Shown: positions 1-64,000, counted from the first letter of the stretch. The stretch: 64,000 bases of DNA from Nitrospirota bacterium (GCA_021783515.1 JAJXTV010000002.1:124001-188000); one strand, 5' to 3'. The notes: generated by a model not told the origin, from the sequence alone. Program-made: numbers and translations.

Positions 1-479
1 GCGCCGTCGAGGTGCAGTTCGAGGATCGCGTCTATCTTTTCGATAAGGCCTATCATATACTTCATGCAGCCGACGATCTGGATGATCCTGATGTTCGGCA
101 TGTCGAGCAGTCTGCTGATCTGCTCCCGTTCGGCTTCGCTCCTTCCGTATATCTCGTCGACGATGAGAATGAGTTCGTCACGGACAGGGAAGAGGGCGTC
201 CATGCTGCGGACTATCCTGATGTCGCTTTTCAGGGAGAGGATGTAGGAGAGATATTTTTCGTAGCTGCCGGGTCGCGACTTTCCCTCGTAATCGACAGGA
301 TTGCCTACGTAGCAGACGTTGGTCTTGTCCCGGACCGCCTGGACGGTATTGGTGATCTTGCCGACGCCTTTCACCCCGCAGACCAAAACGTTTTTGTAAC
401 AGCCGACGACATTACGTATGTTGCCGGCACTGTCCCCGGTGAGAGGGATATGCGCACAGTCGACCTCTTTATTCTCCAT
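1..479 (-). CDS. P-loop NTPase-like protein, 3' end beyond window
   Basis: The minus strand is open from an ATG at 479-477 to the window edge (about 159 codons, no stop), so the C-terminus is missing. Translation gives a polar N-terminus, then LVCGVKGVGKITNT at about residues 32-45, which looks like a Walker A loop (GxxxxGK) with Ile instead of Ser/Thr directly after the Lys. ELILIVDEIYG at about 102-112 resembles a Walker B strand ending in DE. This suggests a small ATP/GTP-binding protein of the AAA or KAP type; the exact family is not recognised. An AAGGA lies eight bases upstream of the ATG. It follows the GT39-like gene in the same direction with a 73-bp gap. Confidence 0.6.
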   Translation of the reverse strand, partial: MENKEVDCAHIPLTGDSAGNIRNVVGCYKNVLVCGVKGVGKITNTVQAVRDKTNVCYVGNPVDYEGKSRPGSYEKYLSYILSLKSDIRIVRSMDALFPVRDELILIVDEIYGRSEAEREQISRLLDMPNIRIIQIVGCMKYMIGLIEKIDAILELHLDG

Positions 480-552
480 AGCTTCGATCCTTCATGACGT
501 CCTGCTATCAGTATATACGCAACGGAACATATTCTTCAAAGGGCTCAGCGGT

Positions 553-2160
553 TCATGGCCCGGCTGGCAGAAGCGACATTTCCTTTGCCTCGGGGACGGT
601 AATCGCGACGACCTTCGGTTCCATCCAGAGAGGGTAGTAGTCGAAGTTCACGTCGTAGTCGCCGGCGATGACAGAATAGCGGCCGCGTCTGTTGCCGATA
701 AGCTTCAGGTGGAAAGGCTCGTTCGACAGGAAGACGAACTCCTGCGCCTTGCCCGGATCTGACGAGACGTTCAGCACCGCGCCGGCCGACCCGGGCAGGA
801 GATTGCGGACGCCGTCCGACAGAAGAAAGGTAGCCCCCGGGTGCCCCTTGAGGTAGTCGTAGGTGCTCCGGCGGTAGTCGATGGATGTCCTTGTCCTGAT
901 TGTATCGGCTGCGTGAACCAGCCAGGCCGCATTCAGCACGAGCAGCCCGAACACGGCGGTCAGGAAGGCCGTCCGGACGGCCGATTTTTTCAGAATGCGG
1001 CCGCAGAACCCGATCCCTTCGGCCGAAAGGACCGCCATAAAGGGCGCGATCAGAAGCAGGTTCCTTACGGCCATGACATTCTGGCCGGAGAGATACAAAA
1101 GCCAGATCACCGGCGCCGAGAGGAATATCGCCACCCTCGGTATGCCGTCTTTTCCAAGCGAGACGGCTCCCGGCAGGACCATGAGGGAAAAAAAGAGCGC
1201 TATCGGCCAGTAATGCGAGAAGAGCACGAGCGAGAGATACTTGACGTTGAGGATGAAGTGTTCGGGCCCTCCGTGCACCGTAGAACTCCACCATCCTGCC
1301 CGGTAGATCGCCATCTGTTTCTTTACCTCATAGACGAAATAGACCGGCTGGAGAAGCGCGCCCGGCGTCGAGATGAAAAAAGAGAGGCAGAAGAGGCCGA
1401 CAAGCACCGGATATTCCGTCCAGGTCCGCGGGGCTGCGGCGGCAACCGCCCTTTTCCGCAGATAGGCATAGGTCAGGAGCGCCGGCAGCAGCATGACGCC
1501 TCCCGGGTACTTCGTGCCGCAGGCGACGCCGGCGGCGCATGCCGCGCATCTCAGCCAGAACCGGGAACGCGTCGGACTCTCCATCGAGGCGATCAGAAAC
1601 AGCACCGTCAGGACCCCGAATTGCATGAGTATTCCGTCGGGAGCGATCCACCTCGCGTGATAGGACACTTCCCAGGATGAGCCGAGCAGCGCCGCCGCGA
1701 TGAACGCCTGCAGCCGGCTTTTTCTCCAGAGCAGTGCCAGCAGGTAGGTCCAGATGACCGAGAGCAGCGTTACGACGATGAAGATCGACCTTACCTGAAG
1801 GAGGAAGTCGTTTTCTGTCATCGTACCGGTCCCGGGGGTGAGAATTTCCTTCCTGACCGGCGTCCCGTACCCGATGTCCGAGGAGAGGACGTCACGGACT
1901 GTCGCCCAGATGTCAGGCAGGAGCCTGCTCAGCGTGAGATAGTAGGTGACGGAGGGGTAGTTGTACATCTGGGGAAGCAGAGTGCCGGTCCTGAATGACT
2001 CCCTGACCGAATCCACCTGCTGCGTTTCGTCCCAGTGGCTGCCGAAATCGATCCCCCGGTATCCGACCCAGACGAAAAAGATCAGCACAGCGGCCGGAAC
2101 GAGAAAGGACGCGGCTCGGAGCAGAGGATTGGCGGAATGTCGGTGTTCCATATTTTTCAT
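553..2160 (-). CDS. Membrane glycosyltransferase, GT39/PMT-like (GT-C fold)
   Basis: This 535-residue polytopic membrane protein has an N-terminal transmembrane helix followed by an acidic first loop, SHWDETQQ, at residues 41-48. In GT-C glycosyltransferases (PMT, ArnT and related families) an Asp/Glu pair in this loop acts in catalysis using polyprenyl-phosphate sugars. About nine further hydrophobic segments follow, then a soluble C-terminal part of about 100 residues. The likely role is transfer of a sugar from a lipid carrier to a protein or glycan on the periplasmic face. Acceptor and sugar cannot be read from sequence. The start ATG lies three bases after a -10-like TATACT, so the mRNA may be leaderless; an internal ATG at 2151 is an alternative start. 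Confidence 0.75.
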   Translation of the reverse strand: MKNMEHRHSANPLLRAASFLVPAAVLIFFVWVGYRGIDFGSHWDETQQVDSVRESFRTGTLLPQMYNYPSVTYYLTLSRLLPDIWATVRDVLSSDIGYGTPVRKEILTPGTGTMTENDFLLQVRSIFIVVTLLSVIWTYLLALLWRKSRLQAFIAAALLGSSWEVSYHARWIAPDGILMQFGVLTVLFLIASMESPTRSRFWLRCAACAAGVACGTKYPGGVMLLPALLTYAYLRKRAVAAAAPRTWTEYPVLVGLFCLSFFISTPGALLQPVYFVYEVKKQMAIYRAGWWSSTVHGGPEHFILNVKYLSLVLFSHYWPIALFFSLMVLPGAVSLGKDGIPRVAIFLSAPVIWLLYLSGQNVMAVRNLLLIAPFMAVLSAEGIGFCGRILKKSAVRTAFLTAVFGLLVLNAAWLVHAADTIRTRTSIDYRRSTYDYLKGHPGATFLLSDGVRNLLPGSAGAVLNVSSDPGKAQEFVFLSNEPFHLKLIGNRRGRYSVIAGDYDVNFDYYPLWMEPKVVAITVPEAKEMSLLPAGP

Positions 2161-2163
2161 TCA

Positions 2164-2193
2164 AGTATAAACGGAATGAACGAAATTCTTCAA
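2164..2193 (-). promoter_or_regulatory. Sigma-70-like promoter next to start codon (leaderless candidate)
   Basis: On the minus strand TTGAAG (2193-2188), an 18-bp spacer and TATACT (2169-2164) precede the ATG at 2160 by three bases. No Shine-Dalgarno fits in that gap. Confidence 0.5.
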
Positions 2194-2214
2194 AGAATGG
2201 CCGGAGGGCTGCCG

Positions 2215-3855
2215 TCAGTCCCTCATCAGCCTGAAGACCGAAAAAAGCCCCAGAAGCACGGCCCCTCCGGCGGCGGCAAGAGACAGCGGCCTGTTTCCGG
2301 CAAGCACGAAGAAGAGGCCTGCGGCCGCGGTCGTCACCGTCAGGACGACGAGCATCATGACGCTCGTGAGCGACTTCAGCCGGTCGGTGATCTCGCGCAC
2401 TTCCGCACGGGAGAGCTTTACCGACAGGTCGCCCCTGTTGGCCCTTGTGAGAAACCCCTTCATCTCCGAGGGCAGTCTCCAGAGGTCGGAAAGCCTTCCC
2501 CCCACCGCGGACACGAGCTGCCCGGTCCATTCCCGGCCGCTCCCTTTCAGGAACCGCTTGATGTAGGGCTTGCCGATTTCGATGATGTTGACCTCGGGGT
2601 TCAGAGAAAAGGCGATGCCGTTGAGGATGCCGATCGTCCTTCCCAGAAGGATGAAGTTGTTCGGGATCTGGATATACTCCACGATCCCCAGCACGTTGCC
2701 GATTTCCGCCGAAACGTCCTCGACGGTCAGCGCCTTGAGTTCGGCAGGGGTGATCGACCGGTACTTGTCGATCAGCTCCTGCGCCACCTCCGCCAGTCTG
2801 CCGTAGTCGGCCCCCTCGATGATGAACCCCATCTTCTCCATCGCGTCGAGGATCGCCTGAGTGTCGCTTTCGACGACCGCGGCGGCGAATTTCCGCAGCT
2901 CTTTTTTCACCGCCTCGGGGATCGCCTGGACCATCCCGAAGTCGACGAAGACGAGACGCGGCCCCTCCTGCACGAAGATGTTGCCCGGATGCGGGTCTCC
3001 ATGGAAGAAGCCGTTGACGAAGATCATCTTCGAGTATGTCTCGGCCAGGAGGTTGACCGTCGCCTTGCAGTCGATGGCGGACTCCTTTACCGCCGCGCAG
3101 TCGGTGATCTTGATCCCGCCGACGAAGCCGAGGGTGAGGACCTTCCGCGCCGTATACTCCCAGATGACCTGCGGGATGACGATCCGGGGATCGTCCGCAA
3201 ACTCCCTGCTGAAGCGGTCGGCGTTCTTCCCCTCCTGCAGGTAGTCGAGCTCCGCCCGGATGATCTTCGAGAACTCTTCATGCAGGACCCGGAGGTTGAT
3301 GCTCCCGTAGCGGCCGCGGAGGATCCTGATCAGGATGGCGAACATCCCGATGTCTGTCTCTATCACCTTCTCGATATCGGGGTACTGGACCTTCACCGCC
3401 ACTTCTTTGCCCGTGGCGAGCCGCGCGCGGTGCACCTGCCCGAGCGAGGCGGCGGCTATCGGCTCCTTCTGGAATTCCGGAAAGATCTCCTCCGGAGGAC
3501 GGCCGAGCTGGCCGACGATCTGGGTCCTGATGCCCGCGTATTCGTGCGGCGGCACCTGGTCCTGAAGCTCGGAGAGCTCCGCGATGTATTCGTCCGGCAG
3601 GAGGTCGACGCGGGAGCTGAGGAACTGGCCGACCTTGATCATCACGCCCTTCATCTCGAGCGCCTTTTCCCTGATGAGCCTCGCATTTCTTCTGTGGAGA
3701 GATTTCAGGCGGTCTTCCTTATCCCCGGGCGAGCCGAAGAATCCGGCAAACGAGGCGATGCGGTACGAGAGGATGATCCTCAGGGCGATGAAGAGCCCTT
3801 TAAAGAACCTCCTGCGATAGTGGATTTTCGTCATGGTTTCGATTGATCCATACAT
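2215..3855 (-). CDS. ABC1/AarF/UbiB family kinase-like protein
   Basis: This is a 546-residue member of the ABC1/UbiB atypical kinase family. The signature KVGQFLSSR is at residues 74-82 (the KxGQ motif that covers the active site), the Ala-rich loop AAASLGQVHRA is near 132-142, and the Lys-containing VAVKVQYP strand follows. FHGDPHPGN is the catalytic/metal loop and VFVDFGM replaces DFG. Two hydrophobic helices end the protein, as in UbiB, so it should sit on the inner membrane. Family members support quinone biosynthesis or lipid homeostasis through ATPase activity; here menaquinone support is an inference. ATG 3834 (MTKIHYRRR) is an equally plausible start. The gene is divergent from the aminotransferase. 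Confidence 0.9.
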   Translation of the reverse strand: MYGSIETMTKIHYRRRFFKGLFIALRIILSYRIASFAGFFGSPGDKEDRLKSLHRRNARLIREKALEMKGVMIKVGQFLSSRVDLLPDEYIAELSELQDQVPPHEYAGIRTQIVGQLGRPPEEIFPEFQKEPIAAASLGQVHRARLATGKEVAVKVQYPDIEKVIETDIGMFAILIRILRGRYGSINLRVLHEEFSKIIRAELDYLQEGKNADRFSREFADDPRIVIPQVIWEYTARKVLTLGFVGGIKITDCAAVKESAIDCKATVNLLAETYSKMIFVNGFFHGDPHPGNIFVQEGPRLVFVDFGMVQAIPEAVKKELRKFAAAVVESDTQAILDAMEKMGFIIEGADYGRLAEVAQELIDKYRSITPAELKALTVEDVSAEIGNVLGIVEYIQIPNNFILLGRTIGILNGIAFSLNPEVNIIEIGKPYIKRFLKGSGREWTGQLVSAVGGRLSDLWRLPSEMKGFLTRANRGDLSVKLSRAEVREITDRLKSLTSVMMLVVLTVTTAAAGLFFVLAGNRPLSLAAAGGAVLLGLFSVFRLMRD

Positions 3856-3868
3856 GCCCCCGGCCGTC

Positions 3869-3898
3869 TTGGCAGAAACGGCCGCGATAGCATATTAT
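3869..3898 (+). promoter_or_regulatory. Sigma-70-like promoter of the aminotransferase gene (leaderless candidate)
   Basis: TTGGCA (3869-3874), an 18-bp spacer and TATTAT (3893-3898) end eight bases before ATG 3907. An overlapping TATAAT on the opposite strand (3899-3894) could serve the divergent UbiB-like gene, though no good -35 is seen for it. Confidence 0.55.
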
Positions 3899-3906
3899 AG
3901 TATGGC

Positions 3907-5052
3907 ATGACGAAAAAGATAGAATTTTTCAGGCATAACATAGACGAGCGGGACATTGCCCGGGTGAAAGACGTTCTCACCTCTCTTTTTCTGACGACCG
4001 GCAGCGAGGTCGCCGAATTCGAGAGGAAGTTCTCGGAGTATACCGGCCTCGGCCAGACCGTCGGGCTGACGAGCTGCACCGCAGCGCTCCACCTGAGCCT
4101 TCTCGCCTTCGGCGTCGGCCGCGGTGACGAGGTGATCACGACGCCGATGAGCTTCTGCGCCACGTCGAATTCGGTCATCCATGCCGGCGCGAAGCCGGTC
4201 TTCGTCGACGTCGAACCGGAGACCGGCAACCTCGACGCGGCGCTGATCGAAAAGGCGGTGACCCCCAGGACGAAGGCGATCATCCCCGTACACCTTTACG
4301 GACAGATGTGCGACATGAAGAGGATCAGGGAGATCGCGGACCGTCGGGGGCTCGCGGTGATCGAGGACGCCGCCCATGCGGTCGAGGCCGAGAGGGACGG
4401 CGTGAGGGTCGGGCAGCTCGGAGACGCCGCCTGTTACAGCTTCTACGCGACGAAGAATATCGCCTCGGGTGAAGGCGGCGCGGTTTGTACGAACAACGCC
4501 GATGCCGCGGAGCTGCTGAGGATGCTCAGGATGCACGGCATAGACAAGTCGGCGATCGACAGGTATACCAGGAGGTATCAGCACTGGGACATGCCGGTCC
4601 TCGGCTGGAAATACAACATGGACAATATCCACGCCGCGCTTCTGGTCGACCAGCTCGACCGGATCGACGGGCTGTGGGAGAGGAGGGACCTCCTCTGGGA
4701 GATGTATGAGGAAGGGCTCTCGGGGATGAAGGACGTTGAACTCCTGAAGACCCTGCCGCAGTCGCGCCATGCCCGCCATCTCTTTACGATCCTCGTGCCG
4801 CCGGGCAGACGGGACGCGGCGCTTTCGGCACTTCAGGAAAAGGGGGTCGGAGTCGCGGTCAACTACCGGCCGATCCATCTGCTTGCGTATTACCGGAGGG
4901 AATTCGGCTTCAGCGAAGGCGACTTCCCGCGGGCCGAAGAGATAGGCTCGCGGACGATATCCCTCCCGCTTTATCCCAAGCTCGGCGAGGATGAGGTCCG
5001 TGCCGTTGTCGGCGCCGTCAGGGACGTGATGACTGCCCGCTCAGGCGATTGA
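3907..5052 (+). CDS. DegT/DnrJ/EryC1/StrS aminotransferase (sugar aminotransferase)
   Basis: This 381-residue PLP enzyme of the DegT/StrS family transfers an amino group from Glu to a nucleotide-linked keto-sugar. TSCTAALHLSL (55-65) forms the cofactor phosphate-binding region, the Asp of VIEDAAHA (151-158) contacts the pyridine nitrogen, and FYATKNIASGEGG (179-191) carries the Schiff-base Lys183. It closely resembles ArnB/PseC-type enzymes. It leads a plus-strand set with a GT2, a methyltransferase and an RmlB-like SDR, so it probably makes a 4-amino sugar for a glycan or lipid A-like modification. The exact sugar cannot be decided from sequence. Confidence 0.9.
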   Translation: MTKKIEFFRHNIDERDIARVKDVLTSLFLTTGSEVAEFERKFSEYTGLGQTVGLTSCTAALHLSLLAFGVGRGDEVITTPMSFCATSNSVIHAGAKPVFVDVEPETGNLDAALIEKAVTPRTKAIIPVHLYGQMCDMKRIREIADRRGLAVIEDAAHAVEAERDGVRVGQLGDAACYSFYATKNIASGEGGAVCTNNADAAELLRMLRMHGIDKSAIDRYTRRYQHWDMPVLGWKYNMDNIHAALLVDQLDRIDGLWERRDLLWEMYEEGLSGMKDVELLKTLPQSRHARHLFTILVPPGRRDAALSALQEKGVGVAVNYRPIHLLAYYRREFGFSEGDFPRAEEIGSRTISLPLYPKLGEDEVRAVVGAVRDVMTARSGD

Positions 5053-5078
5053 CCTGTCGCAAAAGGTATTGCTATAGT
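5049..5078 (+). promoter_or_regulatory. Sigma-70-like promoter of the GT2 gene (leaderless candidate)
   Basis: TTGACC (5049-5054), an 18-bp spacer and TATAGT (5073-5078) end nine bases before ATG 5088. The -35 overlaps the stop codon of the preceding aminotransferase gene. Confidence 0.55.
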
Positions 5079-5087
5079 ATCCCTACT

Positions 5088-6044
5088 ATGAACAGCGCGG
5101 ACTGCGTTCCTGCTTTTTCGGTAGTCATCCCTATCTGCAACGAGGAGGAGAACATCCCCGAGCTCTGGGACCGGCTTGCCGTTGTCATGGAAAAGCTTTG
5201 TGCGGAAGAGGGTGCTCAGGGAAATTACGAAATGGTAATGGTGGACGACGGCAGCAGAGACCGCTCCTGGGAGCTTATCAGGGAGCTTCATGCAAAAGAA
5301 CCGAGGGTCAGAGGGATACGTTTTTCGAGGAATTTCGGGCATCATATCGCGCTGACGGCCGGCCTCGATGCCGCGCAGGGCAGGACGGTGGTCCTTATGG
5401 ACGGAGACCTCCAGGACCCGCCGGAAGAGATCCCGAAGCTCTACGCAAAGTACCGGGAGGGCTTCGATATCGTTTACGGGATCAGGAAGGAACGGCACGA
5501 CCCGTTTCTGAAAAAAATGACGTCACGCATGTTCTGGTGGCTCTTGAGGAGGTTCTCCGGAGTCGATATTCCGAAAGGCCAGACGATGCTCCGCATTTTG
5601 AGCAGAAGAATGGTTGATGCGCTGAAAGAAATGAGGGAGTGTGCGCGGTTTGTCCACGGGCTGATGGCATGGACCGGCTTCCGCACGGCCCTTGTCGAAG
5701 TGGAACACAGCGAAAGGAAGAAGGGGAGGACCAAGTACAACATAACGAGGCTTTTCATGCTCGCGTTCCATGCCATCACCTCTTTTTCGACGGTCCCCCT
5801 CCGGCTGGCGATCTACACCGGGCTGTTCACCTCGATGGTCAGCCTCCTCATCGGGCTCTATTTTATCTACAAACGGATGTTTTATGACATCCCCGTCCTC
5901 GGCTACGCGTCGATCATCGTGTCGATCTTCTTTGTCGGAGGCATCCAGTTGCTGATGCTCGGGATCTTCGGCGAATATCTGGGAAGGACCTATCAGGAGG
6001 TCCAGCGGAGACCTCTGTATATCATTGATGAGAGGTTGACGTGA
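5088..6044 (+). CDS. GT2 polyprenyl-phosphate glycosyltransferase (GtrB/ArnC-like)
   Basis: This 318-residue GT-A enzyme starts with FSVVIPICNEEENI, has DDGS at 53-56 for nucleotide binding, LMDGDLQDPPEEIP near 103-116 for metal binding, and two C-terminal transmembrane helices after about residue 235. This layout matches GtrB, ArnC and dolichyl-phosphate sugar synthases, which load a sugar from a nucleotide donor onto undecaprenyl phosphate. A GT-C transferase such as those at 553, 51657 or 54233 could then use the product. ATG 5088 is chosen because the frame upstream (to 5049) has no typical GT2 residues and a promoter lies directly before 5088. It overlaps the next gene by GTGA. Confidence 0.85.
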   Translation: MNSADCVPAFSVVIPICNEEENIPELWDRLAVVMEKLCAEEGAQGNYEMVMVDDGSRDRSWELIRELHAKEPRVRGIRFSRNFGHHIALTAGLDAAQGRTVVLMDGDLQDPPEEIPKLYAKYREGFDIVYGIRKERHDPFLKKMTSRMFWWLLRRFSGVDIPKGQTMLRILSRRMVDALKEMRECARFVHGLMAWTGFRTALVEVEHSERKKGRTKYNITRLFMLAFHAITSFSTVPLRLAIYTGLFTSMVSLLIGLYFIYKRMFYDIPVLGYASIIVSIFFVGGIQLLMLGIFGEYLGRTYQEVQRRPLYIIDERLT

Positions 6045-6832
6045 ACAGGGAGAAGGACCTCAGGGCGATCAAGGAGTTCTGGGAAGCCAAGGCGAAGGAG
6101 CATGGAGTCTCCCACAAGTCGAGCTGGGAGGACCGGTTCTGCATGGGGCTCGAGGTCGGGGCGCTCGCAGAATATATAGAGGACGGAGACCGCGTTCTCG
6201 ACATAGGATGCGGGAATGGACTCAGCACCCTTGATCTGGTGCTCCGGAAGAAGGTATCAGTGAAAGGGATAGACTATTCCGAGGAAATGATCCGCGCAGC
6301 GGAGGGACTCTGCCGCGAGAGCACCGGAAAGGGTCTGCGGGGAACGGTCTCTTTTGAAGTCGGTGACATAATGAACCTGCGCGAAGAAGAACATTCCTAT
6401 ACCAGGGCAATGACCCGGCGGGTGATCATAAACCTCGGCAGCCTGGAAAACCAGATCGAGGCCGCGAGGCAGGTGCATAGGGTCCTTGTCCCGGGAGGGC
6501 TCTTCCTGATGTCCGAGGCGACGACTGCGGGGCTCAGGAGGATAAACGCATTGAGGGCAGAATTCGGGCTTGAGGACCTGGAACAGCCGTGGTTTAACCT
6601 GTATATCGACGAAGGGGAGTTCGCGGAGAAGGTTTCGGATATCTTCGACCTCGTTGAGATACGAAATTTCAGCAGCACCTATTATGTAGGCTCGAGGGTG
6701 TTGCAGCCGTTCGTCAAACGCATACTGAGCGTGCCGCCCGATTATGACTCGGAGATCAACCGGCTTTTTGCCGGGTTGCCGGCATGGGGCGACTACGGGA
6801 TACAGAAGCTCTTTCTATTCAGGAAGAGATAA
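6041..6832 (+). CDS. Class I SAM-dependent methyltransferase
   Basis: This 263-residue protein starts at GTG 6041, which overlaps the GT2 stop codon (GTGA), so translation is probably coupled. SAM-binding motif I is RVLDIGCGNG (51-60), followed by the acidic strand end in GIDYSEEM, a MNLREEEHSYTRAM region and VPGGLFLMSEA as post-motif III. No membrane segment is present, so it is cytoplasmic. The setting among sugar-modifying genes suggests O- or N-methylation of a sugar or lipid-linked glycan. The substrate is not evident, and it is not closely similar to the paired methyltransferases at 39663 and 41884. Confidence 0.8.
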   Translation: MNREKDLRAIKEFWEAKAKEHGVSHKSSWEDRFCMGLEVGALAEYIEDGDRVLDIGCGNGLSTLDLVLRKKVSVKGIDYSEEMIRAAEGLCRESTGKGLRGTVSFEVGDIMNLREEEHSYTRAMTRRVIINLGSLENQIEAARQVHRVLVPGGLFLMSEATTAGLRRINALRAEFGLEDLEQPWFNLYIDEGEFAEKVSDIFDLVEIRNFSSTYYVGSRVLQPFVKRILSVPPDYDSEINRLFAGLPAWGDYGIQKLFLFRKR

Positions 6833-6939
6833 CGTGGGGGCGTGACAGGCCGCAGAGTTCGGGAAGCGGAGAAGGCGGCCGGCCGGGCCTTTTCCTCATT
6901 GCCGCGGGCGGCAAGACAATACATATTTTGAGGTGACGT

Positions 6940-7965
6940 GTGAAAACGCTTCTTGTTACGGGCGGCGCAGGCTTTATCGGCAGTAATTTCGTCAATTATA
7001 TCTTCGGCAGATATCCGGACTACCGGCTGATCGTGCTCGATGCGCTCACCTACGCCGGCGATATCGAGAACATCCTTCCCGAGGTGAGAAACTCGGGGCG
7101 GTTCGAATTCTGGTATGGGGACATCAACAACCTCGACCTCGTCAGCGACCTGGTGGGCAGGTCCGACGTGGTGGTGCACTTCGCGGCCGAAACGCATGTG
7201 GCCCGCTCCCTCTATTCTCACCGCGTCTTCTTCGTTACCGATGTCCTCGGCACCCAGTCGGTGGCCAACGCCGTGCTCAAGCACTCAGGAAGGATCGACC
7301 GGTTCATCCATGTGTCGACCTCCGAGGTATACGGGTCGGCCGCCTACGAGCCGATGGATGAGGACCATCCGCTTAACCCGACGAGCCCCTACGCCTCGGC
7401 GAAGACGGGCGCCGACCGGCTCGTCTATTCCTACATCGTGGCGCACGACATCCCCGGGGTGATCATCAGGCCCTTCAACAATTTCGGCCCCCGCCAGCAC
7501 CTCGAAAAAGTCGTGCCGAGGTTCATCACCAGCTGTATCCTCGGCGAGCCCCTCACGATCCACGGCGACGGCTCGGCCTCCCGGGACTGGGTCTATACGG
7601 AGGATACGGCCCGTGCGATCGATCTGGCGATCCATGCGCCGATCGGAAAGGTGAGAGGAGAGGTCTTCAACGTCGGCACCGGCAGGGAGATCAGCGTCAG
7701 GGAGATTGCCGCGATGATTTCGGCCAGGTTCGGCAGCGGCCAGAAGCTGGATCATATGCCGGACAGGTTCGGCCAGGTGCAGAGACATATCTCCTCGACG
7801 AAAAAGGCGGAGGACGTCCTGGGCTTCAGGGCTTCGGTGAAGTTCGAAGAGGGCCTCGACAGTACGATCGCGTGGTACCGGGAGAACCGGGGCGTATGGG
7901 AGAAGCAGGTCATGCTGAGGAAGGTCCCGGTGAAGACGAAGGACGGCTCGGTGATCTGGTATTAA
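6940..7965 (+). CDS. Extended SDR, dTDP-glucose 4,6-dehydratase (RmlB)-like
   Basis: This 341-residue NAD(P)-dependent extended SDR has the Rossmann motif GGAGFIG at 8-14, VLDALTYAGDIENI typical of RmlB, HFAAETHVARS at 80-90 and the catalytic Tyr151/Lys155 (PYASAK). The RmlB active-site Thr-Asp-Glu is here Thr127-Ser128-Glu129, as in UDP-glucuronate decarboxylases and several UDP-sugar dehydratases or epimerases. The substrate may therefore not be dTDP-glucose. It probably produces the keto-sugar used by the aminotransferase upstream. The start is GTG 6940, with GAGGTGA five bases upstream. Its stop overlaps the stop of the convergent gene. Confidence 0.8.
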   Translation: MKTLLVTGGAGFIGSNFVNYIFGRYPDYRLIVLDALTYAGDIENILPEVRNSGRFEFWYGDINNLDLVSDLVGRSDVVVHFAAETHVARSLYSHRVFFVTDVLGTQSVANAVLKHSGRIDRFIHVSTSEVYGSAAYEPMDEDHPLNPTSPYASAKTGADRLVYSYIVAHDIPGVIIRPFNNFGPRQHLEKVVPRFITSCILGEPLTIHGDGSASRDWVYTEDTARAIDLAIHAPIGKVRGEVFNVGTGREISVREIAAMISARFGSGQKLDHMPDRFGQVQRHISSTKKAEDVLGFRASVKFEEGLDSTIAWYRENRGVWEKQVMLRKVPVKTKDGSVIWY

Positions 7966-9692
7966 CGCCGGCCGCCCTGCTGCAGCTGCCGCACCTTTTC
8001 CAGGAGCTCGGTCGGAGCCTGCGGAGAGATGCCCAGGCAGGCACGGTAGTATTTCAGGGCGGACGCCCGGTCACCTCCCTTTTCGCAGGCGAGCGCCAGG
8101 TTGAAAGTCGCCTCGTAGTTCGCAGGGTCGATGGCGACCGCCTTCTGCCATGATTTCAGCGCTTCGCCGTCGAACCCCCTCAGGGAGTAGATATTCCCGA
8201 GATTGTTGTAGACTGCCGACTGCGACGGCCTGATCGCAAGTGATTCTTCATATTCCTTTATCGCCTCGGCATACCGGCCGGAAGAGGCGTATTCGTATCC
8301 TTTTTCGTTATGGAGGTCGCTGATATAGCCGCTGACGAAACGCAGGTCCGGCTTCAGCTCCAGCGTCTTTTTGTATTCGGAGATCGCCCTGTCGTACTCC
8401 TTCTGCTCCCAATATTCTCCTGCCAGCGCGTAGTGGCCCAGATAGAAGCCGGGCGCAAATTCGAGCGCCTTGTTGAGGTAGGTCTTTGTGTCGGTCCAGA
8501 AAAGGGTGCGGTGCAACGTCACCCCGAACTGGATAACCGCAAGAAGCGCGACGAAGGCGGCCCCGAGGCGCTTCTTTCCGAATGCGCCCGCAAGGTCTGC
8601 GATGACGACGCAGAGGCCGAGTGAGGCGACATAGAGCATCTTTTCGGCCATGAGATAATCGCCGAACCTGCCGACGTTGAGCGAGACCGAGATGAAGACG
8701 AAGAACCAGAGATACCAGAACAGGAGATGTCTCTTCCTTCGCCAGAGGAACAAGCCTAAGGCGGCCATCAGCAGCGCGGCCGCATAGGAGAGCATGACCT
8801 CTCTGCTGATCGCAGCGAACATGCCCGGCCGGTACTGGTAGATCGTGACAGGGGCGTCAGGGAGGAAAAAGATCTTGACGTACCGCGCGAGGAGTACGAC
8901 GGCGGCATTGGCGAATGCGAAAGGCCCGAGGTCCGTGACCGGCACCGGCCCGGCGACCGAGCGGCGCAGAAGAAGGAAAAGCCCCGTGAGAGCAAAGAAG
9001 ACGGAAAGCCTCCGCAACGGCGCGAGTCGCCGTTCCCCTCTGACGAGATATTCGTACAGAAGGAGGATGCAGGGCACGAGGACGGCCGTCTCGTGAGACA
9101 GGAGGGCAAACCCGAAGGACAGCGCTGAAAGGAGGTATCGCTTCCTGTGGTAAAACAGGAGCGCGGAGAGAGAGAAGACCGCACCGACGATATAGGAATC
9201 GGAATACGACCAGCTGACGACCTCGGCCCGGGCGGGGTTCACCGCGTAAAGCAGCGACGCGAGGAACGCGACCTCCGGTTTGCCGGTTACCGACCGTACG
9301 ACGAGGAAACAGAGCGCCACGACAAGGGCGTTAAGAAAGATGTCGACCGCATTGTAGGGAATGGGGTTTGTCCCGAACGCGGCATATTCTGCGAGGTGAA
9401 GGACCTTCATCAGCGGCCGGTAATAGGGGATGCGCGTCACCGACGTCCCGGCCGGGGCGCTGTGCTGCGACGGGTCGCCGAGGGCGGATACCCCGGTAAA
9501 GAACCCGGGAAGGTATTTCAGTTCGCGTATCGACGGGTCCTCGAGAAAGACGCCCTTTGCGTCCCAGACGAAGCCGTTGCCGAAGGAGTAGGAATACTGG
9601 AGGACCGAAACCAGCACCAGAGCGAGCAGAAAGAGCCGCGTCTGTTTCTCCGCGGCGGCCGGGGAGGGCGCCTCTTCCGTCTTCGTGCTCAT
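7962..9692 (-). CDS. Polytopic membrane protein with C-terminal TPR repeats (TMTC-like)
   Basis: This 576-residue protein has about ten predicted transmembrane helices in residues 20-395 and about four TPR units in 405-565, including DRAISEYKKTLELKP and AVYNNLGNIYSLRGF. FGNGFVWDAKGVFLEDP after helix 1 and VNPARAEVVSW parallel the WDD loop and LHPLHVESVAW of the TMTC-like proteins at 59874-64000. The TMTC and bacterial relatives are thought to be GT-C-type O-mannosyltransferases whose TPRs bind protein substrates. Assignment to glycosyl transfer here is inferred. It is convergent with and overlaps the SDR gene by four bases. Confidence 0.7.
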   Translation of the reverse strand: MSTKTEEAPSPAAAEKQTRLFLLALVLVSVLQYSYSFGNGFVWDAKGVFLEDPSIRELKYLPGFFTGVSALGDPSQHSAPAGTSVTRIPYYRPLMKVLHLAEYAAFGTNPIPYNAVDIFLNALVVALCFLVVRSVTGKPEVAFLASLLYAVNPARAEVVSWSYSDSYIVGAVFSLSALLFYHRKRYLLSALSFGFALLSHETAVLVPCILLLYEYLVRGERRLAPLRRLSVFFALTGLFLLLRRSVAGPVPVTDLGPFAFANAAVVLLARYVKIFFLPDAPVTIYQYRPGMFAAISREVMLSYAAALLMAALGLFLWRRKRHLLFWYLWFFVFISVSLNVGRFGDYLMAEKMLYVASLGLCVVIADLAGAFGKKRLGAAFVALLAVIQFGVTLHRTLFWTDTKTYLNKALEFAPGFYLGHYALAGEYWEQKEYDRAISEYKKTLELKPDLRFVSGYISDLHNEKGYEYASSGRYAEAIKEYEESLAIRPSQSAVYNNLGNIYSLRGFDGEALKSWQKAVAIDPANYEATFNLALACEKGGDRASALKYYRACLGISPQAPTELLEKVRQLQQGGRR

Positions 9693-9724
9693 CGTCGTAT
9701 TTTTTCACAGCGCCGCTCCGCATT

Positions 9725-10026
9725 GCAAGCAACGCTATTTATGTCCTGAACGGGATGCGGGACAAGTCGATCGAAGATTATAATGCGTCCATCTCCTTTA
9801 ATCCCGGTGACGACGGCGCATCTGGCTATCTCGGATATGCCTATTTACGTGCCGGCCGCTTCGGCGAGGCGTTGCAGAATTATGACAGGGCGGTTGAGCT
9901 GAACCCCCTTAACGCATCAGCGTATCTGAACAGGGCAGATGCCTTCCTGAGGACCGGCTTGAGGGAACGTGCCCTTTCCGAACTGCGGAAGGGATGCAGT
10001 CTGGGGAGCAGGGAGGCCCCCTGCGG
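9725..10026 (+). pseudogene. Remnant of a TPR-domain gene
   Basis: One plus-strand frame encodes about two and a half TPR units, including IEDYNASISFNP, GYLGYAYLRAGRFGEALQNY and AYLNRADAFLRTGL. It ends in RKGCSLGSREA, which matches the C-terminal RTACAMGSEEG / QTACSMGSAEG of the TMTC-like proteins at 61.6 and 63.5 kb. There is no N-terminal membrane part, no clear start (the first in-frame ATG is 9755), and after about 10026 the reading frame runs on into the next gene without TPR character. I read it as the decayed 3' end of a TMTC-like gene. A small stand-alone TPR protein starting at 9755 is the alternative. Confidence 0.5.
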
Positions 10027-10035
10027 GACGTCTTC

Positions 10036-10065
10036 TTGCCCCTGCCGGTTTCTTTTTGTTAGCAT
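10036..10065 (+). promoter_or_regulatory. Sigma-70-like promoter of NHL lipoprotein gene (leaderless candidate)
   Basis: TTGCCC (10036-10041), an 18-bp spacer and TAGCAT (10060-10065) end five bases before the GTG start at 10071, leaving no room for a ribosome-binding site. Confidence 0.45.
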
Positions 10066-10070
10066 AAAAG

Positions 10071-11057
10071 GTGCGTATCTTCAAAACATCGGTCCTCCTG
10101 ATCCTCGCAATCCTCTCGCTGGCCTCATGCGTTTCGACGCCCGAGATGGAAAAACCGCCCGAAATGGTCTGGCCCCTGCCGCCGGAGAAGCCTCGTATCA
10201 AGTTCGTCAATATCATCCTCGGGAGCGCCGATGCGAACATCAGGCTGGCGAAGCTGAAGTCCGTCCTTTTCGGGGTCGAGAAGGACATGCGGTTTATCAA
10301 ACCCTTCGGGGTTGCGGTCAAGAACCAGACGGTTTACGTGACGGACGTGGGAGGGATCTTCGCCCTTGACCTGAAAAATGCCTCTTTCAGGGTTATAGGC
10401 AGCGGCGAGTTGTCGGTGCCGGCCGGAATCGCCGCGACCGCCGAAAGGGTCTATGTGGGCGACGTGGGGCGAAAGAGGGTCTTCGTCTACAGCAGGGAAG
10501 GCAAGAGTCTCCTTGAATTCGGCAAGAACGAGATCGAAGTGCCGGCCGGCATAGCTGTTGACGAACAGAGAAAGAGGGTCATCATCTCGGACTCCAGAAA
10601 GCATGAGATATTTATTTACGGGCTGGACGGCCGGCTGCTCTCGAAATTCGGGAGGCGGGGGACGGGTCCGGGAGAGTTCAATTTCCCATACGGGGTTGCG
10701 GTTGATCGGAAGGGAAGGATCTATGTCGTGGATTCGATGAATTTCCGGGTGGAGATATTCGACGAAAACGGGGTTTTTCTGAAGTCGATAGGGAAGGTCG
10801 GGACGTCGCCCGGAACGTTTGCCCGTCCCAAGGGGGTGGCGGTCGATTCCGACGGCCATATTTACGTTCTCGATGCCGCCTTCGGAAACTTTCAGATCTT
10901 CGACTACGAGGGCAATACGCTTCTTGCGGTCGGCAATACCGGCACCGGGCCGGCGGAGTTTATGCTCCCCTCGTCGATATGCATCGGCGAAGACGACGAG
11001 ATCTATGTGGTGGACCAGATAAATCAACGGGTCCAGATATTTCAGTACATCAAGTGA
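10071..11057 (+). CDS. NHL-repeat (6-bladed beta-propeller) lipoprotein
   Basis: The start is GTG 10071. A lipobox LASC puts the lipidated Cys at residue 20. The segment EMVWPLPPEKPRIKFV (32-47) follows and is shared with the lipoproteins at 14329 and 23820. Residues 80-328 form NHL blades with repeats of the type GxxxFxxPxGVAVDxxGRIYVVD, for example FNFPYGVAVDRKGRIYVVDS. It should be a beta-propeller anchored in a membrane and facing the periplasm or the cell surface. The enzymatic role is unknown. Adjacent cytochrome genes suggest help in cytochrome assembly, anchoring or ligand sensing. It heads a five-gene set to 15387, with the next gene five bases downstream. Confidence 0.85.
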   Translation: MRIFKTSVLLILAILSLASCVSTPEMEKPPEMVWPLPPEKPRIKFVNIILGSADANIRLAKLKSVLFGVEKDMRFIKPFGVAVKNQTVYVTDVGGIFALDLKNASFRVIGSGELSVPAGIAATAERVYVGDVGRKRVFVYSREGKSLLEFGKNEIEVPAGIAVDEQRKRVIISDSRKHEIFIYGLDGRLLSKFGRRGTGPGEFNFPYGVAVDRKGRIYVVDSMNFRVEIFDENGVFLKSIGKVGTSPGTFARPKGVAVDSDGHIYVLDAAFGNFQIFDYEGNTLLAVGNTGTGPAEFMLPSSICIGEDDEIYVVDQINQRVQIFQYIK

Positions 11058-11062
11058 GGGGT

Positions 11063-12034
11063 ATGAAACTTGCTTCCAATATCGTGGTCATCACCCTTGC
11101 GGCTATGTCCTTTGCGGGCCAGAGCGCCGCAAAAGACATAGCCTATTACTACGACGTGGGAGACTGGCGAAGGGTGATTGAGGAATATCGCGCGCATCCC
11201 GCGGATTATGCCTCTCCGGAGGCAATGGGAAGAGTGGCGGATGCCTACTACCAGACGGGCGATTTCGACGCCGCCTCGGAAACGGCGGGACGCAGCGAGT
11301 TAAAAGGCGATGCCGACGCCGCGATCGTCGCCGCTTTGGTAAAGGCGGCGCGGGGCGGCCGCGACGCGGCGATGCAGGCCCTTGGTATGCTTGCCTCCGG
11401 CGGGGCGGATGCCGGGCGTGTTTACACGGCGATGGGTATTGTGCAGAGGCCGGTCAGCGTAAAAGAGGCGCTCGCCTATTTCGAGAAGGCCGCGGCCGCC
11501 TCGCCCGGGGACTACCGGCCCTGGTTTCAGATGGGGCTTATCTATGAGGATGAGGAGAGGTTCGAAGAGGCCGGCAGGGCATACGGCAAGGCCATCGAGT
11601 TAAATCCTCTTTTTGCCCAGGCGGTCAACAACCTCGGGTACAGCTACAAGGAGCGGCGTTTCTACCAATATGCGGTGGAACAATATCGGAAGGCTATCGA
11701 ACTCATCCCTGATAACGCGGGGTATTACTACAACCTGGGAAACGCCCTTACCTACCGGGAGAAGATCGACGGTGCGTTTCAGGCGTACAAGAAGGCTCTG
11801 GAGCTCGCCCCGACCTTTGCGAAGGCGCATTATAATATGGCGAGGACGTACCTGAGAAAGGACATGGTGAACGAGGCGATTGCTGAATTCAGGCTCTACC
11901 TGAAGTACGGCAACCGCGCCGTCTTCGACTTCGTCGCCTCGGAGGATTCGGTGGACGACGAGATCGAGCAGCTCGAGATATACCTCGAACAGAATCCGCC
12001 GGTGAGGCCGGCGGCCCGGAGCATGGCGCGATGA
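11063..12034 (+). CDS. Secreted TPR protein
   Basis: This 323-residue protein has a Sec signal peptide (MKLASNIVVITLAAMSFAGQSAA) and about five TPR units in residues 30-300. The best-preserved are PWFQMGLIYEDEERFEEAGRAY, AVNNLGYSYKERRFYQYAV and GYYYNLGNALTYREKIDGAF. It is probably a periplasmic protein-protein scaffold for the cytochrome locus. The start at ATG 11063 has GAGGGG just upstream. Its 3' end overlaps the next gene as ATGA, so expression is coupled to the lipoprotein at 12031. Confidence 0.8.
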   Translation: MKLASNIVVITLAAMSFAGQSAAKDIAYYYDVGDWRRVIEEYRAHPADYASPEAMGRVADAYYQTGDFDAASETAGRSELKGDADAAIVAALVKAARGGRDAAMQALGMLASGGADAGRVYTAMGIVQRPVSVKEALAYFEKAAAASPGDYRPWFQMGLIYEDEERFEEAGRAYGKAIELNPLFAQAVNNLGYSYKERRFYQYAVEQYRKAIELIPDNAGYYYNLGNALTYREKIDGAFQAYKKALELAPTFAKAHYNMARTYLRKDMVNEAIAEFRLYLKYGNRAVFDFVASEDSVDDEIEQLEIYLEQNPPVRPAARSMAR

Positions 12035-13032
12035 GGAGCGCGGCCCTCCACATGCGCGTCGCGGCATGGACCCTTCTTCTGGCGGCGGCCCTCGCGGCCG
12101 GCTGCGCCGGTCGTCCGCTGCCGGTTGCGATCCAGCCCCCCTTTGATCTGCCGAAGGACAGCCCGGAGGCAGAGAAACAGCATGTGCAGGCGGTGATCGC
12201 CCAGATCGAAGACAGGAACAGGGAGGTCGAAACCGATCCTCAGTGGATCGCGAAGGCGTACGACGACTTCATGATCAAGAGCCTCCAGGACGTCGCCGAG
12301 TCCGATTACGGCCGCTACGGCCAGTACCTCGACCATGGGGGGGTGTACATTATCGTCCACCCTGCGTACTACACCTTCTTCCACGAGAGCGGCGCCTCCA
12401 ACGACTCGCTCGCCTTGCCGTCCCGCAACGCCGTCGACCTCCTTCTTCGCGAGCCTGCCTATTCGTCGAAGACGAGGCTGCAGTTTCAGCAGGAGAAGAT
12501 GCTCAGGGACTTCCTCGAATATATGTCGACAGACAGGAAGCTTGTCATCCTTGTCCTGCCGAGGGATTACAGGAGATACGCGGGATACAAATTCAAGGGA
12601 GGAAACGACGAGTTCATGCGGTATATCAACGAGGTGACGAACGGCTCCGACTCGGTCCTCTATCTCTACTCGAAAAGACCGAACAGGGGTACACTCGGCG
12701 AGAAAGACCGCAGAAGGCTGCTGAAGTTCCTCTATTCGGTCAAGGCGAAGGAAATCCTCCTGGGCGGCGGGTACATTGGCAGGTGTCTGGAAGACCTCTA
12801 CAAGGACCTGGAGCAATACTACAGCGACGACAAGCTGTTTGTCGTCCCGGAGATCACCTCGATATCCCCCTCGGACATGAGCTCCGGCGCGGCGGCTGAT
12901 GTTCTCGACGCCGACGGCATGGTGGATGTCGGCAAGCTTACCAGGAGCATACAGTCCAATACGCTCGGCTACCAGGACATCACGCCGAGGATCAGGAACC
13001 TCAGAGCAGTCCCGCCCGCGGGGGCCAAGTGA
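12031..13032 (+). CDS. Lipoprotein of unknown function in cytochrome locus
   Basis: This 333-residue protein has a signal peptide ending in LAAGC (lipid Cys25). No haem motif and no known domain are recognised. It is mixed alpha/beta, with the strands VYIIVHPAYYTFF, KLVILVLPRDY, VLYLYSKRP and KEILLGGGYIGRCLEDLY. The last four look like the core of a Rossmann-like or hydrolase-like fold. An acidic, helical N-terminus follows the lipidation site. It sits between a TPR protein (ATGA overlap) and a 13-haem cytochrome, so a role in cytochrome export or assembly is possible. No function is claimed. Confidence 0.75.
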   Translation: MRSAALHMRVAAWTLLLAAALAAGCAGRPLPVAIQPPFDLPKDSPEAEKQHVQAVIAQIEDRNREVETDPQWIAKAYDDFMIKSLQDVAESDYGRYGQYLDHGGVYIIVHPAYYTFFHESGASNDSLALPSRNAVDLLLREPAYSSKTRLQFQQEKMLRDFLEYMSTDRKLVILVLPRDYRRYAGYKFKGGNDEFMRYINEVTNGSDSVLYLYSKRPNRGTLGEKDRRRLLKFLYSVKAKEILLGGGYIGRCLEDLYKDLEQYYSDDKLFVVPEITSISPSDMSSGAAADVLDADGMVDVGKLTRSIQSNTLGYQDITPRIRNLRAVPPAGAK

Positions 13033-13065
13033 GCGCTCTGCCGCTTGCCCGGCCTGCCGGCGCGC

Positions 13066-13095
13066 TTGACAGCCGTGAGAGGACTTTGATAGTGT
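13066..13095 (+). promoter_or_regulatory. Sigma-70-like promoter upstream of 13-haem cytochrome
   Basis: TTGACA (13066-13071), an 18-bp spacer and TAGTGT (13090-13095). The resulting leader would be about 70 bases long. I looked for a GEMM c-di-GMP riboswitch in it and saw none. Confidence 0.45.
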
Positions 13096-13170
13096 AATCG
13101 AGTTTTGCATTCAATTTCGGGCATAAGGCCAAGATTGAAGATACGGAGCAATCCCAAGGAGACCTGCAAA

Positions 13171-14247
13171 ATGAAGACAGTCGTTTCTTGCCGTAATTTC
13201 GCCTCTTTTTTCACCCCACATCTTAGCGCGCTTTTGCTCGCGGGCGTCCTCTCGGCCCTTTTTTGGGGGGTTCCTGCGGCGAGTGCGGACGTCGACTGCC
13301 TCCAGTGCCACAAGGCGCTGACCGAGGCGAAGGTGGTCCATCCCGCCCTCCAGATGGGCTGTACGTCCTGTCATACCGGGATCGATGCGAGCAAGGTGCC
13401 CCACAGGAAGACAAACAAGATAGCGAAGGGGCTCTCCGCCGACCAGCCCGAGCTCTGCTTCGGCTGTCACGACAAGAAGATGTTCACGAAGAAGACCGTC
13501 CACCCCGCGATAAGCATGGGCTGCACCGGATGCCACAATCCGCACTCCTCGAAATACGCGAAGCTCCTGGTGGCCGAGCCGCCGGGGCTCTGCTACACCT
13601 GCCACGACAAGACCGCCTTCAGCGGAAAGAAAGACGTGCATGCGCCGGTGGCGGGCGGCATGTGCACTTCATGTCATGGCCCCCACTCGACCGATACGCA
13701 GAAACTGCTTCTTTCGGAGCTTCCCGATCTCTGCTATACCTGTCATGACAAGCAGAAATTTGTCGACAAATACATACATGCGCCGGTAGGCATCGGGATG
13801 TGCACGAGCTGTCATTCACCACACCAGTCGGCGAACGACAAGCTTCTCGTAAAGACGCCCCCGGACCTCTGCTTCACCTGCCACGACAAGGCGGCCTTTT
13901 CGAAGAAGAATGTCCACGCCCCGGTGGCGGGCGGCATGTGCCTTGACTGCCATTTGCCGCATGCGGCCCCGGAAATAGCCCTGCTCAAGAAGGAGCCGAC
14001 CCAGGTCTGCCTCGGATGCCATCCCAACGTGAGGAAGGGCCCGCATGCGGTCTCGGGCTTCTCCGCTGTCGGACACCCTATAGGCCTTCCGGTCAGACAC
14101 AAGAAGCCGCCGGACGACCCTGCGCGTCCGGGCAAGAAATTCTACTGCGGGAGCTGTCACAACCCGCACAGCTCCGACAGCATCTATCTTTTCCGGTACC
14201 CCGCGCGTTCTACGATGGGGCTCTGCCAGTATTGCCACAAAATGTAG
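13171..14247 (+). CDS. 13-haem c-type cytochrome (doubled CXXCH repeats)
   Basis: This 358-residue secreted protein has a signal peptide ending near PAASA and thirteen CXXCH motifs by my count. From about residue 85 the sequence is a tandem array of roughly 35-residue units of the form CxTCHDKxxFxKKxVHAPVxxGMCxxCH. Each unit holds two haem sites, typical of the doubled-CXXCH family. Extra His residues (VHAP, SPHQ) can act as sixth ligands. It is likely a rod-like electron carrier in the periplasm or at the outer membrane. ATG 13171 has AAGGAG about nine bases upstream; the longer frame from 13105 would disrupt the signal peptide. The terminal CQYCHKM places the last haem at the C-terminus. 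Confidence 0.9.
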   Translation: MKTVVSCRNFASFFTPHLSALLLAGVLSALFWGVPAASADVDCLQCHKALTEAKVVHPALQMGCTSCHTGIDASKVPHRKTNKIAKGLSADQPELCFGCHDKKMFTKKTVHPAISMGCTGCHNPHSSKYAKLLVAEPPGLCYTCHDKTAFSGKKDVHAPVAGGMCTSCHGPHSTDTQKLLLSELPDLCYTCHDKQKFVDKYIHAPVGIGMCTSCHSPHQSANDKLLVKTPPDLCFTCHDKAAFSKKNVHAPVAGGMCLDCHLPHAAPEIALLKKEPTQVCLGCHPNVRKGPHAVSGFSAVGHPIGLPVRHKKPPDDPARPGKKFYCGSCHNPHSSDSIYLFRYPARSTMGLCQYCHKM

Positions 14248-14328
14248 GCGCCGGAGCGCGGGTGTGAAAACGGGAGAAAGAGAGACAGACGCCTTAATCA
14301 TGATTATATACTCTGCGGAGGTTATGAA

Positions 14329-15387
14329 ATGATGCCGTATAAGAGGTTTGCCGTATTTTTCGGAGCGGTCCTTCTTGCGATGGGGCTGGCCGCCTGCGGA
14401 GGCCCCCAGGTCAAGCCCCAGACGGACCTTATCTGGCCGCTTCCTCCGGACCCGCCCAGGATCAGGTTCGTCCAGACGATTACCAAGCCCGCCGATCTGA
14501 ATCTCGGGCAGGGCTCGCTCTCCGAGACGATCTTCGGCGAGGAGACCGAATTCAATTTCAAGAAGCCGTTCGGCGTCGCGTCGGACGGGGAAGGCCGCAT
14601 CTTCGTTTCGGACATCGGCAGGGTCGTCGTATTCGACGAGGTCCAGAAGAAGCTTTACCAGTTCGGCGTTTCCGGTCAGGGCCAGCTGAGGGTCCCGATG
14701 GGGCTGGCCGTCTCCTCCGACGGCACCCTGTTCGTAGCCGACCTCACGCTTGACAAGGTGATAGCGTTTGACAGAACGGGCAAGGTGCTGATGTCTTACG
14801 GCCACGCCGGCGAGCTTAAGAACCCTGTCGGGGTCGCCGTCGACGATGCAAGGAAGAGAATATACGTGGTTGATTCGAAGATGCACTACGTGAAGGCCTT
14901 TTCGAGGACCGGAGAGACGCTCTTTACGATCGGAAAAAGGGGCAAAGAAAATGGAGAGTTCAATTTCCCATCGGCGATCGCCCTCGACAGGGAGGGGAAC
15001 ATCTATGTCGCCGACATGGGCAATTTCAGGGTCCAGATCTTCGACAGCAGCGGGAAGTTTATCAGGGCCTTCGGCCAGGTCGGCAGCGCTGGCGGGACAT
15101 TCAACCGACCGAAGGGCATCGCAATCGACTCCGAGGGGCATATCTACGTGAGCGATTCGGCTTTTAACAACATCCAGATCTTCGACCAGAAGGGGCAGCT
15201 CCTTTTGTTTTTCGGCGGGACCGGATCGAACCCCGGCTTTTTCACCCTGATAGAGGGCATCGCGATAGACAAAAACGACAGGATATACGCCGTCGACCAG
15301 CTCGGCTACCGGTTGAACGTCTATCAATATCTGAGCGAACAGTACAAAAAGACCCATCCGGAAGGGGCCCCCTCAGACGCGAAGTAG
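14329..15387 (+). CDS. NHL-repeat (6-bladed beta-propeller) lipoprotein
   Basis: This 352-residue lipoprotein (lipobox LAAC, Cys23) has the family segment DLIWPLPPDPPRIRFV at 33-48. About six NHL blades in residues 80-335 include FNFPSAIALDREGNIYVADM and FNRPKGIAIDSEGHIYVSDS. It is paralogous to the proteins at 10071 and 23820. GGAGG lies seven bases before ATG 14329. It follows the 13-haem cytochrome, so this locus has two such propellers around one cytochrome. Its function is unknown; membrane-anchored propellers of this kind could bind partner proteins or glycans. Confidence 0.85.
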   Translation: MMPYKRFAVFFGAVLLAMGLAACGGPQVKPQTDLIWPLPPDPPRIRFVQTITKPADLNLGQGSLSETIFGEETEFNFKKPFGVASDGEGRIFVSDIGRVVVFDEVQKKLYQFGVSGQGQLRVPMGLAVSSDGTLFVADLTLDKVIAFDRTGKVLMSYGHAGELKNPVGVAVDDARKRIYVVDSKMHYVKAFSRTGETLFTIGKRGKENGEFNFPSAIALDREGNIYVADMGNFRVQIFDSSGKFIRAFGQVGSAGGTFNRPKGIAIDSEGHIYVSDSAFNNIQIFDQKGQLLLFFGGTGSNPGFFTLIEGIAIDKNDRIYAVDQLGYRLNVYQYLSEQYKKTHPEGAPSDAK

Positions 15388-15392
15388 CAGTC

Positions 15393-15428
15393 GGCCCGGG
15401 GCCTCTTCTCAGCGTCCCCGGGCCTTTT
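15393..15428. terminator. Rho-independent terminator, probably bidirectional
   Basis: GGCCCGGGG (15393-15401) pairs with CCCCGGGCC (15416-15424), followed by TTTT. It lies between the convergent NHL lipoprotein gene and the minus-strand membrane protein gene, with the minus-strand stop codon in its loop. Confidence 0.75.
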
Positions 15429-17154
15429 CCCTCTCCATGTCGGCATGCATGATAGTCAGGTCTCTCAGGGCGGTTGGATTGCCGGGCGCCAGCCGGAGCG
15501 ACGTGGCATATGCCTGCTCGGCCTCCCCGTATCTTTGGAGATACCAGTACGACTCTCCGAGCGCAACGTAGATCCTGAAATCCGGCACTGACGCCGCCCG
15601 GTAAAGGAGGGTCCTCAGGAGTTTTTCCTTGAAGAGCTGCTTATCGCAGCCGTACCGGGCGATGACCTCTTGATTTTTCGGCGTGTTTTTGACGAAGATG
15701 AAGGCGGCGGTGTCGATGTATACCGGGCGCCAGTTCTCTTCCTTCATCAGCTTCAGCATGAGAGGCTGAAGCTGCCCGGTGACCTCCTCGTAGTCCGACA
15801 TGAGCACGAAGTCGACCTGGAAGGCGTCGAGAGAGGCCTTCCAGGCGGGCATCCCTGCAACGGTGTCGGCCTCTGTCCGGGCGATGATAAGGTATTGGGT
15901 GAAGATGGATTCGTAGATCCCCCTGCCGTCGATGAAGACCTTGTAGTCGGGGTAGAGCTTCCAGATCAGATACCCTCCCCAGCCGTACAGGTTGAACATG
16001 TTGCCGGAAATGCCGGAGCTCCGGATGAACTCAGTCGCGCTCATCGGGTAATAGGCGCCGACCTCCTGTCCCGGACTGCCCTCGGCGATCGCCTCCCGGG
16101 AGTAGTGCCAGAAAGATACCGAGAGAAGGACGACGGCGGCAAGTCTGGCGAGGCCGGATGGCAGCCGGCGGGCACCCAAAGGCTTCAGTAGCCCGTCCAG
16201 CCCGACGGCGGCGTAAGGGGCGAGCCCGACGCTCAGGAAGGCGATGTTCCTGATGTAGAGGAAGGAGATCGCCCCGATCAAAAGGATGACCGCGGTCCTC
16301 CAGAGGGGGCGTCCCTTGCTGAAAAGGAGCGATATGAGCGTCAGGCCGAGGAGTATCCAGTAAAAGACGATCTGGGCGTCCCGGTTTTCGGTAAAGGCGG
16401 TGTAGGTGCTGAAGTACTCTGTGATAAACCGGGAGAAGACCTGGTTCTTCATCGCAAAGGCGACGGTAAAAAGGTGATAGGTGTTGGGGTTCAGCAGGGA
16501 AGCGGCGATGCCGGCGCCCGCCCACAAAAATGCAGGAAGGGACTCCTTCAGGCCGCCACGCCGGCTGACGAAGGAAGAGACCGCATAGAGGCCGAGCACG
16601 GCGTCGCCGACCACTACTCCCCCGTGCATGTTCGCCCAGAGGGCCATCAACGGGACGACCAGCCACGATCGCCTTTCGCCAGGCCCCCCGGACTCGATCA
16701 TCCCGAGAAGGACAGAAAAAAAGAGGAACGAATAGGTTTGGGGTCTCTCCAGCTTGAAGTAGCTGAAGAAAGAGATGAGGCTCAGGCCGAGAACGAGCAG
16801 CAGGACGGTCTTGTCCGCCACGAGCCGCCTCGTTCGCGCCGCTACCGACCAGTAAATGAGTCCGGCAATGACGAGCTGGAGCAGCTTGATCCCCATTGCG
16901 CCCGCCGCAGAGTAGACGCCGTAAGAGAGGACCTGGGCCAGCCAGTATCCGGTGATAATGACCCGCTCCCGGGGCTCGGCGATGTTGGGGTTGGTATAGG
17001 CGAAGGGGTCGCGGTCGGGGAACCCGTGATGCAGGATATACTCGCCGGTCCTGAGATGCCACCAGAAATCAGGGTCGCTGATCGGCCTCATCACCGAGAG
17101 GAAGGCGAAGGCGAGCATGCCGGCAACAAGGACTATTTTCAGTAGGCGTTCCAT
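15409..17154 (-). CDS. GT-C-like polytopic membrane protein with C-terminal TPR
   Basis: This 581-residue protein has about eleven transmembrane helices. After helix 1 comes SDPDFWWHLRTGEYIL, an acidic loop that also appears as NEWDVWFHLAIGRDIL in the protein at 54233. A conserved loop ALWANMHGGVVVGD follows later. The C-terminal quarter contains a soluble domain and one TPR-like unit (EAEQAYATSLRLAPGNP). It is probably a lipid-linked-sugar transferase or a membrane protein of glycan export; the family function is not established. ATG 17154 is chosen over the longer frame to 17283 because the longer part has no signal or membrane character and a -10 box lies seven bases upstream of 17154. Confidence 0.7.
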   Translation of the reverse strand: MERLLKIVLVAGMLAFAFLSVMRPISDPDFWWHLRTGEYILHHGFPDRDPFAYTNPNIAEPRERVIITGYWLAQVLSYGVYSAAGAMGIKLLQLVIAGLIYWSVAARTRRLVADKTVLLLVLGLSLISFFSYFKLERPQTYSFLFFSVLLGMIESGGPGERRSWLVVPLMALWANMHGGVVVGDAVLGLYAVSSFVSRRGGLKESLPAFLWAGAGIAASLLNPNTYHLFTVAFAMKNQVFSRFITEYFSTYTAFTENRDAQIVFYWILLGLTLISLLFSKGRPLWRTAVILLIGAISFLYIRNIAFLSVGLAPYAAVGLDGLLKPLGARRLPSGLARLAAVVLLSVSFWHYSREAIAEGSPGQEVGAYYPMSATEFIRSSGISGNMFNLYGWGGYLIWKLYPDYKVFIDGRGIYESIFTQYLIIARTEADTVAGMPAWKASLDAFQVDFVLMSDYEEVTGQLQPLMLKLMKEENWRPVYIDTAAFIFVKNTPKNQEVIARYGCDKQLFKEKLLRTLLYRAASVPDFRIYVALGESYWYLQRYGEAEQAYATSLRLAPGNPTALRDLTIMHADMEREKARGR

Positions 17155-17161
17155 GGTGACT

Positions 17162-17190
17162 ATTATAGTACAACAGGGGCCTGCAAGAGG
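17162..17190 (-). promoter_or_regulatory. -10 box next to start codon (leaderless candidate)
   Basis: On the minus strand a perfect TATAAT (17167-17162) ends seven bases before ATG 17154. The -35 is weak (CCTCTT at 17 bp). Confidence 0.35.
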
Positions 17191-17242
17191 GGAGGCGGCA
17201 TCTTTTTTTTCTTCTATTATTGATGACTGCCGGTGCAAATTT

Positions 17243-17303
17243 GGGCGGGTGTCGTGCCGGCGCGGACCCGCCCGGCAGCCCACCGGGCAAGTCCCCGGCC
17301 GGC
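17243..17303. other. GC-rich structured segment in intergenic region
   Basis: In the 414-bp gap between 17155 and 17568, GGGCGGGT (17243-17250) pairs perfectly with ACCCGCCC (17266-17273). A second nested hairpin follows: CCGGC (17272-17276) with GCCGG (17298-17302), enclosing GCCC-acc-GGGC. There is no T tract, so it is not a classical terminator. I recognise no riboswitch class. Confidence 0.35.
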
Positions 17304-17480
17304 AATCGGCGGATGAGTGGTTCCACTGAGCATAATAGCGTGCGCTGTGTGAAATTACGCAGCCGCTTCTTGAGAGGATGGCGCCGGCAGTGGGGACGGC
17401 AATTTGGCGGTTAACTACAACATGCTGTTTTTAAAAGTATATTTTGGCCGGCCTGATGACTATAGACGGCATGACCGGGG

Positions 17481-17496
17481 TGGCATATCTATTGCT
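17481..17496 (+). promoter_or_regulatory. Sigma-54 promoter of four-haem cytochrome gene
   Basis: TGGCATATCTATTGCT matches the -24/-12 consensus TGGCAC-N5-TTGC, with GG (17482-17483) and GC (17494-17495) separated by ten bases. Transcription would start near 17507, giving a leader of about 60 bases. Confidence 0.7.
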
Positions 17497-17519
17497 TAAT
17501 AGAGAATCGGTTCATAAAA

Positions 17520-17536
17520 GCTAACAGTTTGTTAGC
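17520..17536 (+). promoter_or_regulatory. Inverted repeat in cytochrome leader
   Basis: GCTAACA-gtt-TGTTAGC is a perfect 7-bp stem with a 3-base loop in the leader downstream of the sigma-54 promoter. It could be a protein-binding operator or an mRNA-stabilising hairpin. Confidence 0.45.
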
Positions 17537-17568
17537 ACCAATTTACGATGGAAGGAGGTGAAAACAGA

Positions 17569-18252
17569 ATGAAGAAAGTTTTAATACTCGTAGTAGCACT
17601 TACTCTCGCAGCGGCAGGCGTCGCTTTTGCGGGTATCGCGAACACAAGGCATAACCTCTCGACATCGAGTCCGGCGGGCAACAAGTATTTCTCGACGAAC
17701 GAAGACGAGATCTGCGTGTTCTGCCATACTCCTCACGGCGCTACGGCTGTTCCGCTTTGGAACAGGAATGCTCCGGCGGGTCCGTTCACCGGCTACACGT
17801 CGAACACGTTCAACGGCGGCGCGATCGTTCTCGGCGCAGGCTCTCTTAACTGCCTGAGCTGCCATGACGGCGTCTCCGGCCTGAACGTTATCGTCAACGG
17901 AGTAGGCCCCGGCGCGGGCAGGGCAATCACGATGAATGCCAACGGCAACGTCATCGGAGCAGGCCCGACCGACCTCGGCACCGACCTCTCGAACGACCAT
18001 CCGGTCGGCTTCTTGTATGCGACTTCGGCGGCTGCGGATAACGGCATTGCAGCAGCCACGACCGCTCTTAACACGAACTGGATCAACACGAGCGGCGCGA
18101 CCACCATCGCGGGCCTTCTGAGATCCGGGCAGGTGGAGTGCGCATCGTGCCACGAGCCTCATGTGGAGAACACCTACGACACAAACAAGGTGTCCTTCCT
18201 GAGGAACGCAAACTCCGGCTCGAACATGTGCCTTACGTGCCACCTGAAGTAA
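17569..18252 (+). CDS. Secreted four-haem c-type cytochrome, OmcE-like candidate
   Basis: This 227-residue protein has a Sec signal (MKKVLILVVALTLAAAGVAFA) and four CXXCH sites: CVFCH, CLSCH, CASCH and CLTCH. The first is in EICVFCHTPHG and the last is three residues from the C-terminus. RHNLS near the mature N-terminus and DLSNDHPVGF supply further His residues. The size and four-haem count match OmcE-type subunits of extracellular cytochrome filaments. Paralogues at 24863 and 26977 share the HNLS/HDLS, CxFCHTPH, LSCHDG and HPxGF landmarks. ATG 17569 has GGAGGTG upstream. It is a single-gene unit with a sigma-54 promoter and a strong terminator. Filament formation is a hypothesis, not shown by sequence. 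Confidence 0.85.
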   Translation: MKKVLILVVALTLAAAGVAFAGIANTRHNLSTSSPAGNKYFSTNEDEICVFCHTPHGATAVPLWNRNAPAGPFTGYTSNTFNGGAIVLGAGSLNCLSCHDGVSGLNVIVNGVGPGAGRAITMNANGNVIGAGPTDLGTDLSNDHPVGFLYATSAAADNGIAAATTALNTNWINTSGATTIAGLLRSGQVECASCHEPHVENTYDTNKVSFLRNANSGSNMCLTCHLK

Positions 18253-18283
18253 TTTTTCTCCGAAAGGAGATTTATTACGCCAA

Positions 18284-18316
18284 GGGGCGGGAGCAATCCC
18301 GCCCCTTTTTCTTTTC
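18284..18316 (+). terminator. Rho-independent terminator after cytochrome gene
   Basis: GGGGCGGGA (18284-18292), loop GCAA, and TCCCGCCCC (18297-18305) form a perfect 9-bp stem followed by a T-rich tract. Confidence 0.9.
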
Positions 18317-18346
18317 TTTTGTCCCCGGAAAACGGGCTTTTGCCGT

Positions 18347-18441
18347 CGTCATCCTGAGCCCCGAGCCGCATTGTCCACCCTTCGACAGGCCATGCCGCGG
18401 GCCTGCCTTTCCGCCTGCAGCCGGGCTGGTCGAAGCACGAA
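18347..18441. repeat. REP-like intergenic repeat pieces
   Basis: GTCATCCTGAGCC (18348-18360), CCCTTCGACAGGC (18378-18390) and GGCTGGTCGAAGCACG (18424-18439) resemble pieces of the common bacterial intergenic palindrome built on CTTCGACAGGCTCAGGATGA. They lie in the gene-free stretch 18317-18619. No second copy was noticed in this window. Otherwise this stretch shows nothing recognisable. Confidence 0.35.
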
Positions 18442-18619
18442 TGTTCCGGGTGAGATTTCCCTTAATTCGAACGGGTGGTGGGGGGAAAGACAGTACCTGT
18501 ATGGCCGGAAAGGGGTCGAACAAGGGGTGCATGCAAGGCGGCTTGCAGTTTCGAAAATTGACCGGGGAGGGAGGTAAGCGAATGAATGGAACGCTGCCCG
18601 CGCCCTGAGTCCGCGCCCT

Positions 18620-19519
18620 CTACTGTCCCTTGTCCGGGTCCTTCACACAGCGGAAGCCGACGCCGCTGTTGAGGCTCTCAGGGGTGCTGCTGTTTCGGTA
18701 GGCGACCCTCAGAAAGGGGGCGGCATTGGCCCAGGAGCCCCCCCTGACGACCTTCTGAAACCCTGTTTCAGGGCCCTTGGGGCCCTTCGAGGGCGATCTT
18801 TGGTAGTAGGCGGGGTCGTACCAGTCGGAGCACCACTCCGAGACGTTCCCTGCCATGTCGTAAAGCCCATACCCGTTGGGATAGTAATTCCCGACCTCTG
18901 CGGCCGGCGCCGGGTAGGCGTTGTTCTGCCACGCCCGTTTAAAGATGACGCCTCCCGTCGGGATCTCGTTACCCCAAGGATAGTCCTTTTTTGCCAGCCC
19001 TCCCCGCGCCGCCTTTTCCCATTGCGCCTCCGTAGGCAGCCGCTTGCCGGCCCAGCGGCAGTAGGCATCGGCGGCATACCAGCTTACGCTGAGCACCGGA
19101 TATTTTCCGAACCCCGGCACCGGCGCGTATGTCCCGCCGTCCTCCTCGATCTCCGTCGGCCACCAGTCCGCCTTCTCCTGCTTTTCGAGGTCGTTTCTGA
19201 TGACGACCCATTGCTCTCTCTTTTCCGCGAAGCCGGGAGCCCGTCTCCCGGCATTCAGGAATTCTGCGAACTCCCTGTTCGTCACCTCGTATTTGTCGAT
19301 CATGAAAGAGTCGAGGTAGACCTCGTGACGGGGGGTCTCTGTAGCCGGATAGCTTTCGAAAAGGTTGGTGGTCCCTCCCGGACTTCCCATGAGGAACTCG
19401 CCCGCAGGCACCGGGGCCATGCCCGCCGCTCGTTTCGCTTCATCCTGCCCGGCCGCATGTCCGTGTCCGGACGTCAGCAGAAGGACCAGGGCCGCTATTA
19501 CCGCCGCAAGAAAATCCAT
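18620..19519 (-). CDS. SUMF1/EgtB/PvdO-type (FGE-fold) exported protein
   Basis: This 299-residue protein has a signal peptide and a full FGE-sulfatase (SUMF1-like) domain: VPAGEFLMGS, DKYEVTNREFAEFLNA, PVLSVSWYAADAYCRWAGKRLPTEAQWEKAARG (in pieces), DMAGNVSEWCSDWY and VRGGSWAN. The C-terminus (VAYRNSSTPESLNSGVGFRC) lacks the pair of redox Cys residues that formylglycine-generating enzymes use. It is therefore probably not an FGE, but a NirV-like or other member of this fold. It stands alone on the minus strand. The start is supported by the signal peptide; a TATACC -10 box lies nine bases upstream. Confidence 0.8.
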   Translation of the reverse strand: MDFLAAVIAALVLLLTSGHGHAAGQDEAKRAAGMAPVPAGEFLMGSPGGTTNLFESYPATETPRHEVYLDSFMIDKYEVTNREFAEFLNAGRRAPGFAEKREQWVVIRNDLEKQEKADWWPTEIEEDGGTYAPVPGFGKYPVLSVSWYAADAYCRWAGKRLPTEAQWEKAARGGLAKKDYPWGNEIPTGGVIFKRAWQNNAYPAPAAEVGNYYPNGYGLYDMAGNVSEWCSDWYDPAYYQRSPSKGPKGPETGFQKVVRGGSWANAAPFLRVAYRNSSTPESLNSGVGFRCVKDPDKGQ

Positions 19520-19528
19520 ACCCTGTAT

Positions 19529-19556
19529 GGTATAAAATTTCCCTTCCGGTTGGCAA
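19529..19556 (-). promoter_or_regulatory. Promoter of SUMF1-like gene (near-leaderless candidate)
   Basis: On the minus strand TTGCCA (19556-19551), a 16-bp spacer and TATACC (19534-19529) end nine bases before ATG 19519. Confidence 0.4.
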
Positions 19557-19811
19557 GAAAAGCCTTGGATCTATTTTGGATTTATTGCAGGCAATCGCTG
19601 TTGAGCGAGGATTGTGGCGGGCATCCCGCTTGCAACTATTAGGCGAACTCAAGATTGCTTTCATCATAACCATACTCAAAAAACTCAAAGCGCGCCTTAG
19701 GGGAAGGGGGGGGGCAAGTAAGCTTCTCTTTTTCCCGGGGCAGGCTCTTGTCCGGAATTATTCACGCCTAAACGCAGTCTCAAATTCCCTTTTTTTTCAA
19801 CGATATTTAAT

Positions 19812-19828
19812 TGGCATAAAAATTGATA
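19812..19828 (+). promoter_or_regulatory. Possible degenerate sigma-54 promoter of porin-cytochrome locus
   Basis: TGGCATAAAAATTGAT has the -24 element TGGCA and a -12 TTG at the right spacing, but the key GC is GA. It lies about 230 bases upstream of the first gene of the locus in a gene-free stretch (19520-20049). Confidence 0.3.
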
Positions 19829-19867
19829 CTATTACGTGACGGTTGCGAATGACCAAAACTGTTAATG

Positions 19868-19973
19868 GCTATAAAATGGGCTCAAATGAGCTATAAAACG
19901 GCATGTTACAGCATGCAGCAGAGGGAAGATACTTGCCCGAAGCGGTGAGTAAAATGGCGCATTTATGCGTCAT
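19868..19973 (+). promoter_or_regulatory. Cluster of palindromes and a direct repeat upstream of the locus
   Basis: GCTATAAAA occurs twice (19868-19876 and 19890-19898) around GCTCA-aa-TGAGC (19880-19891). GCATG (19901-19905) pairs with CATGC (19912-19916). ATGGCGCAT-tt-ATGCGTCAT (19954-19973) is a near-perfect inverted repeat. These are likely operator sites for the long downstream gene set. Confidence 0.45.
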
Positions 19974-20049
19974 ATAACTCATTAAGGAGAGTGCGATTGT
20001 ACGTAGCGGAGCGGTCACAGACCCTTAAGAAGAGGGCGGATTGCGGAAA

Positions 20050-20304
20050 ATGAAGGGGAACCTCGTCTATTGGGTCAGGGAAGGAAACGAGAGGATGCGG
20101 AGTCTGAGGCTGACGGTATGCAGCGAGAAGGACTCTGACGTGCTCAGCAGGGGAGGGCTTGCGGAGCTGAGGCGGCTGAGGGCGCAGAGACTCGTCTCCG
20201 AGGCCGAAAAACAGGGCGCGAGGCTCTCCTACCGGGACCTTTCCCTTATTCTTCTGGCATCGAAGTCGACCCTGAAACGGGATTTCAGGAGCGGAAGGGA
20301 ATAA
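20050..20304 (+). CDS. Small HTH-like protein (DUF1670-like), copy 1
   Basis: This protein of about 84 residues has the pattern SRGGLAELRRLRAQRLVSEAEKQG (in pieces) followed by LSYRDLSLILLASKSTLKRDF, a helix-turn-helix-like segment. The pattern 'LRRxRxxRLxxEAxxQGxxLSxxDLSxLLxxSxxTLKRD' resembles DUF1670-type proteins, and the second gene (20315) shows it again. It is probably a DNA-binding regulator, sited as the first gene before the porin and cytochromes. The start is uncertain: ATG 20050, or TTG 20041 with AGAGGG upstream. There is no signal peptide, so it is cytoplasmic. Confidence 0.6.
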   Translation: MKGNLVYWVREGNERMRSLRLTVCSEKDSDVLSRGGLAELRRLRAQRLVSEAEKQGARLSYRDLSLILLASKSTLKRDFRSGRE

Positions 20305-20314
20305 CCGGCTGGAG

Positions 20315-20680
20315 ATGGAATTCGGAAAAGTCGAATATATCTGCGCAGGGCAGAAGAAGGGCGGGAGGCCGGAGACCCGGGCGCTCATCCTCACCCTTGT
20401 CGAACAGGGGGACGAGGCCCTGCTCCGCAAGATGGGGATCAGGGCCCTGAGGCTGAAGCGCATCGCTAGGCTCACGAGTGAGGCCCATGGGCAGGGCCGG
20501 CTTCTGGGCTACGAAGACCTTTCGAATCTCCTCATGACCTCTCTTGCGACGCTTAAGAGGGACGTTGCGTATCTCGAGGCGCACGGCGCGACTGTTATGA
20601 TCAGGGGAAGGAGAAACGGGAGAAAGGCACCGGAATCGCCGGCGACGTTCTGTCGGGTTGCGGAGGAAGTCGGCGCATGA
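20315..20680 (+). CDS. Small HTH-like protein (DUF1670-like), copy 2
   Basis: This 121-residue protein is paralogous to copy 1. It has MGIRALRLKRIARLTSEAHGQG (in pieces), LLGYEDLSNLLMTSLATLKRDVAYLEAHG, and a basic tail IRGRRNGRKAPES. The HTH-like segment plus basic tail fits a DNA-binding protein; autoregulation of the locus through the palindromes upstream is an inference. It overlaps the porin gene by ATGA, so regulator and porin are translationally coupled. The ribosome-binding site is poor (GGAG directly abuts the ATG), so the exact start is uncertain. Confidence 0.6.
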   Translation: MEFGKVEYICAGQKKGGRPETRALILTLVEQGDEALLRKMGIRALRLKRIARLTSEAHGQGRLLGYEDLSNLLMTSLATLKRDVAYLEAHGATVMIRGRRNGRKAPESPATFCRVAEEVGA

Positions 20681-22749
20681 GACGACAGGGTCCGGAGTCC
20701 GGGGCGGGAGTGAGCGGGACTGCCGTCAGCCGCATTGTCTCCTTTGTCCTTCTGCTGGCCGGATTTGTCTTGCCGCTGTTTATCGGCGCAGGCGTTGCCG
20801 AGGCGCGGAGGGGCAGTGACCTCCCTAATGGCTACATCCTGACCGGCGTTATCGGCCTGGAATACGAAAGACGGTGGGGGACCTCCTCGGGGGCCGATGT
20901 GCCATCCATTAACTCCTTTACCCAGAGCTATTCACTCGGGGTGCGCGGACCGATTGTCGATCCCCGTCTCGCGATATTCAATATTACGGGGGATTTTATC
21001 GACAAATCCGGCATCGAAGGGTACCGCTCAAAAGGGGTTACGGCCGAACTGGATCTGCTGAACGAGATACTCGAGATAAGGAACCCGAAGTATAAATTTC
21101 TCAATTACATGCCGAAGCCGATCATCCTGAGGTACAGCCACTATTCCGGAGACGATTATTCCAACACAAATTACGGGGTCAGCATGTCGTACTACCTGCC
21201 GGTCTACTTCCATTTCTTCAGCGACGGGAAATTCGTCAGCGTCAAGAGCAATAACGAATTGCCGGGAAGATTGAAGTTCAACCAGTTGATCAACAATGTT
21301 AATAACAGAAACGGAAACGGCAACGGAAACGGAAACGGAAACGGCAACGGAAACGGAAACGGCAACGGAAACGGCAACGGAAACGGCAACGGAAACGGCA
21401 ACGATTCGAATAATAATAATTCGAATAACAATAATCAGAGCAATAACCAGAACCAGTCTCAGCAGAACCAAAACCAGCAATATCGCTATGCCGAGCCCTC
21501 CGGCCTTATCGTTCCCTTTCCCTTCTTCTCTGTCGATTACGACAAGAATACCTACAAGTCCGGCGACGAAGAGACGGATATGACTCAGTTCAATGCCCGG
21601 GCGCGCATCACCGGCATGAAATACCGGTACAGCTTTGAATACAGCAATACCACCACGGAGAGTACAATCGTCAGCCAGGGCGACAGCCATGACAGGAAGT
21701 TTACGGTCGATACCTGGAACATGATCCGCGGCTTCGAGCTCCAGAATATGGCCGAGTTCGAGACGCTTGACAATATCTCCTCGACAAGGGTGAACTCCCG
21801 CGCGATGTCCCGTTTCAGCAAGGGGCCCAATACCGATTTTTTCATCAATATCGGCGGGAGTTACCAGAAGACCGGGGACTATGCCGTATATTCGCTCAAC
21901 GGGACTGGGACGATGCAGCACAAGATAAATCCGGCATTGCTGTCGCTAACGACCGCCGGCGCCGGCCTCCAGCATGTCGACAACCCGTCACCCCTTCCCG
22001 ATCCCTTTGCCCCGATCGACCCGAACAGAAACCCCCTCCTCCCCGACGAGAAATCGACCGATTATAACCTGTCGCTCGCGGAGACGCTCCAGTATAGCGG
22101 CATCAGGAACGTCATACTGCAGGGAGGGGCGTCTCTGGGCGTAGCCGCCGGCGGGGTTCCTTACAGCGTCTTCGGCGGGTTTACCGCCGCTCCGGTCACG
22201 TGGCTGTCCCTGAACGGAAACTATTCCTATACCGTTACGTTCATTAGCGGAGAGGACACCCAGTCGTCCCAGGATATGCGCTTCGGCGCGGTCGCCTACC
22301 TCATGAGGGGCCTGAACGTCGAGCTGCAGGGGGACCGGCAGACCACGAGCGTGCATAACGATATCTCCTACGACGTGACGTATGACAGGCTCGACCTCAG
22401 GGTCAACTGGCTTTACGGGCGCCATAGCCTCAACGCCAACGCCTATGTTGCCCGGAACGAAACCACGAACCCGGCCCTCGGCTCCGGTCGGAGCAATCTC
22501 TGGGGTTACGGGATCCAGTACGGGGCCGCCCTTATGAGGAACCTCTCTCTCGTCGTGAGATATAACTATGACAAGGACCGGGAAACCGACATGACACGGT
22601 CGCAGCTGAACCCGCGGCTTGTCTGGTATTATGGGAAGATGATCGTTACGGCCGAATACAGGGAGGACAAGAACGAGGAACTGGGATCCAGCAGGACAGA
22701 CCGCAGGATATACCTGAGTCTCAAGAGGTTCTTCCGGAAGAAGCTGTGA
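20677..22749 (+). CDS. Outer-membrane beta-barrel protein with Asn-Gly repeat (porin of cytochrome conduit)
   Basis: This 690-residue protein has an N-terminal signal segment ending near GVAEA. Long stretches of alternating polar and aromatic/hydrophobic residues are typical of amphipathic strands, for example LVWYYGKMIVTAEYREDKN and RIYLSLKRFF near the C-terminus. Residues 212-241 are fifteen Asn-Gly dipeptides, followed by an Asn/Ser/Gln-rich stretch to about 268; this looks like a long flexible loop. No haem motif is present. In porin-cytochrome conduits a barrel like this surrounds a multihaem cytochrome and lets electrons cross the outer membrane. Its position before a foldase and six cytochrome-type genes supports that role, but the family was not identified by name. 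Confidence 0.75.
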   Translation: MRRQGPESGAGVSGTAVSRIVSFVLLLAGFVLPLFIGAGVAEARRGSDLPNGYILTGVIGLEYERRWGTSSGADVPSINSFTQSYSLGVRGPIVDPRLAIFNITGDFIDKSGIEGYRSKGVTAELDLLNEILEIRNPKYKFLNYMPKPIILRYSHYSGDDYSNTNYGVSMSYYLPVYFHFFSDGKFVSVKSNNELPGRLKFNQLINNVNNRNGNGNGNGNGNGNGNGNGNGNGNGNGNGNGNDSNNNNSNNNNQSNNQNQSQQNQNQQYRYAEPSGLIVPFPFFSVDYDKNTYKSGDEETDMTQFNARARITGMKYRYSFEYSNTTTESTIVSQGDSHDRKFTVDTWNMIRGFELQNMAEFETLDNISSTRVNSRAMSRFSKGPNTDFFINIGGSYQKTGDYAVYSLNGTGTMQHKINPALLSLTTAGAGLQHVDNPSPLPDPFAPIDPNRNPLLPDEKSTDYNLSLAETLQYSGIRNVILQGGASLGVAAGGVPYSVFGGFTAAPVTWLSLNGNYSYTVTFISGEDTQSSQDMRFGAVAYLMRGLNVELQGDRQTTSVHNDISYDVTYDRLDLRVNWLYGRHSLNANAYVARNETTNPALGSGRSNLWGYGIQYGAALMRNLSLVVRYNYDKDRETDMTRSQLNPRLVWYYGKMIVTAEYREDKNEELGSSRTDRRIYLSLKRFFRKKL
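21310..21399 (+). repeat. Hexanucleotide repeat (AACGGA/AACGGC) x15
   Basis: Fifteen 6-base units encode (Asn-Gly)15 inside the barrel protein gene. Because the unit is two codons, slippage would change loop length without a frameshift. Confidence 0.95.
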
Positions 22750-22780
22750 CGGCAGGGAATGTATGAGGAGGCATGAGAAG

Positions 22781-23800
22781 ATGTATCGGGCAGTAAAGAT
22801 GTTCATGGCAATTTTTTGGGCGGGCATGATCGTATGTGCCCCCGCCGCGGCCGTGCAGGCCGCAGAGAGCACTCCCGATGCGGTAGTCGCGCGGGTCAAC
22901 GGCGTGGCGCTGACCGAGGGCCAGCTAGAAGGGGTCCTCGACGAGATGATACCGCGCGCCTTTTTCCACGGAAACATTACCCGCGACAAGAGGGCCGAAT
23001 ACCGGCCGAAGGCGCTTGAGGAGCTGATCAAGAGGGAGCTTTATTATCAGGAGGCGAAAAAGACCGGTATCGGGGTGAGCGAAGCCGATATCGATAAAGA
23101 CGTCAGGGAGATCGAGGAGCGCTACAAGCCGCAGGGCGGCCTCGAAAAGGTGATGAAGGCCGGCGGCGTCACGATGGAGATGCTGAGAAAGGCGATCGGC
23201 CGCGACCTGACGATCAGCAGGTTCTCCGAGCGCGAAATCGGCGCGAAGGCGAAGGTCTCGGACGAATTTTTGAAGGAATATTACGAAAAGCACAAGACCG
23301 AATATCTGAGGCCGGAGGCGGTGAGGCTGAGGATGATCTCGATCTTTGTCGACCCGGTCGCCAACAAGAAAGAGCGGGCAGCCAAGAAGAAACATGCCGA
23401 AGAGGTGCTGGCCAAGGCGAAGGCCGGCGGGGATTTTGCGGCCCTCGCCGCTAAATATTCGAACGACGACTGGCGGGTGAAGGGCGGAGATTTCGGCATC
23501 AGGCACAAGGGCCAGCTCGACCCCGAGATCGAGAAGGCCGCCTTTGCGCTGAAACCGGGCGGGATCAGCGGGCTCGTCGAGACGATCTACGGTTATCATT
23601 TCGTAAAGCTCGAGGAGAGGCTTCCCCGTATCCAGCTGTCGTTTGAGGAGATGAAGGACAGGCTCAGGAAGAAGCTCGAAGACGAGCGCACGAAGGAGCT
23701 GTCCGAGGCGCTTCTGAAAAGGCTGAAGGAGAACTCTAAGATCGAGATCGCGGCGGATATGAACAAGCCGCAGGCGCCTGCGGAGAGCGGCGCGAAGTGA
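22781..23800 (+). CDS. PpiC/SurA-type peptidyl-prolyl isomerase (periplasmic foldase)
   Basis: This 339-residue protein has a signal peptide ending near AVQA, an N-terminal SurA-like chaperone region (VVARVNGVALTEGQLEGVLD, then ELIKRELYYQEAKKTG), and a parvulin domain at about 165-270. The parvulin domain includes VRLRMISIFVD, AKAGGDFAALAAKYSND, GGDFGIRHKGQLDPEIEKAAF and ETIYGYHFVKLEER. It should help fold outer-membrane or secreted proteins, probably the barrel and the cytochromes next to it. Parvulin genes next to cytochrome genes are also known in Geobacter. ATG 22781 is chosen because GAGGAGG lies nine bases upstream; ATG 22763 is in frame but lacks this. Confidence 0.9.
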   Translation: MYRAVKMFMAIFWAGMIVCAPAAAVQAAESTPDAVVARVNGVALTEGQLEGVLDEMIPRAFFHGNITRDKRAEYRPKALEELIKRELYYQEAKKTGIGVSEADIDKDVREIEERYKPQGGLEKVMKAGGVTMEMLRKAIGRDLTISRFSEREIGAKAKVSDEFLKEYYEKHKTEYLRPEAVRLRMISIFVDPVANKKERAAKKKHAEEVLAKAKAGGDFAALAAKYSNDDWRVKGGDFGIRHKGQLDPEIEKAAFALKPGGISGLVETIYGYHFVKLEERLPRIQLSFEEMKDRLRKKLEDERTKELSEALLKRLKENSKIEIAADMNKPQAPAESGAK

Positions 23801-23819
23801 CGGTCCCGAAGACACAATC

Positions 23820-24848
23820 ATGCGGATGAAAGGATTGGTGGCGGTGGCGGTGTTATTGACGGCATCATGCGCTCCGGCATATAAGGCGCGCTTCGACATG
23901 ACCTCCTCTCAGGGGATCGTCTGGCCGGGCAAGCCGGAAAAGCCGCGCATCGTATACCTCTGGAGCCTCCAGAACGTCGCCGGCGAGCAGAACAAGGGGG
24001 GTCTTCTCTCCGCCGCCGCAGGCGAAGAGGAGGTGACGGACCCGCAGATGTCCCCGGTCCTTCTAAGGCCCCAGGGGGTCTACGCCGACGAAGAGAGGTT
24101 GTATGTCGCCGACCCGGGAGCCGCAAGGGTGACGGTCATCGACAGAAAGACTATGGCCGTGATCCAGATATTCCAAACGGACACGGGAGGTCTTGCCTAT
24201 CCCCTGAGCGTCGTGGCCTCGCGGGACGGCACGATCTTCGTGTCGGATGCCGACCTCGGGAAGGTGATCGCCTATTCCTCGTCCGGTAAGTTCATGGGCT
24301 ATTTCGAGGGAGAGTTACAGCGGCCCGCCGGGCTCGCGATCGACAGGCAGAGGGGCATCGTCTACGTTGTCGACACGATGGGCCATACGGTCTATAAATA
24401 CGGGACCGACGGGAAGAGGCTCGGCAGCATCGGAAAAAGAGGGGATGGAGACGGGGAGTTCAATTACCCGACATATGCCTTCGCCGACCGGACGGGGCGG
24501 TTGTACGTAACCGACTTTCTTAACTTCAGGGTCCAGATGTTTCAACCAGACGGCGCGTTTATCGGCAAGATCGGGCTTCAGGGCGACAGCTACGAAACGC
24601 TGGACAAGCCAAAAGGGGTAGCTGCCGACAGTGAAGGAAACATATATATAGTTGACGACGGAAAGGACATGGTCAAGATATTCGACCGGGAAGGCCGTCT
24701 GCTCCTTTTCTTCGGCAGGACCGGCCACGGGTATGGAGATTTCTACCTGCCCACCGGTATATTTGTCGATGACAGGAATATGATCTACGTTGCGGATACG
24801 GTGAACATGAGGATACAGGCGTTTCAATTATTGGGCGGCAATCAGTGA
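23820..24848 (+). CDS. NHL-repeat (6-bladed beta-propeller) lipoprotein
   Basis: This 342-residue lipoprotein (LTASC, Cys17) is a third paralogue of those at 10071 and 14329. The shared segment appears as GIVWPGKPEKPRIVYLW (32-48). NHL blades fill residues 75-340, for example LQRPAGLAIDRQRGIVYVVDT and FNYPTYAFADRTGRLYVTDF (each shown in part). It lies between the foldase and the cytochromes. Such a lipoprotein in every cytochrome cluster of this window suggests a general role with multihaem cytochromes, for example anchoring or assembly at the membrane; this is inferred from context only. Confidence 0.85.
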   Translation: MRMKGLVAVAVLLTASCAPAYKARFDMTSSQGIVWPGKPEKPRIVYLWSLQNVAGEQNKGGLLSAAAGEEEVTDPQMSPVLLRPQGVYADEERLYVADPGAARVTVIDRKTMAVIQIFQTDTGGLAYPLSVVASRDGTIFVSDADLGKVIAYSSSGKFMGYFEGELQRPAGLAIDRQRGIVYVVDTMGHTVYKYGTDGKRLGSIGKRGDGDGEFNYPTYAFADRTGRLYVTDFLNFRVQMFQPDGAFIGKIGLQGDSYETLDKPKGVAADSEGNIYIVDDGKDMVKIFDREGRLLLFFGRTGHGYGDFYLPTGIFVDDRNMIYVADTVNMRIQAFQLLGGNQ

Positions 24849-24862
24849 CGGAGGTTCGACGT

Positions 24863-25663
24863 ATGAGAAAAGGGCTTCATGCCATAGTGATCGCGGCATT
24901 CTCCTGCTGCCTGCTCCTTGTTGCGGGCAATTCGTTCTCGCAGGGCATCGGGAACCTGCAGACGGTGGGGAATAAACATAATCTTTCTATCAGCGGCACC
25001 GGGTCGATCAAGGCCCTTACCGAAACCAGGATATGCGTGTTTTGTCACACGCCGCACAGGGCGTATCCCGGGACCCCTCTGTGGAACCATACTATGTCTG
25101 TGGCGACCTATACCGTCTCGGCCCCTCCGGGCGTCACCGGGACGCAGCTCTCCTCGCCCCAGAACCCGCCCGACGGCGATTCGAAGCTCTGCCTCAGCTG
25201 CCACGACGGCACGGTACCCATAGGCGACGTGCAGAACATAGACAGCCATTCGGCGACCATAGCGATGAGCGGGACGCTGCCGGCCGTCGGAAACGGTTCG
25301 ACGAACCTCGGCACGAATCTGAGCGGCCACCATCTCGTCTCGATAGAGTATAACCAGGCGCTGAAAAACGCGAAGGACCTGCAGTGCCCTTCGATAGGAT
25401 ATTCCCTGCTGAGCCCGACCGGGCCGCCGGCGGCGTATCTCCGCGCTACGAGTAATTCATATGCGGGCGGGGCGACCCAGAAGGGCGTCCAGTGCTCTTC
25501 CTGCCACGACCCGCACTACGACCCGATACCGGGCACGACAAAATTTCTGCGCGGCGCGGCGGGATCGCCTACTCCGCAGCCGACGTACCCGCCGCCGACG
25601 CAGTGGGTCTATGGAGATAATCTCTGCCTCGCCTGCCATTGTCTGTGCGGCGCATGCCCCTAG
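24863..25663 (+). CDS. Secreted four-haem c-type cytochrome, OmcE-like candidate
   Basis: This 266-residue protein has a signal peptide (cleavage near NSFSQ) and four CXXCH motifs: CVFCH, CLSCH, CSSCH and CLACH. Landmarks shared with 17569 and 26977 are KHNLS at the mature N-terminus, ETRICVFCHTPH, LCLSCHDG, LSGHHLVSIEY and CSSCHDPHYD. After the fourth haem it ends in HCLCGACP, adding three cysteines not seen in the other two copies. GGAGG lies eight bases before ATG 24863. It follows the NHL lipoprotein at 15 bases, so it is probably co-transcribed from the barrel gene. Confidence 0.85.
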   Translation: MRKGLHAIVIAAFSCCLLLVAGNSFSQGIGNLQTVGNKHNLSISGTGSIKALTETRICVFCHTPHRAYPGTPLWNHTMSVATYTVSAPPGVTGTQLSSPQNPPDGDSKLCLSCHDGTVPIGDVQNIDSHSATIAMSGTLPAVGNGSTNLGTNLSGHHLVSIEYNQALKNAKDLQCPSIGYSLLSPTGPPAAYLRATSNSYAGGATQKGVQCSSCHDPHYDPIPGTTKFLRGAAGSPTPQPTYPPPTQWVYGDNLCLACHCLCGACP

Positions 25664-25731
25664 CGGTATGCGGCTGAGGAGAGGGTGGAAAGCAGAGTGA
25701 AAGAATGAGCAGAAGGAATGGAGAAGACAGG

Positions 25732-26823
25732 ATGAAATTCCTTACGACACGTATCGTTCGGGGCGTGAAGTACGCCGGGTCCGGCCTTGTTTTTTTGCTG
25801 GTCATGGCCGCTGTTTCCGTCTGCCTCGGCGCCCAGCTCTCGATCGTCAACCCCACCCATACCGACAGGTCGAAGAACCCCTACGGCTGCGCCGGGTGCC
25901 ACAAGGGCCACGGCAAGACCGGGACCGCGATGCTCGATTCGTCCAAGAACGATATATGCTTTACCTGTCACGGTTTTTCGATTGCGGCCGGGAAGATGAA
26001 GGCGAGGACCGACATGGAGAGCGTGTTTCGTAAACGGTACCGGCATCCGGTCCTGGAGACATCACAGTACCATCGGCCGGACGAGCAGCTTCCCGAGAAG
26101 AGCCCGTCGGTACCCCGCCATGCGGCCTGTCAGGACTGTCACATGGTCCATATGTCTACGCCTGAAGACCCGCTTGCCGGGGTGCAGGGTTACGTCAGGG
26201 GGGCGGTGCGCGACCTCGAGCCCGGCAAGGAATATATGCTCTGCTACAAGTGCCACTCGGACAGCGCCAATCTGCCGACAACCTCGACGAACAAGGCGCT
26301 TGAGTTCGACACCGGAAACGCCTCTTATCATCCGGTGGAGGGGCGGGGGAGAAACCACCTGGTCCCCAGTCTCATCGGTCCGCTGAATTCGGCCTCAACC
26401 ATAACCTGCACCGACTGTCACGGCAACGACGACAAATACGGCCCGAAGGGGCCTCACGGGTCGAATTACGAGTTTCTCCTGAATGCGGAATACCTGCAGA
26501 CGGAATCGGCCGAGTCGCCGAAGGCGTATGAGCTTTGCTATTCCTGCCACGACCGCCAGAGCATCCTGGGGGACGTCAGCTTTCAGAAGCACAAGGAGCA
26601 TATAGTCTATAACCGCATTCCCTGCGCGGCCTGTCATACCCCCCACGGTTCGAGGAGAAATCCGAACCTGATCGAATTCGATGCGGCGTTCGTAGGGATC
26701 GCGCCGTTGCCCAGTTATGCGCCCTCTTCCGACGGCAGGCCGGTATGTTTCCTGAGGTGCCACATAGGAGGCAGGGACGTCGTCCACGACAACTCTTTTT
26801 ATCAGAGCAAAAGATGGCCGTGA
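25732..26823 (+). CDS. Multihaem c-type cytochrome (7 CXXCH plus one CXXXCH)
   Basis: This 363-residue protein has an N-terminal hydrophobic segment (GSGLVFLLVMAAVSVCLGA) that is a signal peptide or anchor. It has seven CXXCH sites (CAGCH, CFTCH, CQDCH, CYKCH, CTDCH, CYSCH, CAACH) and an eighth unusual one, CFLRCH, near the C-terminus. Motifs such as GCAGCHKGHGK and CAACHTPHGSRRNPNL are of the doubled-CXXCH type. It could be the cytochrome that docks with the barrel protein. ATG 25732 follows GGAGAAG at a usual spacing. The upstream frame to 25705 is not excluded. Confidence 0.85.
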   Translation: MKFLTTRIVRGVKYAGSGLVFLLVMAAVSVCLGAQLSIVNPTHTDRSKNPYGCAGCHKGHGKTGTAMLDSSKNDICFTCHGFSIAAGKMKARTDMESVFRKRYRHPVLETSQYHRPDEQLPEKSPSVPRHAACQDCHMVHMSTPEDPLAGVQGYVRGAVRDLEPGKEYMLCYKCHSDSANLPTTSTNKALEFDTGNASYHPVEGRGRNHLVPSLIGPLNSASTITCTDCHGNDDKYGPKGPHGSNYEFLLNAEYLQTESAESPKAYELCYSCHDRQSILGDVSFQKHKEHIVYNRIPCAACHTPHGSRRNPNLIEFDAAFVGIAPLPSYAPSSDGRPVCFLRCHIGGRDVVHDNSFYQSKRWP

Positions 26824-26925
26824 GCGAAAAAAAAATATGGAATTAGGACTCCGGATTGTTTATAATGTCGCGGTCCCGGAATCAGGGCCGCAAATAAATA
26901 TATAGGGTTAATATGGGGAGAAAAG

Positions 26926-26941
26926 TGGTATCAATATTGCA
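26926..26941 (+). promoter_or_regulatory. Sigma-54 promoter of four-haem cytochrome gene
   Basis: TGGTATCAATATTGCA has GG (26927-26928) and GC (26939-26940) separated by ten bases, matching TGG-A-N-TTGC of the -24/-12 consensus. TTGCAA repeats at 26937-26942 and 26950-26955 flank the predicted start near 26952. Confidence 0.65.
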
Positions 26942-26976
26942 AACATTATTTGCAACAACAGCTATAGGAGACTGAC

Positions 26977-27783
26977 ATGAAAAGAAAGATGCTGATTTTA
27001 TTAAGTTTTATAGCGATGATCGTGGGGTTATCTTACGCTATACCTGCGCGATATGCCGCAGCCACGGTAGTGGGTGGCAAGCACGACCTTTCCTTTTCGG
27101 GAAGCGCCAATTTCCAGTATGCGACCGATGAGCCGTGCATCTTCTGTCATACTCCTCATGCTGCCAATGTGAATACCGTCTATTCGACCGACCCCGCCAG
27201 CACCAGCAATACCGGTTCGGGCAACAGCGCGCCGGGCGGACAGTTCCTCTGGAACAGGGCGCTGCCGCAGCGGGCATGGAATGTATACTCGAGTTCGACC
27301 CTGAATGCAAACACAAGCGGCGGCCCCGGCACGCTGTCTCTTCTGTGCCTGAGCTGCCACGACGGAGTCGGCGCGATGAATGTGCTTCTTAATTATTCCA
27401 GCGGGCAGCCCGTCTCGATGGGCTTTCTCCAGAACCAGTTCGGCGATTTCAGCACGAGCGACCCGAGCATCGGTCCTCTGAATATCGGCGGCGGGCAGTG
27501 CGACGGCGGTGCGGGCACCTCATGCGTCGGGGGCGGCGGGGATCTCCAGAACGACCACCCCATCGGCTTCGTTTATGATAACGCCCTCGTTACAGCCGAT
27601 GGCGGCGGTCTCAATCCCCCTGGCAGCCTCAATGCCATCCTTCAGGGGAGAATGGCGGTCACCGGCAACAGGATGGAATGCTCCACCTGCCATGATCCGC
27701 ATATTACGAACCTTGGCGGAAACGACTTTCTGGTCATGCTCAACACCGGCAGTGCGCTTTGTCTGCAGTGCCATAACAAATAA
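26977..27783 (+). CDS. Secreted four-haem c-type cytochrome, OmcE-like candidate
   Basis: This 268-residue protein has a signal peptide (MKRKMLILLSFIAMIVGLSYA) and four sites: CIFCH, CLSCH, CSTCH and CLQCH. The shared landmarks are KHDLSFSG, EPCIFCHTPHAA, LLCLSCHDG, LQNDHPIGFVY and a CLQCHNK end four residues after the last Cys. Compared with the copy at 17569 it has a Gly/Ser/Cys-containing insert (GGGQCDGGAGTSCVGGGGD) before the third haem. It has its own sigma-54-type promoter, and TAGGAG lies just upstream of ATG 26977. It could be expressed apart from the upstream cytochromes. Being a filament subunit is a hypothesis. Confidence 0.85.
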   Translation: MKRKMLILLSFIAMIVGLSYAIPARYAAATVVGGKHDLSFSGSANFQYATDEPCIFCHTPHAANVNTVYSTDPASTSNTGSGNSAPGGQFLWNRALPQRAWNVYSSSTLNANTSGGPGTLSLLCLSCHDGVGAMNVLLNYSSGQPVSMGFLQNQFGDFSTSDPSIGPLNIGGGQCDGGAGTSCVGGGGDLQNDHPIGFVYDNALVTADGGGLNPPGSLNAILQGRMAVTGNRMECSTCHDPHITNLGGNDFLVMLNTGSALCLQCHNK

Positions 27784-27834
27784 TAGAAATTCTATGAAAT
27801 CATTGGGTTATAAGGAAGAGAGGAGGAGATCGAG

Positions 27835-30552
27835 ATGCTAAGCAAAATGAGGGGGAAGGCAAAAGTCCGGTTCCTGCTGGTCTCACTGATACTGACTGTT
27901 ATGTTTCTTTCTCCGCAGCTCGCGCCGGGGGCGACCGCTCCCGATGTGACGAGGCTGCTCAATATCAACGGCCAGACATTCTCCGGGCGGGTCGCCAGCG
28001 ACTCAGTCGGAAACGTCTATATTGCCGATATGGTGAACAAGCAGGTCAGGGTGTACTCGTATAGCGGCGTGCAGGTCAGGACGATAGGGCTGCAGTACGC
28101 CCCGACCGCGCTCGCGGTCTCTCCCGGCAACCTCCTCTATGTCGGCGAGAATGCGCAGAACGGCCATTGTTATATCGAAGTCTTCTCGCAGGCCGGCGCC
28201 CTGGTCCGCACCATGGATGCGACCGACCCCCATGCCATGGCATTTCTTTCCTCCGGTGAGTTGTACCTTCTCGACGGCTATATGGTGAAGAAACTCGACG
28301 GCTCGATGAATCAGGTCATGTCCTTCGGCGGATATGCGACGTTCCGCGATCCGATGGCCCTGACGCTCAGCGAGCAAAAGGGCGAGATCTACGTGCTCGA
28401 CAGGGGCGGAACGGCGAACGAGGGATCGTACGGCGCCACCGCCGTCTGGAGAGTGCAGGTGTTCGACCTCTCCGGCGCCCCTCTCAGGAACTTCTCTAGC
28501 TACGGTTTCGGCGCCGACGGCAAGATCGGCTCCGCCTCAGGATTGGCCGTTGACAAGGCCGGCAGGATCTACATCTCCGACAACGTCCAGCCGATTATCG
28601 CGGTCTACGATGAAAACGGAGTCTACCTCAAGACGATCTTCGATGCGACGAACCCCCTCTACAACTCGGTAAATCTTTCTTATAATAACGACAGGCTTTA
28701 TATCGCGTCCCTTTCCGGCAACTTCGTCGCCGCGTACGCGATCGACGCCTTTTCCACCCTCGACGCGGCCCCTAACCCGATCAACATCACCTGGCAGCCG
28801 GGCATGGCGAACCCGTCGAGGACGCTGACGATTTCCAATAGCGGCACCGCCGCGCTCACCTGGCAGGCGGCAGCCGATGCCTCCAGCAGCGCGTGGCTGT
28901 CGACCTCTCTGGCCAGCGGGACCGTGGCCGCGAATGCGACCCAGGATATCGCGGTGACGGTTAATGCGGCCAACCTTCCGGCAGGACAGAAGAGCGTCTC
29001 GGGCACCATTATAGTAACCGCCCCCGGCGCCGAGAAGACGGTCACGGTCAATGTGGCGGTGGGCGATGCGCCGACGCTTGCGGTCTCTCCCGCTTCTATC
29101 ACCGTCACCAGGAAGTTCAATGAGTCAACGGCCCCGATACCGCTGACGATTACGATCGGCAACGACCAGAGCGGAGGGGCGCTGACCTGGCATGCCACGG
29201 TTTCGGCTGACGCCGCATGGCTCGGCATGAATCCGCTGGACGGAAACAGCCTGCTGGCGACCGCCCCGATTGTCAAGATCGCCGACGCGGTCCAGCCCGG
29301 CTCCTACAGCGGCAGCATCGTCGTGGCGCTTGATGGCGCCAGCGGCAGCCCGGTGAGCGTGCCGGTCAGTCTCGTCGTGGAGTCATCGAGCAGCATCACC
29401 GTGAATACGAACAACGCTAATGCGTCGTTTACGATCGCCGGCCCCGGCTTATCGGACTCCGCAACAGGCATGAGCTACTTTAAGGACGGAGTGGCGGCCG
29501 GCTCCTACACGGTCACATATGGCAAGGTTGACGGATTCAAGACGCCGGCGGCCCAGACGAAGACCATTGCGGCCGGCGAAAGCGCGACGTTTACCGGCAA
29601 TTACAGCGACCTCAGAAAGAGTCTCGACATCGTCGTGAGCCACGGCTCGCGCAAGAACGAGTCGAATGAAGTGGCGGTCTTTAAGGGAGACGGCACCAAG
29701 GTGCTCGGGTTCGTCCCCTCGATGCCGCTGGCTTACGGCGTAACCACCGCAGTCGGCGACGTCGACGGCGACGGCGTGGGCGATGTCATCGTGGGCGGGA
29801 TGCCCGCGGTAGTGAAGGCCTACGCGCTGAGCGGCACGACCGCTACGGCGATCAGCGGTCTGGAGTTCTCGGCCTATGAAAAGGCGCAGGGCGTGAATCT
29901 TGCCGCCGCGGATTTTGACGGCGACGGCAGGGACGAGATCATTACCGGCGATGCGAGGCTCTCGAGCGTGGTGCGGGTCTTCAGCTTTGGCGGCTCTGCG
30001 GTCGCCGACACCGGCGTGTACGTCGAGCCCTTCAAGGACCTCGGTCAGGGCGTAAACGTCGCGGCGGCGGACGTCGACGGCGACGGATCTCCCGAGCTGA
30101 TAACCATTCAGGCGGTCAGCGACGTTATCCCGGAAGTGAAGATATATAAGGTGAATACCGCGGCGGGCTCCGGCCGCTGGACGGCCTCACTGAGCAGCCG
30201 CTTTACCGCCTGCAGCACTGCCGGCGAGACCAGCCTGGCGGCTGCCGATGTGGACGCCGACGGTATCGCGGACATAATCGTGGTCTGCAGAAACGGCAAG
30301 ACGGCCGAGGTCAGTGAGTTCAGCGGAAACGGCAGCCTTATAGCCGGCTTTACGACGGCCTCCGCCAATGCCATGTCGCTGGCGGCTGGCGATACGAACT
30401 TCGACGCTAATGCCGAGATTATACTCGGCGCGTCACGGGTGGCAGAAAGTAGATTCCGCATTTATAACTCCCAAGGGTCGACACTGAACACAGTTCCTGC
30501 GTTTACAGGCAGTTACGGCGTGCGTGTATCGGTCGGTAATTTGGGTTATTAG
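27835..30552 (+). CDS. Secreted NHL / Ig-like / FG-GAP repeat protein
   Basis: This 905-residue protein has a signal peptide ending near LAPGA. Residues 35-305 are NHL-type propeller blades (VASDSVGNVYIADMVNKQ, LAVDKAGRIYISDN). Residues 310-510 hold two BACON/Ig-like domains (LTISNSGTAALTWQAAAD; ITIGNDQSGGALTWHATV). Residues 520-590 hold a PEGA-like domain (GVAAGSYTVTYGKVDGF). The C-terminal third holds about five FG-GAP/VCBS repeats with Ca-binding DxDGDG loops: DVDGDGVGDVIVGG, DFDGDGRDEIITGD, DVDGDGSPELI. It is probably a long surface or extracellular adhesin or scaffold that organises cytochromes. AGGAGG lies eight bases before ATG 27835. Confidence 0.85.
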   Translation: MLSKMRGKAKVRFLLVSLILTVMFLSPQLAPGATAPDVTRLLNINGQTFSGRVASDSVGNVYIADMVNKQVRVYSYSGVQVRTIGLQYAPTALAVSPGNLLYVGENAQNGHCYIEVFSQAGALVRTMDATDPHAMAFLSSGELYLLDGYMVKKLDGSMNQVMSFGGYATFRDPMALTLSEQKGEIYVLDRGGTANEGSYGATAVWRVQVFDLSGAPLRNFSSYGFGADGKIGSASGLAVDKAGRIYISDNVQPIIAVYDENGVYLKTIFDATNPLYNSVNLSYNNDRLYIASLSGNFVAAYAIDAFSTLDAAPNPINITWQPGMANPSRTLTISNSGTAALTWQAAADASSSAWLSTSLASGTVAANATQDIAVTVNAANLPAGQKSVSGTIIVTAPGAEKTVTVNVAVGDAPTLAVSPASITVTRKFNESTAPIPLTITIGNDQSGGALTWHATVSADAAWLGMNPLDGNSLLATAPIVKIADAVQPGSYSGSIVVALDGASGSPVSVPVSLVVESSSSITVNTNNANASFTIAGPGLSDSATGMSYFKDGVAAGSYTVTYGKVDGFKTPAAQTKTIAAGESATFTGNYSDLRKSLDIVVSHGSRKNESNEVAVFKGDGTKVLGFVPSMPLAYGVTTAVGDVDGDGVGDVIVGGMPAVVKAYALSGTTATAISGLEFSAYEKAQGVNLAAADFDGDGRDEIITGDARLSSVVRVFSFGGSAVADTGVYVEPFKDLGQGVNVAAADVDGDGSPELITIQAVSDVIPEVKIYKVNTAAGSGRWTASLSSRFTACSTAGETSLAAADVDADGIADIIVVCRNGKTAEVSEFSGNGSLIAGFTTASANAMSLAAGDTNFDANAEIILGASRVAESRFRIYNSQGSTLNTVPAFTGSYGVRVSVGNLGY

Positions 30553-30568
30553 GGGAGGGCTTATGCAC

Positions 30569-33500
30569 ATGACAAAGAAAATAACAATCCTTCTTGCAGT
30601 AGCGCTGCTGTTGATTCCCGCCCTGGGGTGGGCGAACGACGCGCCCCATACGGGCTATACCGGCTACGACATCCAGTGCGGCAACTGCCACTGGACGAGC
30701 AGCGCGGCGGCGCCCCCGTGGGCGAGCATTGCCTGGACGACGATCCCCAGCGCGGCCGACGACACGATCAACAACAGACGCTGTTGGGTCTGCCACCAGG
30801 GCGGCACGGCGCCCATAGCCTATACGCATTCGAATTCTACGACCGGCAGCTCAAAATGGCCGACCACCGGCTGGACTACCGAATGCGTCACCTGTCACAA
30901 CCCTCATTACCAGAGGCAGACGAGGGTGTACGGCTCCGCCAGCTACGTAACCTCGGGCGCGGCGCCCACAAACGTCACGGCCGGCGCCAGCAGCAGCACG
31001 ATTACGCTGCCCGCCACTCTGACCCCCAATTATTTCGGCTATTATATTCTGCCGGACAAGAGATACCCTTTTTACTACGAGATCACGTCCGACACCACGA
31101 ACAGCAATCTCATCACGGTGAAGGGTCAGGTTAATGTGACCTATGTCGGCACGGGCGGCTACGCGATCGTCTATGCCAGAAACGTCAATGAATCCATAAC
31201 CTATACGAACCCCGGCAATCAGCCGGTCGGCGGTCCGGTGAAGCTTTTCGATTCTACCGGCGTGAATGGGCCTGCCAGCGGTACGACGGCGACCGCCGTC
31301 TGCATGGTTTGTCACACCTTGACCTCACACTATAACAGAAACCTTACCGGCGATACGACTCACAACGCCGGCCAGGCCTGCACAAGCTGTCATAAGCACG
31401 AGCAGGGCTTTGTCGGCGGCGGCTGCGACGCCTGCCACGGATACCCGCCGATCGAAAGCGTTGCGAACGCCTTGAGCACAAACGGCAAGAACGGCCTTAT
31501 CGACAAGGACAAGGCCGGAGCGGCGGCCTCATCCGGCTCGACTATTGCAGGTCAGCATGCGGGCCACGTTACTACGCAGCACTATGTCTGCCTCAACTGC
31601 CATACCGGCGGCATGATAGCCGGGGCTTCGGCGGGCGACAACAAGATAAATATCGGCTTTGCGATCGGGACGGGCGCGGCAACGCCGACCTCCGGAAACT
31701 ACGACGGCCAGGTCGCCGTCAACGGCGGCACCTTCCCGTATCTCGCGACGGCCCCGACCACGGTCTCTGCGACCGGGTCGACTCAGTGCTCCAATCTGTA
31801 TTGTCACAGTAACGTCCAGGGCGCGGGCGGCGTCGGCGCTCCGACAAGCTATGCAACACCCAAGTGGGACGGCACGGTAACCGTGCAGTGCGGAAGCTGT
31901 CACGAATCCGACGGCACTCAGGGCACCCTTACGACAATGAGCACCGGCAGCCATACCAAGCATGCCAACGCATCTACCGGTTACGGAAGGCCCTGCACGA
32001 CCTGCCATACCAATCCCGGCGCAGCCGGCCATGTTAATAACGATATCGCGGTCAGCATCGACGCCACATACGGCGGCGCCTATAACGGCTCCAGCACACC
32101 TGGGTCGGGATACGGAAGCTGCTCTAATGTCTATTGTCATAGCGACGGCAAGGCGACCCCCACGACGGTTGCATCGGTCACCTGGGGAAGCGCGGCGACG
32201 ACCTGTACCTCCTGCCACGGCAGCGCAAACGGAGTGTCCGGCGGCGCAGGGACGACTCTCTCGACCGGCCACGGCGCGCATACGAACAACGGCGCGATCG
32301 TCACTACGCCGAATTACAATTACGGCTGCGCGGACTGCCACAGCACCGTAGCGAGCAACAACACGACGATCATCGACAAGTCGCTTCATGTCAACAAGCT
32401 GAGGAACGTTTCGGTCAACGCCTCTCACGGCGGCAGCGGAACGAGCTTCGACGGCGTATCGAAGAGCTGCTCAAACATCTACTGTCACGGGTCCAAATCG
32501 CCTGCCTGGGGCACGGACCTTTCCTCATATGACAATTGCACGATCTGCCACGGCACGAAGACCGTCGGCGCCGACGGCTCGACGATGGCCGCCAGCCCCG
32601 AGAAGGTTGCCCCGGGCGGAACCGGCACCGACACCAACGGCGACTCCGCCCCGAGCGATCCTCAGGTCGGCCAGCACCAGGCCCATCTGACCGGCGTTGC
32701 GGGTGCGGTCACCTACTCCACGAAGATCGCCTGCAACCAGTGCCATACGGTTCCGGCGAACGTAACCGATGCGGGACATAACGACCATGCGCTTCCGGCG
32801 ATTGTCCAGCCGAACTTGGCGGCGACCCTTCCGGACGGCCTCGGCTCGAACAAGGGCACCCAGGCATGGACGTATACGACCGGAACCGGAACCTGCACCA
32901 CTGTGTACTGCCACGGTAACGGACTCAACAATAGTACGAATGCGGCAAACAAGACGCCGGTGTGGAACGACATTACTTATCTCAATGGAACCAACACCCA
33001 TGACTGCGCACAGTGCCACGGCTTCCCGCCTGCAACGGCGAGCGACGTGCCTGCGGGCACGCACCCCACCGCAACGGCGGCGCAGTGTACGAGCTGCCAC
33101 AGTCATGTGAATGCCACGGGTGATGGCTTTACCGATCCGTCGAAGCATATCGACGGTCTGGTCGAGGCGGCAGGCTGTAACGGCTGCCACGGCGACCCGC
33201 CGACCACGGCAACATACGGCGGCACGACCGGCCTCGTCGGCGCCTCTCTCGGCACCGGCGACACGGGCGCCACGAGTCCTCTGACCCCCGGCGCGCATGA
33301 CAAGCACGTCAACGCGCTTACCGGCAGGGGCATGACCTGCGACGCTTGCCATAACGGAAGCTCGATGCCGACCCTTGACAAGAAGATCCAGATGGGATTC
33401 AACGTCAATTCTACGACTGCACCGGGATGGGGTGCTGCCGGGGTGACGTCGGGCACCTTTACCGGCTATAACACCCTCTCCAACGGATTTAGCTTCGCAA

Positions 33501-36500
33501 GCGGCAACGCCGGGACAACGGTCAACACCGCCGCGAATACCAATAATACATGTTCTGCTCTTTACTGCCATGGCTCGACGCTGACGGGCGGCTCCAACAC
33601 CTCGCCTGCCTATGTCACGGCGACGACCGGGCAGTGCGGGACCTGCCACGGCGCAACCGCGGCTGCGGCGCCGACTGCGGGCAGCCATACGAAACATGCG
33701 AGCGCTTCGGGCTACAGCATGGCCTGCTCCACCTGCCACGGAGCTATGCCCGCGAACGAGGCATCTCATGTCGCAGGCAGCGTGGCCTGGAACCTGACGA
33801 CCGACCCGGCGGGCCAGGGCCGGACTACCGGTGCTCTCTATAGCGGTGCGGCGAGCGGCACGACCGGCGGTCTCGCCCCGAGCGCGACCTATGGCTCCTG
33901 CACGAACCTCTACTGCCACAGCAACGGCAGCCCTTCGGGCGCGGCCATGGCCTATCAGTCGCCTACATGGGGCAGCGTGGCTTCCGGGCAGTGCGGCACC
34001 TGCCACGGGGTCAATCAGACGACCACGCCGGCCTCGCCGCCGCATGCGAAGCACGCGGGGAGCGTGGCAGGCTATCAGTTCTCCTGCTCGAAATGCCACA
34101 GCACCGTGGTGACGGCGACGGCCAACTCGACGGTAGTGCCGGCGATCGCCAGCACGACGCTCCACGTCAATAATGCCAAGGACGTTGCCTTTGACACCTA
34201 TAACGGCAGCGGTTCCTATACGGGCGGCAACTGCAGCAATACGTACTGCCACAGCAGCGGCACCGGCGCCACCGGCCAGACCGGCGACGCGCGGCCGCTC
34301 GGCCCGCCTGCCACGGTCCCGACCTGGTCGGGCACGACGAACTGCGGCTCCTGCCACGGCGCGGATACAACCGGACGGCCTGCCTACACAAGCGGATTGC
34401 CCAAGGCGAACAGCCATCAGCTTGCAAAGCATTCGTCTCTCAGCTGCGACAAGTGCCATAACGCAACGACCACGACGGGCAATACGATCACCAACGCGGC
34501 TAACCACGTAAACAAGGTATACAATGTCGTCGCGCAGGGCACGTCGCCCTATACCTTCACTTACAGCTACGCATCTACGGGCGGCTCCTGCAGCACCACC
34601 TATTGCCACGGTGCGGCGTCGCCTGCATGGGGCTCCACCGGCACGCTGACCTGCGCGTCCTGTCACTCGTCCATGGGCGGGGGCGGCACGGCGGCATACA
34701 CCGGCAAGCACCAGACGCATGTCACGACAACGGGCTACGACTTCTCCTGCGAGATGTGCCATTCGCAGAACAACGGCACGGTTCACGTAAACGGGGAAGT
34801 GGTGGCCAATACCCAGAGCGCCCAGGTATTCTTCAACAATACCGGCACCGGGGCGTTTGCGACGGGGTTAACGTATAACGGCTCGGCCAGCACCTACAAG
34901 GCCAGGAGCCTGACGAACAACCCGTATGCCGCAGAGGGCGCGGTGAGTCCGTCTTACACTTCTACGGGCACCACTACCGCCGATCCGAACGGCTCGCTTC
35001 ACTATCGCGACGCCGGCACCTGTTCGAACGTCTGGTGCCATTCCAACGCGAACCCCACGGGCGGTACGAACTCGTTCTCCACGCCGGCATGGAACGCAGC
35101 GATGACCTGCGGCTCCTGCCATGAGAATGCGGCCGCCGCGTTGGCCATGCAGTCTTCAGTAAACCCCGCGCCGATGAGCGGCGCGCATATCAAGCACGTG
35201 GCGACGGACGGCTACGGGGTGAATATCAACTGTTCCGCCTGCCACAGCACGACTACGGCCGACGGCACGACGATAGCCAGCACAAGCGTTCACGTAAACG
35301 GCGTGAAGAATAACGCCTTCGGGACATATAAGGGCATCAACGAGAGCGGCGGCAGTTATACCGCCGGCTCGTGCGCGAACATATATTGTCACTCGCAGGG
35401 CACGACTGCCACAGCGCCGTTCAACGCGCCTGTGACTGCGCCTTCGTGGACAGGATCGGTCTCATGTAACAGCTGCCACGGCGACAGCGTCAATACCGAC
35501 GGCATGCCCAGCTATACCTCCCTCTCGCCCAAGGTTAACAGTCATAGCAAGCATGTCAGGACGCATAGCATTACTTGTAATTACTGCCATAACTCAACAA
35601 CGACGACCGGCAATACCATCACCGGTCCCGCGAACCATGTTAATGGGACCTATGATATGTTGGCGGGCGGCACCTACGGCAGCACCGCCGTTTCGTTCAG
35701 CGCGAGCGGCACGCCGACCACCTGTTCGAACATTTCCTGCCACGCCGGCGGGACTGCAACGTGGGGTGCGACCCTGACCTGTAACAGCTGCCATCTGGCG
35801 CTGCCGACCTCGGGCATGCACGCTTCGCACGTCAAGACGGCTGCCACGGCATACGGACAGACGACGGTCAGCACGACCGGAGGCGTCTACGACTTCGGCT
35901 GCGGCAACTGCCATCCGAAGGACCCTGCTATGCACGGAAACGGCACGGTCGACATCGTCCTGAACGACGGAGTCGCGACAGATACGCTGAAGTATCTTAA
36001 CTCGGCCACGGCGAACAGGACCGGGACGGGCAATGCCACGGTCTGTAACCTTATATACTGCCACGGCAACGGCGCCACTGTGGGGTCCTCGCCTGCAGCC
36101 GGATGGGGCACGGCTTACAGCGGGACTGACCGCTGCGCGATGTGCCACGGCAACTCGCCTACGACCGGGTCTCACCAGACCCACGTGATGGCGGGCTTAC
36201 ATTACGACGACATATATAGCGGCGGCACCGGCCTTGCGGCGATGGGCAACACCGCCACCGGCGCCCACGGCAACAATGCCACAGCGACGACTATCAGCTG
36301 TAATATATGTCACTATGGCACTGTTACGACAGACTCTAACGACCAGAACCTTAATGCAAACGCCAACTGCGGGAGCTGCCATAACGGCACTACGGCCCCT
36401 CTGAAGGGCAACGTAGCGATTGCCGGCACCTCCAGTCTGCACCTCAACGGAGCTATCGACGTTGTCCTGCAGACCGGGGCGGTCCTGTCGAAGGCCCAGC

Positions 36501-36715
36501 TGAGGAATACCGCAACCGGCGGGACCTCTCCGGCGGGCTGGACGAGGAACGTGGGATACAAGGTGTCCGGCGCGTACGACAGCGGCACGATCAATGCGGG
36601 CGACTGGAATTCCGGCGCGAAGACCTGTACGACGGTGTGCCATCTGAACCAGGCATCGCCTGCATGGGGCACCGCGGCGACCTGTCTGTCGTGCCACACG
36701 GCACTGCCGAATTAG
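30569..36715 (+). CDS. Giant multihaem cytochrome, CX4CH/CX2CH repeat type (about 48 sites)
   Basis: This 2048-residue secreted protein has a signal peptide ending near LGWAN. By my count it holds 35 CXXCH motifs, 12 CX4CH motifs (such as CSNLYCH, CTTVYCH, CNLIYCH) and one CX3CH (CTTVCH) close to the C-terminus. The sites recur in modules of the form CSNxYCH...W...CxSCHG...HxKH...CxxCH. This matches the Geobacter-type CxxxxCH...CXXCH repeat family. Almost no Lys/Arg-rich or hydrophobic segments occur between modules; linkers are rich in Thr, Ser, Gly and Asn. It should be an extracellular electron wire or capacitor. Whether CX4CH sites bind haem needs proof. GGGGAGGG precedes ATG 30569; ATG 30563 is in frame but too close to it. 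Confidence 0.9.
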   Translation: MTKKITILLAVALLLIPALGWANDAPHTGYTGYDIQCGNCHWTSSAAAPPWASIAWTTIPSAADDTINNRRCWVCHQGGTAPIAYTHSNSTTGSSKWPTTGWTTECVTCHNPHYQRQTRVYGSASYVTSGAAPTNVTAGASSSTITLPATLTPNYFGYYILPDKRYPFYYEITSDTTNSNLITVKGQVNVTYVGTGGYAIVYARNVNESITYTNPGNQPVGGPVKLFDSTGVNGPASGTTATAVCMVCHTLTSHYNRNLTGDTTHNAGQACTSCHKHEQGFVGGGCDACHGYPPIESVANALSTNGKNGLIDKDKAGAAASSGSTIAGQHAGHVTTQHYVCLNCHTGGMIAGASAGDNKINIGFAIGTGAATPTSGNYDGQVAVNGGTFPYLATAPTTVSATGSTQCSNLYCHSNVQGAGGVGAPTSYATPKWDGTVTVQCGSCHESDGTQGTLTTMSTGSHTKHANASTGYGRPCTTCHTNPGAAGHVNNDIAVSIDATYGGAYNGSSTPGSGYGSCSNVYCHSDGKATPTTVASVTWGSAATTCTSCHGSANGVSGGAGTTLSTGHGAHTNNGAIVTTPNYNYGCADCHSTVASNNTTIIDKSLHVNKLRNVSVNASHGGSGTSFDGVSKSCSNIYCHGSKSPAWGTDLSSYDNCTICHGTKTVGADGSTMAASPEKVAPGGTGTDTNGDSAPSDPQVGQHQAHLTGVAGAVTYSTKIACNQCHTVPANVTDAGHNDHALPAIVQPNLAATLPDGLGSNKGTQAWTYTTGTGTCTTVYCHGNGLNNSTNAANKTPVWNDITYLNGTNTHDCAQCHGFPPATASDVPAGTHPTATAAQCTSCHSHVNATGDGFTDPSKHIDGLVEAAGCNGCHGDPPTTATYGGTTGLVGASLGTGDTGATSPLTPGAHDKHVNALTGRGMTCDACHNGSSMPTLDKKIQMGFNVNSTTAPGWGAAGVTSGTFTGYNTLSNGFSFASGNAGTTVNTAANTNNTCSALYCHGSTLTGGSNTSPAYVTATTGQCGTCHGATAAAAPTAGSHTKHASASGYSMACSTCHGAMPANEASHVAGSVAWNLTTDPAGQGRTTGALYSGAASGTTGGLAPSATYGSCTNLYCHSNGSPSGAAMAYQSPTWGSVASGQCGTCHGVNQTTTPASPPHAKHAGSVAGYQFSCSKCHSTVVTATANSTVVPAIASTTLHVNNAKDVAFDTYNGSGSYTGGNCSNTYCHSSGTGATGQTGDARPLGPPATVPTWSGTTNCGSCHGADTTGRPAYTSGLPKANSHQLAKHSSLSCDKCHNATTTTGNTITNAANHVNKVYNVVAQGTSPYTFTYSYASTGGSCSTTYCHGAASPAWGSTGTLTCASCHSSMGGGGTAAYTGKHQTHVTTTGYDFSCEMCHSQNNGTVHVNGEVVANTQSAQVFFNNTGTGAFATGLTYNGSASTYKARSLTNNPYAAEGAVSPSYTSTGTTTADPNGSLHYRDAGTCSNVWCHSNANPTGGTNSFSTPAWNAAMTCGSCHENAAAALAMQSSVNPAPMSGAHIKHVATDGYGVNINCSACHSTTTADGTTIASTSVHVNGVKNNAFGTYKGINESGGSYTAGSCANIYCHSQGTTATAPFNAPVTAPSWTGSVSCNSCHGDSVNTDGMPSYTSLSPKVNSHSKHVRTHSITCNYCHNSTTTTGNTITGPANHVNGTYDMLAGGTYGSTAVSFSASGTPTTCSNISCHAGGTATWGATLTCNSCHLALPTSGMHASHVKTAATAYGQTTVSTTGGVYDFGCGNCHPKDPAMHGNGTVDIVLNDGVATDTLKYLNSATANRTGTGNATVCNLIYCHGNGATVGSSPAAGWGTAYSGTDRCAMCHGNSPTTGSHQTHVMAGLHYDDIYSGGTGLAAMGNTATGAHGNNATATTISCNICHYGTVTTDSNDQNLNANANCGSCHNGTTAPLKGNVAIAGTSSLHLNGAIDVVLQTGAVLSKAQLRNTATGGTSPAGWTRNVGYKVSGAYDSGTINAGDWNSGAKTCTTVCHLNQASPAWGTAATCLSCHTALPN

Positions 36716-36724
36716 GAGGCGCGA

Positions 36725-36799
36725 ATGAAAACGATGAAATGTTATAATACGCAAGTTGAAAATAGGAAAAGCGAGGTGGAATCGGCATGGGAGAGATAA
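36725..36799 (+). CDS. Possible 24-residue leader ORF
   Basis: AGGAGG (36714-36719) lies five bases before ATG 36725. The ORF gives MKTMKCYNTQVENRKSEVES followed by AWER and a TAA at 36797-36799, inside the start of the next gene. The strong ribosome-binding site suggests it is translated and may couple translation of the 11-haem protein. It may also be chance. Confidence 0.3.
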   Translation: MKTMKCYNTQVENRKSEVESAWER

Positions 36800-39192
36800 T
36801 CGTGAGGAAGACGAGAGGCTGGAACTGGAAGGTCAAGATCAGTCCCGTGCTGATCTTCATCCTGGTGTTCGGCACGCTTATGTATCTTGATTTCGGTGGC
36901 CGGGCCGAGGCTGCGGTAGGAGACAACCTCCTCCATAACAGCGCGAACCTGGGCAACCAGGGCTGGCCGACGGGCTGGGGCGTCGCAGGCGGCAGATACG
37001 GCGCCTTCACCTGCGAGACGTGCCATACGAAAACGACAACGAACATCAAGAGGATCAAGACGGCCATCACGGCGCCCAACGGCACAGATACGTGGCCGAA
37101 CGGTTCGACTACGACCGGTACTATCACCTTTACCAAGGCCGACGCGGCGAACAACCTGTCCGATATGGGGGCCACCGCGACCCCGTGGGCCGGCATCTGT
37201 AACGTCTGCCACGATCCGACGAAGCACAGTCATTATGCATACAACGCGTCGGACGGCGTCCATAATGTCGGGCTGGACTGCGGCAGGTGCCACCTGCACA
37301 GCAATGCGTTCCAGGGGGCGGGCAAATGTACAGACTGCCACAATACGACGCAGTCGGGCGCGGCGATCACCAGGCAGGCCATAGTTCCGCTGTTCAGCGC
37401 CAATTCGCACCACGTTCAGGGCGTAACGCTCGACAGCTCGCATTGTTATGCCTGCCACTGGGAGGCCAACTCCGACGGTTCGGTCAACAGCACCTATCAC
37501 CCGTACGCTGACGCACCTATTGAGTTGGTGGTGTGGGGGACCTCGACGACGAGGCCGACTACGCACACAACCGGCACCACCGCCGTCACATATGACTCGA
37601 CCCTCCAGACGAGGACCGAGCTGCAGAAGATCAATCAGGTCTGCCTCGGCTGCCATAACGATGCAAACCTTAATACGACGCCGTTTTCGAGTGCGACCCC
37701 CGCATACAACGACACGAGCAAGACAAGCAAGTATGCATGGGACGCAAGCAGCATCGATGCAAGGTATTCTCAGACAGGCACCACGACCTGGGGCAAGTTC
37801 TCCTCGACGACATATACGAACGTATCGCCGAAGGACAAGCAGAGGAAGGCCTACTCCGCGCACGGCAGGGCCGACCTCAACCAGCGCGGCTGGGACACGA
37901 ACGAGACATGGCCGAACACCAGCGGCGGAAACGTCGCGACCGGCGCGGTCGTCCTCTGCATTGACTGTCACAATGCCCACGGCTCGACCGTTGCGGGAAC
38001 GACCACAAGCTACACGAGCGCAACGACCAACGGCGGTTTACTCAAGGACGTGACATCGGGCCGCGACTCGGCAGTTACCTATAAGGCCATATCCGGCGGA
38101 GGGATCGCCGGCCATAACGTCTACAACGCCGGAGCGGGCATTTGCTTCGACTGCCATGAAAACTCGGCGGGCACTGTGCTCGGCAACGGTACGACTCCGT
38201 GGGGTTACGATACCTACGGCGGCACCGTGCCGGTCAGGGGTTATTTCGACAAGCCCTACTGGGACGGCACCAGCGCAGTGAAGAACGGCGCGGAGACGAG
38301 GTTCGCGCTTAAGAATACCCTGTCCATCGCCGGCGGCCATTTCGGCGCCTCCTCGACGCTACAGGAACCCGGCGCTCCGGCCACTTCGACGATCGGCGGA
38401 CTTTGTACGCCTTGCCATGACCCGCACGGCGTGACGAGCAATATTGCGAAGATCGCCGCTGCCGACAAGGTGTATGCGGTTCCCCTCCTGAAGGGCACGT
38501 GGATCACGTCGCCGTATAAAGAGGACGCACCCCCCGCGGACAACGGGAGATACAGGGTCGGAGGCCGATCCGGCCAGTCGAGCGGAGGCTATAATTACTT
38601 CAGCATGCCGACGTATAATATCGACCAGAATACGTTCACCTCTACGAAGCGGACGGTAGTGAGCTGGGGGAACCCCAATCCGATCACCCAGACGACGACT
38701 CAGTTTGCCGGTCTCTGTCTGCAGTGCCATCTGCAGACGAACATTCACCCGAACACGACCGGCGCATGGAAGAGCTATGCGAGGGTCCATAACACGGTCG
38801 AGGGCTGGGGCGGCCAGGGCGCCAATGCGGCCAACGCGATGCATTCCTATGTCTGCTCGAAGTGCCATACGACGCATAATACCTGCCTGCCGAGGCTTGC
38901 GATCACGAACTGCCTCGACTGGAAGCACAGGGGCATGAGGGTATCGGGCGGAACGGCCGGAACGCACGTAGGCAGCGGTAACAGCGGCGTCGGTCAGGGA
39001 AGGTTCCCTGGGGGCGGCGGCGGTAACGGCAGGCAGCCGGCGCTCGGGCAGGGCTTTACCAAATACCTGTTCGGCACGGCTGGCGCCAATTCGAGCACGA
39101 GGCCGAACATACCGGCGTGCCATGACCGGACGACCGCGGGCGGCACGACCTGGCCGGGTGCGGAGCTTTGGAACAGCAAGACCCCGTGGTAA
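36787..39192 (+). CDS. 11-haem secreted cytochrome
   Basis: This 801-residue protein starts at ATG 36787, with GAGGTGG upstream. An N-terminal hydrophobic helix (VLIFILVFGTLMYLDF) acts as signal or anchor and ends near RAEAA. Eleven CXXCH motifs by my count are spread over residues 75-690: CETCH, CNVCH, CGRCH, CTDCH, CYACH, CLGCH, CIDCH, CFDCH, CTPCH, CLQCH and CSKCH. The C-terminal 100 residues hold no CXXCH but a Gly-rich stretch (GRFPGGGGGNGRQPALGQGF). Sites are more widely spaced than in the giant cytochrome, so it is probably a globular haem domain string. It is the last cytochrome gene, ending 94 bases before the small peptide gene. Confidence 0.85.
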   Translation: MGEIIVRKTRGWNWKVKISPVLIFILVFGTLMYLDFGGRAEAAVGDNLLHNSANLGNQGWPTGWGVAGGRYGAFTCETCHTKTTTNIKRIKTAITAPNGTDTWPNGSTTTGTITFTKADAANNLSDMGATATPWAGICNVCHDPTKHSHYAYNASDGVHNVGLDCGRCHLHSNAFQGAGKCTDCHNTTQSGAAITRQAIVPLFSANSHHVQGVTLDSSHCYACHWEANSDGSVNSTYHPYADAPIELVVWGTSTTRPTTHTTGTTAVTYDSTLQTRTELQKINQVCLGCHNDANLNTTPFSSATPAYNDTSKTSKYAWDASSIDARYSQTGTTTWGKFSSTTYTNVSPKDKQRKAYSAHGRADLNQRGWDTNETWPNTSGGNVATGAVVLCIDCHNAHGSTVAGTTTSYTSATTNGGLLKDVTSGRDSAVTYKAISGGGIAGHNVYNAGAGICFDCHENSAGTVLGNGTTPWGYDTYGGTVPVRGYFDKPYWDGTSAVKNGAETRFALKNTLSIAGGHFGASSTLQEPGAPATSTIGGLCTPCHDPHGVTSNIAKIAAADKVYAVPLLKGTWITSPYKEDAPPADNGRYRVGGRSGQSSGGYNYFSMPTYNIDQNTFTSTKRTVVSWGNPNPITQTTTQFAGLCLQCHLQTNIHPNTTGAWKSYARVHNTVEGWGGQGANAANAMHSYVCSKCHTTHNTCLPRLAITNCLDWKHRGMRVSGGTAGTHVGSGNSGVGQGRFPGGGGGNGRQPALGQGFTKYLFGTAGANSSTRPNIPACHDRTTAGGTTWPGAELWNSKTPW

Positions 39193-39221
39193 GAGGGGTT
39201 GTATAATAGGGTAATTGTCGA

Positions 39222-39240
39222 CATGCCGTTAACGGGCATG
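39222..39240 (+). promoter_or_regulatory. Palindromic element upstream of peptide gene
   Basis: CATGCC (39222-39227) and GGCATG (39235-39240) flank an overlapping perfect palindrome CCGTTAACGG (39226-39235). A TATAAT lies upstream at 39202-39207 and a TATAGA downstream at 39245-39250; neither has a convincing -35. A possible operator controlling the peptide gene. Confidence 0.4.
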
Positions 39241-39286
39241 GCATTATAGACGGTAGAAACAGATCAGCATGGAAAGGAGGTGCAGG

Positions 39287-39349
39287 ATGAAGAAGCTAAC
39301 ATACGTGAAACCGAAAGTGGTCGGGTCGGCAAGTGTGCATCCCTGCTGA
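39287..39349 (+). CDS. 20-residue putative precursor peptide (RiPP or peptide-derived cofactor)
   Basis: GGAAAGGAGG lies six bases before ATG 39287. The product is MKKLTYVKPKVVGSASVHPC. It has a basic N-terminus, an aromatic-x-x-Pro motif (YVKPKV) like the W/Y-x-K-P of PqqA and the YxxPxV of leader peptides bound by recognition domains, and a short C-terminus with Ser, His, Pro and a terminal Cys. There is one Tyr and no Arg or Glu. A strong terminator follows 21 bases after the stop. Downstream are two methyltransferases, two B12-type radical SAM proteins, two sulfotransferases and a deiminase-fold enzyme. An in-frame ATG at 39269 would add MERRCR but overlaps the ribosome-binding site. That it is translated and modified is an inference. 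Confidence 0.6.
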   Translation: MKKLTYVKPKVVGSASVHPC

Positions 39350-39370
39350 TTGATACGAACCGCACAAGAT

Positions 39371-39408
39371 CGAGGTGAGGCCGGAAGACGGTCCTCACCT
39401 CGTTTTTT
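39371..39408 (+). terminator. Strong rho-independent terminator after peptide gene
   Basis: CGAGGTGAGG (39371-39380) pairs with CCTCACCTCG (39393-39402). Inner CCG/CGG also pairs, and TTTTTT follows. It separates the peptide gene from the enzyme genes, so the peptide can be made in excess. Confidence 0.9.
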
Positions 39409-39467
39409 GTCGGCGGTCCGCATGGCCCGGACCGGCCGTCAGGTGGCGGAATCCGGCGGATGCGGGT

Positions 39468-39473
39468 TATAAT
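39468..39473 (+). promoter_or_regulatory. Possible -10 element for enzyme gene set
   Basis: TATAAT in GGGTTATAATAAAAAG, about 190 bases before ATG 39663, in the otherwise gene-free stretch 39409-39662. No clear -35 is seen. A similar GTTATAATAAAAA occurs at 56320-56332. Confidence 0.3.
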
Positions 39474-39662
39474 AAAAAGTGCAAAATAAGGCATCAAAGG
39501 CGATCTTTTCCAGGAATGAGGGCGCAGTTCTTCAGTGAAATTCATATGCATACTTCCTTTATCTCCCGCAAAGGGGAGCTTCTCCTCCCATGTGACGGCA
39601 AGGCGAATGGACCCCGGAGATCCTGAGGCGGAGTCGGCGCAGGACGGCCTGGTAGCGATCTC

Positions 39663-40400
39663 ATGAAGACAGTAGTTGATCAGTTCAGGAGGAGGGCCGG
39701 GACCTATTCGGGGTCGGCCAACTGGATCGTCGATAAGGCGCTGATCCGGGCGCATATTGACGCCTGCGGCCCGCGGCTTGGCTATCTTATAGAGGTCTGT
39801 TGCGGCACGGGGGTGGTCGGGAGAAACCTCGCGGCTGCCGGGTGGCGGGTCTGCGGGGTGGACCTCACGCGGGAGATGGCCCAGGAGGCAAACCGGCATT
39901 TCCCCTGCATCTGTACCCCTGCAGAAGATATTCCCTTCCTCGACGCGGCCTTCGACGCGGCCGTTTTGCGACAGGCCTATTTTCTGCTTGAAGACGGGCA
40001 GAAGGCGCTCGCCGAGATAGGCCGGGTGCTGAAGCCCGGCGGGGCCTTCGTCCTGAGCCAGACCGTACCGTATTCGGCGGAGGACGCCCCATGGCTCGAA
40101 AAAGTCCACCGCGCAAAGCAGGCCCAGCTCAGGACCTTCCATACCGAAGAGACGCTGGCGGATGAGCTCGAGCGGGGACATTTCCGCATTGCCGGGGTGA
40201 AACGGTTGTCGGTGCGGGAAAATATTACGAGGTGGATGGAGGCCGCTCCGGAGCTTTCGGAGGAGAAGCGGGCCGAGGTCTGCGGGTTTGTCTCCGGCGC
40301 GCCCGAGGCCTATCGCCGCGTCCACAACGTGGAGATCGTCGGCGGAGAGATATTCGAGGACTGGAACTGGGTGATATTCAGCGCGGAGAAGAAGAAATGA
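39663..40400 (+). CDS. Class I SAM methyltransferase, paralogue 1 (peptide cluster)
   Basis: This 245-residue UbiE-like methyltransferase has RRRAGTYSGSANWIVDKALI at the N-terminus, SAM motif I YLIEVCCGTGVVGRNLA (about 40-56), GVDLTREMAQEA as the acidic strand, and LKPGGAFVLSQTV. The C-terminal RRVHNVEIVGGEIFEDWNWVIF aligns with RFREIHNVRFEGDDIIDAML in the protein at 41884. The two are clear paralogues around a radical SAM gene. The shared SxNWxxDxxLI start is unusual and may mark a substrate-recognition part. Methylation of the modified peptide or a small cofactor is inferred. It overlaps the next gene by ATGA. The ribosome-binding site is weak, so the start is uncertain. Confidence 0.8.
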   Translation: MKTVVDQFRRRAGTYSGSANWIVDKALIRAHIDACGPRLGYLIEVCCGTGVVGRNLAAAGWRVCGVDLTREMAQEANRHFPCICTPAEDIPFLDAAFDAAVLRQAYFLLEDGQKALAEIGRVLKPGGAFVLSQTVPYSAEDAPWLEKVHRAKQAQLRTFHTEETLADELERGHFRIAGVKRLSVRENITRWMEAAPELSEEKRAEVCGFVSGAPEAYRRVHNVEIVGGEIFEDWNWVIFSAEKKK

Positions 40401-41887
40401 GGTCGGGCCGGGAGAACTCCGCCGAGACGATCAGGCGCGTCGCGGCCCTGCCGCTTCCCCACGAGGCAGAGGCGGCCCACCGGACGTCGTTCGGCCTGCT
40501 GGTGCCCCCGTCGGTCTTCGTCGTCCCACGGGGATGGGAGTGGACCCATACCGCGCCGTTCGAAGGGCCTTCGCTTATCGCGGGGCTTGTCAGGGGGCTC
40601 GGCTATCCCTTCCGCCTCTTCGACCAGAGGGAGGATTTCGATCCGGAACATCTCCGCGGCCTGACAACGGGCTGCGATATCGTCGGCATCAGCGTCTTCG
40701 GCGACAGCTTCACCTACGTCCGCCGGGCGGTCGAGATACTCAAGGAAGAGAACCCTGCGAGGCCGGTTGTCCTCGGCGGTCCGCTTGCGACGGCGGTCCC
40801 GCGTCTTTTTCTTGAGGCGACGCGGGCGGATTTCGTGGTGGCGGGCGAGGGCGAGCTTACGCTGACCGAGCTGCTCGACCACCTTACCGGGAACGAGTGG
40901 GCGCTGCCTAAGGAGCAGATCCCCGGTCTTACGTGGCGGGACGGGACGGGGGCGGCAAGAAGCAACTCCCCGAGGCCCCAGCTGACCGACCTCGACGTGC
41001 TGCCCTTCCAGGACTTCACGGTCTGGGAGCGCTTCCGGGGAAAGACGATCCCGGAGATCTATCTGTCGTATTCCCGGGGCTGCGCCAACAGCTGCACCTT
41101 CTGCTATCGCGCCTTTCCGAAGCTGAACATGAAGTCTGTTGAAAGGGTGAAACGGGAGATCGATTATTACGCCGCCTTCGGGTTCGGCATGGCGTGGTGG
41201 AACGACCTCACCTTCGTCACCGACCGTGAATATGTCCACAGACTGATGAGGGCCGCCTTTCAGGACCATTCCTTCCGGTGGAACGCCTTCAGCAGGGTCG
41301 GCCTGCTCGACGAGGAGACGCTGCTTCTGATGAAGGAGAAGGGGCTCGATATCGTCCTTTACGGGATGGAGTCGGTCTCCGGCGCAGTCCTCGACAGCTA
41401 CCGGAAGGGCATTTCGACGTCGGCGATGATCGACACCATCGAGCTGCACCGCAGGTGCGGCGTGAAGGTGGGGGGCCTCTTCATCATCGGCGCCCCCGGC
41501 GACGACCGCCGGAGCATGGATGATCTGATCGGGTTCTGCAACGAGTTCAGGGAAGTGACGAGGGTGAAGTACCTCTCGGCGCTTCCGGGCACGGTCTTTT
41601 ACCGGCAGTGCCTCAAAGACGGAGTCATCAGGGATGAAGTGAAGCACCTGGAGTGGCTCTCTGAGGAGCAGTCGATCGAGGAGGACATTGCGCATGAGGG
41701 GTTCGTTAAGTTTACGGAGCACCTTTCGAAAGAAGAACTCCGCAGCATCTACCGGGAAGTGAACCACCGGATCGAGGTGAGGCCGTACGATTACCGGAAC
41801 GCCGACAACGTCTTCCTCGGCGAGGGGGAAAAGTTTGTGAGAAGGAAACCGATCGATTCGACTAAAAGGACAGGAATGAATAGATGA
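40397..41887 (+). CDS. B12-binding-type radical SAM enzyme 1 (peptide cluster)
   Basis: This 496-residue protein starts at ATG 40397 inside the ATGA overlap with the methyltransferase. Residues 33-165 have a cobalamin-binding-like Rossmann domain (DIVGISVFGDSFTYVRRA, PVVLGGPLATAVP, DFVVAGEGELTLTELLDHL). I see no DxHxxG, so any cobalamin would be base-off without a His ligand. The radical SAM cluster motif is CANSCTFC (Cys229, Cys233, Cys236), followed by WWNDLTFVTDREYV and LFIIGAPGDDRRSMDDLI. Class B radical SAM enzymes of this type methylate or rearrange unactivated carbons in natural products. It resembles the enzyme at 46096. Action on the peptide is inferred. Confidence 0.85.
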   Translation: MRSGRENSAETIRRVAALPLPHEAEAAHRTSFGLLVPPSVFVVPRGWEWTHTAPFEGPSLIAGLVRGLGYPFRLFDQREDFDPEHLRGLTTGCDIVGISVFGDSFTYVRRAVEILKEENPARPVVLGGPLATAVPRLFLEATRADFVVAGEGELTLTELLDHLTGNEWALPKEQIPGLTWRDGTGAARSNSPRPQLTDLDVLPFQDFTVWERFRGKTIPEIYLSYSRGCANSCTFCYRAFPKLNMKSVERVKREIDYYAAFGFGMAWWNDLTFVTDREYVHRLMRAAFQDHSFRWNAFSRVGLLDEETLLLMKEKGLDIVLYGMESVSGAVLDSYRKGISTSAMIDTIELHRRCGVKVGGLFIIGAPGDDRRSMDDLIGFCNEFREVTRVKYLSALPGTVFYRQCLKDGVIRDEVKHLEWLSEEQSIEEDIAHEGFVKFTEHLSKEELRSIYREVNHRIEVRPYDYRNADNVFLGEGEKFVRRKPIDSTKRTGMNR

Positions 41888-42615
41888 AAAAGGCTGAGGC
41901 GCATTTCAGGAAAAGGGCTCATAAGTATAACCGCTCCTCGAACTGGGTGAGCGACGAAAAATTGATCGCCAGGATCTTCGAGCTCTCGGGCGCGGGGAAG
42001 GACTCGATCGTGCTCGACATCGCCACCGGCACCGGCCTCATTGCGAAGGAGTTCTACGGAAGGGTGGGAAAGGTTACCGGTCTGGACATCTGCCGCGACA
42101 TGGTCGAGCATGCGAAGGGCTGCATGGACGAGATCGTCTTCTCTCCCGTGGAGCAGATGCCGTTTGCCGACGACACCTTCGACGTATGCGTATGCCGGCA
42201 GGGGCTCCAGTTCGCCGAACTCGGACCGGCGATCTCGGAGATCCACCGTGTGCTGAAGCCGGGCGGCACGGCGGTGCTCTGCCATCTGACCGCGTACGGC
42301 GAAGAGGACCGGGAGCTGACCTTCCGGATCCAGGAGCTCCGCAACCCGGCGCGAAAGAATTACCTGATGCCGGACGATATCCCGGCCGCGCTCCGGCGGC
42401 AGGGGTTCCGCGACGTGCAGGACATACGTTATGTGACGGACGAGTCGGTCGGAAAGTGGATCGACAACGGGGCGATCGAGGAGGAGCGGATGCAGAAGAT
42501 CAGGGAGATCTACCGGTCCTCGGGCCGGCGATTCAGGGAGATCCATAATGTCAGGTTCGAAGGGGACGACATCATCGATGCGATGCTCCTTGTGATCGTG
42601 AAGGCGAGGAAATAG
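41884..42615 (+). CDS. Class I SAM methyltransferase, paralogue 2 (peptide cluster)
   Basis: This 243-residue protein is a paralogue of the one at 39663. It has FRKRAHKYNRSSNWVSDEKLIARI at the N-terminus (shown in part), SAM motif I IVLDIATGTGLIAKEF, GLDICRDMVEHAKG, CVCRQGLQFAELG and LKPGGTAVLCHLT. The start overlaps the radical SAM stop by ATGA, so the three genes 39663-42615 form a tightly coupled unit: methyltransferase, radical SAM, methyltransferase. Two different methylation steps on one product are a plausible reading. Its closest general relatives are UbiE/MenG-type enzymes, but there are no quinone genes around. Confidence 0.8.
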   Translation: MKKAEAHFRKRAHKYNRSSNWVSDEKLIARIFELSGAGKDSIVLDIATGTGLIAKEFYGRVGKVTGLDICRDMVEHAKGCMDEIVFSPVEQMPFADDTFDVCVCRQGLQFAELGPAISEIHRVLKPGGTAVLCHLTAYGEEDRELTFRIQELRNPARKNYLMPDDIPAALRRQGFRDVQDIRYVTDESVGKWIDNGAIEEERMQKIREIYRSSGRRFREIHNVRFEGDDIIDAMLLVIVKARK

Positions 42616-42691
42616 GCGCAGTGCCAATATAGAGACGATATTCAATCATAAAATTTCAATGAAACTTTATTAGCAGAGACTGATTAGCGGC

Positions 42692-43735
42692 ATGAACGAT
42701 CCGATATTCATCATAGGCACCGAGCGGTCGGGGACGAACCTCCTCCGGCTGATCCTCAACTCCCACAGCGGCATCGCCGTCCCGCATCCCCCCCATATCA
42801 TGAAATTTTTCCAGCCGCTGCTGCCGCTCTACGGCGACCTGAGTCAGGAGAGGAACTTCAGGCGGCTCATCGGAGACGTCTGCCGGGTGGTGGAGCTGCA
42901 TCCCTATTCGTGGGAGATGCGGCCCGACCGGGAGGCGGTCTTCGGAAACGCGGAGGACCGGGACCTGATGGCTGTCTATTTCGAGGTCTATGACCAGTAC
43001 CGCGCCTATGCCGGAAAGAGGCGGTGGGCCTGCAAGAGCACCTTCATGATCGAGCACGTCGCGGAGGTCCTCCGGCGCCGGCCCGGCGCGAAGTTCATCT
43101 ACATGGTGCGGGACGGGCGCGACGTGGCGGTATCGGCAAAGTCGTCGATCTTTAACAGGTGCCACGCGTACTACGTCGCCGAGCTCTGGAGCAGGGAGCA
43201 GCGGCTCGGCTTGTCCTGGCTTTCGCGGCTGCCCGCCGAACGGATCATGCTGCTGAAATATGAAGAGCTCCTTCGCGATCCGGGGTGCGTGACGGAGCGG
43301 ATCTGCTCGTTTCTGGGCGAGCCGTTCGAGGACCGGATGCTCGAGTATCATCGCTCGGGCGAAGCCTCGAAATCCGGGGGCCTCAGCCTTTCCTGGAAGA
43401 ACACGTCCATGCCGGTGATGCGCGACAATGCGGGGAAGTACAGGCGGCTTCTTTCCGAAAAAGAGGTATTGCTCTTCGAGACGGTTGCCGGCGAAGAGCT
43501 GAAGGAACTGGGATACGGGCTGGCCTTCCCCGGGGCCCCGCTCGAAAAGGGGCGCATGACGCCGGGAGCGCGTTTTTCGTACCGGGCGGGCGATGCGCTC
43601 CTTCGCATCAGGGCCGAGGCGAGGCATATGCTGCGGGACAAAAGCACGGCGGACCGTCTCAAAAAGCTGGGATACCTCAGGTACCTGAGGCTCATGAGGG
43701 GCCTCCAGCGGTTCGCCGGCGCGGGAATGCTCTGA
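42692..43735 (+). CDS. Sulfotransferase family protein 1 (peptide cluster)
   Basis: This 347-residue protein has the PAPS 5'-phosphosulfate loop FIIGTERSGTNLLRLIL at 6-22 and the 3'-phosphate-binding segment FIYMVRDGRDVAVSAKSS near 130-150. RIMLLKYEELLRDPGCVTERICSFLG (shown in parts) is typical of bacterial sulfotransferases. It should move a sulfate group from PAPS to a hydroxyl, for instance a Tyr, Ser or sugar OH. The single Tyr6 and Ser14/Ser16 of the small peptide are possible targets, though carbohydrates are equally possible. It is 76 bases from the preceding gene, with a poor ribosome-binding site, and six bases from the next sulfotransferase. Confidence 0.85.
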   Translation: MNDPIFIIGTERSGTNLLRLILNSHSGIAVPHPPHIMKFFQPLLPLYGDLSQERNFRRLIGDVCRVVELHPYSWEMRPDREAVFGNAEDRDLMAVYFEVYDQYRAYAGKRRWACKSTFMIEHVAEVLRRRPGAKFIYMVRDGRDVAVSAKSSIFNRCHAYYVAELWSREQRLGLSWLSRLPAERIMLLKYEELLRDPGCVTERICSFLGEPFEDRMLEYHRSGEASKSGGLSLSWKNTSMPVMRDNAGKYRRLLSEKEVLLFETVAGEELKELGYGLAFPGAPLEKGRMTPGARFSYRAGDALLRIRAEARHMLRDKSTADRLKKLGYLRYLRLMRGLQRFAGAGML

Positions 43736-43741
43736 TCCGGG

Positions 43742-45118
43742 ATGCATAAGATAGCCAGGACGATCCATACGATCAATACGCTTCGGGAGGGGGTCCTTCG
43801 GAAATACGGGGACACCCCTTTGCTGAAGAGTACGCTCGACGATGTCAAACGCGTCGTGGTGATCAACTCGTCCTCCCGCTCCGGGTCGAGCCTTCTCTAT
43901 GCCCTTCTCCGCAAGCTCCCTGGTGTATACGCGCTGACGGGAGAGGCGGCGCCCTTTTACAAACTGAACACCTCGATCAACGGCTTCAATATCTTCGAAT
44001 CCGACAAGATCCCTTCGGAGCTTCTGGAAAAGGTCGTCGACTACCGGGGGCTGTCGCGGGATTTTCTGTCGGACATGTACTGCTGCGGGGGCGACGTCCA
44101 GGTGAGGGACATCGACGTCAACGCGTACGCCGACGATCTGGCGATCCGTTTTCTCCTTCAGTGGCCGGACGTCGACTTTACGGTAGAGGGGCTGAGGGCC
44201 TGCGTCTTCGACGCGTTCGGGCACTACGCGAGGCTCGCCCCGGCGTTCGATACGGAAAACTTCTATGTTACCCTCCTCAAGAGAGTGGCGGCGGCCTATC
44301 CCCGCGTGAACCCTTACTATTACGACATCAACACCGACAAGGTGACGATCAACTTCCCTCATCTCGATATTCCGACCGGCCCCCCTTCCTCGCATTTCAC
44401 GATCGAGGAGCCGCCGTTCATACTGCTGCCGCCCGGCCGCAAGGCGACCCCGGCGGACCTTTCGGAGAAGACCCTTCTTCTGAAATCGACGGTCGACTGC
44501 TATCGGATGAACCTCATCGAGAGGATCTTCCGGAACGCGGACCTGAGGATCATCCATCTCGTGCGCAACCCCGCGGCGACGACAAACGGCATCTACGACG
44601 GCTGGCTGCACCGCGGCTTCTTCTCTCACAATCTCAGGCCGCATTTCCAGAACAGCAAGAACGGGAAGGGGCTTGGGATAAAGGGATACAGCGACGAATA
44701 TTCGTACGGCGCCTTCTGGTGGAACTTCGATCTCCCGGACGGCTGGCAGGAGTATGCGGGGAAAGAACTGGTCGACGTCTGTTCGTTCCAGTGGTATTCC
44801 GCCAATGCCGAGATACTGAAGAACCTGTCGCGGGGACGGAGGGACTCCTGCACGGTCCGCTTCGAAAATATCATCAGGGACCTAGATTCGCGCCGTGAGG
44901 AGTTCGGCCGGATGCTCGCTTTCATGGGCCAGCCAGCCGCCGATATCGAGGCCGTCGGCATCGACGACCTTCCGATCGTGCAGTCGACTCTCCCGCCTCA
45001 GCGGTACCGCTGGAAGAAGCGGAGGCATCTGATCAACAGGCTGCTCGACGACCCGATAATCCTCGATATGAGCAGGCTGCTCGGGTATCCGAAGGAGAAG
45101 ATGGAGGAATGGCTGTAG
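43742..45118 (+). CDS. Sulfotransferase-like protein 2 (peptide cluster)
   Basis: This 458-residue protein has the PAPS loop VVVINSSSRSGSSLLYALL (38-56) and 3'-phosphate motif LRIIHLVRNPAATTNGIYDGW near 260-280. It is about 110 residues longer than the protein at 42692. The extra part lies between the two motifs (about residues 85-240) and contains TINFPHLDIPTGPPSSHF. It ends with an RWKKRRHLINRLL basic segment. Only the nucleotide-binding parts are recognisable. Paired sulfotransferases suggest two sulfation steps or a heterodimer. Confidence 0.75.
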   Translation: MHKIARTIHTINTLREGVLRKYGDTPLLKSTLDDVKRVVVINSSSRSGSSLLYALLRKLPGVYALTGEAAPFYKLNTSINGFNIFESDKIPSELLEKVVDYRGLSRDFLSDMYCCGGDVQVRDIDVNAYADDLAIRFLLQWPDVDFTVEGLRACVFDAFGHYARLAPAFDTENFYVTLLKRVAAAYPRVNPYYYDINTDKVTINFPHLDIPTGPPSSHFTIEEPPFILLPPGRKATPADLSEKTLLLKSTVDCYRMNLIERIFRNADLRIIHLVRNPAATTNGIYDGWLHRGFFSHNLRPHFQNSKNGKGLGIKGYSDEYSYGAFWWNFDLPDGWQEYAGKELVDVCSFQWYSANAEILKNLSRGRRDSCTVRFENIIRDLDSRREEFGRMLAFMGQPAADIEAVGIDDLPIVQSTLPPQRYRWKKRRHLINRLLDDPIILDMSRLLGYPKEKMEEWL

Positions 45119-45121
45119 GCG

Positions 45122-46003
45122 ATGGTCGATTCGGAGTACGGAAGGCTGGCGTCGGTCCTGCTATACGGGCCGGGGCCTGAGATAGACCGTTACGGCAATC
45201 CCGGGGAGGTGCTTCATCTCGGCCCGATCGACCATGCCGGCATTTCGGAGGAGTGCGGCGCGCTCCGGAGGACATACGAGGAAAACGGCGTCTCGGTGGT
45301 CCAGGTCGATCCTTCTCCTGTCGGGGAGGACAGACGCTATCTCTATAACCTGATGTACTGCCGCGACCTCTTCTTCATGACTCCGGACGGCGCGGTCCTT
45401 TCCCGGATGGCCCATCCGGTTCGCAGGGAAGAGGTGCGGTATGCGGAACGCACGCTCAGGAAGCAGGGCATTCCGATACGATGCGCTGTCTGGGGCGAAG
45501 GAACGTTCGAAGGGGCGGATGCCCTCTGGGTCGGCGAGAGACTCGTCGCGGTCGGCGTCGGCAACAGAACGAACCGGGAGGGATTCGAGCAGGTGCGGGC
45601 CGAGCTGGGCCGGACCGGGGTGGCATGTGTCGCGCTCCCTGCGCGCCAGACCCTGACGCAGCATCTGCTCGGCACGATCCAGATCGTCGACAGGGACCTG
45701 GCCTTTGTGAGAAGACAGATCGTCGATGAGGAAGCGGTCCGCTTTCTTGCCGGCCGGGGCTTCAGACTGGTGGATGTTCCCGAGAACGACGAGGTGAGGA
45801 AGAGACAGGCGATGAATATTGTCGTGACGGCGCCGCGCACGATCCTCATGAGCGCCGGCTGCCCGGAGACGAGAGAGATATTCCTGGATGCGGGCGTTGC
45901 GGTCGCCGCCGAAGTCGGGATTGACCAGCTGACACGCGGCGGCGGCGGACTTGCCTGCGCAACAGGCATCATTTCGAGGAATTTGGTTACAATAGAACGA
46001 TGA
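45122..46003 (+). CDS. Arginine deiminase/DDAH-fold enzyme (amidinotransferase superfamily)
   Basis: This 293-residue protein has the guanidino-modifying enzyme fold. CRDLFF at 80-85 is the RD of the substrate pocket, GEGTFEGADAL (125-135) supplies Glu130 and Asp133, QTLTQHLLG has His181 and GGGLACATGII has the nucleophile Cys279. These match the Cys-His-Glu/Asp set of arginine deiminase, DDAH and related amidinotransferases, so it should be active. Known reactions turn Arg or methyl-Arg into citrulline or transfer the amidine group. The small peptide holds no Arg, so it may use free Arg, a different guanidine, or add an amidine to a Lys. It starts three bases after the previous stop. Confidence 0.85.
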   Translation: MVDSEYGRLASVLLYGPGPEIDRYGNPGEVLHLGPIDHAGISEECGALRRTYEENGVSVVQVDPSPVGEDRRYLYNLMYCRDLFFMTPDGAVLSRMAHPVRREEVRYAERTLRKQGIPIRCAVWGEGTFEGADALWVGERLVAVGVGNRTNREGFEQVRAELGRTGVACVALPARQTLTQHLLGTIQIVDRDLAFVRRQIVDEEAVRFLAGRGFRLVDVPENDEVRKRQAMNIVVTAPRTILMSAGCPETREIFLDAGVAVAAEVGIDQLTRGGGGLACATGIISRNLVTIER

Positions 46004-46095
46004 TGTTTTTATCAGGAAATCATTGCCGATAATAACGAAGTCTGTTTTGCCCGGGATGCGCGCTGCGATCATGTTCCGGACGGAAAGGTGGCTCT

Positions 46096-47487
46096 ATGAA
46101 CAGAACAGTTGACGAAGAAAAACTCGAGGCGCTCAGGAAGGACCCCCGTCCGGAGAGTTCGGCCCCTGCGTTTACCGTGATCCTGCCGTCGTCTCCGCAG
46201 GTGCCGACGCCCAACCGGGAGTTCCTGCTCGAAACACCGATCGAAGGAGTGAGCTCTGTCGCGACCGTGGCGAAGCTTGCGGGCTGGGACACGAAGGTCC
46301 GTGACCTCAGGATCGGGGAAGATTTCGAGGAGGTCTGCGCCGACGCGGCGAACCGCGGCGGCGTGGTCGCAATGCCGACGTACGTCGACTCCTATCCGGT
46401 GAACCGCAGCGTCCTTAAGAGGGTGAAGGAGCTGAACCCCGGGCTCACGACTGTCGTCGGAGGCCCTCTCGTCTCGTCCCTGCCCGAGCCGCTGATCCGC
46501 GGACTTCAGGCGGATTATGCCGTGCTGCGCGAGGGCGAGGCCACGCTTCTTGATCTGCTCGACCACCTGGCCGCGGGCGGCGGCGCCGATGCGGCCCGGG
46601 CGATTGCCGGCCTCGGGATCAGACAGGGCGGCGCGGTCAGCCTTACTCCCGAACGGCCCCAGCTCAACGACCTGGACGTGCTCCCGATCCCCGACCTTTT
46701 TCTTTATCCCGGCGTGCAGAAGGACCCGGTCATCCCCGAACTCGGGCTGACGACCGCCCGCGGCTGCTACGGCCGCTGCACCTTCTGTTTTCTCAACATG
46801 AAGAAGCTCTCGTACAAGACGCCCGCCCGGTTCCGGGAGGAGGTGTCCGACATCGTGGCGAAGCACAAGATCGGGTATTTCTATGTGAACGACCTTACGT
46901 TTACCTCGAAGCTCGACAGGACCTATCAGATCTGCGACGTCCTGAAGGAGTTCAATATCACCTGGTCCTGTTCGACCCGCGTCGAGCGGATCAAACCGGA
47001 GGTGCTGAAGTACATGCACGACAGCGGCTGCCGCGACATCTGGTACGGCGTGGAATCGCTCGACCAGACGGTCCTCGAGCTGTCGAACAAAAGGACGAAA
47101 GTCGAGGAGATAGAGTATGCGGTGAGCGAGACTGTCAAGGCGGGGATCAAGGTGATGGCCAACCTGATCGTCGGGCTTCCGGGCGAGAGCGAGGAGTCGC
47201 TCAGAAAGATGATGGATTTCTGCCGGAGGACCGAGGTGATTCCGACCTCGATCAAATACCTGACCCCGTTCCCCGGGACGAAGATTTACGACATGGCGGT
47301 CGAGCGCGGGTTCATCCCCGACCATCTCAGGTATATCGAGGGGCTCGCCGAGCGGAAGGTGAATGACGTCAACGACTCGATCATCAACCTTACCGACCTG
47401 CCGGAGGAGCGGCTCCGGGAGGCGTATGCGACCCTGATGCAGATCCGCGAGGACCGGCTGAAGACGTTTTCGGAGACTGGTGCGTAA
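46096..47487 (+). CDS. B12-binding-type radical SAM enzyme 2 (peptide cluster)
   Basis: This 463-residue protein has a cobalamin-binding-like domain at about 25-160 (GVVAMPTYVDSYPVNRSVLKRV in parts, TTVVGGPLVSSLPEPLI, DYAVLREGEATLLDLLDHL) without DxHxxG. The radical SAM motif is CYGRCTFC (Cys224, Cys228, Cys231). FYVNDLTFTSKLDRTYQ parallels NDLTFVTDREYV in the enzyme at 40397, and both share LP-rich PNRE/PPSVF starts and PGTxxY near the end. It is likely a methylase or other carbon-modifying enzyme of the same pathway. GGAAAGGTGG precedes ATG 46096. The 92-bp gap before it shows no terminator. Confidence 0.85.
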   Translation: MNRTVDEEKLEALRKDPRPESSAPAFTVILPSSPQVPTPNREFLLETPIEGVSSVATVAKLAGWDTKVRDLRIGEDFEEVCADAANRGGVVAMPTYVDSYPVNRSVLKRVKELNPGLTTVVGGPLVSSLPEPLIRGLQADYAVLREGEATLLDLLDHLAAGGGADAARAIAGLGIRQGGAVSLTPERPQLNDLDVLPIPDLFLYPGVQKDPVIPELGLTTARGCYGRCTFCFLNMKKLSYKTPARFREEVSDIVAKHKIGYFYVNDLTFTSKLDRTYQICDVLKEFNITWSCSTRVERIKPEVLKYMHDSGCRDIWYGVESLDQTVLELSNKRTKVEEIEYAVSETVKAGIKVMANLIVGLPGESEESLRKMMDFCRRTEVIPTSIKYLTPFPGTKIYDMAVERGFIPDHLRYIEGLAERKVNDVNDSIINLTDLPEERLREAYATLMQIREDRLKTFSETGA

Positions 47488-47536
47488 GACGGGGAGGCTT
47501 CCCCTGTCCCGCTTACCAGCCAGGAGTGGGCCTGAC

Positions 47537-48529
47537 ATGATAAAGGATGTTACAGGATGGATAAAGTATGCGGCTGCTGCCGCGATGATGCTGGCGCTGG
47601 TCGGGGCCGCGGCTGTCGACGCCGCCGGTTTCCCGCCGGACGCGGAGCCGGAGGCGAGGGTGGTGCTTCTGGGGACGGGAAACCCCAAGCCGGACCCTGA
47701 CCGGTCGGGACCCGCCACTGCGGTCGTGATAAACGGGAGCGCATATCTCGTGGACTTCGGGCCCGGAGTGGTGCGGCGTGCGGCCGCGGCCGTGCTCGAC
47801 AAGGGGATCAGGGCGCTCGATCCGGCGAACATCAGGGTGGCCTTCGTCACCCATCTTCATTCCGACCATACCGCCGGCTATCCGGACCTCATCTTTACGC
47901 CCTGGGTGATGGGCCGGAGCGAGCCGCTCGAGGTCTACGGCCCGAAAGGCATTAAATGGATGACGGACCGCATTCTCGAGGCGTACCGTGAGGACATTAA
48001 GATACGCACCGAGGGGATGGAGCATGCCTCGAAGGAGGGCTGGAAGGTGAACGCCCATGAGATACACGCGGGTGTCGTGTACAAGGACGAAAACGTCACC
48101 GTCACCGCCTTTCCGACGAAACACGGAGAATGGAAGGAGTCCTACGGCTATCGGTTCGACGCGGGGGGCCGCAGCATCGTGATCCCCGGCGACACCACGC
48201 CGACCCAGGCGACGATCGATGCCTGTAACGGCTGCGATGTCCTTGTCCACGAGGCGCTGACCATGAAGTTTCTGAACAACCCGATGCGGCCTAACCCCCA
48301 GGGCTTCGACCTGAAGGCCTATGCGGCGAAATATCATACGACGACGGTCCAGCTGGCGGAGCTTGCGAAGAAGGCGAAGCCGCATCTCCTGATACTGGTG
48401 CATAACCCGATCACCCTGAGGCCCGGCAGGCGTCCCTTCGCCTCTACGCCCGAGGACCTGCTGCGGGAGATCCGCGATGCCGGCTACCACGGCAAGGTGG
48501 TCGTGGGCCGGGACCTCGATGTATATTAG
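47537..48529 (+). CDS. Exported metallo-beta-lactamase-fold hydrolase
   Basis: This 330-residue protein has an N-terminal hydrophobic signal (WIKYAAAAAMMLALVGAAA) and an MBL fold of RNase Z/lactonase type. THLHSDHTAGYPDL has the zinc ligands HxHxDH at 106-111, TKHGEWKESYGYRF has a further His, IVIPGDTTP gives the bridging Asp, and ILVHNPITLR ends the site. Being exported excludes tRNA processing, so it is probably a periplasmic hydrolase of an ester, lactone or phosphodiester. ATG 47537 is chosen because AGGAG lies upstream and the signal starts directly. It may process the cluster product on export; this is inferred from context. Confidence 0.8.
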   Translation: MIKDVTGWIKYAAAAAMMLALVGAAAVDAAGFPPDAEPEARVVLLGTGNPKPDPDRSGPATAVVINGSAYLVDFGPGVVRRAAAAVLDKGIRALDPANIRVAFVTHLHSDHTAGYPDLIFTPWVMGRSEPLEVYGPKGIKWMTDRILEAYREDIKIRTEGMEHASKEGWKVNAHEIHAGVVYKDENVTVTAFPTKHGEWKESYGYRFDAGGRSIVIPGDTTPTQATIDACNGCDVLVHEALTMKFLNNPMRPNPQGFDLKAYAAKYHTTTVQLAELAKKAKPHLLILVHNPITLRPGRRPFASTPEDLLREIRDAGYHGKVVVGRDLDVY

Positions 48530-48568
48530 GGGGCGCAAAAGTCCCGATCCAAAGGAGGAATATAGCCC

Positions 48569-50020
48569 ATGAAAAAGTTGAGCAGAAGAGATTTTCTCAG
48601 AAAGGCCGGCCTGGGCGCGGCCGGACTGGGGCTGGGGTTTCCTCTTATTGACGGCTTGACCCGGTCCGCTGCCGCGTTTTCCGCAGGGGGCAAGCGGTAT
48701 AAGGACTACAATATCGTCTTTGTGAGTTTCGACGCGGTGCAGGCGGCGCATGTCCATGCGTACGGTTATCCCAGGGACATAACGCCCACCATCGACTCGA
48801 TGGCGGCGCAGGGCTTCAGGTTCGCCAACACGATTTCTGTCTCTTCCTGGACCGTCCCCGCCTCGATGACGTGGTTCACCGGGGTCTATCCCTCGGAGCA
48901 CAGGCTCCTCAATAAATTCGTTATCTACGAGCCGCCGGTCGAAAAGCTTTCCAAACTCAAAGAGCTTGCCCCGAATCTGGTAACCCTCGCCGAGATCATG
49001 AAGAAAAACGGCTACGCAACAGGCGGCTTTACCGGCGACGCGGGCGTCAACGGTATCTTCGGGTACAGCCAGGGCTTCGATGCCTACTTTGACAAGGTCA
49101 AGTTCGGCGGGCTGGACCGGAGCATCCCCGAAGCGCTTGTCTGGCTGAAGGAGAACAAGGGTAAGAAATTTTTTATGTTCCTGCACGGATACGACGCCCA
49201 CGGCCAGCACATACCTACCGGAGGGTTTGATTACCGGTTTGTCGATCCGGGATATGACTACCGGTACAAGGGGACGAAGGAGGAGCAGGAGGCGCTTCGG
49301 GAGGAAGGGCTGGCAAAGGGAAAACTTAATATGCGCGAGGAAGACGTGAGGTTCTGGCGGGCGATCTACGACGAAAAGATAAACCGCGAGGACGCGCTCT
49401 TCAAGGGGTTTCTGGACGGGCTCGGTAAGCTCGGACTCATGGACAAGACGCTCTTTGTTCTCACTGCCGACCACGGCACGGAATGTTTCGAGCACGGCCG
49501 CATCGACCACGGCTTCACCCTCTTTAACGAGCTCGTCCACGTGCCGCTGATCATTACACTGCCGCGAGGGAAAGACCGCAGGGTCATTTCGGATCAGGTG
49601 AGCAGCGTCGACGTAATGCCGACCGTCCTGGACCTGCTCGACGTCCGGCTCTCCGACCACGTCAGAAAACAGCTTCGCGGATCGAGTCTCGTCCCTGCGA
49701 TGAGCGGCGTGCCGGTTGCGAAGGACGTGTATTCCGAAACCGACTACCGGCTCTATACCTTCAAACGGTCGATCCTCACGAAGGAAGGATGGAAATTTGT
49801 CTATACGCTGGAGAACAAGGGCAGGGAGCTCTACAATCTAAAGGATGATCCGGGCGAAAAGGCTGATCTTGTCGACCGTGAACCCCGTATCGCCTACGAG
49901 CTGGAGCAGAGGCTTTTCGCGTTCTTTAAGTCGATCGGCCACGACCTGACGAAGGGGCGCTGGGAGACGGGGCTGAGCCCTGTCTATGAGTCCCAGGCGA
50001 AGGGATATAAAAAGAAATGA
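48569..50020 (+). CDS. Tat-exported sulfatase/alkaline phosphatase superfamily enzyme with Thr nucleophile site
   Basis: This 483-residue protein starts with a twin-arginine signal, SRRDFLRKAGLGAAGLGLG (5-23). The catalytic fold is sulfatase-like: NIVFVSFDAV keeps the metal Asp55, FTGVYPSEH follows the nucleophile site, and TADHGTE supplies metal ligands near 303. The usual Cys/Ser-x-Pro-x-Arg site reads Thr95-Val-Pro-Ala-Ser, so no formylglycine can form. A Thr nucleophile is known in phosphoethanolamine transferases and NPP-type enzymes, so it may be a phospho- or sulfo-hydrolase/transferase. Tat export implies folding with metal in the cytoplasm. AAAGGAGG lies upstream of ATG 48569; it overlaps the next gene by ATGA. 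Confidence 0.8.
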   Translation: MKKLSRRDFLRKAGLGAAGLGLGFPLIDGLTRSAAAFSAGGKRYKDYNIVFVSFDAVQAAHVHAYGYPRDITPTIDSMAAQGFRFANTISVSSWTVPASMTWFTGVYPSEHRLLNKFVIYEPPVEKLSKLKELAPNLVTLAEIMKKNGYATGGFTGDAGVNGIFGYSQGFDAYFDKVKFGGLDRSIPEALVWLKENKGKKFFMFLHGYDAHGQHIPTGGFDYRFVDPGYDYRYKGTKEEQEALREEGLAKGKLNMREEDVRFWRAIYDEKINREDALFKGFLDGLGKLGLMDKTLFVLTADHGTECFEHGRIDHGFTLFNELVHVPLIITLPRGKDRRVISDQVSSVDVMPTVLDLLDVRLSDHVRKQLRGSSLVPAMSGVPVAKDVYSETDYRLYTFKRSILTKEGWKFVYTLENKGRELYNLKDDPGEKADLVDREPRIAYELEQRLFAFFKSIGHDLTKGRWETGLSPVYESQAKGYKKK

Positions 50021-51660
50021 AAAGGAAACTTCTTTCCGCGGCCATCGCCGTTGTCCTGGTGGCCGGGCCGGCCGTTGCAGGAGCGGCTTCTTCGCGGGAG
50101 AAACCTGCGCCGGCGTACGAAAAGACGAACGTGATCCTCATCTCGCTGCAGTGCCTCAGGCCCGACCACCTCGGGGCGTACGGATATAAAAGGGAGACGA
50201 GCCGGAATATCGACAGCCTCGCGAAGCGTTCCGTCCTGTTCGAAAATGCGATATCACAGGCGAACCTGACGCCGGTTGCCCAGATGAGCGTATTCACCTC
50301 TCAGTATCCGCGCGTGCACGGGCTCGTCTCGTTCGAGGTGACTCCCGAGATGGTATCGAAGAGGACGCTGCCCGAGATCCTGAAGTATTACGGCTACACT
50401 ACCGCGGCGGTTGTAAGTTCGCCGGAGTTTTTTCTCCGGTACGATGCCGGATCAGGGACCACGGTCAACCCGGGGGACGTCTTTTCGAAACCCTTCCTTT
50501 ACTTCGGCCGAACGGTGCGCGGGCTGGGAGGCCGCAACGTGAGAAAGCTCCCGACCGACGCGCTCCGGTGGATACAGGACCACAAAGACAAGAAGTTCTT
50601 CCTCTGGATCGCCAGCGGACTTATCCATATGCCCTATGCCGAGTCGGTCCCCGCGCCGTATAAGACGATGTACGACCCGCCCGGCTATACGCCGTTTTGG
50701 AAGCGTATCGGATTCGGCGGCGGAGGCGTCAGCCGGGACGATGCCCCTTCGTATGAGGTCTTCTCCCGCGTCCGGGGCGACGAATTTTACTGGGGCTTTT
50801 CACCGGCCTATCGCCTCACCGAAGAGGACGTGAATTACGTCAACGCCCGGTACGACGCAGGCGTCTATTATACCGATCAGTTCATCGGCGAGTTGATGAA
50901 GCTCCTGGATTCGCTGAACCTTACCGACAAGACGCTCGTCATCCTGCAGTCGATCCACGGCGACGACCTCGGCGAGAGAGGGGACTTTTTCCATTACGAC
51001 GTCACCGATACCGTCGTCAGGAATGCCCTTCTCATGGAGTTCCCCGGGGGCGAATTCGCCGGCAGAAGGATCTCCGGGCAGGTGCAGGGCATAGATGTTA
51101 TGCCGACGGTCCTCGACTACCTCGGCATCCCGGTCCCGCATGAGGCAGAGGGCAACAGCCTGATTCCGCTCATAAGAGGGGACGCCACGGCCTCCCCGTC
51201 CGAATACTCCTATATCGACAGGATGCCGTGGTGGGAGTTCAACCTGAGCAGGTGGTATCTCGGTTTCCAGCTCTCGAATGGCGCCCATTTGCCGCCTTCG
51301 GAGAAAGAGAAGCTTGAGGCATACCGGAAGATGCTGAAAACGAGTTTCGACGCGCTTGATTATCCGCCCGGCGACATCGCCGTGAGGACGAACGACTGGA
51401 AGCTGGTCATGAGGAAGAACAGGCAGCTCCTCGAAAAGGTATCGTGGTGGAGGTTTATCACCGGGAAGCCGCAGAAGATTGACGAGCTGGAGCTCTATGA
51501 CCTGAAGCGAGACCCCCTTGAAAAGAAGAACGTTGCGGCCGAGAACCCGGCCGTGGTCGCGAAGCTGAAGGAGAAGCTCCTTACGTGGGACGAGTTGATG
51601 GAGAGCCGGAAAGCGGCCTACCGGAAGGAAGAAAAACGCTGGATCATCCCCTATCCGTGA
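50017..51660 (+). CDS. Sulfatase-like protein, probably catalytically degenerate
   Basis: This 547-residue protein has a Sec signal (LLSAAIAVVLVAGPAVAGA) and the same fold as its neighbour at 48569. NVILISLQCLRPDHLGAYGY shows Gln45 where the first metal Asp is expected. The nucleophile position is Thr85 (LTPVAQMSVFTS), and the metal motif DHG is IHG (LQSIHGDDLGERGDFF). With metal ligands missing it is probably a non-catalytic partner or a binding protein. The ATGA overlap fits co-assembly with the active-looking neighbour, although one uses a Tat signal and the other Sec. A changed chemistry cannot be excluded. Confidence 0.75.
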   Translation: MKRKLLSAAIAVVLVAGPAVAGAASSREKPAPAYEKTNVILISLQCLRPDHLGAYGYKRETSRNIDSLAKRSVLFENAISQANLTPVAQMSVFTSQYPRVHGLVSFEVTPEMVSKRTLPEILKYYGYTTAAVVSSPEFFLRYDAGSGTTVNPGDVFSKPFLYFGRTVRGLGGRNVRKLPTDALRWIQDHKDKKFFLWIASGLIHMPYAESVPAPYKTMYDPPGYTPFWKRIGFGGGGVSRDDAPSYEVFSRVRGDEFYWGFSPAYRLTEEDVNYVNARYDAGVYYTDQFIGELMKLLDSLNLTDKTLVILQSIHGDDLGERGDFFHYDVTDTVVRNALLMEFPGGEFAGRRISGQVQGIDVMPTVLDYLGIPVPHEAEGNSLIPLIRGDATASPSEYSYIDRMPWWEFNLSRWYLGFQLSNGAHLPPSEKEKLEAYRKMLKTSFDALDYPPGDIAVRTNDWKLVMRKNRQLLEKVSWWRFITGKPQKIDELELYDLKRDPLEKKNVAAENPAVVAKLKEKLLTWDELMESRKAAYRKEEKRWIIPYP

Positions 51661-53522
51661 GCGGCCCGCCGTCGGGCGCGGCCGATTCTGCCGGGGGAGG
51701 GGCCGCCGACGCATCTAATACGGTCCGCGTCGGGCCGTACGAAATCGGCTCTCTTGTCGTCCTGGCCGGCCTCTTCACCGTTCTTCTCGTCCGGAGCTGG
51801 AGAAAATGGCCGGACATCCTGGTGGATTTCGGACATGAGCTCTACGTCCCCTGGCAGTTAAGCGCCGGGCAGGTCCTCTACCGGGACGTGGCGCATTTTT
51901 TCGGCCCGCTCTCTCCGTATTTCAATGCCTTTTTGTTTAAGGTGTTCGGGGTGTCGTTCACTGTGTTATTCGTCGCCAACATCGTGATGCTGGCTGCCTT
52001 CGTGGCATTCCTCTATTATTTTCTGCGCCGCATCAGTTCTCCGTTGACCGCCTTCGTATGCTGCGCAGTGGTGATTGCGGTATTCGCCTTCCCCCAGTAT
52101 ACGCTCTATGGCAATTACAATTTCATCACCCCCTATACGCATGAGGCAACACACGGCATCTTTCTTTCTTTCGCGGTCCTCTCCCAGCTCTCGCGTTTCG
52201 CCTTGGACAATCGAGGCCGACGGCTCGCCCTTGCCGGGATATTGACAGGTCTGGTCTTTCTCACGAAGCCCGAGATATTTCTGGCGGTGTTTCTCGCCGC
52301 CTCTTTCTTTTTTCTCCTTTCCGCGGCGCAAACCGGCGGCCTCCGGAAGACTGGGCGCTATTGTGGGCTGTTCCTCCCGTGCGCCTTCGTGCCGCCTCTG
52401 GCTTTTTGGGGTTATCTTTCGACTGTCATGCCGTCGTCCGAAGCCCTTAGGGGGATCTTGGGTTCGTGGGCGCTGATGTCGGACAGCAGCATTACAGGCA
52501 GCAGATTCTATCTCGCATGCACCGGATTCAACGATGTGGCGGGTAATCTGAGGGTCATGGCCGGAGGCGGTCTTCTCGCCCTGTCTGCTCTGATCCCCGG
52601 CCTGCTGCATATCCCGGCGTCGCAGAGGCTGAGAGACGCGATACGGTATCTCGGGGCCGCGGGAGTATGCGCGGTCGTCATTGTTTTCGGAGACCTGTAT
52701 CTTGTTCGCGCGGTGCCGCTGCTCGATACTTTTGCCTTTCTGGTCCTTTGCATGTTCTATTTCGGGTCGTCTCCGGGCGAACAGCGGGAACGAACCCTGC
52801 CGCTCCTCCTCCTGTCGGTCTTTTCGGCGACGCTGTTGGGGAAGATACTGTTGAATTGCAGGCTTTATGACTACGGGTTTTACCTTGTCATGCCTTCAGC
52901 GCTTCTCCTCATCGTGATGACGGTCTGGCTGATCCCGCAATGGCTGGACGGAAGGGGGCTCAAAGGCTCTAGCTTCCGCGCCGCAGCGCTCGTCGTTATC
53001 GCGCTGTTGACGTGGCGCTATATGCGGCTCAGCAACTCGTTTTATGAGCGGAAGGACTATCCCGTCGGGAGGGGAGACGACACGATCGTGGCGTTTAACC
53101 CTGGGGTCGACAGGGCAAGCCCCCTGACCGCGCGGGCGATCGGTTGGCTTTCCTCGAATCTGCGTAAGGGGGAGACCTTTATAGTGCTGCCCGAGGGCGT
53201 CATGTTAAACTATCAGACGAGAAGGCTGAATCCGTCGCGCTATACGCTTTTCATGCCGGCAGAAGTCGGGGCGTACGGGGAGGACAATATCATCCGGGAC
53301 TTCGGTCTGCGGCCGCCCGACTATATCGTCCTGGTACAAAAGGACACTGCGGAATACGGCGCCGGCGCATTCGGAAGGGATGCCGGATACGGCGGGAACA
53401 TTATGAGATGGGTGGAAAAAAATTATTCCCGTGTCTGCCTTTTCGGAGATGATCCGCTTACAGGGGTCCGGTTCGGGATAGAGATCATGAGAAAGCGCAA
53501 TCAAAAAAGGGGAGAGATCTGA
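51657..53522 (+). CDS. Polytopic membrane glycosyltransferase-like protein (GT39/ArnT-like)
   Basis: The start is GTG 51657 in a GTGA overlap with the previous stop; 621 residues. About eleven transmembrane helices follow an N-terminal Ser/Gly-rich start. The first periplasmic loop is VDFGHELYVPWQLSAGQVLYRD (shown in part), with an Asp and a Glu typical of GT-C enzymes, followed by HFFGPLSPYFNAFLF. The C-terminal part (about 490-621) is a soluble domain. It is likely a lipid-linked sugar transferase working with the GT2 gene directly downstream. The long run of coupled genes suggests co-expression with the exported hydrolases. Confidence 0.7.
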   Translation: MSGPPSGAADSAGGGAADASNTVRVGPYEIGSLVVLAGLFTVLLVRSWRKWPDILVDFGHELYVPWQLSAGQVLYRDVAHFFGPLSPYFNAFLFKVFGVSFTVLFVANIVMLAAFVAFLYYFLRRISSPLTAFVCCAVVIAVFAFPQYTLYGNYNFITPYTHEATHGIFLSFAVLSQLSRFALDNRGRRLALAGILTGLVFLTKPEIFLAVFLAASFFFLLSAAQTGGLRKTGRYCGLFLPCAFVPPLAFWGYLSTVMPSSEALRGILGSWALMSDSSITGSRFYLACTGFNDVAGNLRVMAGGGLLALSALIPGLLHIPASQRLRDAIRYLGAAGVCAVVIVFGDLYLVRAVPLLDTFAFLVLCMFYFGSSPGEQRERTLPLLLLSVFSATLLGKILLNCRLYDYGFYLVMPSALLLIVMTVWLIPQWLDGRGLKGSSFRAAALVVIALLTWRYMRLSNSFYERKDYPVGRGDDTIVAFNPGVDRASPLTARAIGWLSSNLRKGETFIVLPEGVMLNYQTRRLNPSRYTLFMPAEVGAYGEDNIIRDFGLRPPDYIVLVQKDTAEYGAGAFGRDAGYGGNIMRWVEKNYSRVCLFGDDPLTGVRFGIEIMRKRNQKRGEI

Positions 53523-53533
53523 ATAATTTAAAG

Positions 53534-54211
53534 GTGTCTGTCGTCATCCCCGTTTATAACGAAAAGACGACTATCAGGGAAATCTGCCGTCGTGTAAAGG
53601 CCGCGGACCTCGTCGGCGAGATCGTAGTGGTCGACGACGGCTCGGCGGACGGAACGCGGGAGATACTCGGGACCCTTGCCGACGATACCGTACGCATCGT
53701 GCTGCACGACCGAAATATGGGAAAAGGCGCGGCCCTGCGGACCGCGTTCCGGCATGTGACAGGAGACATCATCATCGTCCAGGACGCCGATCTCGAATAC
53801 GATCCCGACCAGTACCCGAAGCTCATCAGACCGATACTCGAGGGCAAGGCCGACGTGGTGTACGGCTCCCGCTTTGTTACCGGGGACTATCGGCGGGTGC
53901 TTTTCTTCTGGCATATGGTCGGCAACAGGTTTCTGACGCTCCTGTCGAACATGTTTACGAACCTCAACCTGACAGACATGGAGACGGGGTATAAGGTCTT
54001 CAGGAGCGATACCCTCAGGCAGATAACCATAGAAGAGGACCGCTTCGGGTTCGAACCCGAGATCACCGCAAAGATCGCGAAACTGGATGCGAGAATTTAC
54101 GAGGTCGGCATTTCTTATTCGGGGAGGACCTATAAAGAGGGGAAAAAGATCGGCTGGAAGGATGGTTTTTCGGCCCTGAGATGCATCGTCAAGTATAACC
54201 TGCTTCGGTAG
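53534..54211 (+). CDS. GT2 dolichyl/undecaprenyl-phosphate mannosyltransferase-like
   Basis: This 225-residue GT-A enzyme has VSVVIPVYNEKTTIREI, VDDGSADGTREIL, NMGKGAALRTAF, VQDADLEYDPDQYPKLI and YGSRFVTGD, typical of polyprenol-phosphate mannose or glucose synthases without C-terminal membrane helices. It loads a sugar onto a lipid carrier in the cytoplasm, and the GT-C protein just upstream is a natural acceptor enzyme. GTG 53534 is taken as start. A CTG at 53519, preceded by GGGGAGA and overlapping the previous stop, would add five residues and is also plausible. Confidence 0.85.
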   Translation: MSVVIPVYNEKTTIREICRRVKAADLVGEIVVVDDGSADGTREILGTLADDTVRIVLHDRNMGKGAALRTAFRHVTGDIIIVQDADLEYDPDQYPKLIRPILEGKADVVYGSRFVTGDYRRVLFFWHMVGNRFLTLLSNMFTNLNLTDMETGYKVFRSDTLRQITIEEDRFGFEPEITAKIAKLDARIYEVGISYSGRTYKEGKKIGWKDGFSALRCIVKYNLLR

Positions 54212-54232
54212 CGGAGGGCGGCGCGGGAGAGA

Positions 54233-56191
54233 ATGAGACGGAAAACCGACATCAGCCTGCCCGGGCGCCCTTTCTTTGTCGCGGCGGTCGGCGTGCTGGC
54301 GGCCGCGGTAATAGGTCTGTTTCTCATCCGGAAGGTCAACGAATGGGACGTTTGGTTTCATCTGGCGATCGGCCGGGACATCCTGAAAAACGGCGGTCTT
54401 CCGGCGCTGGACCATTTCACCCTGCTCAGCATGGGCCGTCCCCTTCATGATTCCCAGTGGCTTTTCCAGGTCCTGCTTGCGGCGGGCTATCGCACGGCCG
54501 GGTTCTGGTGGCTGGAAGCGGTGCAGATCGGCCTTTGGGGTCTGACGCTTTGGTTTGTCTATCGGGCCGCCAGGGTCTGGGCCAATGCTCCTGCCGCCTG
54601 GATACTGCTGACCGCCGTTGCGATTGTCAGCGAGGAGCGCTTCACGGTCCGTCCGGAACTGGTGACGGTGCTCATGATCGCCCTGTTTTACTGGCTGCTC
54701 CAGCAGGGGAAGTACCGCTCTCCGGCCGGGATGGCGCTGCTTATATGCCTGCAGATTCTCTGGACCAACTCTCACGGCGTCTACGTGATCGGGCCGTTTC
54801 TCGCCGGCTGTTATCTCGTTGCGGCTGTGGTGAGCGGCGCGAGGCGGCGGGTTTATGCGGAGGCGCGGTCGCTCGGGATACTGACAGGGGCGCTGGCGGT
54901 GTCCACGCTGGTCAACCCCTACGGGTGGGAAGGCCTCAGATTCGCCTGGGTTCTCTTTACGGAAGTCGGCACGGCTGCGTCTCCCTTTAAGAATTCTGTC
55001 TTCGAATTCCAGTCTCCCTTTACCAGGTCGAGCCGCGAGGCATTGGTGTTTTGGCCGTATCTCGCGCTGATCTCGGCCTTCATATTCAGTTGGCTGGCGG
55101 CGTTTTTTATGCGCAGACGGGAACTGTCTCTTGCGAGGACACTGGTGGGGTTCGGCATGCTTGCCGTATCCCTCACGGCCCGGCGGAACATGCCTCTCTT
55201 TGCGCTTGTTGCCGCCCCCCTGATTGCGGAGCAGATTTCGCTGATCGGTAAGGGCCGCATCAGGAGGACCGTGGGGGCCTCGGTTGTCGTCGTTATGGCC
55301 GCGGCAGCCATGGTTACGTCTCCTCGTCCCGCGCTGGACGATCTCGTGAATTGGGTCCCTTACCGGTTCGGGGTGGGGGTGTCGTCCGACTTCGTGCCGC
55401 TCAGCCTCCCGTCATTTCTTGCCCGGATCGGCTTTTCCGGCCCTGTTTTCACGTCGCATACCCTCGGCGGATTCTATGAGTTTTTTGGGCCTCCGGGAAG
55501 CCTGCCTTTTTATGACGCGCGATTCGAGGCTTATGACCGGGATGAGATTCAGAAGGTCTTCGATATCGTCGATACCGCTCGTCAGCGGCCCGACCGGTGG
55601 GACGACTTTGTCCGGCGGTACGGGTTTCGCGGCCTGCTGATCGGCCACCAGTCGGCGGAGGCCGAGTTGCTCCCCCTGGTTTCTTCAGACCATGCCTGGC
55701 GCCTGGTCTACCTCGATCAGGCCGCCTCGTTCTGGATGCGCACCGACCGGCAGCCTCTGCCTCCTGCGGTAGACGCCGGGGCAATCGAGGCGCTTGCGGC
55801 GGCTGCGACCAATTACGTGCGGGGGGACAATATCGACTGCTTCGCCAGGAGGGCGGCGATGCCCCAGGAATGGCGGCTTACGCTGTTTGCGCGGACGAGC
55901 AGGTTCTGGGAAGACCCTGCCGCTTTGAAGGACCTCGGCCTGATGCAGATACAGGCAGGCAGACTGGGCGACTCCGGCAGGACGTTCCGCCGGCTGCTCT
56001 CCTTTGACCCGAAGTCGCGCTCGACGCTTTCCACCCTTGCCGAGATCGCATTAAGGGGCGGCGACAGAAAGACGGCTGAGGAATATCTCCTGACGGCGCT
56101 CCGGTATTATCCGAACGATCCGGACCTGCGCGGAAATCTCGCGGTCGCGCGGGGGACGGGCGCAGGGGACGCGGGGCATAGTGAGGAATAG
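54233..56191 (+). CDS. GT-C-like polytopic membrane protein with C-terminal TPR
   Basis: This 652-residue protein has about ten transmembrane helices. After helix 1 comes KVNEWDVWFHLAIGRDIL, matching the SDPDFWWHLRTGEYIL loop of the protein at 15409. Further shared points are LQILWTNSHGVYVIGPF versus ALWANMHGGVVVGD. The C-terminal 170 residues include two TPR-like units (GRLGDSGRTFRRLLSFDP, DRKTAEEYLLTALRYYP). The two proteins are members of one uncharacterised family, probably lipid-linked sugar transferases. The ORF begins 21 bases after the GT2 gene and is the last of the run from 39663; a gap of 261 bp follows. Confidence 0.7.
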   Translation: MRRKTDISLPGRPFFVAAVGVLAAAVIGLFLIRKVNEWDVWFHLAIGRDILKNGGLPALDHFTLLSMGRPLHDSQWLFQVLLAAGYRTAGFWWLEAVQIGLWGLTLWFVYRAARVWANAPAAWILLTAVAIVSEERFTVRPELVTVLMIALFYWLLQQGKYRSPAGMALLICLQILWTNSHGVYVIGPFLAGCYLVAAVVSGARRRVYAEARSLGILTGALAVSTLVNPYGWEGLRFAWVLFTEVGTAASPFKNSVFEFQSPFTRSSREALVFWPYLALISAFIFSWLAAFFMRRRELSLARTLVGFGMLAVSLTARRNMPLFALVAAPLIAEQISLIGKGRIRRTVGASVVVVMAAAAMVTSPRPALDDLVNWVPYRFGVGVSSDFVPLSLPSFLARIGFSGPVFTSHTLGGFYEFFGPPGSLPFYDARFEAYDRDEIQKVFDIVDTARQRPDRWDDFVRRYGFRGLLIGHQSAEAELLPLVSSDHAWRLVYLDQAASFWMRTDRQPLPPAVDAGAIEALAAAATNYVRGDNIDCFARRAAMPQEWRLTLFARTSRFWEDPAALKDLGLMQIQAGRLGDSGRTFRRLLSFDPKSRSTLSTLAEIALRGGDRKTAEEYLLTALRYYPNDPDLRGNLAVARGTGAGDAGHSEE

Positions 56192-56321
56192 CGCGGCGAA
56201 AAAAGAATTATCAGCACGAAGCGTCATCCGCGTTCCCGTCTCCCGCAAGGGCGCCACGGGAAGGCTGCTGGTGGGTGAGCGATCCCGCGGATATTTTCTG
56301 AAATTTATAAAGCAGGTGCGT

Positions 56322-56392
56322 TATAATAAAAAATCTCTGAAAACAGAGGGATATCTTTAAATTCGGAGCGCGACGGCCGGAGCTACTCCGGC
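56322..56392 (+). promoter_or_regulatory. Promoter-like element and leader hairpins before GT9 gene
   Basis: TATAAT (56322-56327) without a good -35 is followed by a hairpin CTCTG-aaaa-CAGAG (56335-56348) and a perfect GCCGGAG-cta-CTCCGGC (56376-56392). The leader to ATG 56453 is about 120 bases. No known riboswitch was recognised. Confidence 0.35.
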
Positions 56393-56452
56393 GAATAGAG
56401 ACGATGGTTCGCGCTGTTCCACGATAAAACAAATGTCAGTCAAGGCAGTGGG

Positions 56453-57688
56453 ATGAACTGGAAATTGATCCGCATTATCGATGCGTATGCAGGCATTCCG
56501 CTGGTATATGCAGCCCTCTGGTTAAAAAGACTTTTTCGCTCATCCGGTCCTTCGGAGGGAGACCGGACCTGTGGAAGAATATTGCTCGTGAAATTCTGGG
56601 GAATCGGCAATCTTTTCATGATGCTGCCTTCCGTGGGTGCTCTTCGGAGCGCGTATCCCGATGCGGAAATAGACATCCTTACACTGGAGACCAACCGGAG
56701 CGCGGCGGAATATCTTGGGGTGTTCGACCACGTCTATACGGTCGACACGAAGGGCTACCTGCGTTTTATCGGTGCGACGTTTTCGATGTTTTCGGCCTTG
56801 CGCAGAAGAGAGTATGATCGTGTGATCGACTTCGAGCAGTTTGCGCGCTATTCCGCTGTTGCGACCGCGGTGATCGGCAGCAAGGTGACGGTGGGGTTCA
56901 TGACCTCCCGCCAGCACAGGCATCTCCTCTATTCCCATCCCGTCGCCTACGACAACAACATCCATATCACGCGCTCGTACTGCTCCCTGGCGCGGGCCGC
57001 AGGCGCCGACTGCGCGCAATGCGACGTTTCGTTTTTCCTTCCATCCGCACGACCATCCGACGCCGGAGGTCGGGGAATTCTTGGCGGGCTCGGCGTTCCG
57101 GCGGCTGCGACGGTCATCGTTATGCACGTGGGGACGAGCGACAATTTCAGCGAACGCCGCTGGCCGACATCCTCCTATGCCGCTCTTGCGGACTTATTGG
57201 CGGGCGAGCGGAACGTCCGGATCGTGCTAACCGGTCTGAAGGAAGAGGCCCATCTGGCGGCGGAAGTGCGTGACCTTGCATCTGCCGGCGACAGGATCTT
57301 CGATGCGAGCGGAACATTGACCTTCGAGCAATATGATATGCTTATCCGCGCAAGCGCCCTCGTCGTCTCGGCCGACACTGCGGCGGTGCATATTGCATCG
57401 GCCGCCGGTATCCCCGTCGTCGGCCTCTACGGGCCGAATACCCCGGTACTGTACGGCCCCTGGGGGCGAAACGGCAGTGCGTTCTACAAGGAACTGGATT
57501 GCAGCCCCTGCATTACGAACTTCAATGCCAAGACGCACCGCTGCAGGCATCCGGAGGGGAAAGGCGCCTGCATGAGAGCAATTACCCCCGGGGAGGTATA
57601 CCAGGAGATCTGCAAGAGATACCTCGCCCCCGCTTCTGCGGAGAAGTCCCCCGGGGGACCGGTGGGGAAAAAATCATGCGTCCGATAG
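56453..57688 (+). CDS. GT9 heptosyltransferase-like glycosyltransferase
   Basis: This 411-residue GT-B enzyme of the ADP-heptose:LPS heptosyltransferase family has RILLVKFWGIGNLFMMLPSV in the N-terminal domain, FERRWP-type SERRWPTSSYAALADLL and VVSADTAAVHIASAAGIPVVGLYGPN in the C-terminal sugar-nucleotide domain. YGPWG and CSPCITNF follow, and the last is typical of GT9 proteins of Nitrospirota and Deltaproteobacteria. It should add a sugar to lipid A core or another surface glycan at the inner face of the membrane. It overlaps the radical SAM gene downstream by 13 bases. The N-terminal 45 residues hold a basic amphipathic helix. Confidence 0.85.
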   Translation: MNWKLIRIIDAYAGIPLVYAALWLKRLFRSSGPSEGDRTCGRILLVKFWGIGNLFMMLPSVGALRSAYPDAEIDILTLETNRSAAEYLGVFDHVYTVDTKGYLRFIGATFSMFSALRRREYDRVIDFEQFARYSAVATAVIGSKVTVGFMTSRQHRHLLYSHPVAYDNNIHITRSYCSLARAAGADCAQCDVSFFLPSARPSDAGGRGILGGLGVPAAATVIVMHVGTSDNFSERRWPTSSYAALADLLAGERNVRIVLTGLKEEAHLAAEVRDLASAGDRIFDASGTLTFEQYDMLIRASALVVSADTAAVHIASAAGIPVVGLYGPNTPVLYGPWGRNGSAFYKELDCSPCITNFNAKTHRCRHPEGKGACMRAITPGEVYQEICKRYLAPASAEKSPGGPVGKKSCVR

Positions 57689-58731
57689 CGAGACTGGCCG
57701 GCCGGATCGCCCTGAGTAATTTCACCGACCTGGGATCGCCTTATAAGATTACCTATGCCCTCACGTCGCGCTGCCAGTTCAGATGCTCCATGTGCAGCAT
57801 CTGGAGGCAGGAACCAGCACCGGAACTCACCGCGGCGGAGATCTCTGAATTCTTCAGGAGATCGGGCGGGTTCTCGTGGATCAATCTGAGCGGCGGCGAA
57901 ATATTCCTGAGGCCGGACCTGCGGGAGATTGTCGCTTCGATTGCGGCGCACTGCAGGGGCGTCTATCTCCTGAATTTTCCGACGAACGGCTATCTGACTG
58001 AAACGATCGTCGGGACCGTCGCGGAGGTCACGGCATCTTTGCGGTTACCGCGGCTTATGGTTACGGTCAGCCTCGACGGTCCGCCCGAACTGCACGACAG
58101 GATCAGGGGAGTGGCCGGATCATGGGGCAGGGCGGTCGAGACGTTCCGGCTCCTTCGGCGGATAAAGACCGTGCGCTTCGGCGTATATTTCGGCATGACG
58201 CTCCAGGACGCAAATGCCGATGCCTTCGAAGAGACGGTGAGTTCCGTGCGTGAAGAGATCGGGGACATCCGCAACGAGGATTTTCACGTCAACGTGCTCC
58301 ATACGTCGGGCCATTATTACCGCAACACGGAGTGCGGTGGGATCCGCCGGCCGCAGAAGATACGCGAAGGGCTCGGAAGGATACGGCGGCTCCGGAAGTC
58401 GCCGGTATTCAGCCCTGTCGCCTTTCTCGAGCGGCGCTACCAGAGCATGGCCGAAGAGTATCTGACGACCGGCATGAACCCGGTCGGCTGCCAGGCGCTG
58501 TCCGCTTCATTTTTCATGGACCCCGCCGGCACGGTGTACCCCTGCACCATATTCGACAGCCCGATAGGCAATGTCCGCGATTACGGCTATGCACTCGGCG
58601 ACTTATGGAGGTCGGAACGGAGGCTGGCCGCGAGGCGGGAGGTCGTGAAAGGAAATTGCCCCCACTGCTGGACGCCCTGCGAGGCATATCAGAGCATCCT
58701 GGCGAACGTGGTGCCGGGGTTCAGGACCTGA
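57676..58731 (+). CDS. Radical SAM protein with SPASM-like C-terminus, 1
   Basis: This 351-residue protein starts at ATG 57676 within the end of the GT9 gene. YALTSRCQFRCSMCSIW holds the CxxxCxxC cluster motif, SGGEIFLRPDL resembles the GGE motif and MVTVSLDGPPELHDRIRG is typical of SPASM-family enzymes. The C-terminal GCQALSASFFMDPAGTVYPC, GNCPHCWTPC is a SPASM-like auxiliary cluster region. Such enzymes modify peptides, sugars or lipids. The neighbours are surface-glycan genes, and no precursor peptide was found nearby. It forms a pair with the protein at 58736. Confidence 0.85.
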   Translation: MRPIARLAGRIALSNFTDLGSPYKITYALTSRCQFRCSMCSIWRQEPAPELTAAEISEFFRRSGGFSWINLSGGEIFLRPDLREIVASIAAHCRGVYLLNFPTNGYLTETIVGTVAEVTASLRLPRLMVTVSLDGPPELHDRIRGVAGSWGRAVETFRLLRRIKTVRFGVYFGMTLQDANADAFEETVSSVREEIGDIRNEDFHVNVLHTSGHYYRNTECGGIRRPQKIREGLGRIRRLRKSPVFSPVAFLERRYQSMAEEYLTTGMNPVGCQALSASFFMDPAGTVYPCTIFDSPIGNVRDYGYALGDLWRSERRLAARREVVKGNCPHCWTPCEAYQSILANVVPGFRT

Positions 58732-58735
58732 AGGC

Positions 58736-59854
58736 TTGATCCGTAAAGTCTATCTCGATTTCATACGCGGCAGGATGTCTGAAGGGGACGTCCGCTGGCT
58801 CCTGTCGCGGGGGAAACAGTATGCGCTGACCCATGCGTCGTACCTTGCCGGCAGGGCCTTCTGCGGCCCTGTCCTCGGCACGCTGGTGACGAACTATCGC
58901 TGCAATTACGCGTGCAGGATGTGCGATCTTCACCTGAGGGACAGGGAATTCAGGGAGCGGGGGCTCGAGGAGTTCGGTACGCCGCAGATGAAACAGCTCC
59001 TGAAGGATTTCAGGGGGCTGGGGGTCTCGGGCATCGGTTTTACCGGAGGCGAGCCGCTCCTGAGGAAGGACATCTTCGAGTTGCTCGCGTATACGAAGGA
59101 GCTCGGCATGATCTCTCACCTGAATACGAACGGTTTTTTTCTGGACGAGCGGAATGCCGGGAGGGTGCTCGAGGCGCGGGTCGATTCGGTCAACATTTCG
59201 CTCGACGGCGCCCGGCCCGGGACGCACGATGCCATAAGGGGACACAAGGGGGCTTTCGAACGGGCGGTCGAAGCGGCCGGCCGGCTCAACGCCCTCAGAA
59301 AGAAGCGGGGCGCTTCGGTGCGCATCAAGACCGTCGCAGTCCTGCAGGAGGAGAACATCGGGGAAGTCGCCGGAATTGTCTCGCTGGCCGCCGACCTGGG
59401 CGTGGACTGCGTCGAATTTATCCCCCGTCAGCCTTTTACCTCAAGCTCCGAAGGGCAGATTGTCCCGCCTGCCTTTCTGCAGAAGGTGGACGAGGCGGTG
59501 GACTTCCTCCTCGGCCCCGCCCCAAAAGCGGTCAGGATCGAAAACTCGCCGTCTCATATCAGGCTGTTCCGAAGGTCGTTCCGGAACGAGCCGTCGCCGG
59601 TGAGGTGCTACGCCGGGTATAACTCCTATGCGGTCGACTGCTACGGCGAGGTCTATCCCTGCGTCCCCTGGTATAACTGGCGGCGCGCGGTCGGCAACGT
59701 CCGCGAGCGGGACCTTGCATCGCTATGGTATTCGGCCGAGTACGGGAAGGTGCGCGCGGAGATACGACGCTGCGGCGGCTGCTATCTGAACTGCCAGGCC
59801 GAACTGAACATCCTCTTTAACCCGTTCGGCGCCCATGGGGCGAAGAAAAGGTGA
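58736..59854 (+). CDS. Radical SAM protein with SPASM-like C-terminus, 2
   Basis: This 372-residue protein has YRCNYACRMCDLH (CxxxCxxC), IGFTGGEPLLRKDI, VNISLDGARPGTHDAIRG and a C-terminal SPASM-like region: RCYAGYNSYAVDCYGEVYPC and RRCGGCYLNCQAELN. It is related to but clearly different from its neighbour, so the two probably do two steps of one pathway. The likely start is TTG 58736, five bases after the previous stop; no in-frame ATG near it has a better ribosome-binding site. Function in glycan or lipid modification is inferred from the setting. Confidence 0.85.
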   Translation: MIRKVYLDFIRGRMSEGDVRWLLSRGKQYALTHASYLAGRAFCGPVLGTLVTNYRCNYACRMCDLHLRDREFRERGLEEFGTPQMKQLLKDFRGLGVSGIGFTGGEPLLRKDIFELLAYTKELGMISHLNTNGFFLDERNAGRVLEARVDSVNISLDGARPGTHDAIRGHKGAFERAVEAAGRLNALRKKRGASVRIKTVAVLQEENIGEVAGIVSLAADLGVDCVEFIPRQPFTSSSEGQIVPPAFLQKVDEAVDFLLGPAPKAVRIENSPSHIRLFRRSFRNEPSPVRCYAGYNSYAVDCYGEVYPCVPWYNWRRAVGNVRERDLASLWYSAEYGKVRAEIRRCGGCYLNCQAELNILFNPFGAHGAKKR

Positions 59855-59873
59855 GCCGGGAGCAAGGAGCCGA

Positions 59874-61649
59874 ATGCCGAAGGATATCCGCATGAATGCG
59901 CGGCGCAGCAGATATCTGCTTGCGGCGTTTGCGTCAGCCGTCACGCTGGCGGTGTATCTGCCGGCCCTCGGGAACGATTTCCTGAACTGGGACGACGGGA
60001 CATATGTCGTTCATAACCCGCACATCCGCGAGCTCGGCCCGGCTTTTTTCCGGTGGGCGTTTTCGAGTTTTTACGCCGGGAACTGGCATCCGCTCACCTG
60101 GATGTCCCATGCCCTTGATTACGCGGTATGGGGCCTTAACCCCATGGGACATCACCTGACGAGCATCGCCCTCCATGCGGCAAACACGTTTCTGGTGGTG
60201 CTCCTGTGCGCCGAGCTGATGGAAGCGCAGAGGGCGCGGCGGCCTGCGGGTGAGGATGCTTCGTTTCCGGACGGGCGGGCAGCGATGGTTGCGGCGGGCA
60301 TCACCGGGATACTCTTCGGGCTTCACCCGCTGCATGTGGAGTCGGTGGCATGGGTCTCCGAAAGAAAAGACCTCCTCTGCGGTCTGTTCTTTCTGCTGAG
60401 CACCCTGTCCTATCTGGCCTATCGTTCCGATATGCCCCCCAAGCCCCACAAGTCTTATAGGGCCTATTTCCTTTCCCTCGCGTTGTTCATCCTGGCCCTT
60501 ATGAGCAAGCCGATGGCGGTCAGTCTGCCGGCGGTTCTGCTGATCCTGGACTGGTATCCCCTGCGAAGGATAGTTTCTCCCGGGACGTTTCGGGACTCGC
60601 TTCTGGGAAAACTGCCCTTCATCGTCCCCGGCTTGGGCGCGGCTGCATTGACGATGGCGGCGCAGAAAGGCGCGATGGCGACGGCCCCCGCCCCGGCGGC
60701 GGTCCGTGCCATTGTGGCGGCGAAATCCCTGCTCTGGTATCTCGGGAAGACGGTCGTGCCGGTCGACCTTCTTCCCATCTACCCCTATCCGGGGCAGATA
60801 TCCCTGCCGGCGGATCTTCTTTTCCCTGCTGCGCTTGCCTTTCTGCTTTTCGGAGCGTGCATTGCGCTGCGGCGGCGCCGCCGGGTATTCCCCGCAGCTA
60901 TGGGATACTATTGCGTAACCCTGCTGCCGGTGCTCGGGGTCGTGCGCTTCGGAAACCAGTCGATGGCCGACCGGTATTTTTACCTGCCCGGCCTGGCTCC
61001 CCTGCTGCTCATAGGGTTGGGGGCGGCCTGGGTTGCGGGAAAGGCCGGGGCCACCCGGCTCCGGCCGGCGGTGTCAGCTGCCGCGCTGCTGGGGGTTGCG
61101 CTGGTAATTGTTCTTGTCTATCACACCGAAAGACAGATATCCGTCTGGAAAGACGGCGTCACGTTCTGGGGTTATGTGATAGACAGGGAAGCGGACAGGG
61201 TCCCGATCGCCTATACGAACAGGGGGATGGTCTTTGGCGAGCGGGGACGGTTCGATCGCGCCATAGAAGACTTCACCGTCGCGATCTCTCTTAACCCGGC
61301 AGATTATAAGGCTTACACAAACCGCGGCATCATGTACCTTCGGACCGGCCGGTTTGCCGATGCGGGCAAGGACTTCACGGCCGCGATTACGAGGGCCCCT
61401 TCCTATGTCGACGCTTATGTAGGTCTGGGCATGGCCTGCGAGCGCCTGGAGCGGCCGGCCGATGCGGTGGAGAGCTACAGCAGGGCTCTGGCGCTCAATC
61501 CCGCTTTTGTGGCGGGATATCTCTCGCGGGGAGACGTCTATATGAATACAGGCAACGAGGAGCGCGCGGCGAGGGATTATCGGACCGCCTGCGCTATGGG
61601 GAGCGAGGAAGGATGCTCGGCGCTGCGCCGGCTCGGAATACGCAGGTGA
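59874..61649 (+). CDS. TMTC-like membrane protein with TPR repeats, tandem copy 1
   Basis: This 591-residue protein has about eleven transmembrane helices up to residue 420 and about four TPR units in 435-580. Landmarks are FLNWDDGTYVVHNPHIR (acidic GT-C-like loop), NWHPLTWMSHALDYAVWGLNPMGHH (in parts), GLHPLHVESVAWVSERKDLL and MADRYFYLPG. The TPR part ends in RTACAMGSEEGCSALRRLG. Animal TMTC proteins with this layout are O-mannosyltransferases; a similar role in protein glycosylation is inferred. AAGGAG lies seven bases before ATG 59874. Copies 2 and 3 follow directly. Confidence 0.75.
   Translation: MPKDIRMNARRSRYLLAAFASAVTLAVYLPALGNDFLNWDDGTYVVHNPHIRELGPAFFRWAFSSFYAGNWHPLTWMSHALDYAVWGLNPMGHHLTSIALHAANTFLVVLLCAELMEAQRARRPAGEDASFPDGRAAMVAAGITGILFGLHPLHVESVAWVSERKDLLCGLFFLLSTLSYLAYRSDMPPKPHKSYRAYFLSLALFILALMSKPMAVSLPAVLLILDWYPLRRIVSPGTFRDSLLGKLPFIVPGLGAAALTMAAQKGAMATAPAPAAVRAIVAAKSLLWYLGKTVVPVDLLPIYPYPGQISLPADLLFPAALAFLLFGACIALRRRRRVFPAAMGYYCVTLLPVLGVVRFGNQSMADRYFYLPGLAPLLLIGLGAAWVAGKAGATRLRPAVSAAALLGVALVIVLVYHTERQISVWKDGVTFWGYVIDREADRVPIAYTNRGMVFGERGRFDRAIEDFTVAISLNPADYKAYTNRGIMYLRTGRFADAGKDFTAAITRAPSYVDAYVGLGMACERLERPADAVESYSRALALNPAFVAGYLSRGDVYMNTGNEERAARDYRTACAMGSEEGCSALRRLGIRR
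60411..60459 (+). repeat. 49-bp identical segment, copy A
   Basis: Bases 60411-60459 are identical to 62165-62213 in the next paralogue. Both encode YLAYRSDMPPKPHKSY. Flanking sequence differs by scattered changes. Confidence 0.9.
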
Positions 61650-63526
61650 GGGGGCCGCGATCGGGCAGACGGGGCAGAACTCTTCTTGCGGGGCTCGTAT
61701 CGATCGCGACCCTGATCGTATACCTGCCGGCCCTTCGGAACGATTTTGTCTGGGACGACCTGGATTATGTCGTCAATAACCCGCACATCCGGACGATGGA
61801 TACGGCGTTCTTCAAATGGGTGATGTTTACCTTTTACGAAAACAACTGGCATCCGCTCACCTGGATGTCCCATGCCCTGGATTATGCGATATGGGGGCTC
61901 AACCCCGCGGGGCATCACCTGACGAGCATCCTGCTTCATGCGGTCAATACGTTTCTTGTTGTGTGGCTGGCCGCGGAGCTTCTGGAGGCGCAAAAAGACG
62001 GGGGGCGGCCGCCGGTCTCTGCCGACGGGCGCGGGATACTCGCCGCGGCCGGGCTGACGGGGCTTTTGTTCGGCCTTCATCCGTTGCATGCGCAGACCGC
62101 GGTATGGATTACGGACCGGAAAGACCTTCTCTGCGGCCTGTTCTTTCTTCTGAGTACCCTGTCATATCTGGCCTATCGTTCCGATATGCCCCCCAAGCCC
62201 CACAAGTCTTATAAGGCCTATCTCCTCTCCCTGGTGTTTTTCGCCTTCGCACTGATGAGCAAGCCGATGGCGGTGAGTCTTCCCCTGGTGCTTCTGCTTC
62301 TGGACTGGTATCCGTCGGGCAGGGTCCGCTCCTGGAAATCGCTCCTGCCCGCCCTGATCGACAAGCTTCCCTTTATCGGACTGAGTTTGGTCCTGTCGGT
62401 CATTGCGATCAAGGCTCAGGCCTCGGGAGGGGCGATGCGGCTCATGTCGGTGGTGCCGTTGAAGGCGCGCCTTCTCGTGGCGGCAAATGGCCTCGTCTCC
62501 TATCTCGGAGAGATGGCGGTCCCGGCCGGCCTGAGTCCTTTCTATGCCTATCCGAAACCCGGGGGGCTGTCGCTGTTTGCCCCGCGCTATTTCTTTTCGG
62601 TGATCTCGATCGTCGCGCTCACGGCCGCGGTCCTTATCGCCGCACGGAAGCAGAGGGGATGGCTCGCGGTCTGGGCATATTTCGTCCTGACGCTCCTTCC
62701 GGTGCTCGGGATAGTCCAGGTGGGGGAGCAATCCATGGCGGACCGGTACGTCTATCTGCCGAGTCTCGGGCCGTTCCTGCTGGCCGGCGCCGGCGCCGCA
62801 TGGGCCTGGGCGAGACTGGACCGTGCGGAGCGGAGGAAGAGTTTAGCCGCCCCTCTTTTCCTCTGCGCGGTTGCCGCCCTCGTCGTCAGCCTGTCGTACG
62901 GCACGCTCGGACAGATCCGCGTCTGGGCCAATTCCATAAGCCTCTGGAGCCATGCAATAGCCGAGAAGCCCGACCTGGCCTTCGCCTATAACAATCGCGG
63001 TCTGGCGTATGCAAAACTGGGACGATTCGACCGTGCGGTGGAAGACTACAGTATGGCGGTCGCCCTTGCGCCGGACTTCGCCGTGGCCTATAACAATCGC
63101 GGCATCGCCTTCAGAAGGTTGGGCGAGTTTGACCGCGCCCTTGAGGACTATAGCGAGGCGATAGAACTCCAGCCCTCCAATGCCCGCGCCTATAACAACC
63201 GCGGCCGTCTGTTCAAGAAACTGGGACAGATCGAGAAGGCGCTGGATGATTATAACAGGGCCATAATGCTCAATCCTTTTCTTGCGAGGGTCTATAAGAA
63301 CCGCGGGCTTTTGCTGAAGGAAATCGGATGGTTCCGGGAGGCGATAGAGGACTATAGTACCGTCATTGCGCTGGACCCGTCTTACTCGAGGGCCTATGTT
63401 CAACGCGGCGACCTGTATATGAAGGCAGGAAACGAGGAGAGTGCGGCAAGGGATTTTCAGACGGCGTGCAGCATGGGAAGCGCGGAAGGCTGCGAGGCGC
63501 TTCGCGAGTTCGGGACAAGGGAGTGA
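61646..63526 (+). CDS. TMTC-like membrane protein with TPR repeats, tandem copy 2
   Basis: The start is GTG 61646 in a GTGA overlap with copy 1; an upstream in-frame ATG at 61613 lies inside copy 1. 626 residues. It shares FVWDDLDYVVNNPHIR, NWHPLTWMSHALDYAIWGLNP, GLHPLHAQTAVWITDRKDLL and MADRYVYLPS with copy 1. It has about six TPR units, two more than copy 1, several ending in AYNNRG. The C-terminal QTACSMGSAEGCEAL matches copy 1 and the remnant at 9725-10026. It is probably a protein glycosyltransferase in the membrane, as for copy 1. Confidence 0.75.
   Translation: MRGPRSGRRGRTLLAGLVSIATLIVYLPALRNDFVWDDLDYVVNNPHIRTMDTAFFKWVMFTFYENNWHPLTWMSHALDYAIWGLNPAGHHLTSILLHAVNTFLVVWLAAELLEAQKDGGRPPVSADGRGILAAAGLTGLLFGLHPLHAQTAVWITDRKDLLCGLFFLLSTLSYLAYRSDMPPKPHKSYKAYLLSLVFFAFALMSKPMAVSLPLVLLLLDWYPSGRVRSWKSLLPALIDKLPFIGLSLVLSVIAIKAQASGGAMRLMSVVPLKARLLVAANGLVSYLGEMAVPAGLSPFYAYPKPGGLSLFAPRYFFSVISIVALTAAVLIAARKQRGWLAVWAYFVLTLLPVLGIVQVGEQSMADRYVYLPSLGPFLLAGAGAAWAWARLDRAERRKSLAAPLFLCAVAALVVSLSYGTLGQIRVWANSISLWSHAIAEKPDLAFAYNNRGLAYAKLGRFDRAVEDYSMAVALAPDFAVAYNNRGIAFRRLGEFDRALEDYSEAIELQPSNARAYNNRGRLFKKLGQIEKALDDYNRAIMLNPFLARVYKNRGLLLKEIGWFREAIEDYSTVIALDPSYSRAYVQRGDLYMKAGNEESAARDFQTACSMGSAEGCEALREFGTRE
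62165..62213 (+). repeat. 49-bp identical segment, copy B
   Basis: Identical to 60411-60459, in the same codon position of the second TMTC-like gene. Confidence 0.9.
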
Positions 63527-63536
63527 CGAAAACAGG

Positions 63537-64000
63537 GTGAGCCTCCGCCGGAGGAAATATATTCTTGCGGGCCTTGTCGCCCTTGCCGCCGTGGCAGTCT
63601 ATCTCCCGGCCCTCCGCAACGGCTTCGTGAACTGGGACGACTATCTGTATATCGTCGACAATTATCATATCCGGTCTCTGGACGGGAAGTTCTTCCGATG
63701 GGCGTTGACCGATATGAGAGTGAGTTACTGGCATCCGCTGGCGTGGGCGTCGCATGCGGTTGATTATGCGCTCTGGGGATTGAACCCCATGGGGCACCAC
63801 CTGAGCAGCGTCCTCCTTCACGGGATCAATACGTTTCTTGTGGTGGTGCTGGCGGCAAGGCTTCTTGAGATCGGCGCGGCGCTTCGCCCTCCGGCCGGGC
63901 CGGCGGGAGGTTCGTCTTTTCCCGACGAACGGACGACCCTGATCGCGGCCGGGGTGACCGGCCTTCTCTTCGGCATCCATCCGCTGCATGTGGAGTCGGT
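63537..64000 (+). CDS. TMTC-like membrane protein, tandem copy 3, truncated by window end
   Basis: A GTG at 63537, ten bases after the stop of copy 2, opens a frame to the window edge (154 codons, no stop). It reads YILAGLVALAAVAVYLPALR, GFVNWDDYLYIVDNYHIR, YWHPLAWASHAVDYALWGLNP, MGHHLSSVLLHGINTFLVV and GLLFGIHPLHVES. These are the same landmarks as copies 1 and 2, so a third paralogue begins here. No TPR part is visible because the gene is cut. The array may continue beyond the window. Confidence 0.8.
   Translation, partial: MSLRRRKYILAGLVALAAVAVYLPALRNGFVNWDDYLYIVDNYHIRSLDGKFFRWALTDMRVSYWHPLAWASHAVDYALWGLNPMGHHLSSVLLHGINTFLVVVLAARLLEIGAALRPPAGPAGGSSFPDERTTLIAAGVTGLLFGIHPLHVES

Follow-up and report, generated by a model that had tools for sequence, protein, structure and literature searches.

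Organization of the Peptide Locus

The window analyzed here, a 64,000-nt stretch of a Nitrospirota bacterium genome (GCA_021783515.1, JAJXTV010000002.1:124001-188000), carries a 20-codon open reading frame (ORF) with the product MKKLTYVKPKVVGSASVHPC, placed behind two multiheme cytochrome genes and ahead of a cassette of methyltransferase, radical SAM, sulfotransferase, and deiminase genes (Table 1). The ORF is preceded by a perfect Shine-Dalgarno sequence (AAAGGAGGTG) and followed by a hairpin with a T6 tract (−30.6 kcal/mol by folding, z = −4.7 versus shuffles), which a simple consensus scan of the window did not list and which is visible in the sequence itself. The optimal ribosome-binding site and the strong terminator that the initial annotation had described for this 20-residue ORF both held up. 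The gene order it had given for the cassette was likewise confirmed by domain matches, with the match of the second sulfotransferase being weak. Both radical SAM proteins of the cassette combine a B12-binding with a radical SAM domain and display the CxxxCxxC motifs CANSCTFC and CYGRCTFC, and no gene of the cassette (methyltransferase, radical SAM, sulfotransferase, or deiminase) reaches any NCBIfam equivalog cut-off.

Further radical SAM genes lie at a distance. Within the window, two more radical SAM/SPASM-like proteins (57499-58731 and 58736-59854), which adjoin glycosyltransferase and TPR membrane-protein genes, are 28% identical to the radical SAM protein of the GeoRSP system. The genome's own GeoRSP operon, comprising a PqqD-family protein, a radical SAM/SPASM protein, and a putative SPASM-only protein, does not share a contig with the peptide and is located at about C18:103940-106130 (Table 1).

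Table 1. Features of the peptide locus in the window and of the GeoRSP genes in the same genome (G000, contig C18).
Feature	Position	Strand	Remarks
Giant multiheme cytochrome	30524..36715	+	35 CxxCH; GSu CxxxxCH/CxxCH domains; first gene of the cyt2-cyt1-peptide block
Secreted multiheme cytochrome c	36787..39192	+	11 CxxCH; directly upstream of the peptide
Shine-Dalgarno sequence	39273..39282	+	Perfect; read from the sequence
Precursor peptide ORF (putative)	39287..39349	+	TGA stop; only copy in the genome
Intrinsic terminator	39371..39409	+	Stem-loop 39371-39402, then T-run; ends the cytochrome-peptide unit
MT1, class-I methyltransferase	39663-40400	+	
rSAM1, B12-binding radical SAM	40397-41887	+	PF02310 + PF04055
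MT2, class-I methyltransferase	41884-42615	+	ATGA overlap
ST1, sulfotransferase	42692-43735	+	
ST2, sulfotransferase	43742-45118	+	Weak Pfam match (E = 1.6e-4, below cut-off); SSRSGSSLL motif
Arginine deiminase/DDAH fold	45122-46003	+	
rSAM2, B12-binding radical SAM	46096-47487	+	PF02310 + PF04055
MBL-fold hydrolase and two sulfatase-superfamily proteins	47480..51660	+	Syntenic with the peptide in L077
PqqD family (TIGR04302)	G000:C18:105835-106128		132 bits; cut-off 100
Radical SAM/SPASM (TIGR04303)	G000:C18:104841-105809		550 bits; cut-off 400
SPASM protein (TIGR04304)	C18, directly beside the GeoRSP rSAM		273 bits, full length; cut-off 300

A Conserved Family of Short Peptides

At 50–95% identity, the peptide recurs in 29 of 396 Nitrospirota genomes (the window's own included), with up to 14 matches per genome; a second order, that of a Desulfuromonadaceae MAG, has it in 38 of its 141 genomes. 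Given this recurrence, the 20-residue gene is not a chance ORF but a real member of a conserved coding family. In the window's own genome, a profile search returned exactly one copy, the window ORF (E = 6.8e-12), the next best match standing at 1.58. A relative's locus (L032), found through a search with rSAM1 in which the peptide was not used as a query, lies on a contig that begins inside the peptide gene; it carries PKVVGSASVHPC up to the stop codon, with three synonymous and no non-synonymous changes over 12 codons, and a hairpin equivalent to the window's terminator.

In all, 94 distinct copies were read (Nitrospirota, Desulfuromonadaceae, Geobacteraceae, and their order); they give the consensus MKKxxYVxPxVVGSAxVHPC and an ORF that always ends on Cys. 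Tyr-15, Pro-12, Pro-2, and Cys-1 are constant among the copies, although this invariance is partly by construction, since the read-out pattern demanded Pro-12, Pro-2, Cys-1, and an aromatic residue or His at position −15. A YxxP motif is present in every copy read, as the pattern required (Tyr, Phe, Trp, and His were allowed; only Tyr was found). Gly-8 is kept in 91/93 copies and His-3 in 92/93, so the HPC ending, whose conservation the initial annotation had proposed checking, is retained, with the same caveat on Pro-2 and Cys-1. Pairs of copies differ at codon positions 1, 2, and 3 by 0.24, 0.27, and 0.59, which is a coding pattern, with the caveat that the copies were found by protein similarity. 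A Shine-Dalgarno-like motif precedes 85 of 93 family members. TGA, TAA, and TAG all serve as stop codons in the family; the use of three different stops rules out selenocysteine at the stop codon.

The peptide had no match in NCBIfam or Pfam, even at E ≤ 10. The family, often multi-copy, is previously unmodeled. The two genomes with 14 matches each (G280 and G333; loci L087, L095-L100, and L105) carry most of their copies beside carboxypeptidase-regulatory-like secreted proteins, and most of these copies have an additional Cys five residues from the end.

The Downstream Cassette Is Very Probably a Separate System

The initial annotation had proposed the peptide as substrate of the methyltransferase and radical SAM genes that follow it, a reading with some points in its favor, given that B12-radical SAM enzymes are established as methylating peptides and that the peptide adjoins these genes both in the window and in L032, a relative. 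GTDB contigs scanned with rSAM1 yielded six close homologues (73–77% identity) in Nitrospirota, Desulfuromonadaceae/Geobacteraceae, and Elusimicrobia, and it is only in L032 that the peptide sits beside MT1; the other five (L033-L037) have no peptide upstream of the cassette. Conversely, an rSAM1 orthologue is absent from 27 of the 28 other peptide-bearing Nitrospirota genomes, and in the sole exception (G082) the peptide and rSAM1 lie on different contigs. Adjacency to the radical SAM genes is therefore not conserved, an outcome that the initial annotation had itself named as refuting its proposal, whereas the peptide is very strongly conserved next to another system (see below). The cassette and GeoRSP do tend to share genomes (the window's own and four of the six others, on one contig in the Geobacteraceae genome G407), but the two Elusimicrobia genomes carry the cassette and lack both the peptide and GeoRSP.

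The strong terminator between the peptide and the cassette also tells against a joint system, as does the L077 locus (genome G073), where the order cyt2-cyt1-peptide-CarboxypepD_reg-MBL-sulf1-sulf2-GT is preserved with the cassette absent; its flanks are closely related to those of the window (GT 76% identical, MBL and sulf1 71%). Because L077 has the window's flanks without the cassette, the cassette (39663..47487) is, as judged from gene order, best seen as a separate and widely shared block, with the peptide on one side and the MBL/sulfatase genes on the other, outside the peptide system. The peptide is very probably not a substrate of the radical SAM genes downstream, and a role for any of the cassette genes in its modification appears highly improbable to us; adjacency within one window would thus have pointed at the wrong enzymes. 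A different B12 radical SAM protein, of the BchE-like type, was also considered as a partner and rejected as not general; it is encoded 170–212 nt upstream of the peptide (L103:7428-8906 and L073:3363-4841) in two genomes of the window's genus only.

Much of the cassette is common to the loci with rSAM1 homologues. The Desulfuromonadaceae MAG carries MT1-rSAM1-rSAM2-MT2-ST1-ST2-deiminase-MBL-sulfatases, as does a Geobacteraceae MAG across two contig ends. L032 and L036 have an ABC transporter (binding protein, permease, and ATPase) between rSAM1 and rSAM2, and the MT2, sulfotransferase, and deiminase genes are absent there. The cassette (in the window and L032-L038) is probably an uncharacterized pathway of its own, with a sulfated or methylated product.

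Co-Occurrence and Linkage with the GeoRSP System

At two of the loci examined, a gene matched TIGR04304, the model for the GeoRSP SPASM protein, and for this reason the GeoRSP models were run over the 396 Nitrospirota genomes. Of the 24 genomes in which the GeoRSP radical SAM protein (TIGR04303) exceeded its cut-off, 23 contain the peptide (Fisher p = 1e-30), while TIGR04304 (E ≤ 1e-30) was found in 22, of which 20 contain the peptide (p = 1e-24). In the second order (141 genomes), which served as an independent test, TIGR04303 was present in 35 genomes, the peptide in 38, and both in 33 (p = 2e-24). These p-values are optimistic, as genomes of one clade are not independent; the pattern nevertheless recurs in two phyla, and it holds for the six other genomes with rSAM1, where the peptide is found in the four that have GeoRSP and is missing from the two that lack it.

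The two are also physically linked: in 15 of 26 Nitrospirota genomes and in 11 of 35 from the second order, less than 20 kb separates the peptide from GeoRSP. The peptide commonly heads the GeoRSP operon, and in one genome (G081) its start lies 77 nt past the GeoRSP radical SAM gene. The conserved operon runs peptide-CarboxypepD_reg-(second peptide)-NosD-like beta helix-CarboxypepD_reg-OpuAC-like-ResB-like, followed by phosphonate-binding-like-TPR-YedE-type transporter-permease-cupin-PqqD-rSAM-SPASM; in abbreviated form, the conserved order reads peptide-beta helix-CarboxypepD_reg-c5-ResB...PqqD-rSAM-SPASM, and the operon is partly reordered in the second order. The operon in the window's own genome matches this arrangement, minus the peptide. 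Among solved structures, the nearest relative of the GeoRSP radical SAM protein is PqqE (E = 2e-27). Two of the genes in that genome's operon (L130:14465-15679 and L130:12539-14452) encode a YedE-family putative selenium transporter (380 bits; cut-off 200) and, with a score below the cut-off, a Cu/Zn efflux permease of the SO_0444-like type, which hint at sulfur, selenium, or metal handling.

Exceptions occur on both sides. In three GeoRSP genomes (G311, G454, and G497), a motif scan of the loci together with the profile found no divergent peptide, which indicates either that the pairing is not absolute or that the precursor can diverge. An assembly gap is unlikely in G454, given that its GeoRSP genes (L244) lie on a 4.3-Mb contig; this genome may have another precursor or a decaying GeoRSP system. 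The peptide occurs without a full-score GeoRSP radical SAM protein in six Nitrospirota and five second-order genomes; of the six, two are less than 85% complete, one has radical SAM genes cut at contig ends, and one (G001) retains the GeoRSP SPASM protein. The suggestion of a PqqA-like precursor in the initial annotation stands in so far as the peptide is short and linked to PqqD and radical SAM/SPASM proteins; its partner is probably GeoRSP rather than the adjacent genes.

Cytochrome and Surface-Protein Neighbors

The gene directly upstream of the peptide most often encodes either a multiheme cytochrome related to that at 36787-39192, a family found ahead of the peptide in many further genomes and phyla, or a secreted protein of the FN3/SBBP or carboxypeptidase-regulatory-like type. 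The place beside the cytochrome genes, which the initial annotation had thought meaningful, is thus a recurrent one. Since the cyt2-cyt1-peptide order is also found in Desulfuromonadaceae and Geobacteraceae MAGs, the window peptide is read as closing an outer-surface cytochrome operon. We found no C-terminal motif common to all upstream proteins, with a WNxxxxW-type ending occurring in the cytochrome group only; the window cytochrome ends LWNSKTPW (39130-39192), and peptide-preceding cytochromes mostly end in the WN-x4-W type.

These neighborhoods bear on whether the ORF might be an arrest or attenuator leader, in which ribosome stalling on ...VHPC-stop would control the hairpin and downstream expression with no peptide product. 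The distance from Tyr to the C-terminal Pro-Cys-stop is indeed fixed across copies, and a terminator-like hairpin follows 39 of 93 copies within 130 nt (versus 0 of 93 shuffled). However, the genes that follow the copies are unrelated to one another, whereas secreted-protein genes directly precede most classified copies; moreover, three different stop codons are used, and co-occurrence with a PqqD/radical SAM system is not expected of an attenuator. We consider such a leader most unlikely.

Proposed Maturation and Role

On comparative sequence evidence, we consider it quite probable that the window ORF encodes a precursor matured in trans by GeoRSP, through its PqqD chaperone, radical SAM/SPASM enzyme, and SPASM-only partner. 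The precursor would be made from cytochrome or surface-protein operons as well as from the GeoRSP operon, and the PqqD-type RRE would bind its YxxPx[VI][VI]G leader. RREs are known to recognize YxxP motifs, and W/Y/LxxP/L/I is the motif reportedly bound by the PqqD group (PMC12710340). The C-terminal core, SxxVHPC, would then be altered by the GeoRSP radical SAM/SPASM enzyme. As the terminal Cys and the His before it are the obvious reactive groups, a cross-link at these residues is the simplest guess, and we tentatively propose Cys-centered chemistry, with attack on the terminal Cys or its His neighbor giving a thioether or other cross-link.

A GeoRSP-linked peptide need not be a substrate; it could instead act as a small partner that is secreted, regulate the GeoRSP regulon, or be a carrier with a product assembled on its C-terminal Cys before release. 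The pairing of a YxxP motif with a PqqD-family gene, however, usually marks a modified precursor. Copies do accompany many different secreted-protein operons, and the C-terminal Cys recalls carrier-peptide chemistry (PMC9303977), but no amino-acyl ligase (PEARL-like) gene is seen in the conserved GeoRSP operon. Taken together, we regard a non-substrate role as unlikely.

As a GeoRSP-matured precursor, the peptide would yield an exported product that works alongside secreted multiheme cytochromes or surface proteins of the carboxypeptidase-regulatory-like type, either as a redox or metal ligand or in their assembly. Such a role with surface cytochromes or proteins, suggested by the gene neighborhood alone, is plausible yet somewhat doubtful. 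That all copies have nearly the same core is easier to reconcile with one product encoded by many genes than with diversified antimicrobials. More speculatively, and on balance we think this rather unlikely, the invariant-core, multi-copy peptides of Nitrospirota and their Desulfuromonadaceae/Geobacteraceae relatives may form a previously unrecognized class that is a dedicated part of extracellular multiheme cytochrome and surface-protein assemblies, with one copy per secreted operon and one central GeoRSP operon, the product acting as a redox or metal ligand or a cross-linker. The repeated placement beside extracellular cytochromes would tie a predicted modified peptide to extracellular electron transfer, a machinery in which we know of no such product.

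Comparison with Known Systems

Lasso and other RRE-dependent precursors share the YxxPx[LVI] leader motif with the peptide (PMC10368454, PMC12710340). In contrast to lasso systems, only seven residues follow the conserved Gly of the peptide, and no lasso cyclase was seen in the operon. Mycofactocin is similar in its short conserved precursor and its PqqD-like and radical SAM proteins, but the conserved C-terminus of its precursor differs from HPC, and it is linked to nicotinoprotein dehydrogenases, whereas the peptide is linked to surface cytochromes. Mycofactocin was likewise proposed from co-occurrence (PMC3023750).

The PQQ system (PqqA/PqqD/PqqE) offers a similar set of parts: its precursor is likewise about 20 residues long, its chaperone belongs to the PqqD family, and its radical SAM/SPASM enzyme, PqqE, is the closest to that of GeoRSP among solved structures. 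The peptide differs in lacking the Glu-x3-Tyr motif (its sequence has no Glu), in having the conserved C-terminal HPC instead, and in being multi-copy, and its system differs in the extra SPASM-only protein and in its neighbors.

The system with which the peptide co-occurs, and is linked through exactly these three families (TIGR04302, TIGR04303, and TIGR04304), is GeoRSP. In the open-access literature, we found no paper that uses the name GeoRSP for this system and none on the peptide. GeoRSP is named in protein-family libraries, whose models cover the maturases only, with no precursor modeled and the peptide unmatched by NCBIfam or Pfam. The peptide is a specific candidate substrate for this orphan radical SAM system and, being testable, would open it to biochemistry.
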